Shown: positions 1-64,000 of the stretch, piece after piece
How the letters are laid out: each line of letters opens with the position of its first letter
Position numbering within the stretch: position 1 is the first letter of the stretch
DNA from: Desmodesmus armatus
Lineage: Eukaryota > Chlorophyta > Chlorophyceae > Sphaeropleales > Scenedesmaceae
Length of the DNA: 64,000 nucleotides
Assembly (NCBI GenBank): GCA_007449985.2
Contig: VIIQ02000044.1
Span: 32,152 to 96,151, forward strand
Direction of reading: 5' to 3'
Notes under the pieces: model-generated
The model's database searches: none
Told to the model about the DNA's origin: nothing
What the model saw: only the letters and a program-made list of their open reading frames with translations
Program-made: the position numbers and the translations under genes

Positions 1-353
1 CTGCCAGCAAGGCAGCAGTAACAGGGCAAGAACAAGGCGCGGCGTTCGATGGCGCCATCATGGCTGGCAGCCAGCGGCATTCAGCAGTGTCACACTGTGG
101 TTCGACCACCCAAACAGAATAGTTATATGCCATCAGGCTGACACAAGCTTAACCTACACCACCAGGCTTAGTCAGAGGTCACATGCACGGCATGGTCAGC
201 TCGTTCAGCCTGGGAGACCGTTATAGCCAACATGGTGGTTTGAATGCCTACGGGTTCGAAGCCACGCAGAGACTCAACCAAACTCTGGCCGTAACTTGAG
301 GGTTTCAAATGCCACTCGTAGTACAAGCCACACCACAAGTAGCACAGCATATT

Positions 354-746
354 TTAATACCTCCTGCTCGTTCTGTTCGTACCTCCTGCTCTGGCAGCGT
401 CATCCCGGTTGCGCTTGGCTGTGCTCGCTCCTGCAGCATTGGGGCCTGATGCCGCATATGCGGATGCATCTGCCGCTGCTGCTTGCACCTCAGGTGGTGA
501 GTCATCCTCGTCAGCCTCCTCGTGCTCTTCAGACAAGCCAGACTGCTGCACAGATGAGTCATCATCTTCCGATGATTCTTTGAAAGACTCCTCAAAATCA
601 GCCCTTGCACGCTGTTCAGGGAACGGGCAGCCGGCCTCGCTTAGCGCGGTGTGCAGCACACCCGTCCCACACTGTCTACACAGAATCTCAAACACCTTGT
701 AAGATGGCGTCCCAATGTCAAACCTGCAAGAAGGTTGATGGTGCAC
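354..746 (-). other. Possible acidic exon, unrecognised
   Basis: A minus-strand frame is open for about 130 residues. It has two Cys residues three apart (CRQC), then a strongly acidic, Ser-rich stretch (EESFKESSEDDDSS, then EEADEDD), and ends with an Ala-rich and basic tail before its stop. The composition looks like a real protein end more than a shadow frame, but no family is recognised and no partner exon was found. A short plus-strand frame starting near 704 overlaps its right end. It may belong to the same decayed locus as the fragments at 985-1647. Confidence 0.25.
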
Positions 747-984
747 CTGTGGATTGTGAGGAACACTAATTGATTCTCACAATCCCTTACGGGCCGTAAG
801 CCCAAGCCTTAGCAATTGCATGCAACTGAGGCGCCACCTCAGTGTGCACGGTGCACACATCGTGGTTGTCCCCGTTCCAGACTAGAGAGAGAACAGATTG
901 TGGTAGATTTGGCACTGGTGACAGAGACAGAGACCCATTTCCTGCCAGTCCCTGCCAGGACTGAGTCGCTTATGTCCAGTACAG

Positions 985-1647
985 CTAGCCTATGGGCCAT
1001 ACAATGCCGCACTCATGCAGCCGCATGTGTCTCTTGACGGCATGTGCGGCATCCATCACGAATGGTTCAAAGCGCTTGCCAGCAGGCATCCACGAGGGGC
1101 TGTGCACCCTCAGGCTTGTGGTGCCCGTTTGTTTGAGACACTTACTTGAACCAGTGCTCCTTGACACGAGGGGGTTTCCCGCACAAGCAACAGCCGCTTG
1201 TTGCCCCAGTGGGTCTCCTGGCTCTGAGGATCTCCATGTCTGTGGGGACACTCAGGTGGTAGAATTGGAAGATGCCATGCTCCGAGCCTAGGTCGTTGAA
1301 CTTGTCAACTGCTGCTTCCAGAGCTTCACTGGACTCCCAAAACGTGCAATCGTGGACTCGCTGCAAGGCACGCTCTCGTAGATCACGTTCCTCATAGTAG
1401 TCCAATTCCGTACTGTTCTTCCATGACTCCAGGCGCTCGCTGTCCCTGCAGAAGGCAGAGAACATATCAAGGTGTGAGCGTGCGATCCGAACCAGTTCGA
1501 CGTAAGTCCGAACCACCCCTGATGGAGCAACAAGCCCTCAAACATGTTGAGGAGGAAGGTAAAGCTCGCTGGTCCATACCTTTTTGCCCAGAAGTAAGGC
1601 CGAGGCATGATCGGCAGCTGGATATTAACGCGGCGAGCGTGGCCCAA
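985..1647 (-). pseudogene. Broken coding-like fragment, unrecognised
   Basis: Reading leftwards, three coding-looking stretches lie in different frames. The first (about 1640-1515) contains PYFWAKRYGPASFTFLLNMF. The second (about 1516-1142) is charged, contains RERALQRVHDCTFWESSEA and ends in a CCLCGK...H zinc-ribbon-like motif. The third (about 1140-985) contains KRFEPFVMDAAHAVKRHMRL and ends in a stop. The switches between frames show no convincing introns, so this is probably a decayed gene or transposon relic. The CxxC...H pattern hints at nucleic-acid binding, but no family is recognised. Confidence 0.3.
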
Positions 1648-1649
1648 AG

Positions 1650-3058
1650 TCCGACTGCCTTTCAGAGAGTACGATAAAAACTTGTTGTGCCAGTAGACTG
1701 ACGGACGAGGTGGCGCAATTAATTAGTTTTTCAGAGCGACAGGGCCTAATACACCCGTGTTCGTCAGTCCGAGGGAACGATGTCCCGACTACGTCCCAAG
1801 CAGCCTCGCCTAACCATTGCACAAAGCGATCAGGAGCCGTTGTCATGTGCCAAGAGGCGATCAAGTACAAACTTGCACGTGCCACTGTGGACGCAGGGTA
1901 GAGGCAGTTCAGGCAGTTGTGGGCAAGATTGCAGGGCAGTAGGCCTGGGCGCCTGGGGTCCAACTTTATGGATTGAGTTGAGGTGCCCCAACTCAGTAAA
2001 GCTGTCAAACCATTGTCAGCCCTGAGGGCGCTGAGGGTTTATGGGGAGGCGACGCAAGCAGCTCTGAGGCCAACAGGCCGGTGGTAGACTTGGGGTTGTG
2101 CCACAAGGTTTGGGGTTCAACCCAGTTCCGTTCAGCTTGAAGCTGTGCTGCAGCTTTTGCATGCTTACAGGGCAGTGAAGGTGGAGGCTGAGAGGCAGTA
2201 CAGGCTGCAGGGGTGTAGCTTGAAAGGGTGGTATTCATACCTGTGCCAAAGGGTTTGTCAAACACAGTGTGTTTGGGTGTGGTGCAGCTATCGCATTCGT
2301 CAGGGGCGCTGAGGTAGAGGCTGAAGCAGCTGAGTGGCCCCCAGGGTGGTGGAGGTTTTGCAGTACGAGGATTGCTGATTGAAAGTGGGCAGTCTGGTCC
2401 GTCAGCAGCAGTATGTGGACTGACGTCCTGCTTCCTGACGTCCTGCACCCAGGAAGCAGGCAGTTACTAGGAAGATGAATTGGGTGAAGATGAGTTGTAT
2501 TGTTGTGTGTCAGAACGTGACCTGGGCGCTCACTGTATGCTCCCTACTGTTGGTCTGTCACAGTGTGTAGAGTTTCTCTGTAAGAGTTGTCCTCGGAGAA
2601 GGATTCCGCAGGATCCTTCGGAGTGACTGGGGGGCCCCAGAAGAGTAATAAATGTGTGAGAAAACGAGTAATTTCCAAAAGGCAAATGTGTGACCTCCTG
2701 CAGCTTGCATACGCAGACCCGAAAACCGCACATTCAGCGTGGAATGGCAACTAAAAGACCATGAGGGGCCGCAGAAGGACGGCAACGAACAGCAAGCGAA
2801 GCAACAGACCGTTGCCACCTGTCTGTCGGGACCGCGTGCAGGAGGCAGAGGAGAGCCAAGGGCATCGAAATGTGTGATTATTAGCAGGATGTTAGGCAAT
2901 CGAGGCACATTATGAACACTGCTGCTGAGTTCGACCCAAACGAGGGAACACCACGACCGTGTCACCGAAACAGACACCTGCGCCACCTGGCTGTCGGGCC
3001 CTCACACTGCCCAATCAACGGTGCTAACTGATGCCAAGAAAGAGTGCATACATGGGGC
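1650..3058. other. Stretch with no supported gene
   Basis: I see no convincing exon, domain or RNA gene on either strand. The frames that stay open are low in coding character and overlap one another. Confidence 0.4.
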
Positions 3059-3530
3059 ATTGCTGCGAATGCATCGCCACCATGTGTATCATTGACCCCA
3101 GCTGGGGGTGGGGGGGAGTGTGAGGGGGGTCTCCCCCCTCCACAAAAGAGGCAGTGGCACTGCTAGTAGCTGCATCGGCACCAAAGCAACGCCAGAAACA
3201 ACACAGGACATTGCTGCGACTGCATCGCCACCATGTGTATCAATGACCCCAGCTGGGGGTGGGGGGGAGTGTGAGGGGGGTCTCCCCCCTCCACAAAAGA
3301 GGCAGTGGCACTGCTAGTAGCTGCGTCGGCACCAAAGCAACGCCAGAAACAACACATGACATTGCTGCGACTGCATCGCCACCATGTGTATCAATGACCC
3401 CAGCTGGGGGTGGGGGGGAGTGTGAGGGGGGTCTCCCCCCTCCACAAAAGAGGCAGTGGCACTGCTAGTAGCTGCGTCGGCACCAAAGCAACGCCAGAAA
3501 CAACACAAGACAACAGCACTGCATCGCCAT
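3059..3530. repeat. 151-bp tandem repeat, three units plus a partial
   Basis: Units begin at 3059, 3210 and 3361, each with ATTGCTGCGA, and a truncated fourth begins near 3512. Units are nearly identical, which points to recent amplification or homogenisation. Each carries a G-rich block (GGGGGTGGGGGGG, then GGGGGG) followed at once by a C-rich block, giving G-quadruplex and hairpin potential. The repeated short open frames inside are products of the repeat. Confidence 0.9.
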
Positions 3531-4428
3531 CAGGTGCAGCCAGCAGGAAACACGCCATCTGGGAGAAGCCACCCCCACAAAGGGGGTCTCCCCCCCCCCC
3601 GGGGCCTTGCTAGCCTGCCAGTAGAGACACAACCAGAGGAGCATTCGAAACCCCACAGCGGCCTGTTCGACGGGTGTAGCGCAGGAGCGCCGTTTTTTGA
3701 GGGAAGCCTCAGCACTCTCCAGCTCTTGAAGGTCAAGGTCACCTTTATCACTCAAGGTCACACTCAAGGTCAGCCTTTAGCAAGATTGTGTGCCAGTATG
3801 TCTGATGGTGCAGCAGCCAGCATGTGACAGGTTTTGCAGTTCGCAGCAAAATACGACACGCACAACGGTTGATGAATCCTTTTCTTCACGAGATAAGCTG
3901 CTCTGTCACCAATGGCTGTTGGCACCAGCAGTGACAGGTCAGCATCGAGCCAGCACGCGGGGACATACCCTTGCAACAGTCGTTAAATCAACTGCTACAT
4001 TTAAATATGATCTCCATGTGCACTGCCGCGCATATCCCGTCCTGTAGTTGTTGTCGTGATTGGGCGCGAGCACGCAATATAACATGCTGCTGCGTGACTC
4101 CCATCACACGGTCAAGCTGTTCTGGTTCATCCGTGCGTTAACTCTGTCAATCGTGGCTGTACTAATGCTTTTGTCGTTTTTTTGCGTGTGGTCCAGAGAT
4201 CATTCACGTCGTTCATTCTTACCAACAAGGAAGTCAGCTGCACAGGTTCCGTCATCAAGCAGTGAAATTTGCCTGACACGCATCTCCAAAACAATGTTAG
4301 GCTGGATTTAGGCACATCCCTAGTCACGATTGCGGAGCGGCAGCTTCCCGCTCAACGAAGGAGCCGGGGTCCCCACTGTTTCTCATGCTTCGGAACTAAG
4401 TAGTGATATAGCAATCAAAAGCTAGAAT
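3531..4428. other. Upstream region of the oxidase gene
   Basis: No exon is supported here. It contains a C-run at about 3590-3602 and a short repeat of AAGGTCA-like words at about 3728-3772. It presumably contains the promoter of the gene starting at 4429, but no clear TATA box or other element was identified. Confidence 0.4.
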
Positions 4429-7400
4429 ATGGTGCCACCTGCACACGCGCGGTTTTTGCTGCTGCTGTTGGTTGCAGCAGCAGTAGCACAGGCCGCGACT
4501 ATCGTCAAGACAAACAAAGACGGTGACAGCGTGCCTTGGGCGAAGATCAGCGATGACAGGTCCAAGTCTGGATATTACGAGCCTTTCGGACAGGCCCCTA
4601 TCGCAGTGGCACACTCTCTGCAGCTGCCATGTGGCAACAAGTTCCTGATGATGGTGAGTGACAGCAGCAGAACTGTGTGGTTCTCAGTGTGGCACTCAGC
4701 ACATACGTCACCAGTAAGGTTACAGATCCACAGATAAGCGATTTCCTTATGCACTGCTTGACACGTTTCTCAGATAACAAGAAATGCATACATGCTACAT
4801 GATGGTGCAACCACTGATGAGCAGGAGGGGGGGGTGAGGGCTAGGAGATCCCCCAAATTTATGCCTCAGCATGGAGCTGCAGTTGGCCTCATACTGTTTG
4901 CTGCTGCGTATTACAGGAGTTTGGCCCAACAGGCAAGGAGGGCAAGCTGATGCTGCCACACCCTGCTGGCAACGAGAAGGGCAGAAACATTCTGCAGGTG
5001 GGCACAACAGCCTGCTAGTGTCACGGCAGTTGGGAACTGCCAGTGTCACAGCATTTGCCAACTGCCAGTGTCACAGAAGTTCCCAACTGCCACTGTCACA
5101 GAAGTTGGCAGCTGCCAACAGTGAACAAGCTGTGCACTGCTCATGGCCAGGTTTACACAGCACTGGCAGTCTGTCACCCGCTCCTGGCAGCATGCAGTTG
5201 GCCATGACAGCAGCTACTATGGGTCACGTGCTGCAGCACAGATCAGCTGTGCCTCCTTGGACAGCAGCACACAAGCTGCCTCACTGTCGCAAAGCACAGA
5301 CACAATGACCCATACTATGACAGCATGTATCACTGCATGCTGCCACAACATGGGGTTGCATCCATACACCCATGCGTCAATGCATTCATGCGCCCAAGCG
5401 TCCATGCATCCATCCGTCCACCCGTCCATGCATCCATGCAGGTTTCATGCAGGTCACCGTACGGTACGACCGTGACTTTAACACCCTGGACTGACATGCC
5501 CACCGACGTCAACAAAGCACAGGCACAATTGAACAGCACACATCACTGCATGCTGACGGACAAACTTGCATCCATGAACCATGCGCCCACACGTCCATGC
5601 ATGTGTCCCGCAGGTGTATGACCGTGACTTTGACACCTGGACTGACGTGCCCACCAACGTCAACAGCGTGTGTGGTGGATGGGCCAGATTGGCCAACGGC
5701 CAGGTTGGGCTGTTTGCAGGACACTATGCCACTCTGGACGTTTATCAGGTTGGTGATGGGACTATGTCCTCAATGTCTGTGCTGCACTGTACTGTGTAAT
5801 GCCGATTTAACATTCACCTCTTCCTCACACACATAGGACTATATTGGTATGCCTGCTGGAACTGCTTGCATGTGACTCGCATGTATTCCATACATTCAAC
5901 AAACACACGCATGTAAGCTTCTTGGGGTAGCACTTGCCGTAAGTATTGCCAGGGTGTTTCCTGCGCTATGTGCCTCTCAGCAGGTGAACATGCGCCTTGT
6001 GTTGGTCGTGTGCCATGTATGCAAACCTCCTGCTTGAAACAGTGTTGATGGGTGACAGCAAGGTGTCTTTATCAACTTGGGTTTCCTCCTGCTGAATGCT
6101 GACATTGTCCCCCTCCCCCCCACTGTGGGGCCCACACACCCCCACACACACGCTCCCTCATCCTGCTTGCTGACTCCCCCCCCCCCCACCCCCCCACCCC
6201 ACCCCACACCCCCACCCCACACACGCTCTTGTCCCCCCGGGGTCCCCCCTTTCAGGTTGATGGCATGAAGGCCATCAGGGTGTTTGACCCATCCACCTTC
6301 GGCCTCGCCACCCGCAGCAACCTGACATCCAAGCGCTGGTACCCCTCAACCATCACCCTGCCCAACGGTGACATCTACGTCCCTGGTGAGGGGGTTTAGG
6401 TAGTGACAGGCAGGGCTGAGCCCTAGGGTTGGCGGCTTCGTGTTGCATCTGTGCGCTCAATTTGGTGGTTCGGGTATTGAAATACAGGGCTGGCGGTTGG
6501 CAGCTGGGGTTTTGGATTTGACTTTGTGTGTTCAACTTGGTGCTCAGCCTGCGGCAGCGGCGGCAGGTAAATGCGTCCAACATTTGCACACCTTCATACC
6601 CAATAAGGCACATGCAAACACAGCCTGCATAACCTGACCTCCTCCACACAGACCCGAGAGACTGGGGTACGGCAGGCCCCTCGGGGCAACCTCATGAGCC
6701 CTTGGCTCGCTGGCTAGTGCTGAGGTTTGATCCCCTCCCTGTTTGCTGTGCAATTACTGTATTGCACTGAACTGTACTGTACTGTATGACATGCACAACT
6801 GCTGCTGTCCCTGTGGGTGGCACTTGGCACCAGAGACGCCCCGGTATTTACTATATAGGCTCAGTAAGCACCTGTAGCACCACAACAATAAAGAAAGCAA
6901 CAAACAAAGAAGAATACATAATACAAAAAGAAGGTACACATTGAATTAAAGAAATATTCAATTCAGAAAATAATAAACATAATAATAATAAAATAATATA
7001 CATAAAAATTTTTTATCTCAGGTTCCGGGGGACTCAGCAGGTTGCTGAGCTCCAGCTGTGCTCATGTAAATGCCGGGGGGAGCTGCTGCAGGCACAACGG
7101 TTGTGGCTGCACAGCTGTACAGGTACTGCTGGGCTGGGGCTGCTGTTGAAGGGGCACAGTCCCCTGTGCAGCTGGAACACAGGTTAGCACAGCAGCAGCC
7201 AGCCGCATTGCTGGATGCACCGTGAAGGATACGTATGCATGCGGGTAACAATGCAGCGTGGTGAGGCCAGGCTGCTGCCCATAGCAGCAGCGATGGCTGA
7301 ACGATGGTTGTTGCAAGTAGTCAAGCAGCGTCGCTTGCAACCTACGCAGATGCAGGGCCCGTTAACGGTGGAAAACGCGTGTATCTGAGACTGTTGAGCG

Positions 7401-10400
7401 TGCGATCTCTGTTCCTAGGTGCAGGACCTAAACATAATAATAATAAACATAATAAACATAATAAACATAATAATAATAAACATAATAATAATAAAATAAT
7501 AAACAAAGAAGTGATGTTGTCCCTGTAGGTGGCACTTGGCACCAGAGGCCCCCGGTATTTGGCCCAAGGCGGAGGGTGCTGACATCTACACACATGCCTA
7601 TGACAAGGTCACTCGTGTGAAAACCAACTCCGAGCTGCACAATGCTGGCCTGGGCAACTGGTACATTGGTGAGTGTGGGCCGGTCCAGTTTGTGGCACAG
7701 CTGTTGAGTTTGCATGGATTAGTAACTTGCTGAAGCACCAGCTCATCATCTACAGGCCTGTCAACTTTGACGTTGTGGCTCGAGTAGGGTTTTCTGTGTC
7801 AGAGTCTGTCGAGTAATGTTTTCTGTGCCTGTTGCTTTTGGACACAGTCTGCATCTGAAGACAGCCAGCCTGCACTGTTTGTGCCCGGGCAGTAAGGACT
7901 ACTAATGTGTGCGCGTGTTCTTCCTGTTCTGCTGCTGTGTAGGTGCCCTGGTGCTGCCTTCCGGCCAGGTGCTGATGAGCAATGCACGGATGCTGCAGGT
8001 AGGCTGGCTGCCACAGCAAACACTGCGCCATTCTGGGAACGTGCGGATTGAGGCTGAGCGGTAATCGCTGTATCCGAGATTATGGTATTCAGTCTCAATA
8101 CGCAACATAAATGTGAGGTTTACAACATGGTAGCAACACATGCCTGCGGCTGAGGCCTGACCGCTGCCCTTGCTTGACCCTGTCTTGCTGCTGTTGTGTG
8201 TATTGTGCAGGTGGTGAACCCGTACACAGGGGATGCCTATGCCCAAGCACCTCCCCTGCCCGAGCCTGTGAAGGACATGACCTGGGAGTGAGTGCTGTCC
8301 TTGACTGAAGAACCTGTTGCAATGCCCAGCCCAATAGTATTTAGCTTACTCCCCCAACGCATTGCTGTCGGCAAGGTTGATAGCAGGCTGTACTCCCTGT
8401 ATAACTAGAACAATCACATTGCCTGTGACCAAGCACCTCCACTGCCAGAGCCTGTGAAGGACATGACCTGGGAGTGAGTGCTGTCTTTTACAAAAGGATG
8501 GTGTAGCACCATCAGAACGTGTTGTGCAACAGCTAGTAGTTGGGGTGCATTCAAGGATGCCTGTTGGCGGCCAACAGTCCCTGCCGTCTCTCCCTCTCTG
8601 TTCACTCCACTTTATGCCTGCTGAGCCCCTCTCAACTAGCCAAGTGCGCTTTCCACGACACAGTCACTGTCTGTGACACTGAGTGTTGCTAGGCTGGTGG
8701 CGAGGTTGATCATCAGCAAGCTGTACTCCCTGCAAAAACCAACAAACACGTTGCAGCAGAGGCGGTGTTCACACTGTGAATGCCCGGGGCATGTTGCTCA
8801 CAGAACCGCATGATGTTGCTATCCTGCAGATTCCTTCACATGTTCACTCCCCAAGCAAGCATCAACTCCATTTGCAGTGTGCACATTGTGGCAGGGGCAG
8901 TGCGCTGACAGAGCCGCATGATGTTGCTGTCCTGCAGGTTCCCTCGCATGGGGCCGCAGGTGCACCTGCGCATGCCTGTGCTGAAGAAGGATAAGTCTGT
9001 GCGCGTTGAGTTTATGGCCTTCGGGGGCGGCTGGGTGGACCAGCAACTCAAAAAGGCTATGGAGGCAACACCACACACAGGTAAGCGACATAAAGCATAA
9101 CCCCTAGTCCCTGTACATCTCAGATGCCATCTGTGACAAGTGACGGTCACTAGTGGCATTGCTGACTGGACAAGAGACATGCTATCCTGCAGGCTGAGAG
9201 TATTGCCCAGGGGTGAAAGCGGCCAGCTGCACTACCCACCCCCCCCAGCCTTGGAACAGCATGTGCAATCATGAGTGACTCACCATTCTTATCACAGCCG
9301 CATTGCGGCATCCATACAGCGTGTGAGTGTTCAAGGGTGCCACAACGAGGGTCATCATGTCTGTACTGCTGTGTGATGCTAGGTCCCAACCGCAACGTCA
9401 GTGAGTGGCGTGAGTGTGTGGACAAGTCGGTGCGCATCGGCCTGACCATCCACCCAGACGGCCGCCACGTCTTCGACGACAACTGGGTGGTGAGTGGGCT
9501 ACACATGATGTGCTTGATGATTCTCTGTGATGAAGATGATAGAGGTTTGATTACACTCAATTGGTCTGGTTCTTGGCCAGCCTCTGTGGCTGACAGTGCC
9601 AGGGCTATTGGGGACGAAGGGGGGTGCATACATCCTGCTGTGTGTTGTTTTAGCAGGTGCTTGCTTGTTGTCTGTGCTGAGTGTTCTTTGCCAGTCTTTG
9701 TAAAGGGTCCCGGTGCGTATGCCTGACGGCTGCCTACCCCAGCACGAGCAGCAGTAACAAACCCAGGCTCTCATAGTGAATCGTGCTGGCCAGGCCATAA
9801 CGTAACCACCGTAGAATACAATACTGTGCTGCAACCAGTAAACCTCAAACAGCCGTGTGCAAAGAAACACCCAAAGCTGATAGGTTCCATCTACCGTCAT
9901 GACCCACCCCCTGGTTTGCTGTGTGTTGAACCTATGTCCCTGCAGGTTGAGCAGATGCCAGGCCCTAGGTGCATCTTTGATGGCACCCTGCTGCCCAACG
10001 GACACATTGTTTTGACAGGAGGCCAGAAGGTGAATCCTGACTGACTGCCTTGTTGATCGCACCTCAGCCGTATGAACCTTGGACACAAGCTTGAATGCTG
10101 TTGCAGCACATGCCTGAGGGCAAAGCTTCCGTACTGGCGCCCTGTAAACATATCCAGAGTGTCGTGGCATGTAAAGAGCATGCATCTCCTGAGGCTCCTG
10201 AGGCTGTGCAGCCTGTGTCTTAGATTGGTTTCTCACCATACTCAGAGTGCTTCTAGCGCTTGCCGCACTGAGTATGGCCATCGTGAATGAATGATCAGGG
10301 TTTAGGGTTTAGGGTTTAGGGTTTACATTCAGTCATGATCGCCAGCACCCAGGTGCAGTCCTCTGTTGACAACCAGCAGCGCATGTTTATGCTGGCGGAG

Positions 10401-12933
10401 TGGTCTGTTGCTGTGCTGTTGCGCTGGACTGTTGAATCAAGCCACCCCCCCTGCAGTGCAGCTGCCGCAGAAAAGTTTTCACTGCTGCAATCTTTGTGTG
10501 CTGTGCAGTACGGCCTGGGCGACCTGACTGACGGAGGACCTGCCTCAAAGGGCCGCTACAACGGTGGACAGGAGCCCTACAATGAGGCATGGTGAGCCTC
10601 ACCAGCCAGCAGCTGCACGACATGCATGCATGCGTACACGTGCATCCGAAGTTTGTATTCAAGGATATCCCCCATCTGGCTGATATGTGATAGGCTGCAG
10701 TGGCACCAGTATACAGTATGGGGCGAGTTGTGATAAGTGGATACTTTCAGCAACACTGTAAGGCATTCCACGCACGCATCACCTATCCTTGCTGGCTGAG
10801 TCCAAACAGTACAGTACAGTACAGTAATAAGAAACAGAGTCCCAACCTCGGCGCTAGCCAGCAAGCCTCGAGCTCATGAGGGTGCCCAGAGGGACTACTG
10901 GCGTACCCCAGTCTCTCTGGTCAGGTGTGAGGGGACAAAGCCACAGCCTTGTCGACCTAGCCATAAGCATAACAAGGTGTATGGTTTGAACAAAGACAAC
11001 CCAGTTTGAGCATAAAAGCCTGGTGCCACTGCTGCTGCCTTTGCAGGATCTACCGTCCTGAGAAGCCCGAGGGGGAGCGCTTCAGGGTAACCGGGGCCAA
11101 GACCAGGCTGGCGCGTATGTACCACGCCACATCCATCCTCACAGCAAAGGGAGACATCATCATCGTGAGTCACTGCAACAAACAGACTCCGTTGGTGACT
11201 GTCACACAGCCACACATGAAGTAGCTTCGGTCACACTGACAGATCCAGCCAAGCAGAGCTGAGTAATACACAAAGTATCCAACCAGTGGCTCTTGAGGGC
11301 GTGGGGTGAAAGTTTTGAGAGCTGCGCTGCCACAGTATGTGCACTGCACACGGCTTGCTGCAGGGTGGTACCACCAATGCAGCCTTCTGGCAGAGCACCC
11401 ACGAAGAGGACTTCAGCCGCACTCCCCTAAACCCGCAACCCCAAACCCTACGAGTCATGCTGCCATATGCACTGCACACTGCTTGCTGCAGGGTGGCACC
11501 TCCAACGCAGCCTTCTGGCAGAGCACCCACGAAGAGGATTTCAGCCGCACCCCCCTTGGCGTGAATGAGTACCGTATGGAAGTGTTCCACCCTCCCTACG
11601 AGTTCAGGCCAAACAGGCCCCGCATCACCACACGCCCACCAACCTTTGTCGCGTACGGCAGCACCTTTGAAATGGGGTATGCGTTCGAGGAGGAGGCTGA
11701 CATTGCTGGCGTGGTCCTGGTGAACGCTGGAGGGGTAAGCGTGTGCACTGCTGGTTGCAAATGTTCAAATGTGGTGGGATGTGAATGCAGCATACACCGA
11801 CGTTCAGGTCTGACTAGAGGCTGGTTGACTCAGGACTGCCACCTTGGAGAGCTGTGGTTGCTGTCTGCACACAATGCACACAGGCAGGTTGACTGCCTGC
11901 CTGACTATCATCGCTGTTTTTGCCGGTCAAACGGCATAGGCAGCAGATGACACCTGCATGAAGTGGCACATCAGCCTGACAGCTGCTGCAAAATGCTCAG
12001 CACATTCTGTCTGCTGGCACTTCAAACTCAAGCCTGGCACTCACTTCAACCTCTGCACCCGCATCTCCTGTGTGATGCTGGTGCTCTGCCGCTTGACGCC
12101 GCTGCGCCCCATGTGCCCTGCTCTGCTAGTAACACACGTGTGTGCCTTCCGTTGCTTGCCCCCAGGTGACGCACAACCTTGCCATCGGCGCTCGCTCCCA
12201 AATGCTCGGGTTCAAGGCAGAGAAGACAAACGCCACACACGGCATCCTTACCATCGAAGCCCCACCCGCACCAGAGTTCGCGCCTCCATCGCACTACATG
12301 GTGTTCTTGCTGCGCGGCGAGACATATTCCGAGGCGCAGTGGGTGCAGCTCCGCAAGGCACCACGCAAGCAAGTGCCCGTTGACTTCCCTCAGGAGTCAA
12401 AGTTTGTCGGAGAGTTCAGCAGTAACTTCGAGGATGGAACCGAGCAGCCTTACTATCTCGTCCGTAACGGCGGACGCTTGGTTGCCGGCAATATGAAGTC
12501 CGAGTACTCAAGGGGTACAGGGAAGCGGGGTGCACGCATCGCCTTGCTGGGCGGGTCGAACATTGGACAGTCGGGCAACGTCCTTCTGCGCAGTGCGCCA
12601 AAGCAGCTGAACGCTGGCAGCGCCTGCAACGTGCAGTTTTGGGCGCGATCTGGCAGGGAGAGCCCGGTGAACGTTCAGCTCGTGAAGATGGAGGACGGGT
12701 GGAGCCAGTCTCCGTCCGAGGTTTATCGCCTTGAGGCCGGAAGCCTGAGGGACCAGGGGCCAGTCGTGGTCGCCAACAGTAAGATGTACCTGAAGGGAGG
12801 GCACTACTGCCTGCACATATTCGGCCCCACGACAGTCAAGGAAAGTGGCACGCACGTGCTCCAGTTTGACCTGGGGGAGACCGAGGCTGGGGCTACGTTT
12901 GATATTGATGACATCGAGGTGTACTGTACTTGA
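4429..12933 (+). CDS. Secreted glyoxal/galactose oxidase-like copper radical oxidase (14 exons)
   Basis: Exons: 4429-4653, 4917-4997, 5614-5748, 6256-6385, 7546-7668, 7943-7998, 8211-8287, 8938-9080, 9383-9489, 9946-10029, 10509-10591, 11047-11164, 11492-11734, 12166-12933. All junctions are GT-AG and phase-consistent, giving 790 aa. The N-terminus is a signal peptide (Leu/Ala core, residues 9-23). Expected copper and radical-cofactor residues of the glyoxal oxidase family are present: Cys122 (SVCGGW), Tyr176 (RWYPS), Tyr440-His441 (RMYH) and His538 (VTHN). The Cys-Tyr pair would form the thioether radical cofactor. Family knowledge says such enzymes oxidise aldehydes or alcohols and make H2O2. 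The usual C-terminal oxidase domain ends near residue 595. A further 190 or so residues follow, ending in DIDDIEVY, which resembles a galactose-binding/CBM-type beta-sandwich (inference). Exon 5's acceptor is the least certain. Several introns carry partial copies of neighbouring exons. Confidence 0.9.
5452..5515 (+). repeat. Intronic copy of the start of oxidase exon 3
   Basis: A CAGGT acceptor-like site and about 50 bp resembling the start of the real exon (5614 onward) lie in intron 2. The copy has diverged: its frame is shifted and meets a stop, so it is not a usable exon. Confidence 0.8.
6806..6852 (+). repeat. Intronic copy of the boundary of oxidase exon 5
   Basis: The sequence around GTGGCACTTGGCACCAGAG is repeated at 7519-7562, the acceptor region of exon 5. 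The stretch between the two copies contains AT-rich tracts (about 6930-7015 and the ATA/AACATA array at 7434-7506) unlike the rest of the gene. Confidence 0.75.
8425..8486 (+). repeat. Intronic copy of the end of oxidase exon 7 and its donor
   Basis: It repeats the last 45 or so bases of exon 7, including the GTGAGTG donor, from about 8245-8296. Differences are few, so the duplication is fairly young. Confidence 0.85.
8800..8836 (+). repeat. Intronic copy of the exon 8 acceptor region
   Basis: It matches 8903-8940 (CCGCATGATGTTGCT, then the CTGCAG acceptor and TTCC). The real exon 8 starts at 8938. Confidence 0.75.
10297..10325. repeat. Interstitial telomere-type repeat (TTTAGGG)4
   Basis: Four exact units of the TTTAGGG plant/green-algal telomere motif sit inside oxidase intron 10. 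Diverged TTTAGGG-like words also occur near 27160-27185 and, reversed, near 38920-39015. Confidence 0.9.
11330..11431 (+). repeat. Upstream partial copy of oxidase exon 13
   Basis: It repeats the acceptor (GCTTGCTGCAG) and the first 68 or so bases of exon 13 (real copy 11492 onward). It ends before any donor and runs into a CCCCAAACCCTA telomere-like word. Its acceptor looks as good as the real one. Confidence 0.85.
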
Positions 12934-12958
12934 GTGGGCTGCCAACTGGGCTCCACGT

Positions 12959-13144
<186 letters not shown>

Positions 13145-13146
13145 TG

Positions 13147-13404
13147 TGTTGGAAAGGCAATGCCTGTGACATGGCGTTTGTGTTTGTGTGTGTTGGAAAG
13201 ACAATGCCTGTAACATGGCGATCGTGTGCTTGAAAAGCGATGCCTGTGACATGGCGATTGTGTGCTTGAAAGGCGATGCCTGTGACATGGCGATTGTGTG
13301 CTTGAAAGGCGATGCCTGTGACATGGCGATTTTGTGCTTGAAAGGCGATACCTGTGACATGGCATGTGTGTATTTGTGTGTTGGAAAGGCAATGCCTGTG
13401 AGAT
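13147..13404. repeat. 36-bp minisatellite
   Basis: About six imperfect units of a 36-bp motif containing GCGATGCCTGTGACATGGCG. The outer units, near 13150 and 13380, carry extra TGTGTT sequence. It follows the TG tract directly. Confidence 0.9.
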
Positions 13405-14653
13405 GGCATGAACCCTGGGCACTACAGTGCCACCCCGTTCATGCCACCCTCATTGTTTGTGACACCTACAGTATGTGCAGCCGGTCACCCCGGTGCTGTT
13501 CGATGAGTGTTTACCAAACTACTGGTCGGAGAAGGAAGCTTTGGGATATGGTCGAACTGTTGTAACAGCAGGTAGCTCACCTTACTTATCTCATGCCTGC
13601 ATCTGTCAGCCTTGACTCAACCGTCTGACTCTGATAAGCTGTCAGGCATTTGTCACATTGACTCAGCTGCTTGCTGGCCACATCCTCCGGCAGCACCTGC
13701 AGGTGGTTTTTTTCCAGATGCAACAAACAGCCCAGCAGAAGGGCAGCAACTGGCCAGGCACCTTCATGTCACCGTGAGCCAAGCGTTTGGGGGGCCCCAA
13801 AGCTCGTCTAGCTTCAGCTGCACATGCATATGCATCACTATCCACTTGTTTTCGTTGACAGACACGGCAGCTTCAGCCTCTGCGATCTTATAGGATGTAG
13901 TAATTACTACAAAGCACCTGCAGCTCAGCACGGCATGTAGCCTACCTCTGATGTACCATCTGCAGCGGCAGCAGATGGTACATCAAGCCCAGATGCTGTT
14001 ACAGCCGCAGGAGCTGCAGCAGCCAACGCACCCAGAATTGTATGTTAGCAACTGGCACATTGAGGAAGCCCAACACCCTGCTGCAGCCTTCGCAGCCCTC
14101 AGGGGTTAGTAACCGGCAAACAGCAAGCTGCACGACCTGTCGCTCATAGATTGCACCCTGCCGGCAGACATGTGGCGCCATGTGTTACCGGTTCCCTGCC
14201 GGCAAGCTGCTACCACGCCTGTCGTCACTGTCCCTGCTTCACCTGTGGGAGCCATCAAGCAGGCCGGCACTAGCCCCTGCAAGCCCGCACCTAGCTAGCT
14301 GCTGCCCGGCCTGCTGGACTTGTGGGAACTGCGCAGGAGGATGTACTGTCTCTTGCATACTGGACAGTAGGCTACGGTGGGGTGGGGAGGGAGTGAGGGG
14401 GGGGGGGGGGGGTAAAGCATACATCTTCAAACATGGTAGCAAGATGTACTGTGTAGCTTCTGTACACTGCGTGCAAGAATGACTGTTGAAGGGCATCGGT
14501 TGAGGAATGGAGAAAACCCGTTCATGGGTGCAGGACTGTTCATGACTTCACTTGCACGCTGACGACAGGGCTCTGTGTGCACTCTGTGCCGACTGTGCCC
14601 GGCTGGAGGTGTCGTGGTAACGTTTTGCTATCCATGCAACGCAACGAAGCTGA
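13405..14653. other. Intergenic stretch between the oxidase and LRR genes
   Basis: No exon is supported. It holds an exact hairpin at 13950-13984, a poly-G run near 14398-14411, and a 90-bp segment (13802-13891) that is repeated inside the LRR gene at 18405-18492 (GCTTCAGCTGCACATGCATA and following). The LRR promoter is presumably near its right end. Confidence 0.5.
13950..13984. other. Perfect 14-bp inverted repeat (hairpin)
   Basis: GATGTACCATCTGC, a 7-base loop, then its exact reverse complement. It could be a terminator-like structure, an RNA hairpin or a mobile-element end. The context does not decide. Confidence 0.7.
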
Positions 14654-17600
14654 ATGAATCTCACAGATCTCCCCCGGCCCTTCATACGAGCGCTCCTCGA
14701 CGCCTTGGACCCTGATGACGGACGCTCTTTGTTGTTTGCTTCAGCATCTATCCTAAAGGCGCTTTCGGAGGTCAAGCCAGTCGCGCTAGTACGATGGGGA
14801 AGCACAGCAGCAGGTCCCACTTTGGAGCAGTTGCTGAGCAGTAGCGTGGTTGGAGCGCTGCTGGTTCCTGACAGCTGCAATGACTTTGAGCTGTCACCTG
14901 AGCTGCACCTGGACGGGTTAAAGACCGCTGTGCTGAGCTACAGGTACCAACGCCCCTGCTGCTGCGTCAGCAGCACCAGCGCATTGCGATGCATGGAGGG
15001 TCCGAGGACACGGGGACATACTGCCCCATGCTTCAGCTGATGCATGTTCGTGTACGATCAACTTAATCCCTCACGACAGTGCATATGTGGCTTCTTTCTG
15101 GCGGCAGCACACACCATCCAAAACGCTCTGAAGGGGCCATTACTCTCATGTAATGGTCAGTACGAAACACTCAGAAAGCTCACGTAACCACTCCTTTCTT
15201 TCTGCAGGCTTCCCAAGCTTGCCCGCAGCCTCAGCACATCTGCCCATGCAGCCAGCCTCAACAGCATCATCATCCGCGGTTGGGTGCTGGACCCGCACTT
15301 TGGGCAGCACCTGGCTACTTTCCTGCAGCACTTGCAGGACGTGGGCCCCCTGCGGAACCTTGTGCTGACCCTCCCATGCACACCGCCTGCAGCAGCAGCA
15401 GCCCTGGGCAAGCTCACCCAGCTGAAGTCGCTGCGCATGTGCATCGACGTGTGCCACAGTAGCGAGTTGATGCTGCGTCAGGACACAGGTGTGCTTATCT
15501 GCATTGACTCTGTGCTGTTGAGGGTGTTTGTATTGTGGGTTGCATGCAGCAGGAGAGAAGTCATGATAATGTTGATGACCCAAAAATGGATGTACGCGCA
15601 CTTCCATACATTCCTTACTCTGTCTGCATGCCGTGTGCATGCACACCAAACGCGCATGTGGACTGGGCTGACAAGCAGTGATTGGGTGCTGCCATGGCAG
15701 CATGCCTCTGCATGGCAGGCAGTCTGATCTGGTCCTCATCGCAGGTTCAGACGCGTACTACGATGTAACCAGCTGCATCCTACGGCCCTGGTCCCTGATG
15801 AGCCTCGCTGGCTCTTTGCGGCTTTGTGACACTGATATTCATGCGTGCCCTGAACCATGCAACAGCAGCAGCATCTTTCTTCCTGGCTGTCATGGCATTC
15901 CACCGCTGTTTCAACATGCGTTCTCCCCTCCCTCGCACTTGCAGATGTCACATGGACCGCAGAGTGCTGGCAAGCAGGCATCCAGCCCCTGGGCAACCTG
16001 ACCAGCCTGCATCTGCAGCTGCCGCTGGTGCTAGCAGCTGGTGCTGACCTGCAGCTCGAGTCTTTGTCAGGACTCAACAGACTTGAGCTGGTGCTGGATG
16101 AACCTAAGACACCCGGCGATGCAGCAGAGGTGAGGGAGTGTGCAGACCAGTGAGAATGACGTGACACCGCCCACCCTAGTGTACCCCCCCCCCCCGGGTG
16201 TGCCAAACAAGGATCCTGACAAGCTAGGATTTGGTGCAGCGAAAGGTGTGGCTGGATGAAAAAGTATATACCAGGCCGTGCAGTAGAAGTAGGGTGTGCA
16301 GAAAGCTGAGAAACGGCTGTGGTGGGAAGGGGTGTGGTGTGGCCCATCTGGTGGATGGATGAGCCCGAGACACCCGGCGATGCAGCAGAGGTACGAAGAT
16401 GCAGCGGCTCCTTGCCACCCTCCAGCTGCCATTGGCAGCTTTGCCAAACCAACAAGCGGGCCTGTAGCTGACCTCTTAGCACCGTCCGAGCTTATGCCTG
16501 CAGACCACCAGCACTGCTTTACAGGTGTCCTCTTGCAGTGTGCAGTTTGTGGACCATTACTCACCCACCGTGGCACGTGGCTGCTTCTGCTGTCGCTCCT
16601 GCCTTCTTCTGCAGCCTCCTGTCGGAGCCGCTGGAGGCGGTGCCCGAGCCGCCAACCTGCTCCTGCAACAGCCAGGCCTCCCCTCCCTGCAGCACCTGAC
16701 CCGACTCGTCCTCAGCACCACCTACCGCCACAACTCCTACGCCTTCGCTGGCTGGCCGGAAGAGTTGATGCACCACATGCCTCCAGAAGACACCATGGAG
16801 ATCCTTGCTCAGCTCACCAGCCTGCAAAGCCTGACTGTAACCCCACACGAATGGAGGTTCAGCCTGCAGCAGCTGCAGCCTCTGAGTGCTTGCAGTAGAC
16901 TCACAGAGCTGGTGTTGGCCCAGCTGGGGATGGGCTTTGCAGGTGTGGCTTTGGGGAGTGAGTGGAGCTTTGGCGGGAGGGTGGGTGGGTGGGAGGGGTG
17001 GTGGGGGTGTGCCCCCTGGAGAGTGAGTTCAGGTCCTGCAGGCTCACAGAGCTGGTGCTGGCGCAGCTGGGGATGGGCTTTGCAGGTGGGAGCTTTGGCG
17101 GGCTGGTTGGTGGGAGGGTGGATGGGCGGGAGGGAGGGCTGGCGGGAGGGTGCGAGGGGTGGTGGGGGTGTGCCCCTGGGGAGTGAGTGGAGCCGCAAGT
17201 GCCATTGCCTCAGCCCTCGAGCATGCATGTGATGAGCCGTTCTCAAAGGTTGCGAGGCTGATGGGAGGAATCCTATGGTGTTACGCTACAAAGAGGGTGT
17301 ATCTCATTCTTTCCTTCTTTCTTTCGCAGGAGATGTTCGCCACATTGATCGGCACGGGACGCAGCTGTCAACGCAGGAGAAGGCGGTCGTGCAGGCCGCA
17401 TTGGCAGCTACTGCGGCCCTCCATGCAGAGCAGCAGGGCGGGAGCGCCGGCCGCTCTGCTGCTGCCGCCCCCGGCGGCACAGTTGGCACAATAGGAGTAG
17501 GGACCACACCATCCACACCAGGAGCAGCAGCAGTGGTTGGGTCACCTTCTCAGGGGGTAGGGTCAGGAGCAGCAGCAACCGGTGGTGCTGACAGCAGTGT

Positions 17601-20600
17601 TGAGGGTAGTGCTGCTACCCCTGCTGGTGGGAAGTACCCCAGGAGTGTGGCCATGGGTACGCAGCAGGTGCAGATGCCGCTGTTGCCTGAGCTGCGTGTG
17701 CTCCATGTGACCAGCCTGTGGTGGCGGCTGCCGCTGTGTGTGGTGTCTGGCAAGCTGGAGGATGTGGCGTACAAGCGGCTTAACTGCACTGACTATGGCA
17801 GCTTTGTGATGAACGACCTGCAGGTGAGGGTTGTGCGTGGGTATGGTGGGGTGAGGGCGGGAAAGAAGGAGGAGGTTTGTGCAGGCATGTGACATGTTGG
17901 ATGTCGCACTGACTGTGGCAGCTTCGTGATGAATGATGTGCAGGTAAGGGGGCCGCCTGCTGGCTTGAATGCTTGTGAAGCTGTGAAGGTTGGTCACGGG
18001 GGTGGCCAGTACTGTCTCCTCTGGGTTGGGGTTTGAGCTGTTGGGATGGCATCGGCGGGGCCTGATGACTCGTGTGGGCTTGAGAGAGTGGTAGCACAGG
18101 TCTCTGCAATGTTTACAGGAAGTGGCCTGCAAGCTGCTCACTGAGCAGTGACTGCACTGACTATGGCAGCTTCGTGATGAACGACCTGCAGTAAAGGGGT
18201 GTGTGTTGAACATATGGAGTAAAAATGCGAGTCACACATGTGCGACTCATTAAAACCCCCTACCCGCAACCCTAGTTCTCTTCTTGTGCTGCTGCTGACA
18301 AATGGGTGCGAAAAAGGATGAGGAAGACTTCCTGCCCGCCTTCCCATGCCATAATCTCAAACCCTAGTTAGACCACATACCCTCAACCCTAGTTCTGTCT
18401 CGTCTAGCTTCAGCTGCACATGCATATGCATCATTAATGCATCACTACTTTTGTTCGTTGGCAGACACGGCAGCTTCAGCCTCTGCGATCTTACTACAAC
18501 CCTAGTTCTGTCTCGTGTGCTGCTGCTGAATTTCAAACATCAACAGATGGCTGCACAGGAGGATGAAGCAGACTTCTTGCCCGCCTTCCCAGGCCCCCTC
18601 CCATTTGCCGGCCTTGCACAGCAGCCGGATTTGCCCGGCGGCCCAGGCCCCCTCCCAGTATTCAATGCGCTGCAAATGAATGCGATGCAGGGTCTACAAA
18701 ACCTCCAGGGTGAGTGTCGGTGGCAGCCTGCAACCAATTAGATTTTTTGCAAGATTTAACTTTCACGTCTTATCCCAAACGGTTGAACATGGTTTTATTT
18801 TTCCGGCCTCGGCAGGGCCGACGGTGCACACCAGTAAGTATCGCAGCATAATAGCTGCTGTTTGATGCCAGTCTGCCTGCGAACAGGCCAGGTTGGCGCT
18901 CGGACCGGCAGTTGGCGCCGGGGGGCAGGTGGACATCCGTCGATCGCCGGTGCCATGGCACATGCTGCTAAGGGTGCTTGGCTGTCAAGCCAGATCGGCT
19001 GTAGTGATGCATAAGTGTTACAATTTCTACTATTGGATACCCGTTTGCTCGCGGTCAGGCACGTTCACGCCGGGTGACAGCAGCCCATCGCCGTCGATGG
19101 CAGCTCGTGGCCAATGCTGGTGGGCTGCTAAGGTTGCTTTGCTGTAGTAATTGCATACGTTTTTTTACATGTATACATCAGCCGCGGAAGCTGCATGCTC
19201 TTTGACGTCGGTTGATGCAATTCACGACGGTGAAGGTCATCAGGTCTGTGAGCAGCAAATCCTGCTCAGCTGCTTTGACAGTTCTTGTGCATGGCAGCAT
19301 GGCTTGGTGGCCAGTCACCTAGTCATCTCACCACAGCAACAACTGAGGGCGAACACCTGACAGTGGCGCCAGCATGACATGTTCGTAGATCACTTAGAAT
19401 GCTGGGCACTCAACATAAACTGGGGTGCTGCAGGTGTAACCCTTACTGTATGAAATGTGCAGTGTGACCTGCTGCAATCCCTTAGTCAGGCTCACCTTAA
19501 CCTCTCAGCCTGCATCAGTATGCAAGCCTGGTGGCAGTCATGCCATGCAGGTGCAGCTGCACACATGTCGCTGACAGAGTGCATGCTGACTGTCCTGGGC
19601 AGCATGCAAATAACTTATGAACATTCATGCTAATGTTGCAGGCTGCCAGGTCACGGCTGGCACATATTTTGGGTCGCAGAGGTGAACCTCTTGAAGATTC
19701 AACATGCATGTCTCGTTGCCGTTCCACACAAACCCTGAAGGCAGAGTCCTGGCCTTAGGCACACTGAATGCAGGGCAAACACAGATTCGAATCTTGCCCC
19801 TCCCACTAGTTTCTTGACACTACCATTGGACGGATTCCCACCGGCTGACCACATGCAAACTGCAATGAGGCGAACAGGGTGTTTGGCAGGTTCCACCAAC
19901 CCCAGTTGCAGCTGAATGGGCAGGACATGAACCACAGCATTTGCAGCTGTGTTGGATGCCTGTGTTGGACGTAGCTGTAGGGTTTAGTTGTACTAGGTGT
20001 TTCCCATAATGATGTTTATTGTTTCATCTGACGAGTGGTCTTCAGGTGTCAATAAGTGTCACTGCCACTCCCACTGCAACTGCAACTGCCACTGCTCCCT
20101 CCCGCATCACTCCCACTCCCATCCCCACTGCCACTGCCGCCGCCATGCCTGCCGTAAGTTTGTTCCAGCCCCTGCTTGCACAGCAAGACATGCCTGTTGC
20201 GATCTCCATCATAGTAATCTGGAGTGTGATTAGAGTGACCACCAGGCGCCTGTAACTGTGTCACTGCCCCTCTCACTTTCACAGCAACTGCCACTGCTCC
20301 CTCCTGTAGGTTTGTTCCAGCCCTTGCTTGCACAGCAAGACATGCCTGTCGGGCAAGGTGTAGGGCTAACCAGGTGTTCATGACTGTGTCACTGCCACTC
20401 CCACTGCAACTGCCACTGCCACTGCCGCCGCAATGCCTCCCGTAGGTTTGTTCCAGCCCTTGCTTGCACAGCAAGACATGCCTGCCGTGCAAGGTGCACT
20501 TGGGCAGTGGCAAGTAGCCCAGATGGTGCACCAAGCGCAGCAAGTCGCACAGCCGCATGTGCCGCAGCTGCAGCAGCTGCAACAGCTGCTGCAACAGCAG

Positions 20601-22247
20601 CAGCCACAGCAGCAGCCACAGTTACAGCCCCACCACCCCCATGCCTTCAACATAGAGGTGGCCTTGGGCCCACCTGCAGCAGCACATGCCTTGCAAGAGC
20701 AGCAGCAGCAGCAGCAGCCACAGGCACATGCGCACCCCCACCCCCATGCCTTCAACATGGAGGGAGATGTGGGCCCACTCACAGAAGCACAGGTCCTGCA
20801 GCAGCAGCAGCAGCAGCAACAGCAGCAGGGCCCTCAAGCAGTGGATGTGTCTGATGAGGTGTTTGAAGAGATGCTGTTGGCTCAAGATATGATCATGCAG
20901 GATTGGCAAGACCCACCTGTTGATGCACACCCGCACCCCCATGTGTTTGATATGGAGGGCGACCTGGGCCCACCTACAGAAGCACACTTCCTGCAGGCGC
21001 AGCAAGCGCAGCAGCAAGCGCAGCTGCTTCTCCAGCAGCACCAGCAACAGAACCAGCAGCAGGGGCAGCAGGGACAGGGACAGGGGCAGAACCAGCAGCA
21101 AAACCAGCAGCAGGGGCAGCAGGGACAGGGGCAGGGTGTGCACCATGCACTGCAGACGCTGCTGCAGCAGGTGCAAGTGCTGCAACAGCAGGTCCACGAT
21201 CTACAAGACCAGCAGCAGCAGCAGCAGCACTTGCAGCAGCCAGGGGGTGGTGGTGAGGGTGGTGAGGCCTCAGACACGGTTATGGGAGAGGCCAGTGCTG
21301 CTCCTGGTGCCCCACAAGCAGATACTGCTGCCGCCGTTGCTGCGGCTGGTGGTGGTGGTGGTGGTGGTGGTGCTAGCAGCAGTCAGGCAGTGTCCACAGC
21401 AGCAGCTGGCGCACCTCCTGTAGCAGCAGCAGCAGCAGAAGATGGTGTGATGGACTTGGACAGTGCATCTGCAGTCGTTGCGGCAGATGGGGGGATTTCA
21501 AGCCCCGCGCCAGCCGCTGCCAGCTCGCAAGCAGCAGCAGCAGCAGCAGGCAGTCTTCTCGATGCTGATGTTGAGGAGAATGTGCCTATGTTGCTGGATC
21601 ATCCAGTGGCTCCAGGTGGTGGAGATGGTGGCAGTAGCAGTGTCGCTGGGGCATCTCTTGAGCAGGGTGGTGTTCCTGCTGGTGAGTGAGGGACTCTGAG
21701 ACTGTGTTCTAAATACAAAATATGAGTTTGCAAATTTGAGCGCCAGTATGACAGGGACTGTGCCTTTTCCTTGGCACTAGCTAGCTAGCGCAGGTGAGCG
21801 TATGCAGATACATACAGTCTGTGTCACGGCCTCGGAGGCTCACAGTCTTTGGGAGTCTTGTGATGTGGTAGCTGCAGGAAGCATATGGGGAGGTGAGCGC
21901 AGTGTGTGCTCAGGGCACAGGGCACACTTGGCAGCACCTGGCGGACTGAAGACCACTTCCTCTTGGTGGTTTGACTGCATAGCCAAGCTGTGGCTTGCAG
22001 TTGTTACGGTTGGTCTGCAGTCATCAGAAATAAGTACTGACAGGCCGTCATGCTTCCTGCTGTGCCGTGGTCTGCGGTGCTGTGCTGCGCCCTTGCACTT
22101 CAGTTGCAGGCCTGCCTGTTACCCCAGACCTTGTGACAGGCTCCGAGGGCGCAGACTCAGACCACCCCCCAGGACTCGGAAGTGCTGAAGCCAGCGATGA
22201 TGATATTGATGATTTGCCTGAGCTCCTACTGGTGCAACAACCACCAG

Positions 22248-22281
<34 letters not shown>

Positions 22282-25200
22282 CGTACCAGCAGCTCCGGCG
22301 CCAACACCACTGGCTGATGCTCCAGTGGACAAGGTGTATGCAGGTGGGTGCCATTTTGTTTGTGAATAAAAGATATATATCATGAAAGGAACCTACGATG
22401 TAGGGCTACTGATTGCTGTCGGATGGGCTTGGCAGGCTTGGTGGGTCATGACTGACTGCTTGCGCACTCATGCCGTGGCGTCTTGTGCACACAAACTTTG
22501 AGCTTGAGCGCGCTGCGCGAGAAAGGGGCTTTGCTGCACACAAGTCTGAAAGCATTGACTGGGTGTAACGAAACAAGTGCCAGAAGACCAACTGGCAGTG
22601 ATGACCGATGTGAAGCTGTGGGCTCCCACATCACTCGATGACTCATTGCTTGATCACCACTTGATGACTCTGTCACGTACACGAGACGTGTCACCTTTCT
22701 ATCCTCAGTGCACTGTTTGCAGATGTGCTGAGGGGCCTGAAGAGTCTGACGACGCTTGACGTAGATGTCAACAGCCGGTTCCCTCATGGCGTGATGAAAC
22801 ACCTGTCACATCTCCTCACTGATCTGCATTGTTTTGGGTGCAGATATGCTGAGGGGCCTAACGAGTCTGACGGAGCTGTAACGTCGATGTGACGGGCAGT
22901 GCTTACTGATGTCGGGCTGCCGGCTCCATCACCGCTTGTTTACCCTGTCATGTGCATGAGGCCTGTCTCCTTGCTATCTTTTTGCTGCATTGATTGCAGA
23001 TGTGCTGAGGGGCCTGAAGAGTCTTACAAAGCTTGACGTAGATGTGACAGGCCTCTGCAAGGTGATGCAGCTGACCTCTTCGCCCCTTGCTGGAGTGAGG
23101 GAGCTGAGGATCCACATGCTGGGTGCTGTGCACCTGCCGCCTGGCGGCCTCCCTACGCTGCCCAGCCTGACACACCTGGAGTTCTACTTGCCTGACGAGC
23201 GCAACTGGGGTAGGTGGCATGTGTCTTGGCAGTTGCCACACAGTGCAGTTCGGTTCAGTACGGTACGGTACGGTACGGTGCGGTACGGTACAGCACAGTA
23301 CAGTACACTACAGTACAGTATAGTACAGAACTTTTTTACAGTACAGTATAGCGTAGCCAGTGCGGCGCAGTACAGTATAGTACAATACAGTGCAGTGAAG
23401 TTCACCCAGTACAGGTTGACTGCTGAACAGTGGACGGCAGGCACGAGAGCATTAGTGCTGTGCTGTGTACTGTCCCCCGCTGTGCCATGCTGTGTGCTGC
23501 GAGATGCAGCCTTACTGTGTGTGGTGCTGTCCGTTGTTCTTGCTGACACCCATGCTGTGTTGTGTGCTGCTCCATGCTGTGCCGTGCTGTGCCGTTCACT
23601 TTCAGAAGCTGACTACAATGACTATGAGGACCTGCCTCTGTGGCGACACCAAGCCAATGTGAGCACCACAAGTCCTAACGGCAGATAGCAGATGTCAGTC
23701 TGCAGAGCAAACAGTGTGCATGCCAACAGGGGCATCTTCATCGCTCACGTGTGTACATCCAACCAATCGTTTGCGCACCAAGCCAGGGATCACCACCACT
23801 AGCTGGTCTGAGATGCAGACAGCTTGCTAGCTTGACGGGGGCTCGAGCGGCACTATAGGCCCGCGGGGGCGTGCGGGTGAACGGTGTGCTTGCTAGGTCA
23901 TGTACCGTGTTGTCCGCTGCGCTAACTTGCATTGCAGTCAGACACCAGCACCAATGCGCGCCCTTGCGTTGCACCCATATTGCTTGCAGTCACCCTTGGA
24001 GCCATGGTCGTCTGGCAGACGCAGGCAACTGCGTGCAGCAGCACAGGCAGCTTGGCAGTGATTATTAGAAGTTCTCCTGCCTCACTGCATCTGCCTCACT
24101 GTGGCAAACCAGATCCAATCCAAGTGTGTGCATGTCATGGTGCTCCTCTGCTAGCTCACCGCTGCTTTTGCTGGGGCGTCGCTGCTGCTGCTGCTGCTGC
24201 TGCTGCAGGTGCGTCAGCTGGTGCTGCGTGGCACCTTCCATGCGGGCGGCTTCTTTGCCCCAGGCCACCTGGACCTTGCGCACCAGGCCATGCCCCACAT
24301 CAGCCGCCTGGTGTTCATGAAGTGTGGCGACCTCAAGCCAGAGCGACTGCAGGAGGTGGGTGTTGGTCGGGGGGGGGGGGGGGTGTTGCTGGGCTGGAAG
24401 GAAGGGGTTGTGCTCTGACTGGTCTTTCATGCCGCACATCAGCCGCCTGGTGTTCAGTGTGGCGGCCTCAAGCCAGAGCCCCTGCAGGAGGTGGGTGTTG
24501 TGCTGACACTGTGACCTGTTGGGAGGGGGGGTGGCTGGGTGGGTAGGTGGGTGGGTGGGCGATTAGGTGTACAAACAGATACGCAATCCCTGCAGCCACC
24601 GGCAACACGTACGTCAGGGGCCTGTGGTGCATGATCCTCAGGTCGGGGACTAGACTGGGTTCACCAAGCAGGTTCTGCTGCATGGCTGTGTACATTGTGT
24701 CCTTTGGTGATACACCTTTTGTTTCTTTTCTTCCCATGGCGCACAGGTTGTTGACAGCCGTCTGAGCCCCTACATAGAGGTGGTGGAGGGCAGGAACTTT
24801 GGCCTGCCTCACAAGCCCGGTCAACAGCCAGACCCTGCTGCTGCTGGTGCAACAGTACAGCAGGCCCTGGGCCAGCAGCAGCAGCAGCAGCTGGGGCAGG
24901 CTGGCGCTGCAGGCACCAGTGCTGCAGCTGCTGCGGGGCCAGAAGGTGGCAGTGAAGCAGCGGAGCAGCAGGAGGGTGATGATGACTTGCCTCCTCTGTT
25001 ACAGGCAGTGGTGGTCAGCAACGGGCTGCAGCAGCTGCAGCAGCAGGAAGGACAGGGTGTTGCTGCAAGTACTGGAGAGGCTGGGGGTGACGGGGATGGG
25101 CCTGGTGGTGCAGCTGGCTTCGCCATTGTGGGTGGTGGGGGCGAGGCTGGTGGTGCAGTTGGTGTGGCCAATGCGGGTGGTGGGGGCGAGGGTGGTGCTG

Positions 25201-25724
25201 CAGTTGGTGGTGGCAGTGTGGGTGTGGGTGGTGGGGATGCGGCACCTGACCTGCTTGATATGGAGGACCAGTCGCTGCAGATGGCAGCATCACCGCCAAC
25301 TGCACAGAATACATCTGACGTGCCTGAACTGCTGTCTGAGGGTAGCGAGGACAGTGATTCCGACGCTAGTAGCGAGGACATTCCAGGGCTGGGCATCGGC
25401 ATCGGCAATCAGTTTGAGGGTCATGGGGCTGTGGAGGGGGCTGCTGGCGGTGTGGAGGAGGTCGCTGCACCTGTCGTGCTCCAGCAACCTTCCTTGGCCT
25501 GGCAGGCAATGACTCAGGCCCTTCAGGATGGGGCTGAGCCGTGGCAGATGATGGAGGCGCAGCAGTCACTGCAGCAGCAGCGCGGTCGGTTCCTGCAGGC
25601 TCTGAAGGTGAAAAGGCGGGCTGGGCTGGAGGCGGTTGCAGCACGGGCGGGTGAGGTTGGGGTGGCTGTGAAGTTGCTGCCTGTGGTAGCGTGGGTTCAC
25701 TGGTACCATGAGATGTTGGAGTAG
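14654..25724 (+). CDS. Leucine-rich-repeat protein with Gln/Ala/Gly-rich insertions (12 exons)
   Basis: Exons: 14654-14943, 15208-15488, 15945-16129, 16615-16942, 17330-17823, 18547-18709, 20446-21681, 22110-22343, 23000-23209, 23606-23658, 24209-24355, 24747-25724. All junctions are GT-AG in a continuous frame, giving 1532 aa. The start (LPRPFIRALLDALDPDDG...) resembles an F-box-like helix pair (weak inference). LRR-type segments follow, such as LGNLTSLHLQLPLVL, LQHLTRLVLSTTY, LKSLTKLDVDV and LPSLTHLEFYL. Residues about 581-1070 are low complexity (poly-Q, then Gly/Ala, then acidic DDDIDDLPEL). The last exon is again Q/G/A-rich and acidic (DSDSDASSEDIPGL). LRRs mediate protein binding, and the partner is unknown. 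Introns contain copies of the ends of exons 3, 4, 5 and 11 and the starts of exons 6, 7 and 9. Confidence 0.8.
16352..16393 (+). repeat. Intronic copy of the end of LRR exon 3 and its donor
   Basis: GACACCCGGCGATGCAGCAG followed by a GT donor repeats the end of exon 3 (about 16096-16131). Confidence 0.8.
17029..17090 (+). repeat. Intronic copy of the end of LRR exon 4 and its donor
   Basis: It repeats about 16887-16947 (CAGCTGGGGATGGGCTTTGC, then AGGT). The surrounding G-rich GGGAGGG and GGTGGG sequence of this intron is itself repeated. Confidence 0.85.
17900..18195 (+). repeat. Two intronic copies of the end of LRR exon 5
   Basis: Copies at about 17903-17946 and 18149-18193 repeat the final 40 bases of exon 5 (CTGACTATGGCAGCTTTGTG and on to CTGCAG). 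The first keeps a GTAAGG donor. In the second the donor has become TAAAGG. Confidence 0.85.
18251..18345 (+). repeat. Intronic copy of the start of LRR exon 6
   Basis: It resembles 18492-18590: CAACCCTAGTTCT, a CTGCTGCTGA stretch, then an ATG-containing start and GACTTCCTGCCCGCCTTCCC. The internal CAACAG acceptor seen in the real copy is altered here. Confidence 0.75.
20055..20400 (+). repeat. Two upstream copies of the start of LRR exon 7
   Basis: GTTTGTTCCAGCCC followed by TTGCACAGCAAGACATGCCT occurs near 20159 and 20311 as well as at the real exon start (20446). Each is preceded by ACTGCCACTCC-type repeats. In the first copy the acceptor is GTAAG, in the second GTAGG as in the real exon. 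Confidence 0.85.
22716..22900 (+). repeat. Two upstream copies of the start of LRR exon 9
   Basis: TGCTGAGGGGCCTGAAGAGT with a preceding TTTGCAGA acceptor occurs near 22720 and, more diverged, near 22843, before the real exon at 23000. Confidence 0.85.
23253..23400. repeat. TACGG/TACAG pentanucleotide array
   Basis: Tandem TACGG grading into TACAG units sits in LRR intron 9. Shorter TACAG runs recur at about 10808-10826, 35279-35309, 39239-39257 and 53886-53901, so this pentamer is a genome-wide microsatellite here. Confidence 0.85.
24430..24495 (+). repeat. Intronic copy of the end of LRR exon 11 and its donor
   Basis: It repeats CATCAGCCGCCTGGTGTTCA through CTGCAGGAG and GTGGGTG from 24297-24362, with a small deletion that would shift the frame. 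Confidence 0.85.
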
Positions 25725-26679
25725 TGGGTGTGAGTTGGGTTGAGGGGGGGAAGGGGGTCGACAAGTTTGCAGTTGTTGGCTGGGACAGTGTGTGCCATGT
25801 GTGGAGGCGATGCAGCGGACGCGGGACGGTGTTGCAGCTGGCAACCTCTTATTACGTGGCCGGCTTTGTACAATGTCTGCAGGTGTACATTGTGTTGCGG
25901 TGTACTTGTGTAGTTGAGGGGTTGTTTCAATCTTCAAAAAGTAATAGTGCTTGATACTGTTACTGTGATAGTGTCAGAGTTGAGGTCAACAAGCACGCCG
26001 AATAGAAGTAGTTTTAGCTGAGTGTGTTGTTGGCATGCTAGTTGCAAAACACCCTGACTGTCACGAACCCAGCAGCTGCCTGGACTGCATAGTCCCATGG
26101 GGCTGCACCACATACGCGTCAGCTGATCAGTTTGTGTGCAGCCAGCACATCTAACACGACAACACAACACAGCTAGGCTGGCATGAGCTCTTGAGCTTCA
26201 TAGCTACAGGTGTAACTTTGATTTGATTAGATTTAACACAGCTGACCATCAGTCTCATCTTTCACAACCACTTTGCCCACTCATATCGAGAATGGAAGAT
26301 GCAGAGGGCCTCTGCATCTTGAGTGCATCGTGCACGCTCTCTTAGATCTGAGATCTCTAGAGCTGCAGGCTGCACAGTCAGAGGAAGAGTCAACATCCTG
26401 ACTTTGCAACTTGCTGGCAGTGCCAGTGCAGCATGAGTGATGGGAGATGCTGCCCGACGAGTTCAAACAATTGTTGAGCCTCCACACTATCTGTGGAAGA
26501 AATAAGTGCAGGAGCAGGGTGGGCAATTGCAAGACCCTTCTGTGCTGTCGGACAGCAACAGATGTCAATGTCTTGCCAACAGCGCTGTTGGCGCAAAACG
26601 TCACCTAGGATGGTGGACAGATGCAATTACTTCGTATTACCGCAACATGTCAGTGACATTGTCCACCCCTGCCTGCATC
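25725..26679. other. Intergenic stretch between convergent genes
   Basis: No exon is supported. This is the shared 3' side of the LRR gene (+) and the CAP gene (-). A TGTAA word, the usual green-algal polyadenylation signal, occurs near 26212, but it is too far from either stop to assign. Confidence 0.4.
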
Positions 26680-27516
26680 TCAGTCACACTCCGCAAACAC
26701 CTGTGTTGCATACTCCCACTTGCTGCCCTCAGCCACTGCTATGGCCATATGAGTGAAGCCCTCCTTCAATATGTTCACCCTGTGGCTGTCAGACTGCATC
26801 CATCTCTCAAAGTAACTCTCCGCACTAGACTCCTCATCACCTTCTGCCACGTTTTCTGCCACGTGCTTACCCTCACAGCCGCTCAGCTCATCTACCGCGG
26901 GCCAGTAGCGCTTGCCAATGCTGGAGCCGTCGCTACCTGTAGCGCAGATAGGCAGGGCATGCATCCAATGCAAGTTGCATCGAGATTAAGAGCAGGGCGC
27001 ATCTGCACAGGGTGAACCTCGCCATCCGATGTATACAACAACAATGTCAGAGGCGGTTGGCACTGGTGGTGATTGACTCACTCATCTGAGATGACGGTCA
27101 CTCATGGTACCTTCACTCAGTGACCCAAGTTGTGTGCCAACCGCAGGCTGCCTAGGGTTAAGGGTTTAGGTTTTGGGTTTAGGGTGCGGTCTCACCGCAT
27201 GTGATCAGCCGTCTCCAAGTAACAACTGTGATTGCTGCTGCATCTATGATGTCTGGGCTGCTGGTAACACTGTAGTTGTGCATGCTAGCCAGGAGACATC
27301 TGTCAAAAAGTGGCTTTAGTGAAGGTTCGCGTAGCGCAATCTTGACGCCAAAATAGCCGGGCGCTCTGCCGCACCTGTGTGATCCAAAAAGCTGTGGCGA
27401 GCCATGTCGTTGCTGTGCCGCTGCGCCGCCGACTGGATGACATAAGAGTACCTCAGCGGCTCCAGCCCCTCCTCCCGCCGGACCTTGTTCACAAGCTCCA
27501 GCATCTCACTAGCCAT
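26680..27516 (-). CDS. CAP/SCP-domain (PR-1-like) protein, 5' end uncertain
   Basis: Two exons read leftwards: 27516-27375 and 26936-26680, with a 438-nt GT-AG intron. The join restores the CAP motif (FLDHTG|SDGSSIGKRYW) in frame, which strongly supports the splice. The product has at least 132 aa and covers a whole CAP domain: NKVRREEGLEPL near the start, RHSNDMARHSFLDHTG, HVAENVAEG and SDSHRVNIL. His and Glu positions expected for the CAP cleft are visible. CAP proteins are usually secreted, but no signal peptide is present from Met at 27516, so an upstream exon is probably missing from this model. The palindromic array starts only 25 bp upstream, so the true first exon may lie beyond it or may have been lost. 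Confidence 0.75.
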
Positions 27517-27540
27517 ATCATGGAACTCACCCTACCAACA

Positions 27541-27862
27541 GCCTGGCTGGGCTACTACCCTAGTAGTAGGGGTAGTAGCAGTTTAAATGGCTGGCTACTA
27601 CCCTAGGGTAGTAGAGGGTAGTAGCAGTGCATTTTGGCTTGCTACTAGGGTAGTTCCATCGGGATTACTACCCTAGTAGCTGCCCAGGGCTGCTACTACC
27701 CTAGTAGCACCTCAGGAACTACCCTAGTAGCAGGGGAAACCACCCTAGTAGCAAAGATAACTACCTTAGTAGCAGGCGAGACTACCCTAGTAGCAGAGAG
27801 AACTACCCTAGTAGCAGGGGAAACTACCCTAGTAGCAGCATGCAAGCAGGGTAGTAGCAGGC
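27541..27862. repeat. Array of palindromic CTACTACCCTAGTAG units
   Basis: About a dozen copies of CTACTACCCTAGTAG or its reverse complement, spaced roughly 20-30 bp. Between about 27715 and 27840 they form an imperfect 21-bp tandem (ACTACCCTAGTAGCAGGGGA). Related arrays occur at 31361-31510 and 50704-50755. The unit is nearly self-complementary, so long hairpins are possible. Confidence 0.9.
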
Positions 27863-28376
27863 TGCAACATGCCTGGGTTCTTGGCTGGTTTCCATGGCTG
27901 GTAATCAGGTGAAAGCTGCTTACCGGCGCCACCATGCTCGAGTTCCTACACATGCAAGCAGTGCTCACCCAGTATGAGCATGATCCATGCGACACGCCTG
28001 CCATTCACACCAATCACTGCACAAACAGAGCCACAGTTGCAAGGTTACATGTAACACACTAGCACTACACAATTACTTTCCTTGCATGCATGCTCTGTAT
28101 ATACTGACCTCAACACAACACAACACAAACCTCACACACTACAGACAGCAGCTGTGAACTCCACAACAGGCCTCTGAAACAGGCTAAGTCCACACCATGA
28201 TCACCGTCCCTAGGGACTCATGAGTGCTGTACTGCTGATCAAACATCATGACAGCAACAGACTGCCTGGTGCAGTGGTTGTACAGACACAAACAGGAGCA
28301 GCATTGCCCAACAATGCCAGCCACAACCAAACCCCGTGCCGACTGCTGTCACACAACCAGCTACTTCCCGCATCTC

Positions 28377-29310
28377 CTAGAGGATGGTGGAGCCCTCCAG
28401 AAAGCGCCTGTTGGGAACGCCCAGCCAGGCCTTTGCCGTGGTTGCTGCCGCCTTCATCTTCTTCTCGCCAATGACCACGTCCTTCAGGTTGATGAGTGAG
28501 GAGGGCACCTGCAAAATTGGCCAGGTGTCACCAACAGGTCAACAGATGCATGCATACACTTGGGTCTGCTTCTACTTGACCAAAGGGGATCAACCAGTAC
28601 AGCACAAGGCATTGCCTGTGTCAAAGCAGGTTGCTGTATGGGCTGACCCACAGCATAACAAAACAAGTAGGCAAGCTGGCAAAACCACCATGCCACCAAC
28701 ACACATGCTGGCCTTGCTATGTCACCAAGCCCACCAGCAACCAACAAGGGGACGCTGTGCACAAGCCAGTTGTGCTGCAGCCGCACTGCTGACACCGACA
28801 TTTCATGATATGCCCCCGTCAGTGCTGGATATCCCTGTCACGGAGCTGTTAAATCCCTCACAAATTTCACTCACCACAACATCGCCAAAGACTTCTCAAC
28901 CGTGACAGTTAAACTACAAGCTTGGTGCTTCTGAGCTGTGTCGACACCTCCTCCACCTCCATGTCCAGCTCCAGCTTGATGCCCTTGGTGTCCTGTTGTG
29001 GATGCTGGGGGGCTCAGGGTCTCCATCACAGCTGCTGCTGCTGTCTCCTGCCCCTGGGCTGCCAGCAGTGCACGCAGCTCTGACAGGGGGCAACATGACA
29101 AGGCACAGGTGCAGATGTGCAGATTAGTACAGCACGAGCGCTTGTCTACATGCTGTTGCAGTTGCTACCTTGGTCAGTTGTGCATGGCTCGACCCAAAGA
29201 AGCAAACAGCGCCCCAACCAATGCATGGGCCTGCTGCTGGCTGGCAGCCTTGCTGTCCGTCCACTTCTCTACAGCCACTCTGACAACAGCGTTGTTCAGC
29301 AACATGCTCA
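28377..29310 (-). CDS. Exons of an unrecognised minus-strand gene (incomplete model)
   Basis: Three coding-like stretches read leftwards. The first (about 29300-29170) contains NNAVVRVAVEKWTDSKAASQ and a Gln/Ala helix. The second (about 29003-28911) follows a CCACAACAG acceptor and contains KGIKLELDMEVEEVSTQL. The third (about 28508-28377) follows a TTTTGCAG acceptor and contains LINLKDVVIGEKKMKAATTA and RFLEGSTIL before a TAG stop. Frames and acceptors look genuine, but I could not join them with confident phases or find the start. No family is recognised; the middle piece would form an acidic amphipathic helix. Confidence 0.4.
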
Positions 29311-32300
29311 GCGAGCATCAGCCACATGCTGTAGCGGCTCTTACCGTCTAAGCCAAGTGGGGCTGAGTTGGCAATGGCTCTGTCACCTCCAGCCGCTGTT
29401 GCCGCCATCCCTTGGCCCCTCAGTGAGGCTGTTTGAGCTTCAGACTCATCTGCTGCTGCCACCATAGTACACTGTGCCCCCGGTGCTGCAGCACTGGTCT
29501 GGGTGTCACCCTGGCGTCGCTTACTGTGCAGATTGTAACTGGTGGCGCCCTGCGTCGGCACAGCAGACTTGTTGGTGGGACATACAAGACTCTGTGTACT
29601 GTAAGTGCAACAAATAGGGAGAAGAACTTGTCGGGACTGGTCAATCTTTCCACTTTTGACCTCAACACCATGGCTCAACTGGGGACCTGGGTCGACCTTC
29701 CTGTGAGTCACACCCCAAAGGTCTAGGATCTGATCCGTCTGCAGCTGCATGTGGACGCGTCCACATACGTGCTTTCAGTTGTTGCCTGGTGTGGACGTGC
29801 AGGTTGAATGCACAGCAGCAGCTGCATCACTTTGCGCATCACTCACCATTCAGTGCCTGGACCTTCGTGAGCATTCCGCCAGTTCTCGGCCAAGTCAGAA
29901 GCCATACAGCAGCACCTCCTACGCACATGCAGGAGGGCAACATCGTCATGTGAGCCCCTGAGCTGAGGCATACGTCTGCTGTGCATGTGTACGTATGAGG
30001 CAGGGTGTGCAATCACACACAAGCCACCAGTCTGCTGCGCGGCCTGTCAAGCAGCCTTGGCTGCTTTTCTATCCCGATGTCAGCATGGCTTCTGACTTCT
30101 TGCAAGACTATTGATCTGCCTTCTGCACAACTGTTGCAATTGCAGCTGATCATGGGTGGCTGAACTCACCCTGCATGTTGCCCAGTCGGCCAGCCTTCAG
30201 TAACTGTGAGTAACAGCGGCGCATACATGCTGTTCATCGCCAGTTTGCCGAGAATAGCGAGTTCTCCGGGTCTGCATTCTGTCCTTGCTGCTGGAACAGC
30301 AGCTCTGACAGCTGTAACACTGGGGAGCTGCTGCAGCGGCTGATCTGTGTACTGAAGCTATCAAGCGTCATATATGCAAGCATGTGATAGCGCTGCTGGA
30401 CCAGTGCGAGCTGCAGATGAGACAGACGGAACCAACCACCATGACGATCTCAAGTTTAGCAGTCGCATTTGCACAGCAAGTAGAGCTCACGAATGAGGAG
30501 AGCATGTGAGAGATACCACGGTTATGTCTAGGAAGCCTAGTGCAGTGGCAACGTTGCCAGCAGTTCAACTGCAATGCTCTGCTGACAGCCTGTTCAAACC
30601 AAACTTGGGGTTTGCAGGTGCAGCCTACAGCCGTTGATCAAGCAAAGCATGTGAAATGCCTCGTCAGTAGACAGTCTCTATGGAGCTCGAGTGCAATGCA
30701 CTTGCCCAAAACAAAGCAGCTGACTGCTGAGTTTCCAGGTGCACATCGCCAGCCAGCGCTGGCTAGCCAACCATTCACGTGCAAGTACATGTGGCTGTAC
30801 AGCCTGCCTTCTACTCCCCTTCTACTCCCCTGCTGCCCCATGTGATCAGGTTGACAGATATGCATATAGCCCAGTATACACAACCTGGTCGCACACTCAC
30901 TCAATGCACAGGACCACCACTTCAAGCCTGGCGGGTAGAGTACATCACGCAACAGTCAAGCATGAACTTGCAGTCCTATGGCTAGCCTTGTTCGAGGCTG
31001 TCAGCCCCCAACTAGGGCAGTCCACCCCCTCACACAACCCATCCAAGTAATCCTTGGTGGTGCCGTGGTCATGCCCAGGGGCTGGCTCGCCCCTAGCCGA
31101 TGCACTGGCCATAGGCTTCAAAACTATGATGGCCACAGGACAGCTGGGAGCAAAGTGTTGGAGGGTTGAGGATTCAAGGGCCTGGTGGCCACCACGATGA
31201 CACATACAGCGTACCAAAGGAATGTGCGTGCAGCAGTGCCCGCCACAGCACGAAACTATGGACGCGGTGACAGGAGAGTCTTAGTATGTTTGTTTGCAGG
31301 GTTGCACCAGCAATGCCCTCTCACAATGTTGTATGCCACTGGCTGTGACAGCTGGCCTTGCTACCACCCTAGTAGCAAGGTAGTGGCTACTACCCTGATA
31401 GCAGCCTGCTACTACGGTAGTAGCTTATTAATCCGCTACTACCTTAGTAGGAGGGTAGTAGCGGGCCAAAACACCCCTACTACCCCTACTACCAGGGTAG
31501 TAGCTCAGCCAGGCTGTTGGTAGGGTCATCGTCCAGCGAGTCATGGTCTGTACCACCACAACAATGGGTTGGTGCATGCGCGCACACTGTGGTGCATGCG
31601 GCATGCAAGAGTACTGAGACCTGTTGTATTGGCAGCAGGTGTCATGCCGTTCTGTCCTGCTGCTGGCCTTGCCTGGAGGGTTTTGCTGCTGCTAGCTACT
31701 GCTTGTCCATACCATCACAGTATACACTGCCCAAAATGATATTGCGAGAGCGTGCATAGGGCCCAAAAACATTGGATGATGCCATGCTGCTGTCTTGTAG
31801 GCATCTAAAGGGGCTCAGTAGGAGGGTGAAAGCCTCATCGTGGCTTTTTTCTGCACTGCCTATGCCGAAGAATTCCTGCCAGTCCTATGCCAGTGACCCA
31901 CCTGCAGACACGTGCTGAAGTATGCTGACCAGCAGCACCACACAAAAGACCAAAGCCCGCATCACGGTGTGCATGTTTGCGACTATATAGTATATTAAAA
32001 AAACGCAAAAAGCTCAACAAATTTGAAGTACTTGATAGGCTACGTCTAGGACGCAGCGTGCGGTGGCAAGCGCTTTTCACCCGTTCTATCGTCTGACGTC
32101 GATTGAAACTTTTGGTTTGGGCACGCGCTGCTAGTGCTGATATTTGGGCACGGGCTGCTAGTGCTCACAACGGGACAGCCAAACATGGATTGCGCTGTCC
32201 AACGTGTCACTGCGGCAACCGCCGCACCTGGCGGTCGACCCACCTTCGACGAGGGTCGGCAGTGCGACAACTCCAAGGGTCGTCAGGGCACGAGGTGTTA

Positions 32301-32886
32301 CTGGGCGCATGCCACAACCGCAACCGCTCTTGTGAGATCGTTCGTTTGACTGCGCATTGATATACGCAGTGGTAGCAATGTCTATACAGTGTGCTGCAGC
32401 GGCGCAACTGTGTCAGGGTCCAACAGAGACCTCTAGCTAGATCTAGATGCTAGCCTCAAAGCGGTGCAACCACAGCGGCTGTCAGTGCCTCTGTCAGCAG
32501 CTGCTGACAGCAATCCAAGCACCACCCTGTTGCTTGCGCAAGTCCCACTGGAAGTGCATTTGCGCTGTGACACCATGCAAGTTTGGACATAATCTTCATC
32601 GATTGACACACAACGATATGTTGTCTGCTTGCCAATGCTTTCAAAAAGCATGCAGAACAGTAGTACCAATTTACCTATGTTTTATTTCAACAGTAGCACC
32701 ATTGGCTGTTACAATGCCACAACCAGCATAACTTGAAACTTGTGCACCAGAACTTGCAGGACCCAGCCACAACTGTAATTCGCAAAGCATATGTAACAAC
32801 TGTAAGACCCAACGTAAAGCGTACCACAGCCAACCACCCAGTTGGTGGCTACAACGCCTGCCACAAGACCAGCCTGCAACCTTAGC
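29311..32886. other. Long stretch without a supported gene
   Basis: There are scattered open frames but no domain I recognise. A minus-strand frame near 31217-30945 (containing GTTKDYLDGLCEGVDCPSWG) looks mildly coding and could be another exon of the gene to its left. Apart from the palindromic array at 31361-31510, nothing structured stands out. The part just below 32887 is the 3' side of the propeller gene, with a minus-strand TGTAA near 32706 as a candidate polyadenylation signal. Confidence 0.35.
31361..31510. repeat. Second array of CTACTACCCTAGTAG-type palindromic units
   Basis: At least six units in both orientations, of the same family as 27541-27862 and more diverged. The two arrays bracket about 3.5 kb containing little recognisable sequence. 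Confidence 0.85.
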
Positions 32887-35800
32887 CTACAACTGCTGCT
32901 GTTCAACCTTGTTCAAGTCCAGCACAGCAATGCCCTTGGAGTGCAAGCTGCCAAGGAACAGCTTGCCATCAGACTCAACAGCAGATGTCACTCCCCACAC
33001 CTTCTCCCCCTTGGCATCCCCTAGCGTACGGAGGATGTTACCTTCACCATCCACCTGCAACACGTTGTCAACAGAACACACATGTTGCACGACACCCCTG
33101 CCTGCTTTTGAGGGGTGTATAGGTAGGTCCCCTGAAAAGCCCTGAAGAAGGTGCGAGTGGTCCAGGAGTGCCATAAGCTTTTGAAAACACATTGAGCAGA
33201 CACCCCGTCGGCTTGGTCAGCTCTGCCGATCGAGATTCGTGCCCAGCACGAATTGGTTGCAGTGCAACCAACACTGCAAGTGCAACCGGAACTGTGCACC
33301 ACACCTACCGTTATGCAACCAGAAACCAATTTTATTCCAAACTTATACCATCTCACCTGCAACACCAGGCCCATCTTGGGCGCCTGTAGCTTGAACAGCC
33401 TATAGATGCGGGGCGCCCAGGCAAAGAACAGCCGCACCAGGCGCGACTTCGTGTACTTGATAAGCTCAGGGCTCTGGAAGAGAAACACCAGACACCACAT
33501 CAGCAGCAGCGGCAGTGGCAGCGGTAGCAACAGAAACAGCAGGTTGTGTCGGTCACAAATCAGCCCTGTACAACATACACAGGCTTCAATGCCCCCGTCA
33601 GGTCTGTATTGCCGCATCGGGCACCTGGTTGAGGGGTGGTTGTCAGCACTGCTGCTGCTTGGCGGCACAAACACACACATACCACCGCAGCACCCCTCTT
33701 ACGCAATCTGGCACTCAACACACATTTTCCACCCCCCTGCCACGCCACCTACAACACACAACCTGTCCAACCCATGCACACACACGCCCCCTTGCCCGCC
33801 CACCCATCACCACACCAACCACACAGCAATTGCAGCGTTTGTAGCATGCATGAAGCTTGCCTACCAGCACAGTCTGCCAAACACCCCGCACCCAATCATG
33901 GCCCTGCATCCCTCGGCCCACAAAGTTGTTGATTGCACATTTGCTGTTATAAACAGAGTGAACAGCCCACTGTTCGCCCCGCACCTTGCAGTAGATGGCA
34001 ACCCACAAAATACATATTATAATAATTATGGTGATATCAAGATATAGTAATAAATAATAAAATATCATAAAATGATGAGAAAATATGATGTTGAATTCAT
34101 ATATAGCCCACCCGCTGGCCCGCACCTTGCAGTAGATGGCAACCCAGTACGTGTGTCCATCCGCTGACTTGCTGATGCCATCCGGGGGTCCTGGAAGATT
34201 CTCCAAAAAAATCTCGTGGGTGCCTGCCTTGGGGCCCTGCAGCCAGTACCTGCAGCAGTACAGCAGTAGCGACAGTGCAAGCCCAGCAGTTATCAATAGT
34301 GTCGCATTTTGAAGCCTGCCAGCACTGAAGTCAAGCATGATGCTTTATGCAAGCAGCGGATGGGATACAGCCATGAGTAGCATTGCCACCAGCCGCAAAG
34401 TAGGTGCCTTCCCTGTAGGTCTGCAGCCACAGCATGGAAGTGTAGCCAACAGTGGACATGAATTGAGTCCATCTTGGCGCCAGCGGTAAAAAGCATCCAC
34501 TCGAAACAATCTCCCCCTCCCCCGCGAAATGCATGCTTTTTGACCAGGCGCTGCTTCCCTTGCGGCAACGGCTACTACGGCGTTACGGCACTGGCTGATG
34601 TGCATGTGTTCAGATCAGCACACACACAGCTAATAAAAACCAGCCGGAGGAGGGTACCTACCAGCCTTTAGGGGGTCCCTACCTGTGGATCCTGGATTGG
34701 ATAGAGTCTGCCACCAGCACATATGTGTTGTCCAAGGACACAGCCACACCGTTGGCAAACCACAGCTTGTCCATGAGGCAGGTTGTAACGCCAGTGCCTG
34801 GGTCGTGAGCCAACAGCATGCCTGCAAAACCAGTGTGTGCAGCAACAAATGTCACACTCGTCACGTTTACAGTCACCGTCGTAACTGTAACTGTACGACA
34901 GTTGCAGCGATGAACAAGGGACCACCTGAGCGTTTCGCTAGGGCAAGGAGGCGCTGCCGAAGGACTTGAACGCGGCATTGCAGCTGGACATGAGGGTGTA
35001 ACTGGCAGCTGCCCTCTTTCATGCGCATGCATCATGAAAGGATGTGGTGTCCCCAGCAGGCCAGACGCGAGCGCAAAAAGTAGATAATTTTCATCATCAT
35101 CTTCGCTATCCTGCAGCGTCTGCTGTAACAGCACAACAAAAAAGAAAGAAAAAAGAATGTAGTATTGAAGGCACAACTGGCACCACTGACAGCGCACCGC
35201 ACCTGCAGGCGCTCCCTTGGCGACTGTTACATACACAGAGTCCATCACATTCCAGGTGCCGTCCTCAGTCCTGTGGAGCAGTACAGTACAGTACAGTACA
35301 GTAAAGTACAGGGGTGTCAACAGGAATCAAGCGCTGTGCATACCAACTGCATATGCAATGGTGCCTGACTTGCTTTGAACGGTATGGGCCAGGCCTGGGA
35401 ACAGCACAAAGATGATGCCTTGAACCTTGGTGCGTTCAACCGGGGGGTTGAGCAGCAGGGCAGCAAGCACATTTACGTATGTAAGTATCCGACGCCAAGC
35501 TCAGGCAGCTTAGGCGCAACGCGTTGGCACCGAGCGTCTCATACCGCGTATCTGCCAGTACGTACTGGACGCGGCTGTGACAGGGGCCTGGGGAGGGTTT
35601 TGCGGCAGTCACAAAACCCTATTCAGCTGCTGCAAGGCTTCAGCTGGGACCGTCAGCGCAGACAACACACCTATCATAACCCTGCCAAACCCAAGCAACA
35701 CAAAGCTTTACCCAGGGCTTGAGTCAGGTCAACACCAACATGCTCCCCAACAGTGTTGCCCAGCGGTGAAAGTGCATTTTGTCCCCCCCCCCCCCAAAAA

Positions 35801-37701
35801 AATTGCCTCAAGGGGGTGTATCCGTGTTGTTTTTTTGAAGCGACTCACTTGTATGACAGCACATCTGTCGAAGATGTGAAGTAGACCACACCGTCAAGGC
35901 CGACATCCAAGCTGTTGGCGAACTCAATGGGATAGCCAGGCAGTCGAGGAGATTCGTCCGACACGCGGCCAGCTGCCAGCACGAGTTTCTGCAGCTCAGC
36001 ATCTCCAGGGTTGACCAGCTGCAGGACAGACAAACAATGACGGCACAGCGTGCATGTCAGCACAGCATTCATGTTGGCGCAACAACGCACATGACATCAG
36101 TGTTACATGATAGAACATGACGACACAGCGTGCGTGTCAGCACAGCATGCATGTTGGCGCAACAACGCACATGACATCAGCCTGACGGGACGGTTGTTGG
36201 AGCTGCAAGTCGTGTGATTCACAGGAGCAGTCGCTGGCAGGCATGCCTCACTGCGAGAGATCTACACCCCTAGCTGCTGCTGTAGTTGGTTATCCTTGCG
36301 TGTCACTGTTGGCTGCTGCTGCTGCCTGCACTGCTGCCTGCACTGCTTCCTTGCTGATCAGCAGGGAGAAGTCCCCCATGGGAGCAACCTCCTACTATCT
36401 GCACAGGCACAGCAAGCTCTGAAGCCTGCTGCATCACTGCTAGCTGCTCTCTGCACAGCTGCTACACCCCTGCTTCCTGGCCGCCTGCTGATCTGTGCCC
36501 TGTGCTGATCTGTGCCCTGTGCTGAGCTATGCTGTGTGCTGAGCTGTCCCTGGGATGCTGCAACATAGCCCCTGCGTTCTTGCGCCTGCTGAGCTGTGCC
36601 GTGTGCTGAGCTGTGCCCTGTGCTGAGCTGTCCTTGGGATGCTGCAACATAGCCCCTGCGTTCTTGCGCCTGCTGAGCTGTGCCGTGTGCTGAGCTATGC
36701 CGTGTGCTGAGCTGTCCTTGGGGTACTGCCACCGACCTGCAGGAGGCCCAGGGGGGCGTTGCAAATGTAGAGGCTTCCCGCCATGTCAAACTTCACACCC
36801 AAAGTCGCCCCTGGACTGGACCAAGCCAGAGGCTCGTCTGGCACTGTATAGCCGCCTGCGCTGTCACCCGCAGCAATGAAGATCTGCAGCAGGAGGATCA
36901 TTTTTGGCAAGAAGCAGACCGCGGCAGCAGCAGCAGCAGCAGCAGCAGCATAGTGGGCAGCGGAGCACAGATGCCACAAAGCTAGCTAAGGAAGGAGGTC
37001 GGCATGCAACCAACAGGAGCATGTGGTGGCGGTGAGACCAGGCACAAGGGTAGAAACATAAAGATGAGGAGGACTCTGCTGCTGCAGCAGAAGCTGCTTG
37101 CCCTGCTTGATCATGTGCCGTCATTCATGCCCTGTGCGGCATGCTCTCAGAGTCTGCAACACTTGTAGTGATGGCCACCAGCTGTGATGCAACCTTTACT
37201 CCGGTGTACAATGTTTTCTGGGTCAAAGATGGGTCAGAGAGACAAGAGCTGGCTCACCTTCCCAAGCCTGTCGACCAGCCCCAAAGATCCATCCATGCCA
37301 ACTGCCACTGTCTCTACCCCAGTGACCTTGTCTGTGAGGATGTACTCTGCCTGCTGCAGTAGGTTGTTGTCAACTACGAAGCTGCTGTTGAACTTTGGGG
37401 GCAGGGACCCCATGGCAGGTTCTTGCATATAGTCATACTCTACTCCAGGAGGGAAGGGCAGCCGTATGCTGACTTTGCCTGCAGCATCCGATACATGCAC
37501 AGGGAGGTATGAATACCGTCAGTCACACAGGTGTATACAAGATACCTTGTGTCTTTATTGACGAAGAGGAGCAATGTGCCGCTCCCAGGCTAGCCCTGTG
37601 CAGACACGCCAACCGCCACAACAGCATGTCAAGCTTGGCAACCTACCTAGCTCCACAGCTGCCAAGAACGCAATCAGCACAACTCCAACGGCTGCCAACA
37701 T
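32887..37701 (-). CDS. Strictosidine-synthase-like / APMAP-type beta-propeller protein (9 exons)
   Basis: Exons read leftwards: 37701-37647, 37478-37258, 36883-36737, 36018-35849, 35270-35203, 34821-34683, 34249-34126, 33473-33357, 33054-32887. All are GT-AG with consistent phases, giving 402 aa, close to the usual length of adipocyte plasma-membrane-associated proteins. Residues 2-17 ([17 protein letters not shown]) form a membrane anchor. Propeller landmarks follow in the expected order: [77 protein letters not shown] and [18 protein letters not shown]. Family members are six-bladed propellers, some with arylesterase or lactonase activity. True strictosidine synthase activity is not implied. 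An alternative exon around 35110-34970 ([19 protein letters not shown]) is possible but not needed for the frame. Confidence 0.88.
33980..34012 (-). repeat. Intronic copy of the end of propeller exon 7 and its donor
   Basis: GCACCTTGCAGTAGATGGCA (plus strand) and flanks repeat 34122-34146, the end of the seventh exon with its donor. It is the same pattern as in the oxidase and LRR genes. Confidence 0.8.
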
Positions 37702-38028
37702 TGCATGCGTTGGAAGTAGCGCCCCACAGCTACTAACCCAAGCTATTGAAACAAACCAAACTGCAGATCTCGAACAGATCAAGTGTGTCAAACTGCTTCA
37801 ACGACGTTCTTCTCACGGACGTAAACTGCAACAAGCGAATGCCGTTTGCCTTTCTATTCCTTATGTGATGCTGTTTTGTATGCTCTCTGTTGGGGTTCAA
37901 CAGCAGCACAACCTTGGAGATGTTACATACTCGCTGACAGAGAGTACCTTGGACATGATCACTCCGTAAAACAAACACGCTTGCATATCACCATGCTGTG
38001 AGATCCACACACAGCTATCACACCACAC
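37702..38028. promoter_or_regulatory. Shared divergent promoter region (inferred)
   Basis: Only 327 bp separate the start codon of the propeller gene (-) from that of the acylphosphatase gene (+), so both promoters and 5' leaders must fit here. No clear TATA box is visible. Inference from layout. Confidence 0.5.
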
Positions 38029-39183
38029 ATGCTGTCACCCACTTTGCTGTCCAACAGGCAGCTGTTCCTGCAGGCAGTGCCACCCTTATCGGCCCCCAGA
38101 CTACAGCTGCTGCTGCTCCACCAACCTCATAAAGTTCCAATTAAACGCCAACAGCGCTGCTGCCCTTCGGCTGGCATGGGCAAGGCCTCCACCGCTCTCA
38201 GCAAGCGCCTGCATGCCTTTGTGCGTGGCGGAGTCCAGGGTGTCTTCTTCAGGAGCTATACAAAGGTGGGGGCCACCTGCTCAATTTCACCCAGCTGCTG
38301 TACCGTGTGTGTGCTGTTGTATACCCATACATATAAGCATCAACGAGCACTTGTGTGTCTTGATCAAGCCTCACTTACCTGGGGCATTCAATGCCCATGA
38401 TGGGCCCAAGCAGCGCTGCTGGCAGCACTATCAGGACAGCCTGGCCGCCACTGGCATCAAGCCTCACCAATACGACCAGGCCCTGAGGGAGTGCCGGCCC
38501 TGTTGTGACATCTCCCATTCAAAGTGTCCTACTTCATCTCGTTGTCCTCTTCAGCCCTCCTGCCCCTCTGCCCATCCACCCGCCACCCTACCCCACCCCA
38601 CCAGGCCAAGGCGACAGAGCTTGGGCTCACTGGATGGGTGAGGAACCGGCGAGACGGCAGAGTGGAGGTGGGTGTCGCCATTCACGATTGGGGGCTCTAC
38701 AGACTGCAATGCACCTGACTGGCAGGCTATGTGCTGGCAAACTCGGGTGTGTCGCTCAAGACCTTGTGTTGGCCGGCATCCCTGTTGCTCAGTTAGAGGT
38801 GGACATGGCTGGGTTCCCTACAATGTGCCTTACACAAAGCTTTGTTGGTCCAAGCCAGCGCTGCCGCTGCTGCTGCTGCCTCAATGCAAACTCTCCCTTT
38901 CACACCCTGAAACCTGTATGCCCCAACCCTAACCCCACCCTTTCACTACCTTCACCCTATGCCCAACCCCAAACCCTCAATTTTTACTTTCCACCCCAAC
39001 TCTCCCAAACCCTCAACTCTGCATCCCTGGCAGGTGACAGCAGAAGGCTATGAGTCAGACCTGCAGCAGTTGCTGACCTGGCTGCACAGCGGCTCTCCAC
39101 AGGCTGATGTGTCAGGGGTTGAGGTGACCTGGGGCGCAGCAACAGGAGAGTTTGATGACTTTGACACTCTGTGGACCGCATGA
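38029..39183 (+). CDS. Acylphosphatase (3 exons)
   Basis: Exons 38029-38265, 38605-38667 and 39034-39183, all GT-AG and phase 0, encode 149 aa. The enzyme hydrolyses acyl phosphates such as carbamoyl or 1,3-bisphosphoglycerate phosphate. The signature is complete: RLHAFVRGGVQGVFFRSYTK carries the phosphate-binding loop and Arg, and GWVRNRRDGRVE carries the catalytic Asn. The C-terminus (EGYESDLQQLLTWLHSGSP, then DFDTLW) also matches the family. The domain is normally about 98 aa. The extra N-terminal 49 residues are Leu/Pro/Gln-rich with basic residues and could be an organelle transit peptide. Met50 would give the standard-length protein, so two start sites are possible. Confidence 0.92.
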
Positions 39184-40526
39184 AGGGACTACACCAGAGC
39201 AGATTGCAGTTGCAGCAGCGGTTGCAAACTGCCTATTATGTACAGTACAGTACAGTGAAGCTCTGTACAGTTAGGGAAACTTTGCCATCTCATTATCAGC
39301 CAGTGAGTCTTGGGGCTCATGAGTGTGTGTGCTGTGTGGTTTTGCCATGGGTTGTTTTGCGGCCGGGGTGCAGCAGCTCAGCCTTGCTTGCTCCTGCTGA
39401 CTGCAGGCTACTACTGTTACTTTCACTCTTGTTGTACTACAACACGTAACGCGGTGTTACGGTGATGTCGTGCAGGACGTGCCTGACACCCCAGACACAA
39501 GCTTCCGAATGAATGAAGACCACTTGTGATGCCGCTACTTTATAGCCAGCAGCAGACCATGCCCTAAGGGGGCCTGCTGTCGACTGGTCCCCAGCACTTC
39601 TGCTAGCACCATGCTGAGCTACCCAGTACCCAGCAAACACTTTTGTTGTGTGGCTTGACAAGTAGATGAGCAAAGTGTGGTGGCCTACATGGGGTCTCAA
39701 ACTGCCGCCACACTGCTTGAGAGAGCTCGAGCTGCAAGGCTGTCTATCAGACAACATACACGACCAGCATGTACGCGCCAGGCAATCCAACTGTCATGCG
39801 CTGCTGCACTCACTCAGTTACAGATCAGAAGGCCAAGCAGGCATTGTCTGCGCACTGGTCAGCTCCTGTGCATTGTACGAGAGATGGCAGCATCCTTCAA
39901 CATACTTGAACGGGTAGCAATCGGATTTGAGCGGCACCCTCTGACCCCTGGATGGCATCTGGGCAGCCTGCATACCAAGAGCAGCCTGCATACCAATACA
40001 TGCCAGATCAGCAACTGCAGTCAACACGACAACACCTCTTCAAATCCTCCTCAATCTTGAGGAAGAAGCTCCCTGCACGCCGCATGGCTATGCAAGCGGG
40101 CAAGCAGACGCCGGCTGCAACACAGCCTCCCAGCTTGCTCCAAGCTTGCAGACAATTGACAGCATTGCCCAAAGGGAACGCCGCAGGAGACTCAAAGGTC
40201 AGACAACAGCACTTGGGAGCACCACTGCCCTCCTCAAAGAGCAAGGTGAGGTTTAGCTGATCATCAACCCCGCCGACACCCAAGGGGGCGGAGTCATCAG
40301 ATTGACAAAACGCTGCCGAGCTGCGCAGCAAATCTCTGGAAGCTCAAAGCTCCGCAGTGTAGACACGCACTCCGGCAGAGTCGGCCGCAGGAAGGAGTCC
40401 TCCTCCCAGCTTTTCAACAAACCAATATGCCGACACTTGTCAGATAAGCAGGCCCAAAGGGCACCCCACTACAGTATCCGATTACTCGAATCTGCACAAA
40501 ATGGTACCAATTGGTACTACTCTGAC
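39184..40526. other. Stretch without a supported gene
   Basis: Downstream of acylphosphatase. It holds a short TACAG run at about 39239-39257 and no exon I can support. Homology with the duplicated region to the right begins near 40527. Confidence 0.4.
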
Positions 40527-43500
40527 AAAAAAACACCACAACACATTGCAGTGCATGCATGGAAAACTCCCGGCAGCACTCCCCTTGCCTGATACGACAT
40601 GAACCCAACCACTCAGCAACCAAAGGCAAGATGATGCAAAGAAATTGTGCACAAGCACACATGCATACGAGCATGCACGCGACAGTGGGCATATCCATCT
40701 GGTGCAAACTTGAGTTGAAACCCCAGTCCCCCAACCTGCTCAACCAACATGGGCGGCATCTGCCCCAACCCTGGTTGTGTCTGCAGTGAGAAACCAGCGC
40801 TGTGATGGGCGACGGCTGCAGCCTTTCGCAGGCAAGCACTGCCAACGGCAGATGCGTTTTGTGCCTGCCAACCATCAGTATGCAGTGGTATATAGCTATG
40901 TTGGACTTCAATAACAAGTGAACCTCCATCATGGGCGCAACCTTCACCAGAGAGACATGCCTTGCAAGGTACATCCACATGCACACGGACATGCATGCAT
41001 GAACGCAAACGGCCACGCAGTTGAGAGGCGTGTGCTGAGGTGTGAACCGACCTCAAAGTTCCGTTGAGAAGGCACATGCTGACATAAAAAAAAACATGCC
41101 TTGGCGCCCAAATCTGTGGGGTTGAACGCCTCCTGACGACTAGCCACAAACATACGTTGAGACCTGCCTGGAAGCTTGACTGCTTTCAACTGACGCAACG
41201 CAAGTCTCTGGCCCCCTTCCAGCACCAGCAGAGAAAAAGTAGGCAACCATAACACAGGCAGCTCAAGCGGCAGTACTGGATAACACACCCAGCACCCACC
41301 CACACCATTTAAAAGAGTGACAAACCGCACACTCGTTATTCCCAGCGACTTCTGCGCCAAGTGTTGTGGTTTGAAACCTCAAATCCCCAAGCTCCAACAC
41401 CCAAGCTCCAAACCCAAAAAACCGTAATCTCTGACCCAGACCCAGTACCTGCTGCTGCATCCGCTGCTCCTGCTAGCGCTGCTCCTGCTCCTGCTGGCGC
41501 TCTTCTTGGACCTTTTTGGCGACCACCGGCCCTAGCATCATCATCTGAGGCAGGTAGGGCCACATGAGCACCACAGCCTTTGCCAGCTGCACCACGTCCA
41601 GCACTCCACTTACAAAGGCTGAGGCGCATGTCACCAGGAACAGCTCCTTCTTCACAAGCACCTGTGCAAAGGATGGTACAGTGCGGCACAGAACAGGAAG
41701 TAGGGTTGAGACGGGGTTGCTAGCTTTTTCTGGTACAAAGGCACGTGCGCTGCCTTGCGTTGGTGTACATTCAAGGGGGTGTTGAGACAAGTGGGGTGCT
41801 AAGGCATGCGTAAGCTCAATACGCAGTGTTGTTGGCTTACAGACTGAGACTCTCAACACCCTTGATCTCAATGCCTGCATGCAGCAGCGCCCATGCAGCT
41901 GGTCCTTCTGATATGGCTTCCTGCCTCCAGAGAAACAGCTGTTGCTCCTGCACCCAGTCTACCAGCTGGTGCTGCTCAGTTACGCAGCCCACCCAGTGTA
42001 GCCATGCTCGAACCCCTCAACATAAGTGTGTTGAACATGTGATGCATGCGTCTGCATGTTTCTTCCATACATGGGACAAACCGCACGCTCAACATCTGAA
42101 AACACAAGACCTCCGCTTGGTGCATGCCCCCAACTCTCACCTGCAGCCGTTTTGCCAGCTGGTCTTGCTCATCAAGGTCCACAGCCCGACCGGTGGGCAG
42201 CCGCAGTGCAGCTTGCTGCTGCTGTTGCTGCAGCAGCTCCTGCCGCGCTGCCAGCACCTGCCCGATAAGCTGCTTGAACAAGCTGTTGCCAGAAATCATG
42301 GCGGCCTTCTGATCGCTGCGCAGCTGCAGGCGGTCCACCAGCCAGCAAGTGCGCTGCCAAGCCTGCAAAGGGATGAGGCACCCAGCACAGGGCAGAGCAC
42401 GGCACAGCACAGCACAAGGCGTAAGATGAGTTTCTGGCACAGAAACAGTACAGCGCAGCCCATGCCATGCGTCTCGCAGCCAGTGGGCGTGCCCCAAGCT
42501 GAGGGTGTTTGCGCTGTACCCTGCGCTCCTTCTCATGCCCTGTGCCGCTTGTCCCCAGGGAACACAGGCCACATGACAAATACAAACAGGACGGAGCAGC
42601 AGAGTGCAGCAATGGGCTATAGACACAGGGCACGGCACACGCACAGGAGGAGAAGCACACAGATCGATTATGATTGAGCATGGGATACTCTTAGGCTATG
42701 AACGTTTGACTATCACCAGCATGTGTGCCTGTCTCAAACCCCAGTTTTCCCGCCTCCTGTGATCTATCCCAGTGCAGGTTCCTGTGGTATCACCAACCCA
42801 AGCCCATGTGTGCTCACAAGTTGGAACCACTAAGGTGTGGTTGTTACCAACCCCAGCTCATGTGTTGTCAAAAGTTGAAACCACTAAGAGGTGAATCCCA
42901 CCAGCTGATGCCCCCAACGTGCACACACGAGTCGGGCCTTGCACCCCACAGTCCTGCTAAAAACAAAGTGCCAATGAATCCAGCAGGGCGAGGGCGGGTG
43001 CGCCCCCCCTGGGACCTTCAAAAAAATTTCAACAGGGCGGCACACATCAGCACAAAACAACCACGCATGGAAAAAAGCACATATATGCAGCGGCAAAATC
43101 GTGACAGAGCTGCACGGAGATTAAATGTTACGCCTATGCTTACCTGGTCGCCTCCTTCTGCCACTTCCAGCGTGCTGAGGTTGCACACGCGCACCCTGTG
43201 CAGCAGGTCTCCCTGATGCAGCATCGTCAGACTGACAATCAGTCGGCCATGGTTGAGGATCAGCGCGCGCAACGCATGCAGCGGGTGATCCGCACCACAC
43301 CCTTGCTGCGGGTGCTGCTGCTGCTGTCGCTGGTCCTGATGCTGGGGACCCTGCAGATCCTGCACGAGCCCCTGCCGCTGCTGCTGCAGCTTGTCTTGGC
43401 TGCTGCTAGGGGGACACCCCTGCCCCCCTGCCCCACGCTCCCCTGGGTCTGACCCTGGCACTGGCTGCTGCTGGCTGTTTGGGGGCGCTGCTGCTGGCGC

Positions 43501-44640
43501 CCACTGGAACTGTGGCGCCTGCTGCTCTGCCAGTTTCATTTGTAAAGCCAGCTCCCGTACGTATGTTGCGTAGTACTCGCCAAACTGCTGTAGAGTCATG
43601 TCTGCTGCTCCTGGGTACGGCGGCTGTGAGAACACGTACATCAGGATCCCGAGGTAGTCCCCGGCATCTGCTAGGTACATGTGGGGTGCTGTGGTTGCCT
43701 GGGCTGGTTGTGGCGGTGGGGCCCATGGGAGACTGGCAGAGCTAGGATCACTACCACCATCGCTCCCAGCACCAGCACCAGCACCACCACTGCGATCACG
43801 ACCAGCGCCAGCAGCATTTGCAACAGCGGGATGCGCAGCAGCGACGCCCCCGCTGCCAGCTTGTGCTGCTGATGTTTGCGCATTGGGCAGTAGGTTGCTG
43901 TTACCCTTGGGCGATGGTGTGTCCCGCTGCTTGCCTGCTGCTACTGTGTTTGGTGCCGCATCTGCTTGTCGTAAAGCTGCTGGCTCTGCAGCATCCCAGC
44001 CAAATTCCAGGGTGCTGTCGCTCGACTGCAGTTGGCTTCTGCTGGCTAGCTCCTGACAGTGCTGCTGCTGCTGCTGCTGCTGTGGGTGGTGTTCCCACGT
44101 CACTTGCGCATTCAAAGCTGCAAAGCCAGTTTGTTGCAGCAGCATCTCCCGCGCTGCCTGCTGCTTGAGTTGCCACAGGCTTGGACACCCTGCAGTGCTG
44201 GTGTGCTGCGCCTGCTGCAGCTGCTGCTGCGGTTGCTGCTGCGGTTGCTGCTGCGGCTGCTGCTGCAGCTGCTGCAGGAGCTGCACCTGATTGGATCGTT
44301 GCTGTTGCTCCTGCTGGGTGGTCAGCTGCAGCTGGCTGAGCTGGGCTGCCAAGCTGCTGTTGTGCAGGACACCAAGCTCCCGCAGCAGCGGCATTTCCTC
44401 TTGAAGCCACTGATCGTTCCAGTCATCGAGGCAGCAACCCTCCCAGCCCTGATGAACGTTGCCTGTCCTAAGGTAGTGCAGCAGGTCACAGACCCTTGCC
44501 AAGATGTGCTGCTGTACACTGAGGCACTCCTGCTCTGCGCTCAGCTGCTGCGCCCGCTGCTGAAGAACCTCAACCTGTCGTATCAAGCCCCTTATATCTT
44601 CTGCAGTGGTTTGCTTTGCACTGCGTTTTTTGCGCACCAT
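40527..44640 (-). repeat. Left arm of large inverted duplication
   Basis: Its reverse complement aligns by eye with 44820-48645, including the copy 1 gene and about 0.9 kb of sequence beyond its stop. Similarity ends sharply near 40527, just after the matching words TGCTGCCGGGAGT and GGTGTTTTT. The right arm loses it near 48645. Confidence 0.8.
41473..44640 (-). CDS. Gln-rich coiled-coil protein, copy 1 (3 exons), unrecognised family
   Basis: Exons read leftwards: 44640-43144, 42362-42141, 41661-41473, giving 635 aa. The basic start MVRKKRSAKQ is followed by a heptad-rich helix (IRGLIRQVEVLQQRAQQLSA), a likely coiled coil. A long Gln/Ala/Pro-rich region follows, then a conserved block (DYLGILMYVFSQPPYPGAAD). 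Exon 2 has WQRTCWLVDRLQLRSDQ and NSLFKQLIGQVLAARQEL. The last exon is hydrophobic (KKELFLVTCASAFVSGVLDV) and ends in a charged Gln/Glu tail. Three paralogues share this architecture and intron phases, which confirms it is a real gene. The basic-plus-zipper start is reminiscent of DNA-binding zipper proteins, but no bZIP signature is certain. Function unknown. Confidence 0.75.
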
Positions 44641-44819
44641 TCAGCACTGGTGGTCATGAAATTGGGAATGAAAGGGAGCCATACACGGACATAGGCGTCG
44701 CAGAGAGAATGATGAGTTGGCTCTCACATCTCTTTTACAAACACGCACTATTTTCAGCCTGAGACATGGCTGCATTCCGTGATATTGTAGATCGTGTATT
44801 GTGTTTCGCCTGATGCTGA
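44641..44819. promoter_or_regulatory. 179-bp spacer between head-to-head paralogues
   Basis: It separates the start codons of copies 1 and 2 and so must hold both promoters and 5' leaders. It is also the centre of the inverted duplication. No defined promoter element was seen. Confidence 0.5.
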
Positions 44820-47407
44820 ATGGTGCGCACAAAGCGCACTTTGAAGCAAACCACTGCTACACAAGATATCAGGGGCTTGATACGAAAGGTCGAAATTCTT
44901 CAGCAGCGGGCGCAGCAGCTGAGTGCAGAGCAGGAGTGCCTCAGTGTGCAGCAGCACATCTTGGCAAGGATTTGTGACCTGCTGCACTGCCTGAGGACAG
45001 GAAACGTTCATCAGGGCTGGGTGGATTGCTGCCTGGATGGCTGGACGGATCCGTGGCTTCTGCAGGAAGTCCCGCTGCTGCGGGACCTTGGAGTCCCGCA
45101 CAACAGCAGCTTGGCAGCCCATCTCAGCCAGCTGCAGCTGACCATCCAGAAAGAGCAACATAAACAGTCCAATCAGGTGCAGCTCTTGCAGCTGCAGCAG
45201 CCCCAGCATCAGCCACGGCACGCCAGCACAGGTGATGCTCAAGATGATGTTGTGTGCCTGGTGGAGGCAGCAGATTCAGAGCTGATGCCGCTTGCACCTG
45301 CAGCGGCAGAGGAGGCAGCAGTCCCAGCGTCAAACACAGTAGCAGCAGTCAAGCAGCGGGGCTCACTTTTGCCGACAGGCAACAGCAAGTCATCTCCCAC
45401 TGCCCAAGCAGAAGCAGCAATGGCAGCAGCACGAACCGGCAGCCAGGGCGTCTCTGCTGCGCCACCTGCTGCTGCAACTGCTGCTGGTGGTGCTGGGACT
45501 GCTGTACCCCCATGGGCCCCACCGCCACAACCAGCCCAGGCACCCACAGCACCTCCCATGTACCTAGCAGATGCCGGGGACTACCTCGGGGTCCTGATGT
45601 ATGTGTTCTCACAGCCCCCGTACCCGGGAGCAGCAGACATGACTCTACAGCAGTTTGCCGAGTACTACACAACATACGTACGGGACCTGGCCTTGCATCT
45701 GTCACTCGCAGAGCAACAGGTGCCACAGTTCAAGTGGACGTCAGTCACAGCAGCGCCACCAGACAGCCAGCAGCAGCCAGCGCCATTGCTAGGCCCAAGG
45801 GAGGGTCAGGCAGCAGTGCAGGGGTGTCCTGCTAGCAGCAGCCAAGACAATCTGCAGCAGCAACAGCAGCCGCTGCAGGACCAGCAGCAGCACCCGCAGG
45901 ACCAGCAGCAGGACCAGCAGCAGGGGGTTAGTGCCGATCACCCGCTGCATGCAGTGCGTGCGCTCTTCCTCAACCAAGCCAGGTTGATCGTCAGTCTGAC
46001 GATGCTGCATCAGGGTGACCTCCTGCACAGGATCCGGGCGTGCAACCTCAACACGCTCGAGGTGGCGGATGGAGGTGACCAGGTAAGCACATTCTTGGTG
46101 TGTTATATGCATACTTTCTGCGCCTTGTGGCTACTGCCCCTTGCTGCGCTGTGCTGCTTAGTGATTTGCTTTGTGCTGTGGCTTCCTCTCCTTGCTCGTG
46201 CCCTGAACTGTTTAGCCGCTCGCCTAAATCACTACATGCCCTGTGCCCCACATGTCCCCTGCTGACCTGGGAGCACGCCCACTGGCTGGGAGACACGTCG
46301 CATGGGCTGTGCTGCAGTGTAGCGCTGCCCTGAATTCATGCTGTGCCCTGTGCTGTTGTTGTGCTGTGCTCTGCTGTGCTCTGCTGTGCTGTGCTGTGCT
46401 GTGCCCTGTGCTGGGTGCCTTGTTCCTGTGCAGACCTGGCAACGCACTTGCTGGCTGGTGGAACAACTGCAGCTGCGCAGCGACCAGCAGACCGCCATGA
46501 TTTCCGGCAACAGCTTGTTCAAGCAGCTTATCGGGCAGGTGCTGGCAGCGCGGCAGGAGCTGCTGCAGCAACAACAGCAGCAGGCAGCGCTGCGGCTGCC
46601 CTCCGGTCGGGCTGTGGACCTCGATGAGCAAGACCAGTTGGCAAAACGGCTGCAGGTGAGGGTCAGGGGTATGCACTTGATTTGGAGGTCTTAGGTTTCC
46701 AGATGTTGAGTGTGCATGTCGTCCGTGCATTGGACAACTATGTACGGAAGGCACGCAGACACATCCACTACATGTCCCACACACTTGTGTTCTGGGGTCC
46801 GACACAGTTTGTTTTGATTGCCCTGGTACACTGGGCGGGCTGCGAAAGAAGTTGCAGCACCAGCTGGTAGAGACTGACTGCAGGCAGCTGTGAAGCAACA
46901 GCTATTCTCTGCAGGAAGCCACATCGAAATGAACAGCAGCATATGCGCTGCTGCATGCAAGCATCAAATAACTGGTCACCAGGCTCAGTGTTGAGAGTGT
47001 CAGTTTCAGTCTCAGTCTGTTCTCAACACACTATGTATTGAGCTTACACTTGCCGCAACACGCCACTCGTCTTGACACCCCGTTTGAATGTACACCAGGT
47101 GCAAGGCAGCCTGCGTGTCTTTGTCCCCCAAAGGAGCTAGCCACCCCGGTTCGAACTCACTCCCTGTTCTATACCGCGCTATCTTTCACCCGCACAGGTG
47201 CTTATGAAGAAGGAGCTGTTCCTGGTGACATGTGCATCAGCCTTTGTGATCGGAGTGTTGGACTTGGTGCAGCTTGCAAAGTCTGTGGTGCTCATGTGGC
47301 CTTTCCTGCCTCAGATGATGATGCTGGGGCCGGTGGTTGAGAAAAAGGTCCAAAAAGAGCGTCAGCAGGAGCAGGAGCAGGGCCAGCAGGAGCAGGGGAT
47401 GCAGTAG
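44820..47407 (+). CDS. Gln-rich coiled-coil protein, copy 2 (3 exons), unrecognised family
   Basis: Exons 44820-46082, 46434-46655 and 47198-47407 (GT-AG, all phase 0) encode 564 aa. It has the same layout as copy 1: basic start (MVRTKRTLKQ), coiled coil (LIRKVEILQQRAQQLSAEQE), Gln/Ala-rich linker, the DYLGVLMYVFSQPPYPGAAD block, the WQRTCWLVEQLQLRSDQQ exon and the hydrophobic VLMKKELFLVTCASAF exon. It lacks about 70 residues of the linker present in copy 1. Exon 2 is almost identical between copies, so it is under constraint or was recently converted. Function unknown. Confidence 0.75.
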
Positions 47408-49960
47408 CAGCTGCTGGGACGGGGTCAGAGATGATTGTTGTTGGGTGTTGGGGCTTCCTCCCCAACTCCCCCCCCCTCCCCAAGAATTTGAGGTTCAGGA
47501 CCACAACACATGGTACAGAAGTCACTGAGAATGATGTGTGTGCAGTTTGTCAATTTCTGAGAGGGTGTTTTTGGCGGCTGACTGCTGAGTGCTGCTGTGT
47601 TGTCTGAAACGCTTTGGGGGCCTGTGTTATGTGTTTTTATCGCCTACCTTTCTCTGCTGGTGCTGCAGCGGGGGTAGAGATTTGCGTTGTGTCAGCTGAA
47701 AGCAGTGAAGCTTTCAGGCAGGTCTCAACGTATGTTTGTGGTCAGCCGTCAGGGGACGTTCAACCCCGCAGATCTCGGCGCCAAGGCACGATCTTTTTCA
47801 TGTCAGCATGTGCCTTCTCAACGGAAGTTTGAGGTCGGTTCACACCTCAGCACACGCCTGTCAACTGCGTGGTGGATTGCGTTCATGCATGCATGTCCGT
47901 GTGCATGTGGATGCACCTTGCATGGCATGTCTCTGTGGTGCACATGCGCCCATGTGGCACTTCACTTGTTAGTGCAGTCCAATATAGCTATACGCCACTG
48001 CATACCGCTTGTTGGCAGGGCACAGAATGCATCTGTGGTCGGTGTGGCAGTGCTTGCCTGTGAAATGCTGCCGCCATCCCACATCACAGAGTTGGTTTCT
48101 CACTACCGGTTTAACCATCGTCGGGACAGATGCCGCCCATGGTGGTTGAGAGGGTTGGGGGACGGGGGTTCAACTGAAGTTTGTGGCGGATGGATACGCC
48201 CACTGCCAAATTGTGTGCTCCTGCATTTGGCCCATGATGACTGTTGTGAGCTGTGCAGGGCGCTCTGTGTTGCAGCACCCCATGTTTGGTAGCCAGGTGG
48301 TAGTTGCAGGCTGCAGCAAGCACTGTATTGCGTGGTGCCGCTCTTGGCACCTGCCTGAAAATGAAATGTGCTGGAGGGCGCTTGAAGCGGCGCAGCCATG
48401 CGAGGTCAATGGGTTATGCTTTGCAACGCGGTGGTCATTGTGTTTGGCTGTGAGTTTGTGTTGTGTGTGTATGTGCGCGTGCATGTTCATGTAATGCGCA
48501 CGCGTGTGTGCATGTGCTTGTGCGCGTTTTTTTTCGCAGTGACTTGCCCTTGGTTGTTGAGTGGTGGGTTCATGTCGTATGAGGCAAGGACAGTGCTGCC
48601 GGGAGTGTTTATGCATGCACCGCAATTTGTTGTGGTGTTTTTGTCAGAGCCAACCCGCCGCCGTGCAACAAGATGGCATATTCAAAAAGGCTTGACGCCA
48701 TCCCCTACTTGGCCCTTTGCCGCCCATCAGTGCAACTTGTGCTGCTGTAACCAGTGCAGAACACAGCCAGTATCAAGGGGCAGTCGCAATTGGTTTTATA
48801 GTGTTGTGAGTTCCTTGCCCGGGACTTGGTCCTTTGCGTGCCTATGCAGCATAAAAGCGCAAGCAGTGCAACTGCCTGGCCAAGGCTCACTTCACACCGC
48901 TGCACAGCACTGCCACATACACACTCCAGTGTGTTTTTATGTCAGCTTGAATGGTATTCTGTCAACGCGCATGCTTGACTGACAGCTAGTGGGGTTGCGC
49001 GCCCTCTGTGGTAGCCTGGGTATGTTGCTGATGGGTTGCCCTTGTGCTGGAGAATGCTGAGCTTTGAAGCTGAGGCATGCGTTGTGCATGGACATGCGCG
49101 TGCGCATGCAAGTGTGTGGTGGAGGCCGGGACAGAAATATGCATGCATGGGATTCGCACTTATGTGGCCGGTGCTGCTGAACGCAGTGGTAATGGTGTTG
49201 GTGTTTTTCAGCAGCAGGCAGACTGGACTTGTCAACCACCGCCTTGCTGTGCATGCTGTGCTGTGTGTTATGCGCCTCCGCTGCTTCCGTCAGCAGCGAT
49301 CATTCGTGTTGTTGTTCGCATACGTGCTTGCAGGTTACGTTGAAGGTATCGTACGGTGCGCCAGCCCCACCGCAACCACAAAGCAGGCTAAACCGGGTCA
49401 ATGGCGCCACTGACTCAACACATGTGTTGCATGTTGATTGCCCGGATATGGTATTCATGCATGTGTGTAGACACAGGGAGTGCATCCAGCCAATGCATGA
49501 ACCATCCAAGGATGCGACACTTGTTGATAAACCAGCAGTGTGTAGACACAGGGAGTGTGTGTTTGTGGGTTGTGGTACTAGTAGCCCTGTAGCCTCGGGC
49601 ACCAGAAGCTGCTGGCAGAGTCTGCTGGGCAGTAAGGAAGTTGTTTGTGTGTGAGCTCTTCTGACGTCTGTCGACAGACTGGCCTGGCTACTACACCTTG
49701 TGCCGGCTGACTATTACGCTGGGGTAGTTGGCTGGTCTTTGGCTTTGCTTCTAGGCAGTTCCATGTTGTGAGTTGTTAATCCCTCCCTCCTGCCGGATGG
49801 AGCTGGTGGGGTTCAGTGGCTGCCTGGAGACCCAAACTGACTGTCTGAAGAGGGCAGCATCGGCTCAGATAGTTCCTTGTCAGCCCTTTGGGCATGCTTA
49901 TCCAATAAGTGTGGGCATACTGTGTTGTTGGCAAGCTGGGATGAGGGTACCTGCGGCAGA
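44820..49960 (+). repeat. Duplicated segment: right arm of inverted repeat, also a direct copy of 51046-55735
   Basis: The segment carries copy 2 and about 2.5 kb beyond it. It matches the left arm (inverted) to about 48645. It matches the copy 3 segment (direct) through GACAGAAATATGCATGCATG-type sequence near 49130 and the TGTTGTTGGCAAGCTGGGA words near 49923. The flank between the genes has no supported exon. Confidence 0.75.
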
Positions 49961-51045
49961 GTCTGCTGGAGTCACTGCACGGTGCATATTTACACCACTC
50001 ACTGACTCACTGCATGGTGCATGTCTACACCACTCAGTGACTCATTGCACGGTGCATGTCTACACCACTCACTGACTCTTTGTTTAGGCTGACCTGTCAA
50101 GGTGTCTCTCATCGGTGTGAGGCTAGACCTCAGGCTCCCGGCAGCTTCGGCTGTTGTGTGTGTGGCCAGCCGGTGGGGTCCGCCCCCCTTATCCTTACCA
50201 AAAATAATCACTGACTCACTGCACGGTGCATGTCTACACCACTCAGTGACTGGTGACCAGGGCAGTAGAGGTACCCTTACTACCCCTGGTCTGCACTGTG
50301 GAGCTATAAGTGAAGTGACTGTGTGAGCACGTTATATGTGGAGTGACTGTGTTGACCTGCCATATACGGCAAGGCCTTTCCCATGCACCGGTCACAGGTC
50401 CTCACACTGTGACGTATTTCACACCGGTTTCCCAGATGCAGTGAATATCTACTCAAACATCCGCACATCCGGAATCTCCCAGTGGAAAACGGATCTAATG
50501 ATGCGCTGAAAAGGCCCCAAACTGCTGCCAGCTATGTCAGGTAGTTCTGCTGCTGCCTGGTTTCAGCAGCCAGACTATCACCGAGTTCGAAGCCCAGACG
50601 CGCTCTAACATCGTTACATGTGCGTATTTGGAACCAAGCGTTGATGGTGGGGTCTAATGGTTCAAGAAGGACAGGGGAGTCACAAAACGCACAGCCAATG
50701 AACACCAGGGGTAATAAGGGTTACTACCACTACTAGTAAGTTACTACCCCTGATGACCACCAGTTGGGTTACCCAGCCCAACGTGCCCAGCCCAATGTGG
50801 GTTACTCAGTGATACTCAACACCCAATGGGCGCTGCTCGGCGCCGGACGAGCTTGTTTATGTGAAGTGAAGTGACTGTGTGAGTGAGTGTGACTGCGCGG
50901 AGGAACAACCTCCCACCGCCACCCCACCAACCCAACTCGACAAGTTTTCATGTCAGCAAAATATGTTTGCCTCCAGGGCTGGGGCAAAGGCAGTATGCTG
51001 CTCCTATGTCAGTGATCGTCTTTGGCAGTCATCTCTGGGTGCTGA
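49961..51045. repeat. 38-bp tandem repeat and intergenic stretch before copy 3
   Basis: A 38-bp unit containing GGTGCATGTCTACACCACTC is repeated about three times at 49973-50080 and again at 50208-50250. Near 50704-50755 there is a small array related to the CTACTACCCTAGTAG family. No exon is supported. Confidence 0.7.
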
Positions 51046-54000
51046 ATGGTGCGCAAAAAGCGCAGTGCAAAGCTGCAAACCATCGCTGTACAAGAAATTA
51101 GGGAATTGAGGCAGAAGGTTGAGACTCTTCAGCAGCGGGTGCAGCAGCTGAGTGTAGAGCAGGAGTGCCTGAGTGTGCAGCAGCACATCTTGGCTAGGAT
51201 ATGTGACCTGCTGCACTGCCTGAGAACAGGGGACGTTCATCAGGGCTGGGCAAATTGTTGGGTGGATGACTGGACGGATCAGTGGCTTCTTGAGGAACTG
51301 CCGCTGCTGCGGGACCTTGGTGTCCCGTACAACAGCAGCTTGGCAGCCCAACTCAGTCAGCTGCAGCTGACAAACCAGCAGGAGCAACAGCAAGAATCCA
51401 ACCAGATGCTATCCTTGCAGCCGCTGCAGCAGCCCCAGCAGCCGCTGCAGCACGCCAGCTCGAGTAATGGACATGATGAGGTGTCCATGACAGGGGAAGC
51501 AGAATCAGGGCCGGCGTCTGCATCAGCCGCAGCAGCTGCTGGTGCTGCTCTTGTTCACGGGGCTGCATCTGCCAATGCAGGACACCAATGCCAGTGGCAA
51601 CTCAAACAGCAGGTAGCACGGGAGGTGCTGCTGCAAGAGGACGGCTTCGCGGCTTTGGAGGCCCAACTGACTTGGGACCTTCAACAGCGGCAGCCACAGC
51701 AGCAGCATCAGGAGACAACAGGGCAGGCTGCCAGCAGGAGGCAACTGCAGGCAAGGTCAACCAGTACAGCATCTGCCGGGCATGCTGCTGCGTCAGCAGC
51801 TCTAGGACCAGCAGACGCAGCAGCAGCCCCACCAAACACAGTATCAGCAGGCAAGCAGCGGGACTCCCCCTTGCCAAAGGGCAACGGCAAGTCACCAACC
51901 ACTGCTGGGGCTGTTGGTGGTGGTGATGTTGGTAGTGATCGCAGCGCCGGTGGTGTGAGTTGTGCTGATGTCGGCAGTGACGGGGGTGGTGGTGGGTTTG
52001 GTCCTGCCACCCTACCATGGGGCGCTCCCCCACCACTTCCACCACCCACAGCACCCCACATGTACATGGCAGCACCCGGGGACTACCTCGGGTGCCTGCT
52101 GTACGTATTCTCACAGCCGCCGTACCCAGGAGCAGCAGACATGACTCTACAGCAGTTTGCCGAGCACTACGCATCGTTTGCGCGGAACGTGGCGTTGCAT
52201 TTGGCGCTTGCAGAGCAGCAGATGCCGCAGTTCGAGTGCACGGCAGTAGCAGCAGAACTGCCGCACATCCAGCAGCAGCCAGTGCCAGTGCCAGGGCAAG
52301 TGCCCACAGAGGGTGGGGCAGGGGGGCAGGGGTGTCCGCCTAGCAGCAGCCAAGACACGCTGCAGCAGCAACGGCCACCGCTGATGCAAGATCAGCCGCC
52401 GCCGGCGCCGCAGCAGCAGCAGCAGCAGCACCCACAGCAAGGGTGCGGTGCCGGCCATCCACTGCATGCGCTGCGCGCGTTCTTCCTCGAACATGCCCGG
52501 TTGATCATCAGTCTGATGATGCTGCATCAGGGTGACCTCCTGCCCAGGGTGCGGGCGTGCAACCTCAGCACGCTGGAAGTGGAGGATGGAGGCAACCAGG
52601 TAGGCATACGCTTTGTTTCTTGCGTTCGTTCATCGTTTATAGCCAACCCTTCATAGCTCCTCCGGCCTGTGTTGGTGCCGTGCCCTGTGTCTGATTTTTT
52701 TGTTTGGTTTTTTTGGGTGCCCTGTGTCTGTTGGCTGGCCCTTGCTGCGCTCTGCTGCTGCGTACTGTCTGTGTGCTTGCTTGCCTGGTGTGTGCGTGCA
52801 TGCGCGCGTGCTGTCTGTAGACTTTGCTCCTTGTCCGTGCCCTGTGGAATGTGCTTCATGTCCCCTGCAGGGGTGACAGCAACCACCCAGGCTGGGAGAC
52901 GCGTGGCATGGGCTGTACTGTACTCTGTCTGTGCCTTGAACTCAAGCAGCGCCCTGTGCTGCTGTTGTGCTGTTCTTTGCTGAGCTGTGCTGTGTACTGT
53001 GCCGTGCTGTGCCCTGTGCTGGGTGCCTCGTCCCTCTACAGGCCTGGCAGCGCACTTGCTGGCTGGTGGACCGCCTGCAGCTGCGCAGCGATCAGCAGGC
53101 CGCAATCGTCTCCGGCAACAGCTTGTTCAAGCAGCTCATCGCTCAACTGTTGGCAGCGCGACAGGAGCTGCAGCAGCACCAGCAGCAGCAAGCGGCGCTG
53201 CGGCTGCCCACCGGTCGGGCTGTGGACCTCGCTGAGCAAGACCAGCTGGCACAACGGCTGCAGGTGCGGGGAGGGGGCATGCATTTGAACGGAGGTCTCC
53301 GGTTTCCAGGTGTTGAGCGTGCATATCGCCCTGTATGCTGGAGAAGACATGCAGGCACACTCGTGTCCTGTCCAACACACTTGTGGCATGGTTCCGTGAC
53401 CCTTGCATGGCTGTTTTGCTGTTTTGATTGCCGCGGTTCGTGGGGCGGGCTGCAACACTAAACAGCAGCAGCCGGCAGACTGGCTGCAGGCAGCTGTGAA
53501 GCAACGGCTGTTTCTCTGCACAGATCAGCAATTAAGTGCTATGGCATAGGCCAGCGGCATCGGTACTGCCGTATGCAAGCAGTCCATTCCCCGATGAGAA
53601 AGAGATTGAGAGTCTCAGTCTGTTTCAAACACACTAAGTATCAAACACACTTACACAAGCCTCAGCACTCCCATTGTCTCTACACCTCGTGTGAATGTAC
53701 ACCAGGTGCAAAGCAGCCCGCGTGTCTTTGTCGCAAAGAAGCCAGCAACCTCGTCACACTATCACTCCCTGTCCTGCACCGCACTCCACAACCCTTCTGG
53801 GGTACGCAAGTAAGGCCCTCTGGGCACCCTCATGAGCCCGAGGCTTGCTGGCTTGCTTCGAGGTTGGGACCCTGTCCCCAATTACTGTACTGTACTGTAC
53901 TTTGCGCAGGTGCTTGTGAAGAAGGAGCTGTTCCTGGTGACATGCGCCTCAGCCTTTGTGAGTGGAGTGTTGGACGTGGTGCAGCTGGGCAAGTGTGTGG

Positions 54001-54119
54001 TGCTTGCGTGGCCCTTCATCACACAAATGATGATGCTGGGGCCTGTGGTGGTTGAAAAGGTCCAACAGCAGCAGGAGCAGGAGCAGCAGCGGCGCCAGCA
54101 GGAGCAGCACAAGCAGTAG
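51046..54119 (+). CDS. Gln-rich coiled-coil protein, copy 3 (3 exons), unrecognised family
   Basis: Exons 51046-52599, 53042-53263 and 53910-54119 encode 661 aa, with the same exon phases as copies 1 and 2. The start MVRKKRSAKL leads into a coiled coil (IRELRQKVETLQQRVQQLSV). The Gln-rich linker is longest here, and the conserved block is DYLGCLLYVFSQPPYPGAAD. Exon 2 begins AWQRTCWLVDRLQLRSDQQ. Exon 3 (VLVKKELFLVTCASAFVSGV) is hydrophobic and ends in QQQEQEQQRRQQEQHKQ. The protein is intact in all exons, so all three copies may be expressed. Function unknown. Confidence 0.75.
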
Positions 54120-55735
54120 CAGCCGCTGGGCCTGGGTAAGAGGGGATGAGTTGGTTGCATGGGTTTGGATTGTGAGGCTTGGAACCGCCTGACAATATTG
54201 AGAGTGTGGTTCTACAGTTTCTGTGAGAGGGTGTGGTGAAGGTGCTGGGTGCTGCTGTATTATGCTGAATTGCCGCTTTGGCTGCATTTGGTTTAGCTGC
54301 CTATTATGGAGGTTTTTTTTTTACAAGTTGATACTTCACTGCTGGGCGCTGATTTGCTCTGCTGGCGCAGCAGGGCGGCTAGAGACTTGCACCTCGTCAG
54401 TTGCAAGCAGTCAAGCTCCATGACAGATCTTGACGTATACTTGCGGCTAGCTGTTAGGGGACGTCAAATCCTGCAGATTTTGGCGCCAGGCATGACTGTG
54501 TTTGTTGTGACCATGTGCCTTCTGAACCAAGGCATGGGGTCGGTCATCGTCTTAGTTCACGCCTATTGCGTGGTGGCTTGCGTTGGTGCAGGCAGCAAGC
54601 ACTGTAGTGGGGTGGTGCCATTCTGGGCACTTGGCTGCAGTTCAAGTGTTTCAGAGGGCCCTTGAAGCTGTGTGCGGTTGCATGGGTGGTCGTGCTTTGC
54701 AGCGCGCTGGCCGCCATGCTTGGCTGTGTGCATTGTTTGTGTAAGTGTGGGTAAGTGCGTGTGCGCGCACACGTGTGTGCGTGTGCTTGTGTAATGGAGG
54801 CTTGCGTGATGGAGGCCTTGACTGCAATTTGCTGGGCAAACCCTGCCAACACCTGGCAGCTTGTTTCAAATTGTGTTTGTCAGGTACATATTGCGTGAGT
54901 GAGGGTATGGTGGCACTGGAGCAGTTTGCTTGCACAATCTAGCCTTTTGTTGGTAGTCGCATTTGTGCATACAACAAGATTTGTTGGAGGAAGTACCCAT
55001 GGGTTTGTGAGTGGGTGTGAATCGCCTGCCCAGGTCTTGGTCTTTTGCGTGCCTGTGCGGTCTGAAGCTGCAGGTACTGCAGCTGCTGTTGGCTGCTGTT
55101 GTCAACTTGAGTGCAGGCTGCTCAGCACTGCCCTTCATGCCCTCTGCTTTGTTTGTGTGTCAACCCGCCTGAGCTGACATGAGGGGTTTCTCTCAATGCG
55201 CATGCTTGACTAACAGCTACTTGGGTTGCAGTGGGTGTGCGCCTGCTGTTTTAGCCTGGGTAAGTTGTCAACGGGTTGCCCTGGTGCTCTAGGACTGCTG
55301 AGCTGTGAAGCTGAGGTATGCATGCTGCGCTGTGTATGGACATACGTGTTTTTGTGTGTGGAGGCTGGGACAGAAAAATGCCTGCATGGGATCTGCAGCA
55401 ACGTATGTGGTCGGTGCTGCTGAACAAAGTTGTGTTGGTGTTGGTGCTGCTCATCAGCCAGATTGGACTAATCATCAGCCAGATTGGACTAATCATCAGC
55501 CAGATTGGACTAATCAACCACCGCCATGCTGTGCCATGCCGTGCCATGCTGTGCCATGCTGTGCTGTGTGTTATGCCCCTTGAGACCCAACCTGATTGTC
55601 ACCCAACCCAACCTGAATGTCAGACACTCTGAAGAGGGCATGATCAGCCCAGAGAGTTGCTCGTTTGCCATTTGGGCCTGCTTCTCTTGTGGGTGGGTCG
55701 TGTTGTTGGCAAGCTGGGAGGAGGGCACGTCCCTG
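51046..55735 (+). repeat. Third duplicated segment (direct copy of 44820-49960)
   Basis: It holds copy 3 and about 1.6 kb of related flank. The flank is more diverged from copy 2 than the exons are. It also contains a 21-bp repeat in triplicate at 55454-55516 (ATCAGCCAGATTGGACTAATC-type), absent from the other copies. Confidence 0.75.
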
Positions 55736-56301
55736 TGGCCGACTCCTTTGCTGGTCTACTATTTGCTGGTGTGCAGGCAGCCTGGTTGGTCAAAGTGTCA
55801 GGGATGGTCAAAGGGTGCCGCTGGCAAGCTTCAATTCCCTTAGCTCCAGGGGGCTGCTGTCATCCTTAGGGCCTGTTCCTGTTGTGGCTCTGTTCAACTG
55901 CCTGTTTGCAGGTGACTGTTTAGTGCAAACATGACTGTTGGCTGTACAGAACACAAACAGCCCATTCACATGTCTGTGCAGTCTGTCTGTGCAGTCTGTC
56001 CTTGACCATCCAGTTCCTACCTTGCCTCCAAGAGGGGTGTAACCGGACTCCGGCGGGACATCCTCGGAGGATGTGACTCAGTCGATGTCAAAAGATGAGC
56101 ACTCCAGCACAAGGCCCAGCACACTACGCATGTTGCATGAACTCCTTACATCGTACATCGGATCGGATCGTTTATGTTGCTGCCATTGGAAGGACACTAC
56201 TTCATACTGGTCTTTGAATGCTTTGCCTTGGGTGTCTAGACAGAGACGATCACAACTGCAACCAATCTTTTGCACGAAGCTGACTTGCGAGTACACTACC
56301 A
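55736..56301. other. Stretch without a supported gene
   Basis: It lies between the duplicated segment and the retrotransposon's 3' region. No exon or repeat is supported. Confidence 0.4.
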
Positions 56302-56351
56302 TGACGCAGTAGAACACTGACCTGCTCAGATTGCTGCTAGGGGTGTACACT
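56302..56351. repeat. 50-bp direct repeat, left copy
   Basis: It is identical to 56948-56997 (plus strand begins TGACGCAGTAGAACACTGAC and ends GGGGTGTACACT). Read on the minus strand, the unit starts TGTACACC and ends GCGTCA, i.e. TG...CA. It could be an LTR edge, a nested LTR fragment, or a terminal repeat of a small element between the copies. Confidence 0.85.
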
Positions 56352-56947
56352 AGTGGTTTGCTGCCTAAAGCTTGCAGCAATGATGCTTCGCAGCCAGCTG
56401 GCTGCTCTGAGGGTAGCAGATACTCACTTGTAGTCCTTTGCAAAGTGTTGATGCGCTGTATGAATGTATGAGTGATGTTCAGGCACCCGGTTCGACCACA
56501 GGTCGCTGCTGGGGCTGGTTGCTGCACCTGTGCGCTCTGAATTGGGGATTCAAATGAGCGAGTACTCGGGAAACACTGCCAGAAGTTTACACCAAGCACT
56601 GTCAAAGCCGAGTGCGACGCACAGAGCACCACAGCGGCACAAAGGAATCGGCACTGCAGGCGGTAAACCCTGAACCCGCCAGTGATCCTTCACCTGTGCA
56701 TCGCAGCACCAAACTCATCGCATACAACTCCCAAGCACTTAACCACCAATAATAGCACTGCCACGCAGCAGTATCTGGCATGATCTGATATCACCCAGAG
56801 TCCTTGTTGACTCAACATGATTAGTCAACTATCACACTGATTCTGCTAAGGCATGTGTTGTATAGCCTTGTACACAGCATAACCTTCCTGTGAGGATTAC
56901 TGCTCACTCAGCAGGAATCGGTCAGTGTAGCTGCTGCTCGTGTCAGC

Positions 56948-56997
56948 TGACGCAGTAGAACACTGACCTGCTCAGATTGCTGCTAGGGGTGTACACT
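56948..56997. repeat. 50-bp direct repeat, right copy, next to a purine tract
   Basis: Second copy of the unit at 56302. On its right the plus strand reads CCCCCCCACT, i.e. a purine tract immediately upstream on the element's coding strand. That is the position expected for a polypurine tract bordering the 3' LTR. Confidence 0.85.
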
Positions 56998-57733
56998 CCC
57001 CCCCACTGCTGCTGGGGTAACACTACACAGCAGCAGTACTCACATTGAGCAGCTACAAACAACCCAATCCAAAAGCAACATGCAACAGCTGATAGCACAC
57101 AGCTGATGCGCAACGCACGGGGAAAACTGCACATTGCTTGCAGAGAATGCTGCTGTGACCACACAACACAAGTCAACAGACATTTTTGTTTTTTGTCTTT
57201 TCTCACTACGGCATCTAGGCACATCCAGACGCTGGGCACACACACTACAACGCATGTGATGTTTGTGCATTGCACAGTCAATAAAACACACACACATAAT
57301 TGACAAACAAACCCAGCCACTGCTGGATCTGCTGCACACAAGTGAGTCATGCAGCACTCACTTAACTACTCAGGAAGCATATTTCACTGAGCTTGACAAG
57401 CACAAACAGTGGCCCTTTGCGCTCACTGCTGCTAAATCCCAACCAACATGCAAGCAGGACAGATGCCCCCACATCGTTCGCATGTGAAAGGCAAAGCTAC
57501 TATCCACAATGTCCAATAAATCAACTGCTGCTCCCAACCTCCTGCAAAGCTGCTTGCCAGTCTGGGCACCCCCAGCTGGCACAAACCATCGCTCCAGCAG
57601 AGGCCACTCCAGACGGCCTTAAACCACTGCTGCCAAAAGCTGCTGTCGCTACCAAAGGCCAATCCAGACGGCCCAGCAATTGCTGCTGCTGCTGCTAATT
57701 GCTGCGGCAGCACCTGCTGTCTCTGCCATATCA

Positions 57734-58978
57734 TTACCTGCGCCGGGTGTTGGAACGGTATGCCAGGCGATCCTGCTTGTATGCTGTTCGCAGGAAGCAG
57801 ATTGGGCATGTGTCGTTAAGTTTTGGGTTCTTCTCCGGGTTGTGCGCTGGGTCGTGTGCTGCCACTGGGAACCACGTGCCCTGGTAATCCATAACTCCTG
57901 CTAATCCATAACCGTCCTTGCCCACCCTGCAGTTGTTGCGGGTAAAGCCCAAAGGAGGGAGCTCGTACTCAGGTACGTCTGCGGGTTTGGGAGGCCCGTC
58001 CATGTCGTACTTGCTGCTGCTGCGACCACCACGGTCCTGGTTGTCGTCCTTGCCGCGGCCCTTGCTGCGGCTCCTGCTGCGTTTGGGCTTGCGCTCCCTG
58101 TTGTCGGCATTGGGGCTGCGGCCGCGGCTCCCGCTGCGCTCCTGCGTATGCTCCCCATCATTACCCTTGCCGCTGCTGCTGCTTCCGCGCTGCGGAGGCA
58201 CAAACTCTAAGGGTAGTTTCACGCGACTCCAATCAAAGCCTACTGCTGCAGGTGCCTCGTGGTTTGCTGCCGGCTCTACTGCGCGGTTCCCTTCTGCAGC
58301 CCTTGCCTTCGCTGCTGCCTCCTTTGCAAGTGCTTCAGCTGCTGCAGCCTCCCTTGCTGCAGCCTCCCTTGCTGCAGCCTCCCTTGCTGCAGCCTCCCTT
58401 GCTGCAGCCTCCCTTGCTGCAGCTGCCCGTGCTGCTTCTGCCTCCAAGTCTGTATCTGCATTCTGCAGCATGTGCTGGTCTGCCTCCTTTGCCCGCCTTG
58501 CCGCAACTGTGAGGTCCTCTGACATCCCGTTGGCATAGCCGCCAAGGTGACATGCAACACGGGTGATGCCAAGCACGTCCATTGCTGCTTCGCGCTCCAC
58601 CCATCGCTGCTGCTCTAGTGTAAGCTGCCACAAGCTCCTGTCAATACCCCTCAGCTCATCCCTGTCCCGCCGAAGCCCATGGTAGATTGCGCGTACCCTC
58701 GTGACCAGTTGGCCGGCTGGGTCCTCCGCTACTGCTGCAGGCAGGTCCATGTGAGCTGCTATGTCCTGCTGCATGGGCTCCTCAGGCAAGCCCTCGCCCC
58801 CAAAGTCCGGCTGCTCTGCACCCTCACTGTCTGGCTGCTGAGGCAACTCCTCCTCTCCAGATCCTAGCAGTGCCACTTCCTCACTGACTGGCTGCTCCTG
58901 CAACTCCTCCCAGGAGTCCTCCCCGTAGTCCAGCTGCTCCTCTATTACACTGCTGGCACCAGGTGCTGTGTCGGGCAT
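57734..58978 (-). CDS. SR-rich third ORF of the retrotransposon (gag-like or accessory)
   Basis: Met at 58978 gives about 414 aa. The N-terminus is acidic (EEELPQQPDSEGAEQPD). A helical region follows (VRAIYHGLRRDRDELRGIDR). Next is an Ala/Glu/Arg stretch encoded by 15-bp repeats (AAREAAAREAAAREAA) and an Arg/Ser-rich basic region (KPKRSRSRSKGRGKDD). It ends with a small CxxC-containing tail (NDTCPICFLRTAYKQDR). Its frame is -1 relative to the preceding ORF, overlapping it by about 35-49 nt. Basic and CxxC features suggest nucleic-acid binding as in Gag, but position after integrase is unusual for Gag, so it may be an accessory ORF. No family recognised. Confidence 0.6.
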   Translation of the reverse strand: MPDTAPGASSVIEEQLDYGEDSWEELQEQPVSEEVALLGSGEEELPQQPDSEGAEQPDFGGEGLPEEPMQQDIAAHMDLPAAVAEDPAGQLVTRVRAIYHGLRRDRDELRGIDRSLWQLTLEQQRWVEREAAMDVLGITRVACHLGGYANGMSEDLTVAARRAKEADQHMLQNADTDLEAEAARAAAAREAAAREAAAREAAAREAAAREAAAAEALAKEAAAKARAAEGNRAVEPAANHEAPAAVGFDWSRVKLPLEFVPPQRGSSSSGKGNDGEHTQERSGSRGRSPNADNRERKPKRSRSRSKGRGKDDNQDRGGRSSSKYDMDGPPKPADVPEYELPPLGFTRNNCRVGKDGYGLAGVMDYQGTWFPVAAHDPAHNPEKNPKLNDTCPICFLRTAYKQDRLAYRSNTRRR

Positions 58979-61900
58979 AAATGAGAACACGCCCTACTGA
59001 GCACCAGCCAGCAGCCATTCTTGCCCCTGAATGCTGCTGCTCGCCGTTGCTGCTTGAGTGCACTGAACAGAGGGTGGATGTCAGCTGGAAACGCCAGTGA
59101 AGGCACGTAACAGAGCACCACCAATGGCCTCATTTGCAGTGCTGTGAAAACTGCATGAAGCACAAAGGGTGCTGTAGGTGTAATGATGATGGCTGTAGCG
59201 CCGTGCTGTACAGGCCCGCAGCCCACAGTGAACGGTCGCCCAGCAAAAACCTGCTGCCACTGGGTGTTGAGTGTTAGTGGGTCCACCAGGGCTTGAACCA
59301 GGGACATCTGCACTGTAAGCTGCAGCAACTGCACATCTGCCGGTGAGACCCTTGTGGAAGGAACAGCTACTGAACCGCCAGCAACCCTGCTGACCAGCTG
59401 TCGTGCGTACGCCACTGCTGCTGCCAGTGACTCTGGTGTAGGAATGCTGACCCCAGGTGGCAGCACTGCATCCTCCGGCTGCAGGTAGCGCTTGATGCCT
59501 GCCATGGTGGCGTGGTGAGAGTCCCCATCTTCGTACACCACTCGGAAGTAGTATGGGCGTGACTCAGCATCCTTGAAGTAGATCCTGCCCCAGTACTTCC
59601 TGCCTTTCCCGGTGGCTGGATCCGTGAACGCCTTCAGCACCAGTCGGCCATGCAGCGCATGTGCTGCTTCGTCCCTGCGCTTCATTTGCGCGCCGGGGAA
59701 TATGTTTGGCCTGGCCTCCCGCTCCTGTAGCTGCTGCCGCTGCTGCTCCCTGCCAGCAGCATCCTGTTCTGTGTAGCCAGCGTCCACACACTCCGGGCAC
59801 AGCCACACACCGTCAGGCACACTGCTGAGTGGTGGTTGCAAGCAGTAGGTATGGTATCCGCTGTTGCACACGTCACACAGCATGAGCTCGGCCCCGTTGT
59901 CGCTGGTGCTGCATACCTCACAGACCACATCATCTGTGTTGTCCACCAGCAGTGGGTCGATGCCGCCGTCGATATCAGGCAAGTGGCAGGGTGCACAGTG
60001 AGACATGTGCACCTCAATGGTCCGGCCACAGCGCCCCTGCAGGTGCAGTACCCCAGAGTCCCGCACCTCCAGAACTCGCAGAATGAGGGGTTTGGCCCTG
60101 GGCTGTAGCTTGCTTGCCCGGTTAAGCTGCTGAGTGTAGACGTAGTCACCCACCATAAACCTGTGAACGCGTGGCTTGTAGTCAGGCGCACGCAGCTGCA
60201 GGTAACGGCGCTGATCCCTGTGCTGTGCAATCGCCAGGTTCTCCAGCGCAATGGGCACCTGCTGCTTTAGCCGCTCCTTACGCTGCAGTAGGTCCTTGAC
60301 AGCCGCCTCAGCACTGATGTCCAGGGGTGTGCTGACAAGCTCCTTCACTGCAGGTGGAATGACCGGTGGACGTGCATACATGAGTTCGTACGGGCTGTGG
60401 CCTGTGCTGGCCTGTGGAGAGCAGCGGTAGCCCAGTGCCAGCCATGCCAAGTCCTCATCCCACTGCTTGACACTGTGCCTTGCCACTGCCATTTTGGTAA
60501 GCGCCCGCTTGACGATGTGCACAGCCTTCTCTGCCTGACCATTGGCCTGAGGGTGGTCTGCACTGATGATGGCATGATCGATGAGCGCATCCTCCAGGAG
60601 CTTGGCAAACTCGCCCTCAAACTCTGTCCCTGAGTCTGTCACCACCTGCCCTGGTGCTGCAAAGTGTGCCAATACACCGTGCAAGAAGTGGTATGCAGTG
60701 GTCTCCGCCTTGTCGTTTTCCATCGGCACCACCACCAGGTACTTGCTGAATGCCTCAACACACACCAGCACATACTTGTTGCCCTTTGCACTCTTGGGTA
60801 GTGGCCCAGCTGTGTCCACGTGCCACCTGAAACCCATGCTGCTGATTGGAATGGGGCGCAGCTCCTCCGGCTTGGCGGTGAAGCTGGCATGCACCCTGCT
60901 GCAGTGCTCGCAGCGTGACAGCACTGTTGCAACGTCCGCCAGTAACCCATACCACCAGTGCTTACTGAGTAGCATGGCTGAGGTGCGCCGCCTGCCAAAG
61001 TGCCCACACATCTCGTGTTGCTGCCGTATGAGACCAGCACGCGCCTGTGGTGGAGGTACCAGCCTGTCGGTGCCATCTGGCATCCTCCTGATCAGCTGCT
61101 GGTCCTTGAAGTAGTATGAGCGTGCACGTCGCTTGATACGTGCTGCCTGGCTGGCTGCCAGGTCTTGTGGGAGTTGCCCTGTTCTGATGTACTCCAGGGT
61201 CTTATCGTCGGCCCAGATGTCACCTTGGCTCGTAGCCGTAGTGTTCTCCTGGTAGCCAGCTGTCATGGCTAGCTGCTGCTGATAGCCATGTGGGGTTGCA
61301 GTTGCCTCTCTGCCAGGCCACTCCTGCGCCAGTTCCCCTTCGTGTGCGCTGAATGCACGTGTCGCCAAGTCAGTAGAGGTAGGCAGGCCCCGCAGGAACC
61401 AAGCCTTGGCGATGGCCATGAGCACCTGCAAAGTGTTGGCATCCATGCTTTCACCGAGCAACGCACACCGCTGCGCTTGTGTGAGGCCTGCTGCTGCTGT
61501 GCTGCCTGGAAGATAGCCCAGAGCTACCTCTCTCTCCTCTGCTGTTGGCTCGCCCCACTTGACTACAGCAGGCACCGTTGTGTCCAAAACACTGCCAGGC
61601 TGGCCAGGCCTGAAGGCGTAGGAGCGTGCGCTGCTGACCAAGGTAGGCCAGGCTGCGCGAGGCTGCCCTGGTGCGTTGCAGGGGTAGAGAGGAGCAGCGT
61701 CTGGTCGGTTGACAGGTTGCGCGGTCCTGCCAGGTCCCAAGGCAAGCTGTACGCTGCGTGCGGGTGGCCTCTTGACAAATGCCAAAGCTGCTCGCAGTTG
61801 ACTGGGCCCAACCAGGTTGGACCAGAAGTTGCGCGCCCGATGTGCAAGGCTGCCAAACTGTGCTGCGTCCAGCACCACAGGTAACCCTAGGCACGCCTTG

Positions 61901-62832
61901 ATTTTATTGAAGTCATGCTGACTGATGCTGCTCAGCCTGTGCTGCTGCAAGAGCACATTCTCCACCAGGTAGGCTGGGGGCTGGTGTGGGAGTAGCTGTT
62001 GCAACGCTCCCACTACCCTGACCAGGTCAAACAGCAGTTGAGCCCGATCACCCCGAAGCCCCTGTGACTTGCCTGCTGCAGAGAAGTCTTGACAGGGCCA
62101 GCCTCCTACTACCAGCCATTGCTTGACTGGTGCCTCGCTGACAGCCTTGCTGAGCTGCTGTGTGGTGATGTGCCTCACATCCATGGGAAGAATGCTGAAA
62201 CTGCCAGCCAAAGCATCCTCCGGTAGCTGCTTGGGATACATGCTTTGCAGCACCCTGATCCTGTGTAACGCCGCCCGCTGTGCCATGGGGTTGATGTCGC
62301 TGTACAGGTACTGTTTGACTGTGATGCCACTCCTGAGCACCATCTCCAGCCCTGCGCAGATGCCACCAAACGGCTCATAAAGCACGATGCCCTGCTGCAG
62401 CGCTGCCGGGAAGAACGTGTCTGCCACAGTAGCCGTGCACAGCCCTTGTGTCTCCCTTACGCCCCAGGGGTCCAATGCACCTGTGTACACTCCTGGCTGG
62501 AAGCTGTCCGGTTGGGGCTGTTGTAGCCCTGCCAATGTGACCCACGCCGATGCTGCCTGCTGTAGGTCATGCTGCCGCCAAGCTACTGCTGGGTGTTGTG
62601 TGTCCACGCAGCAGCCATCGTCAGCAAAAAGTTGTCCTGCTGTCTCCCCCCCCAGCAATGAGTCGGCGGTTGGGGCGAATGTGTCCACTGCAGACTCGTT
62701 GCTGCACAGTAGACAACACAACGCCTCGTGCTCCAGCTGTTCATGACTGTAGCTGTCTGCTGGTTCTGCCGCCAGCGCTGCTGCTGGGCTGTGAAGGATT
62801 GGGCAGTCACCAGGTGTTTCCTCATAAGCCAT
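58945..62832 (-). CDS. Retrotransposon polyprotein: C5-DNA methyltransferase, integrase, PHD finger, Tudor-like domain
   Basis: One uninterrupted ORF. Residues here count from a GTG at 62841; first ATG is 62832. Methyltransferase about 150-485: motif I EPFGGICAGLEM, SDINPM, GGWPCQDFSAAGKSQGL with catalytic Cys250, ENV at 294, RARNFW near 335, and LLGESMDANTLQ near 462. The order and end motif resemble the Dnmt3-like group. A linker leads to the integrase zinc finger H609-H614-C644-C647, then the core with D676, D736 and E771 (a D,D35E triad). A C-terminal barrel region near 895-950 follows. PHD finger: C974, C977, C989, C992, H997, C1000, W1013, C1015, C1018. Tudor-like: YWGRIYF...YYFRVVYEDGDS (1083-1107). 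Every catalytic and metal residue looks intact, although the upstream RT is frameshifted. Confidence 0.93.
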   Translation of the reverse strand: MAYEETPGDCPILHSPAAALAAEPADSYSHEQLEHEALCCLLCSNESAVDTFAPTADSLLGGETAGQLFADDGCCVDTQHPAVAWRQHDLQQAASAWVTLAGLQQPQPDSFQPGVYTGALDPWGVRETQGLCTATVADTFFPAALQQGIVLYEPFGGICAGLEMVLRSGITVKQYLYSDINPMAQRAALHRIRVLQSMYPKQLPEDALAGSFSILPMDVRHITTQQLSKAVSEAPVKQWLVVGGWPCQDFSAAGKSQGLRGDRAQLLFDLVRVVGALQQLLPHQPPAYLVENVLLQQHRLSSISQHDFNKIKACLGLPVVLDAAQFGSLAHRARNFWSNLVGPSQLRAALAFVKRPPARSVQLALGPGRTAQPVNRPDAAPLYPCNAPGQPRAAWPTLVSSARSYAFRPGQPGSVLDTTVPAVVKWGEPTAEEREVALGYLPGSTAAAGLTQAQRCALLGESMDANTLQVLMAIAKAWFLRGLPTSTDLATRAFSAHEGELAQEWPGREATATPHGYQQQLAMTAGYQENTTATSQGDIWADDKTLEYIRTGQLPQDLAASQAARIKRRARSYYFKDQQLIRRMPDGTDRLVPPPQARAGLIRQQHEMCGHFGRRRTSAMLLSKHWWYGLLADVATVLSRCEHCSRVHASFTAKPEELRPIPISSMGFRWHVDTAGPLPKSAKGNKYVLVCVEAFSKYLVVVPMENDKAETTAYHFLHGVLAHFAAPGQVVTDSGTEFEGEFAKLLEDALIDHAIISADHPQANGQAEKAVHIVKRALTKMAVARHSVKQWDEDLAWLALGYRCSPQASTGHSPYELMYARPPVIPPAVKELVSTPLDISAEAAVKDLLQRKERLKQQVPIALENLAIAQHRDQRRYLQLRAPDYKPRVHRFMVGDYVYTQQLNRASKLQPRAKPLILRVLEVRDSGVLHLQGRCGRTIEVHMSHCAPCHLPDIDGGIDPLLVDNTDDVVCEVCSTSDNGAELMLCDVCNSGYHTYCLQPPLSSVPDGVWLCPECVDAGYTEQDAAGREQQRQQLQEREARPNIFPGAQMKRRDEAAHALHGRLVLKAFTDPATGKGRKYWGRIYFKDAESRPYYFRVVYEDGDSHHATMAGIKRYLQPEDAVLPPGVSIPTPESLAAAVAYARQLVSRVAGGSVAVPSTRVSPADVQLLQLTVQMSLVQALVDPLTLNTQWQQVFAGRPFTVGCGPVQHGATAIIITPTAPFVLHAVFTALQMRPLVVLCYVPSLAFPADIHPLFSALKQQRRAAAFRGKNGCWLVLSRACSHLCPTQHLVPAV

Positions 62833-63998
62833 TGCTGCCACTCCAGCTGCTGCTGTTGATTTGCTGCCAATGCCCAGCTCCAGTGCCAGACTGTCATGTG
62901 TGTAGACCAGTGGGTCCGTTGTTTTGCAGCTGGCAGAAGCACAGTGGGCACCCAGTCATGCAGCTCCGTGTCCAACCTGGCTCCAGTGGTGTCTGCCACA
63001 CAGCTACTGGCTTCCCTGCTAGGCACATCAGCTGGGTTTGACTTGCCTGCCCTGTGCACCAGTGAGAAGCGGTACTCCTGAAGTGCCAGAATCCAACGCA
63101 TCTGCTGCCCCACTGGTGTCTTCTGTGTCAGCAGCCATAACAGCGCCCGGTGGTCGCTGTGGAGATAGAACTCCCTGGAGTGCAAGTACGGCCTGTACAT
63201 TTTGACGCCCCACACTGCTGCCATCATCTCGCCTTTCCAGGCGGGATAGTTCTGCTCAGCTGCATTGAGGGACCTGCTGGCACAGGCCACCATGTACTCC
63301 GTCCCATCCTCCGCCTCCTGATTCAGCACAGCTGCAATGCCCGTGTTGCTCCAGTCGACATACAGATGAAAACTGCGCCCATCCACAGGCTGCCTGAGCC
63401 CCAAACCCTTCTTGCACAGCGCCGTTCGAAGCCCCTCATACGCCTGGTTACAGTCATCACTCCAGATGTACTGCGCACCCTTCTCCATAAGCTTGTAAAG
63501 CGGCCTGGCAATGATGGCAAAGTTGGGCACATAGCACCTGTAGTAATTAAACAGGCCAAGGTGGGCCTGCAGGCGCTTGAGGCTGGTGGGTGGCTGCAGT
63601 GCCTTGATGCCTGCAATCTTGGCTGGCTCCGGCTTGCACTCCTTGGCTGATACCAGGTGACCCAGGTAAGGCAAGCAGTCTGCACCCACGATTGTCTTGG
63701 CAGGGTGCAGGCGCAAGCCCACTGTCTTGAGATGCTGTAGAAGTGTTCTGAAGTTGGTCACCATGTCCTCCCAGGTGTCGCACCACATGATAACGTCATC
63801 GACGAACGGCGCCGCACAGTGAGACAAACCAGCTGCTGCCAGCTCCTTCTCCATAACCGCTGGAAAATTGCCGTGGCGTTCACGTGACCAAAACACAGCC
63901 GCGTGTAGGTCAGTCGCTTGCCACTGTGGGTGCGTGGAAGGCCACGTGCTGCTGCGCCTCTTCGCTCAGGTTGAGCTGCCAAAAGCCCGCTCTAAGTC
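62583..63998 (-). pseudogene. Reverse transcriptase-RNase H, partial and frameshifted
   Basis: The intact part (63896-62583) has the RT catalytic motif FVDD near 63800, palm/thumb motifs (RLHPAKTIVGADCLPYLGH, LQAHLGLFNYYRCYVPNF) and a full RNase H with D181, E223, D248 and D290 (LYVDWS, KGEMMA, HSDHRAL, NPADVPSR; numbering from 63896). Upstream, LRAGFWQLNLSEEAQQHVAF and GKRLTYTRLCFGHVNATAIF are clear RT fingers/palm pieces but lie in two other registers, with shifts near 63930 and 63855. The 5' end is cut by the window. The following methyltransferase ORF is in the -1 frame and overlaps by up to about 370 nt. Either the copy is dead for RT or the assembly has indels there. Confidence 0.9.
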
Positions 63999-64000
63999 CG

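Follow-up and report, generated by a model that had tools for sequence, protein, structure and literature searches.

Retrotransposons that encode their own DNMT3 are an already known kind of element (de Mendoza et al. 2018, PMC5890265). As described in the available text of that paper, KnitGypsy-Dnmt3 of Klebsormidium nitens joins a Gypsy backbone to a DNMT3-class methyltransferase within the Pol ORF, has DIRS-like repeats in the order A-coding-B-A-B, and keeps its methyltransferase under purifying selection. The Symbiodinium elements SymbioDIRS-Dnmt3 (DNMT3 class, reported to methylate CG in yeast) and SymbioLINE-Dnmt also bear C5 methyltransferases, on a DIRS backbone with a tyrosine recombinase or on a LINE and with no DDE integrase in the same account, which treats the charophyte and dinoflagellate captures as independent. 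A further parallel comes from retroviruses, whose DDE integrases have been reported, in the accessible portions of PMC1905944 and PMC1180852, to cut the palindrome at the junction of 2-LTR circles. The element described here resembles KnitGypsy-Dnmt3 in backbone, in the class of the methyltransferase and its inclusion in the Pol ORF, in purifying selection and, likened by description, in repeat order; it differs in host lineage, and the available text describes no target duplications, joint scars or circle for KnitGypsy-Dnmt3.

The window, i.e., the whole 64,000-nt stretch of the Desmodesmus armatus contig that was analysed, contains at 56302–64000 on the minus strand the 3′ ~7.7 kb of a Gypsy-type element of ~13.9 kb, the 5′ part of which lies beyond the contig end (contig and window both stop at contig base 96151). 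The first-pass annotation had thus drawn the element too small, since its 3′ end is at 56302 and its 5′ part is past the contig end. All features below are on the minus strand. The reverse transcriptase, cut by the contig end, is represented by its 3′ part (63657–63824, FVDD motif at 63786–63806), followed by RNase H (63072–63377, RT_RNaseH, E 7.5e-31), both in a frame spanning 62583–63896. A second ORF of 1298 aa (58945–62841), in another reading frame, encodes the methyltransferase (61342–62424, PF00145 E 1.4e-10, 361 aa as searched), an integrase H2C2 zinc finger (60889–61056, Integrase_H2C2 E 7.1e-11), a DDE-type rve integrase core (60559–60828, E 2.5e-9) with D, D and E present and the E 35 positions past the second D (34 residues between), a PHD finger (59788–59922, Pfam E 6.3e-12) and a Tudor-like stretch (59515–59649, PF21743 E 0.0011, below its cut-off). 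The methyltransferase is therefore fused in one frame to the integrase and occupies the tether linking RNase H to the zinc finger of the integrase, as first annotated. Its supposed continuity with RT-RNase H holds in other copies, e.g., in a single frame of 1916 aa in L010, but fails in the window copy, where the two frames break and overlap at 62583–62841. Downstream, a third ORF of 418 aa (57734–58990; 411 aa in L010) matches no Pfam family, and at 58993–58996 the window copy lacks an extra 215-nt intron-like segment held by 23 matched copies (GC...AG ends and CTAAC near the 3′ end, by eye).

Across the genome, at least 64 PF00145 profile matches were found, at least 36 of them with E-value and bits equal to those of the window copy; both counts are lower bounds. 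Six of the eight copies retrieved are 99.88–99.90% identical across 5012 bases, 18 of the 36 equal-score copies (again lower bounds) keep a frame ≥1937 aa long, and at least 100 homologous protein clusters outside this genome are among the matches listed. The pol order is that of Metaviridae, RT-RNase H and then H2C2 and rve integrase, with one extra domain between RNase H and integrase, and the RT is provisionally assigned to Ty3/Gypsy by Pfam similarity. We read these data, together with the repeat anatomy presented below, as a recently active retrotransposon family of the Ty3/Gypsy LTR type with a DNMT3-class cytosine methyltransferase within pol, and with a cycle that would run from reverse transcription through a circle to its opening by integrase, a reading to which we assign a probability of about 0.6.

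The complete C5 methyltransferase that the first-pass annotation placed in a retrotransposon polyprotein is borne out by domains and motifs, and is selectively maintained. The hallmarks of the family, namely the SAM motif, the catalytic Cys motif, ENV and RxR, are all present, and the motifs first noticed were located at 62344–62376 (EPFGGICAGLE), 62080–62100 (WPCQDFS), 61948–61965 (VENVLL), 61813–61842 (HRARNFWSNL) and 61441–61461 (LLGESMD). Searched against structures, a profile of the element methyltransferases matched DNMT3A best (E 2.2e-23), ahead of DRM2 (1.2e-12), HhaI (2.1e-11) and DNMT1 (0.38); 4onj, a structure named DNA methyltransferase which we take to be a tobacco DRM, was matched at E 1.7e-14. 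The predicted structure (pLDDT 92.8) retrieved by Foldseek 120 rows with E ≤ 0.001, of which the best 50 were all DNMT3 structures. By profile and predicted fold, the element enzyme, which is unpermuted, is of the DNMT3 class; DNMT1, DNMT2 and bacterial enzymes are more distant from it.

What such an enzyme may do for the element we infer from sequence. Made within the same polyprotein, it would methylate the double-stranded DNA of the element, perhaps while circular, and the newly made DNA would thereby resemble a CpG-methylated host genome. The observed/expected CpG ratio was 0.48 for the element as against 0.47 elsewhere in the window, i.e., no element-specific CpG depletion was seen and, because the two ratios are alike, there is no element-specific trace of methylation. 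The same figures would be expected if all DNA were methylated, and so fit an enzyme acting in trans on the genome rather than on cDNA, methylating integrated copies or host DNA to limit the element or to ease its tolerance by the host. The PHD and Tudor-like modules after the integrase could direct the polyprotein to chromatin, and the discussion in PMC5890265, in its available part, lists cDNA methylation, chromatin effects at the insertion site and slowed retrotransposition as options. Action in trans nevertheless appears doubtful to us: the methyltransferase is joined to the integrase in the polyprotein, and RT, methyltransferase and integrase trees are concordant, the three domains co-evolving at r 0.83–0.87 (null maximum 0.31; 62 of 107 proteins), which is easier to reconcile with a role in one step of transposition, without being decisive.

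The first annotation had left it open whether this was an independent chlorophyte capture or part of a wider family, and the relatives favor the latter. The pol of Scenedesmus sp. PABB004 (P0042) contains RT, RNase H, methyltransferase (53.9% identical to that of the window), integrase and PHD, and differs from the window element in having gag-like, protease-like, pol and tail regions in one 3225-aa frame (by eye). Related methyltransferases also occur in retroelement-like proteins of Closterium and Marchantia, where the domain belongs to the same family and differs in position: it precedes RT in Closterium sp. NIES-53 (P0132), and in Marchantia polymorpha (P0121, P0125, P0127, P0129) it lies towards the end of gag-like ORFs with no RT, P0121 beginning gag-like with CCHC knuckles and bearing the deposited name CCHC-type. 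An origin restricted to chlorophytes is thus not supported, and the published charophyte element, with its DNMT3 class, Gypsy backbone and A-coding-B-A-B repeats as given in the available text of PMC5890265, is further evidence against it. That chlorophyte elements took up a DNMT3-like gene independently of streptophyte elements would account for the placement of the domain after RNase H in one group and before RT in the other, and for the separation of these two groups in both RT and methyltransferase trees (UFBoot 100). Some methyltransferase-first rows are also barely closer to the window enzyme than DNMT3A is (P0099 30.6% identity, DNMT3A 27.7%). However, Marchantia P0121 (38.6%) and P0096 (38.7%) are clearly closer and the RT-RNase H-integrase backbone is common to both groups, and we consider separate captures unlikely. 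The methyltransferase tree, which included Marchantia and dropped Closterium for coverage, held one DNMT3 and one bacterial enzyme as references. In the integrase tree, P0124 and P0126 fall outside the methyltransferase-first set, perhaps through an exchange of integrases. Within the D. armatus genome, six non-element-like PF00145 loci were read: three are element fragments (C163, C129, C287) and three are host-like exons (C146, C11, C769) that gave no match to the element profile (best E > 1), so that no host donor was found among these six; by eye, C146 has a DNMT1-type appearance, as does C11 on grounds of similarity. No sequence named for K. nitens appeared among the matches, including those from the divergent queries P0099 and P0094.

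The ends of the element are organized as split repeats. At the 3′ boundary, a 50-nt repeat B2 (56302–56351, ending ...CTGCGTCA) is 100% identical to an internal copy B1 (56948–56997), and homology to most other copies stops at 56302, the flanks beyond differing from copy to copy. B2 is separated by one extra T (56352) from the internal repeat A2 (56353–56945, beginning TGACACG), which in turn is separated from B1 by a GC dinucleotide (56946–56947) at the center of the palindrome TCAGCTGA, this GC being absent from the outer ends. A polypurine-tract-like GTGGGGGGG (56998–57006) directly precedes B1, and GTGGGGGGGG stands in front of B1 in a second family. The counterpart A1 was located in copy C13, at its 5′ end (L018:2655-3244), with A-only matches at 10 other places. 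The order A-ORFs-B-A-B is thereby seen in two families, the second of which has a methyltransferase 61% identical, the same layout, GC between B1 and A2 in 4/4 copies, and 4-bp duplications in both copies with both flanks read; B2 was missing at the expected place in its copy C647. The outer ends do not each carry a full direct LTR, the 5′ end having A and the 3′ end B-GC-A-B. PAT-type DIRS elements have split direct repeats in the order A-ORFs-B-A-B and integrate via a tyrosine recombinase, and are not known to make target duplications. Unlike these, the present element has a DDE integrase and 4-bp duplications, and a Pfam scan of four ORFs from copy C13 found no tyrosine recombinase. As in Ty3/Gypsy elements, which have TG...CA ends and a 4–6 bp target duplication, all 10 examined 5′ ends begin at the TG of A with no B ahead, and the 3′ ends read are CA (C633 stops before B2 and was left out). 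A 4-bp target duplication flanks four of the six copies with both flanks read (absent in C629 and C99), against 0/30 in a mismatched-pair control.

The A2/B2 joint differs between copies in a way that suggests, from the arrangement of the copies, a jump via a DNA circle, the joints varying like end-joining scars. Among 21 copies, some of which may be one insertion held twice (C559/C560 have a common flank, C630/C645 nearly so), four types of joint were found: 11 copies have no insertion, 6 have A, 3 have T (window copy included) and 1 has AAGCCA. In C683, the AAGCC of the joint equals the 5 nt right after A1. Outside this census, copy C39 lacks ~45 nt of A together with 7 nt of B and has gained an 11-nt filler, with a perfect duplication; its losses could postdate insertion. 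The usual tRNA primer site begins TGG, and the presumed primer site after A1 is without an initial TGG (by eye).

From this anatomy, we propose that the unit of reverse transcription is the repeat B-GC-A, bordered by the polypurine-like tract directly ahead of B1 and by the presumed primer site directly past A1, and that reverse transcription would yield a linear DNA (B-GC-A)-ORFs-(B-GC-A). Because scars differ between copies, circle closure would be by host end-joining, the A2/B2 joint gaining additions, primer-site bases or losses. Because of the TG...CA ends, the 4-bp duplications and the outer ends' lack of GC, the DDE integrase would then linearize the circle by cutting the palindrome of the internal B-GC-A, and insert it as A-ORFs-B-GC-A-B. 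The proposed site differs from the retroviral one, whose palindrome is formed by the LTR-LTR joint (per the accessible portions of PMC1905944 and PMC1180852), in being encoded inside the repeat unit, while the joint stays behind as a scar. More broadly, and tentatively at somewhat less than even odds, an inside-out cycle may characterize a green-plant lineage of DDE-integrase elements, in which the host joins the LTR ends into a circle, the integrase cuts the encoded palindrome TCA-GC-TGA, and a scar is kept per insertion. The DNMT3 domain would have evolved with a long-lived nuclear circle, which it would methylate, possibly including CpGs near the integrase site, either as a disguise among host DNA or as a gate on integration. 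CpGs do lie a few bases off that site, in CGTCA-GC-TGACACG and, in the second family, in CGTCA-GC-TGTCGCG. In the literature searched, neither the spread of the methyltransferase family nor the circle scars were found described. The split repeats could alternatively have arisen if elements integrated in the ordinary linear LTR manner were later recombined or truncated, the A2/B2 differences being ordinary mutations; the two copies of six lacking a duplication and the absence of B2 in C647 would fit. This is quite improbable, however, given that 10/10 examined 5′ ends lie exactly at the TG of A with no GC spacer at the outer ends, and that the second family repeats both the layout and the duplications. 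In addition, the A2/B2 joint departs from direct joining in 10/21 copies, whereas the sequence flanking it (~26–32 nt before, 10 after) varied in 1/20 rows and the internal B-GC-A joint in 0/20 other copies, 19 of them common to the A2/B2 census.

Selection on the methyltransferase bears on whether it acts as an enzyme at all. The catalytic Cys and the E and N of ENV are kept in 120/120 aligned rows (13 of 132 relatives were left out for coverage), as is the second R of HRxR. Such strict conservation of catalytic residues says, at the level of alignment, that methyltransferase activity matters. Retention as a DNA-binding or assembly module with enzyme activity lost could be argued from replacements beside these residues: P before the catalytic Cys is replaced in 41 rows (E in 35, S in 5, A in 1), and V of ENV by T in 32 of the 120, changes unusual for the C5 methyltransferase family. 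A loose motif search had hinted at lost motifs and hence at a degenerate domain in this WEC/ENT group; alignment recovered the Cys in all rows. With the four residues invariant, a standard WPCQ and ENV in the window family, and a dN/dS of 0.10–0.16 across 15 usable pairs (dS > 0.7), loss of activity is very improbable. These pairs are among other families, comparisons with the window family being mostly saturated, and exclude L003, taken as decayed (stops in the methyltransferase, dN/dS 0.26–0.95); very close pairs (dS < 0.1) gave 0.24–0.70 on few changes. The methyltransferase evolves faster than RNase H and integrase (dN/dS 0.105, 0.037 and 0.011, respectively, L004 vs L006). Finally, a chimera, misassembly or recently inserted host gene, suggested by the frame break and contig end of the window copy, has a negligible probability and is refuted by the many copies carrying the fusion, the absence of which would have refuted the first-pass annotation, by the near-identical 5012-base matches and by the relatives in other data sets, nothing indicating a recent host insertion.

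Why retrotransposons should bear the enzyme that normally silences them is a long-standing puzzle. Elements assigned by name to Scenedesmus, Closterium and Marchantia share one methyltransferase family, and no aligned row has lost a catalytic residue, so the trait looks old and selected. The junction scars would be a genome-written record of a circular intermediate, as we infer it, in a DDE-integrase retroelement. Since Marchantia is a laboratory plant, the question of why these elements carry a methyltransferase becomes testable.

The window spans positions 32152–96151 of contig C40. The 3′ part of a Gypsy-type retrotransposon occupies the minus strand from the end of the window, which is also the end of this contig, to position 56302. 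Part of the reverse transcriptase (RT) and RNase H (RH) share a single frame (62583–63896, minus strand), another frame encodes a C5 methyltransferase (MT), an integrase (IN) zinc finger and core, a PHD finger, and a weak Tudor-like match (58945–62841, minus strand), and a third ORF lies 3′ of this frame and before the terminal repeats (57734–58990, minus strand). Contigs C628 and C629 carry a 6.2-kb tandem array, and 53696–56301, just 3′ of the element, is 98% identical to one of its units; a 44-nt direct repeat occurs four times at 49964–50251 with spacings of 35, 35, and 174 bases. When the 115.8-Mb genome was searched with the MT profile PF00145, for which match counts are lower bounds, at least 64 matches were obtained, and at least 36 of these shared an identical E-value and bit score (5.5e-10, 44.8), with those on C671 and C582 nearly so. 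An open frame of at least 1937 aa surrounded the match in at least 18 of these 36 copies. Six of eight fetched copies were 99.88–99.90% identical to the window copy over 5012 bases, and the loci L017 and L016 were 99.90% and 99.64% identical over 4979 and 6906 bases, respectively. The copy on contig C13 has a single pol frame of 1916 aa and outer ends at C13:369981 and about 383925, i.e., a length of about 13.9 kb. A 215-nt segment, read by eye as starting with GC, ending with AG, and carrying CTAAC close to its 3′ end (its limits may slide by a few bases), interrupts 23 matches and is missing from the window copy, C629, and C99 (window 58993–58996 versus 1957–2168 of L010, a locus from the C13 copy). 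The simplest reading is that this segment would be an intron, removed when spliced RNA was reverse-transcribed.

This kind of element is already known, since a charophyte Gypsy element with a DNMT3 and DIRS-like repeats is reported in PMC5890265, which cites Iyer et al. 2011 among earlier reports of a DNMT-RT link. Of two further sources, one notes reports of retrotransposon DNMT3 members from streptophytes and dinoflagellates (PMC12344493), and the other mentions, without detail, that green algae and charophytes have Gypsy and DIRS retrotransposons encoding DAM and DCM (PMC6338049), the latter counting against the novelty of a green-algal presence. In the literature covered in part, without preprints and most subscription journals, we found no description of these chlorophyte or liverwort elements, of the MT changing its place, or, for a retrotransposon with a DDE integrase, of scars at circle joints.

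A search with the MT region of the window-family pol returned at least 100 homologous protein clusters; among the matches listed, those named by organism were from Scenedesmus sp. PABB004 (‘pol’) and Scenedesmus sp. NREL 46B-D3, and two (P0003 and P0033) bore transcriptome-style ORF names. Two further searches gave 7 and 29 matches; among the latter were four Marchantia polymorpha proteins and a single protein from Closterium sp. NIES-53. These relatives suggest a green-algal host. Across the 132 listed proteins, many of which are fragments, the MT followed RH in RT-RH-MT-IN-PHD (70), RT-RH-MT-IN (5), and RT-RH-MT (3) orders, came first in MT-RT-RH-IN with or without PHD (9) and MT-RT-RH (2), and was found without RT in MT-IN-PHD (18), MT-IN (1), and MT alone (24). 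Twenty of the 24 MT-alone proteins formed one clade including Marchantia and P0094, which, like P0121, reads as a gag-like ORF with the MT at its end. Trees of the RT, MT, and integrase domains (61, 59, and 60 sequences) were built from MT-first rows, of which 10, 8, and 9 of 11 passed coverage, and a sample of the others, leaving out gag-MT ORFs without RT. The MT-first set was cleanly separate in the RT and MT trees (UFBoot 100 in each), and only 6/8 MT-first rows grouped in the integrase tree (96). The integrases of two MT-first elements, P0124 and P0126, stood apart from the other MT-first integrases, and an exchange of integrases is possible. In an MT tree rooted on HhaI, a clade of 91 (support 0.79) contained the RH-MT-IN rows and none of the nine MT-first rows in that tree. 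Given this clade, the tree suggests that the MT may originally have come first and been shifted a single time into the tether between RH and IN, with a poor outgroup, deep-node supports of 0.11 to 0.98, and Closterium omitted for coverage.

A single-sequence search of the PDB placed DNMT3A first (E 3.5e-8), followed by DNMT3B, 3C, DRM2 (2.7e-4), and bacterial enzymes. A profile built from nine diverse element MTs matched DNMT3A at 2.2e-23, 4onj (an entry named only DNA methyltransferase, which we take to be tobacco DRM) at 1.7e-14, DRM2 at 1.2e-12, HhaI at 2.1e-11, DNMT2 at 9.4e-4, and DNMT1 at 0.38. The predicted MT model (pLDDT 92.8, pTM 0.90) matched DNMT3A/B with a TM of up to 0.83 by target length, and the best 50 of 120 fold matches with E ≤ 0.001 were all DNMT3 entries. 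No DNMT3-like host gene was found among the PF00145 loci read in the genome; exons of a DNMT1-like host gene were recognized by eye in L039 (C146:125500–133499), and exons of another host C5 methyltransferase gene in L043 (C769). In an alignment of 120 MTs (the window plus 119 of 132 listed relatives covering the domain adequately), all rows had the catalytic Cys, both E and N of the ENV motif, and the second R of HRxR. The residue preceding the catalytic Cys was P in 79, E in 35, S in 5, and A in 1, a variation that appears unusual at a position usually occupied by Pro. ENT replaced ENV in 32/120 rows. Between element families of this genome, MT dN/dS was 0.10–0.16 (15 pairs with dS above 0.7, excluding the decayed L003), pairs involving the window family being mostly saturated; pairs with dS below 0.1 gave 0.24–0.70, resting on few changes. 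For L004 versus L006, members of two other families, dN/dS of the MT was 0.105, compared with 0.037 (RNase H) and 0.011 (integrase), so that constraint on the MT is clear yet weaker than on its neighbours.

The element has two terminal repeats, A and B, in the order A-ORFs-B-GC-A-B. Its 5′ end is A alone (A1), and a 50-nt B is present twice at the 3′ end (B1 and B2), 646 bases apart with A2 in between. All ten 5′ ends examined started at TGACACG of A, preceded by unrelated sequence, and 3′ ends finished …CTGCGTCA in two sets of copies (10 including the window; 12), C633 stopping at a contig end before B2. B1 and A2 are linked internally by GC, giving TCAGCTGA, with no GC at the outer ends. A second family (MT 61% identical) has the same layout on C78, C774, and C773, with a B of about 190 nt, and shares with the window family both the CGTCA-GC-TG joint and a G-rich tract immediately before B1. 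C774 and C773 have a common 3′ flank and could represent a single insertion; the B2 end is one base shorter in C774 than in C773. In a fourth copy, on C647, the joint is present and B2 is absent. Among six copies with both flanks read, 4-bp flanks were identical in four (C13 CTGT, C39 GGCG, C774 TCAA, and C78 TTGT) and not in C629 and C99, with 0/30 identical in mismatched control pairs.

Across 21 copies, in which C559 and C560, and perhaps also C630 and C645, may each be one insertion assembled twice, the A2/B2 joint was direct in 11, carried an added A in 6, an added T in 3 (window included), and AAGCCA in 1. The first base 3′ of A1 is A and the sequence there is exactly AAGCC, so that the added A and AAGCC are expected if cDNA extended into the primer site. 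The C39 joint, outside these 21, had lost about 45 nt on one side and 7 nt on the other and acquired an 11-nt filler, and its target duplication was perfect despite this. The internal joint, B1-GC-A2, served as a control and read TCAGCTG in 20/20 copies, 19 of them from the same set of 21. A variable A2/B2 joint with a constant internal joint is the pattern that would be expected of end-joined LTR circles. The LTR ends would be joined by end-joining into a circle, leaving the A2/B2 joint as a scar, and opening of this circle at B-GC-A would yield exactly the integrated order A-ORFs-B-GC-A-B. In both families, CpGs lie a few bases either side of the proposed integrase cut (CGTCA-GC-TGACACG and CGTCA-GC-TGTCGCG). 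Two element 3′ ends lie head to head at 14829–14832 of C634 (14184–15474), probably a palindromic assembly artefact.

The element had a CpG observed/expected ratio of 0.48, compared with 0.47 outside it, TG and CA were in excess in both, and no CpG depletion set the element apart from the rest of the window; this pattern suggests that the host may methylate CpG broadly. As reported by de Mendoza et al. 2018 (PMC5890265), DIRS enzymes gave CG methylation in yeast and the result for a Klebsormidium Gypsy enzyme was inconclusive. The likeliest use of the MT, at about even odds, would be to methylate the element’s own cDNA or circle.
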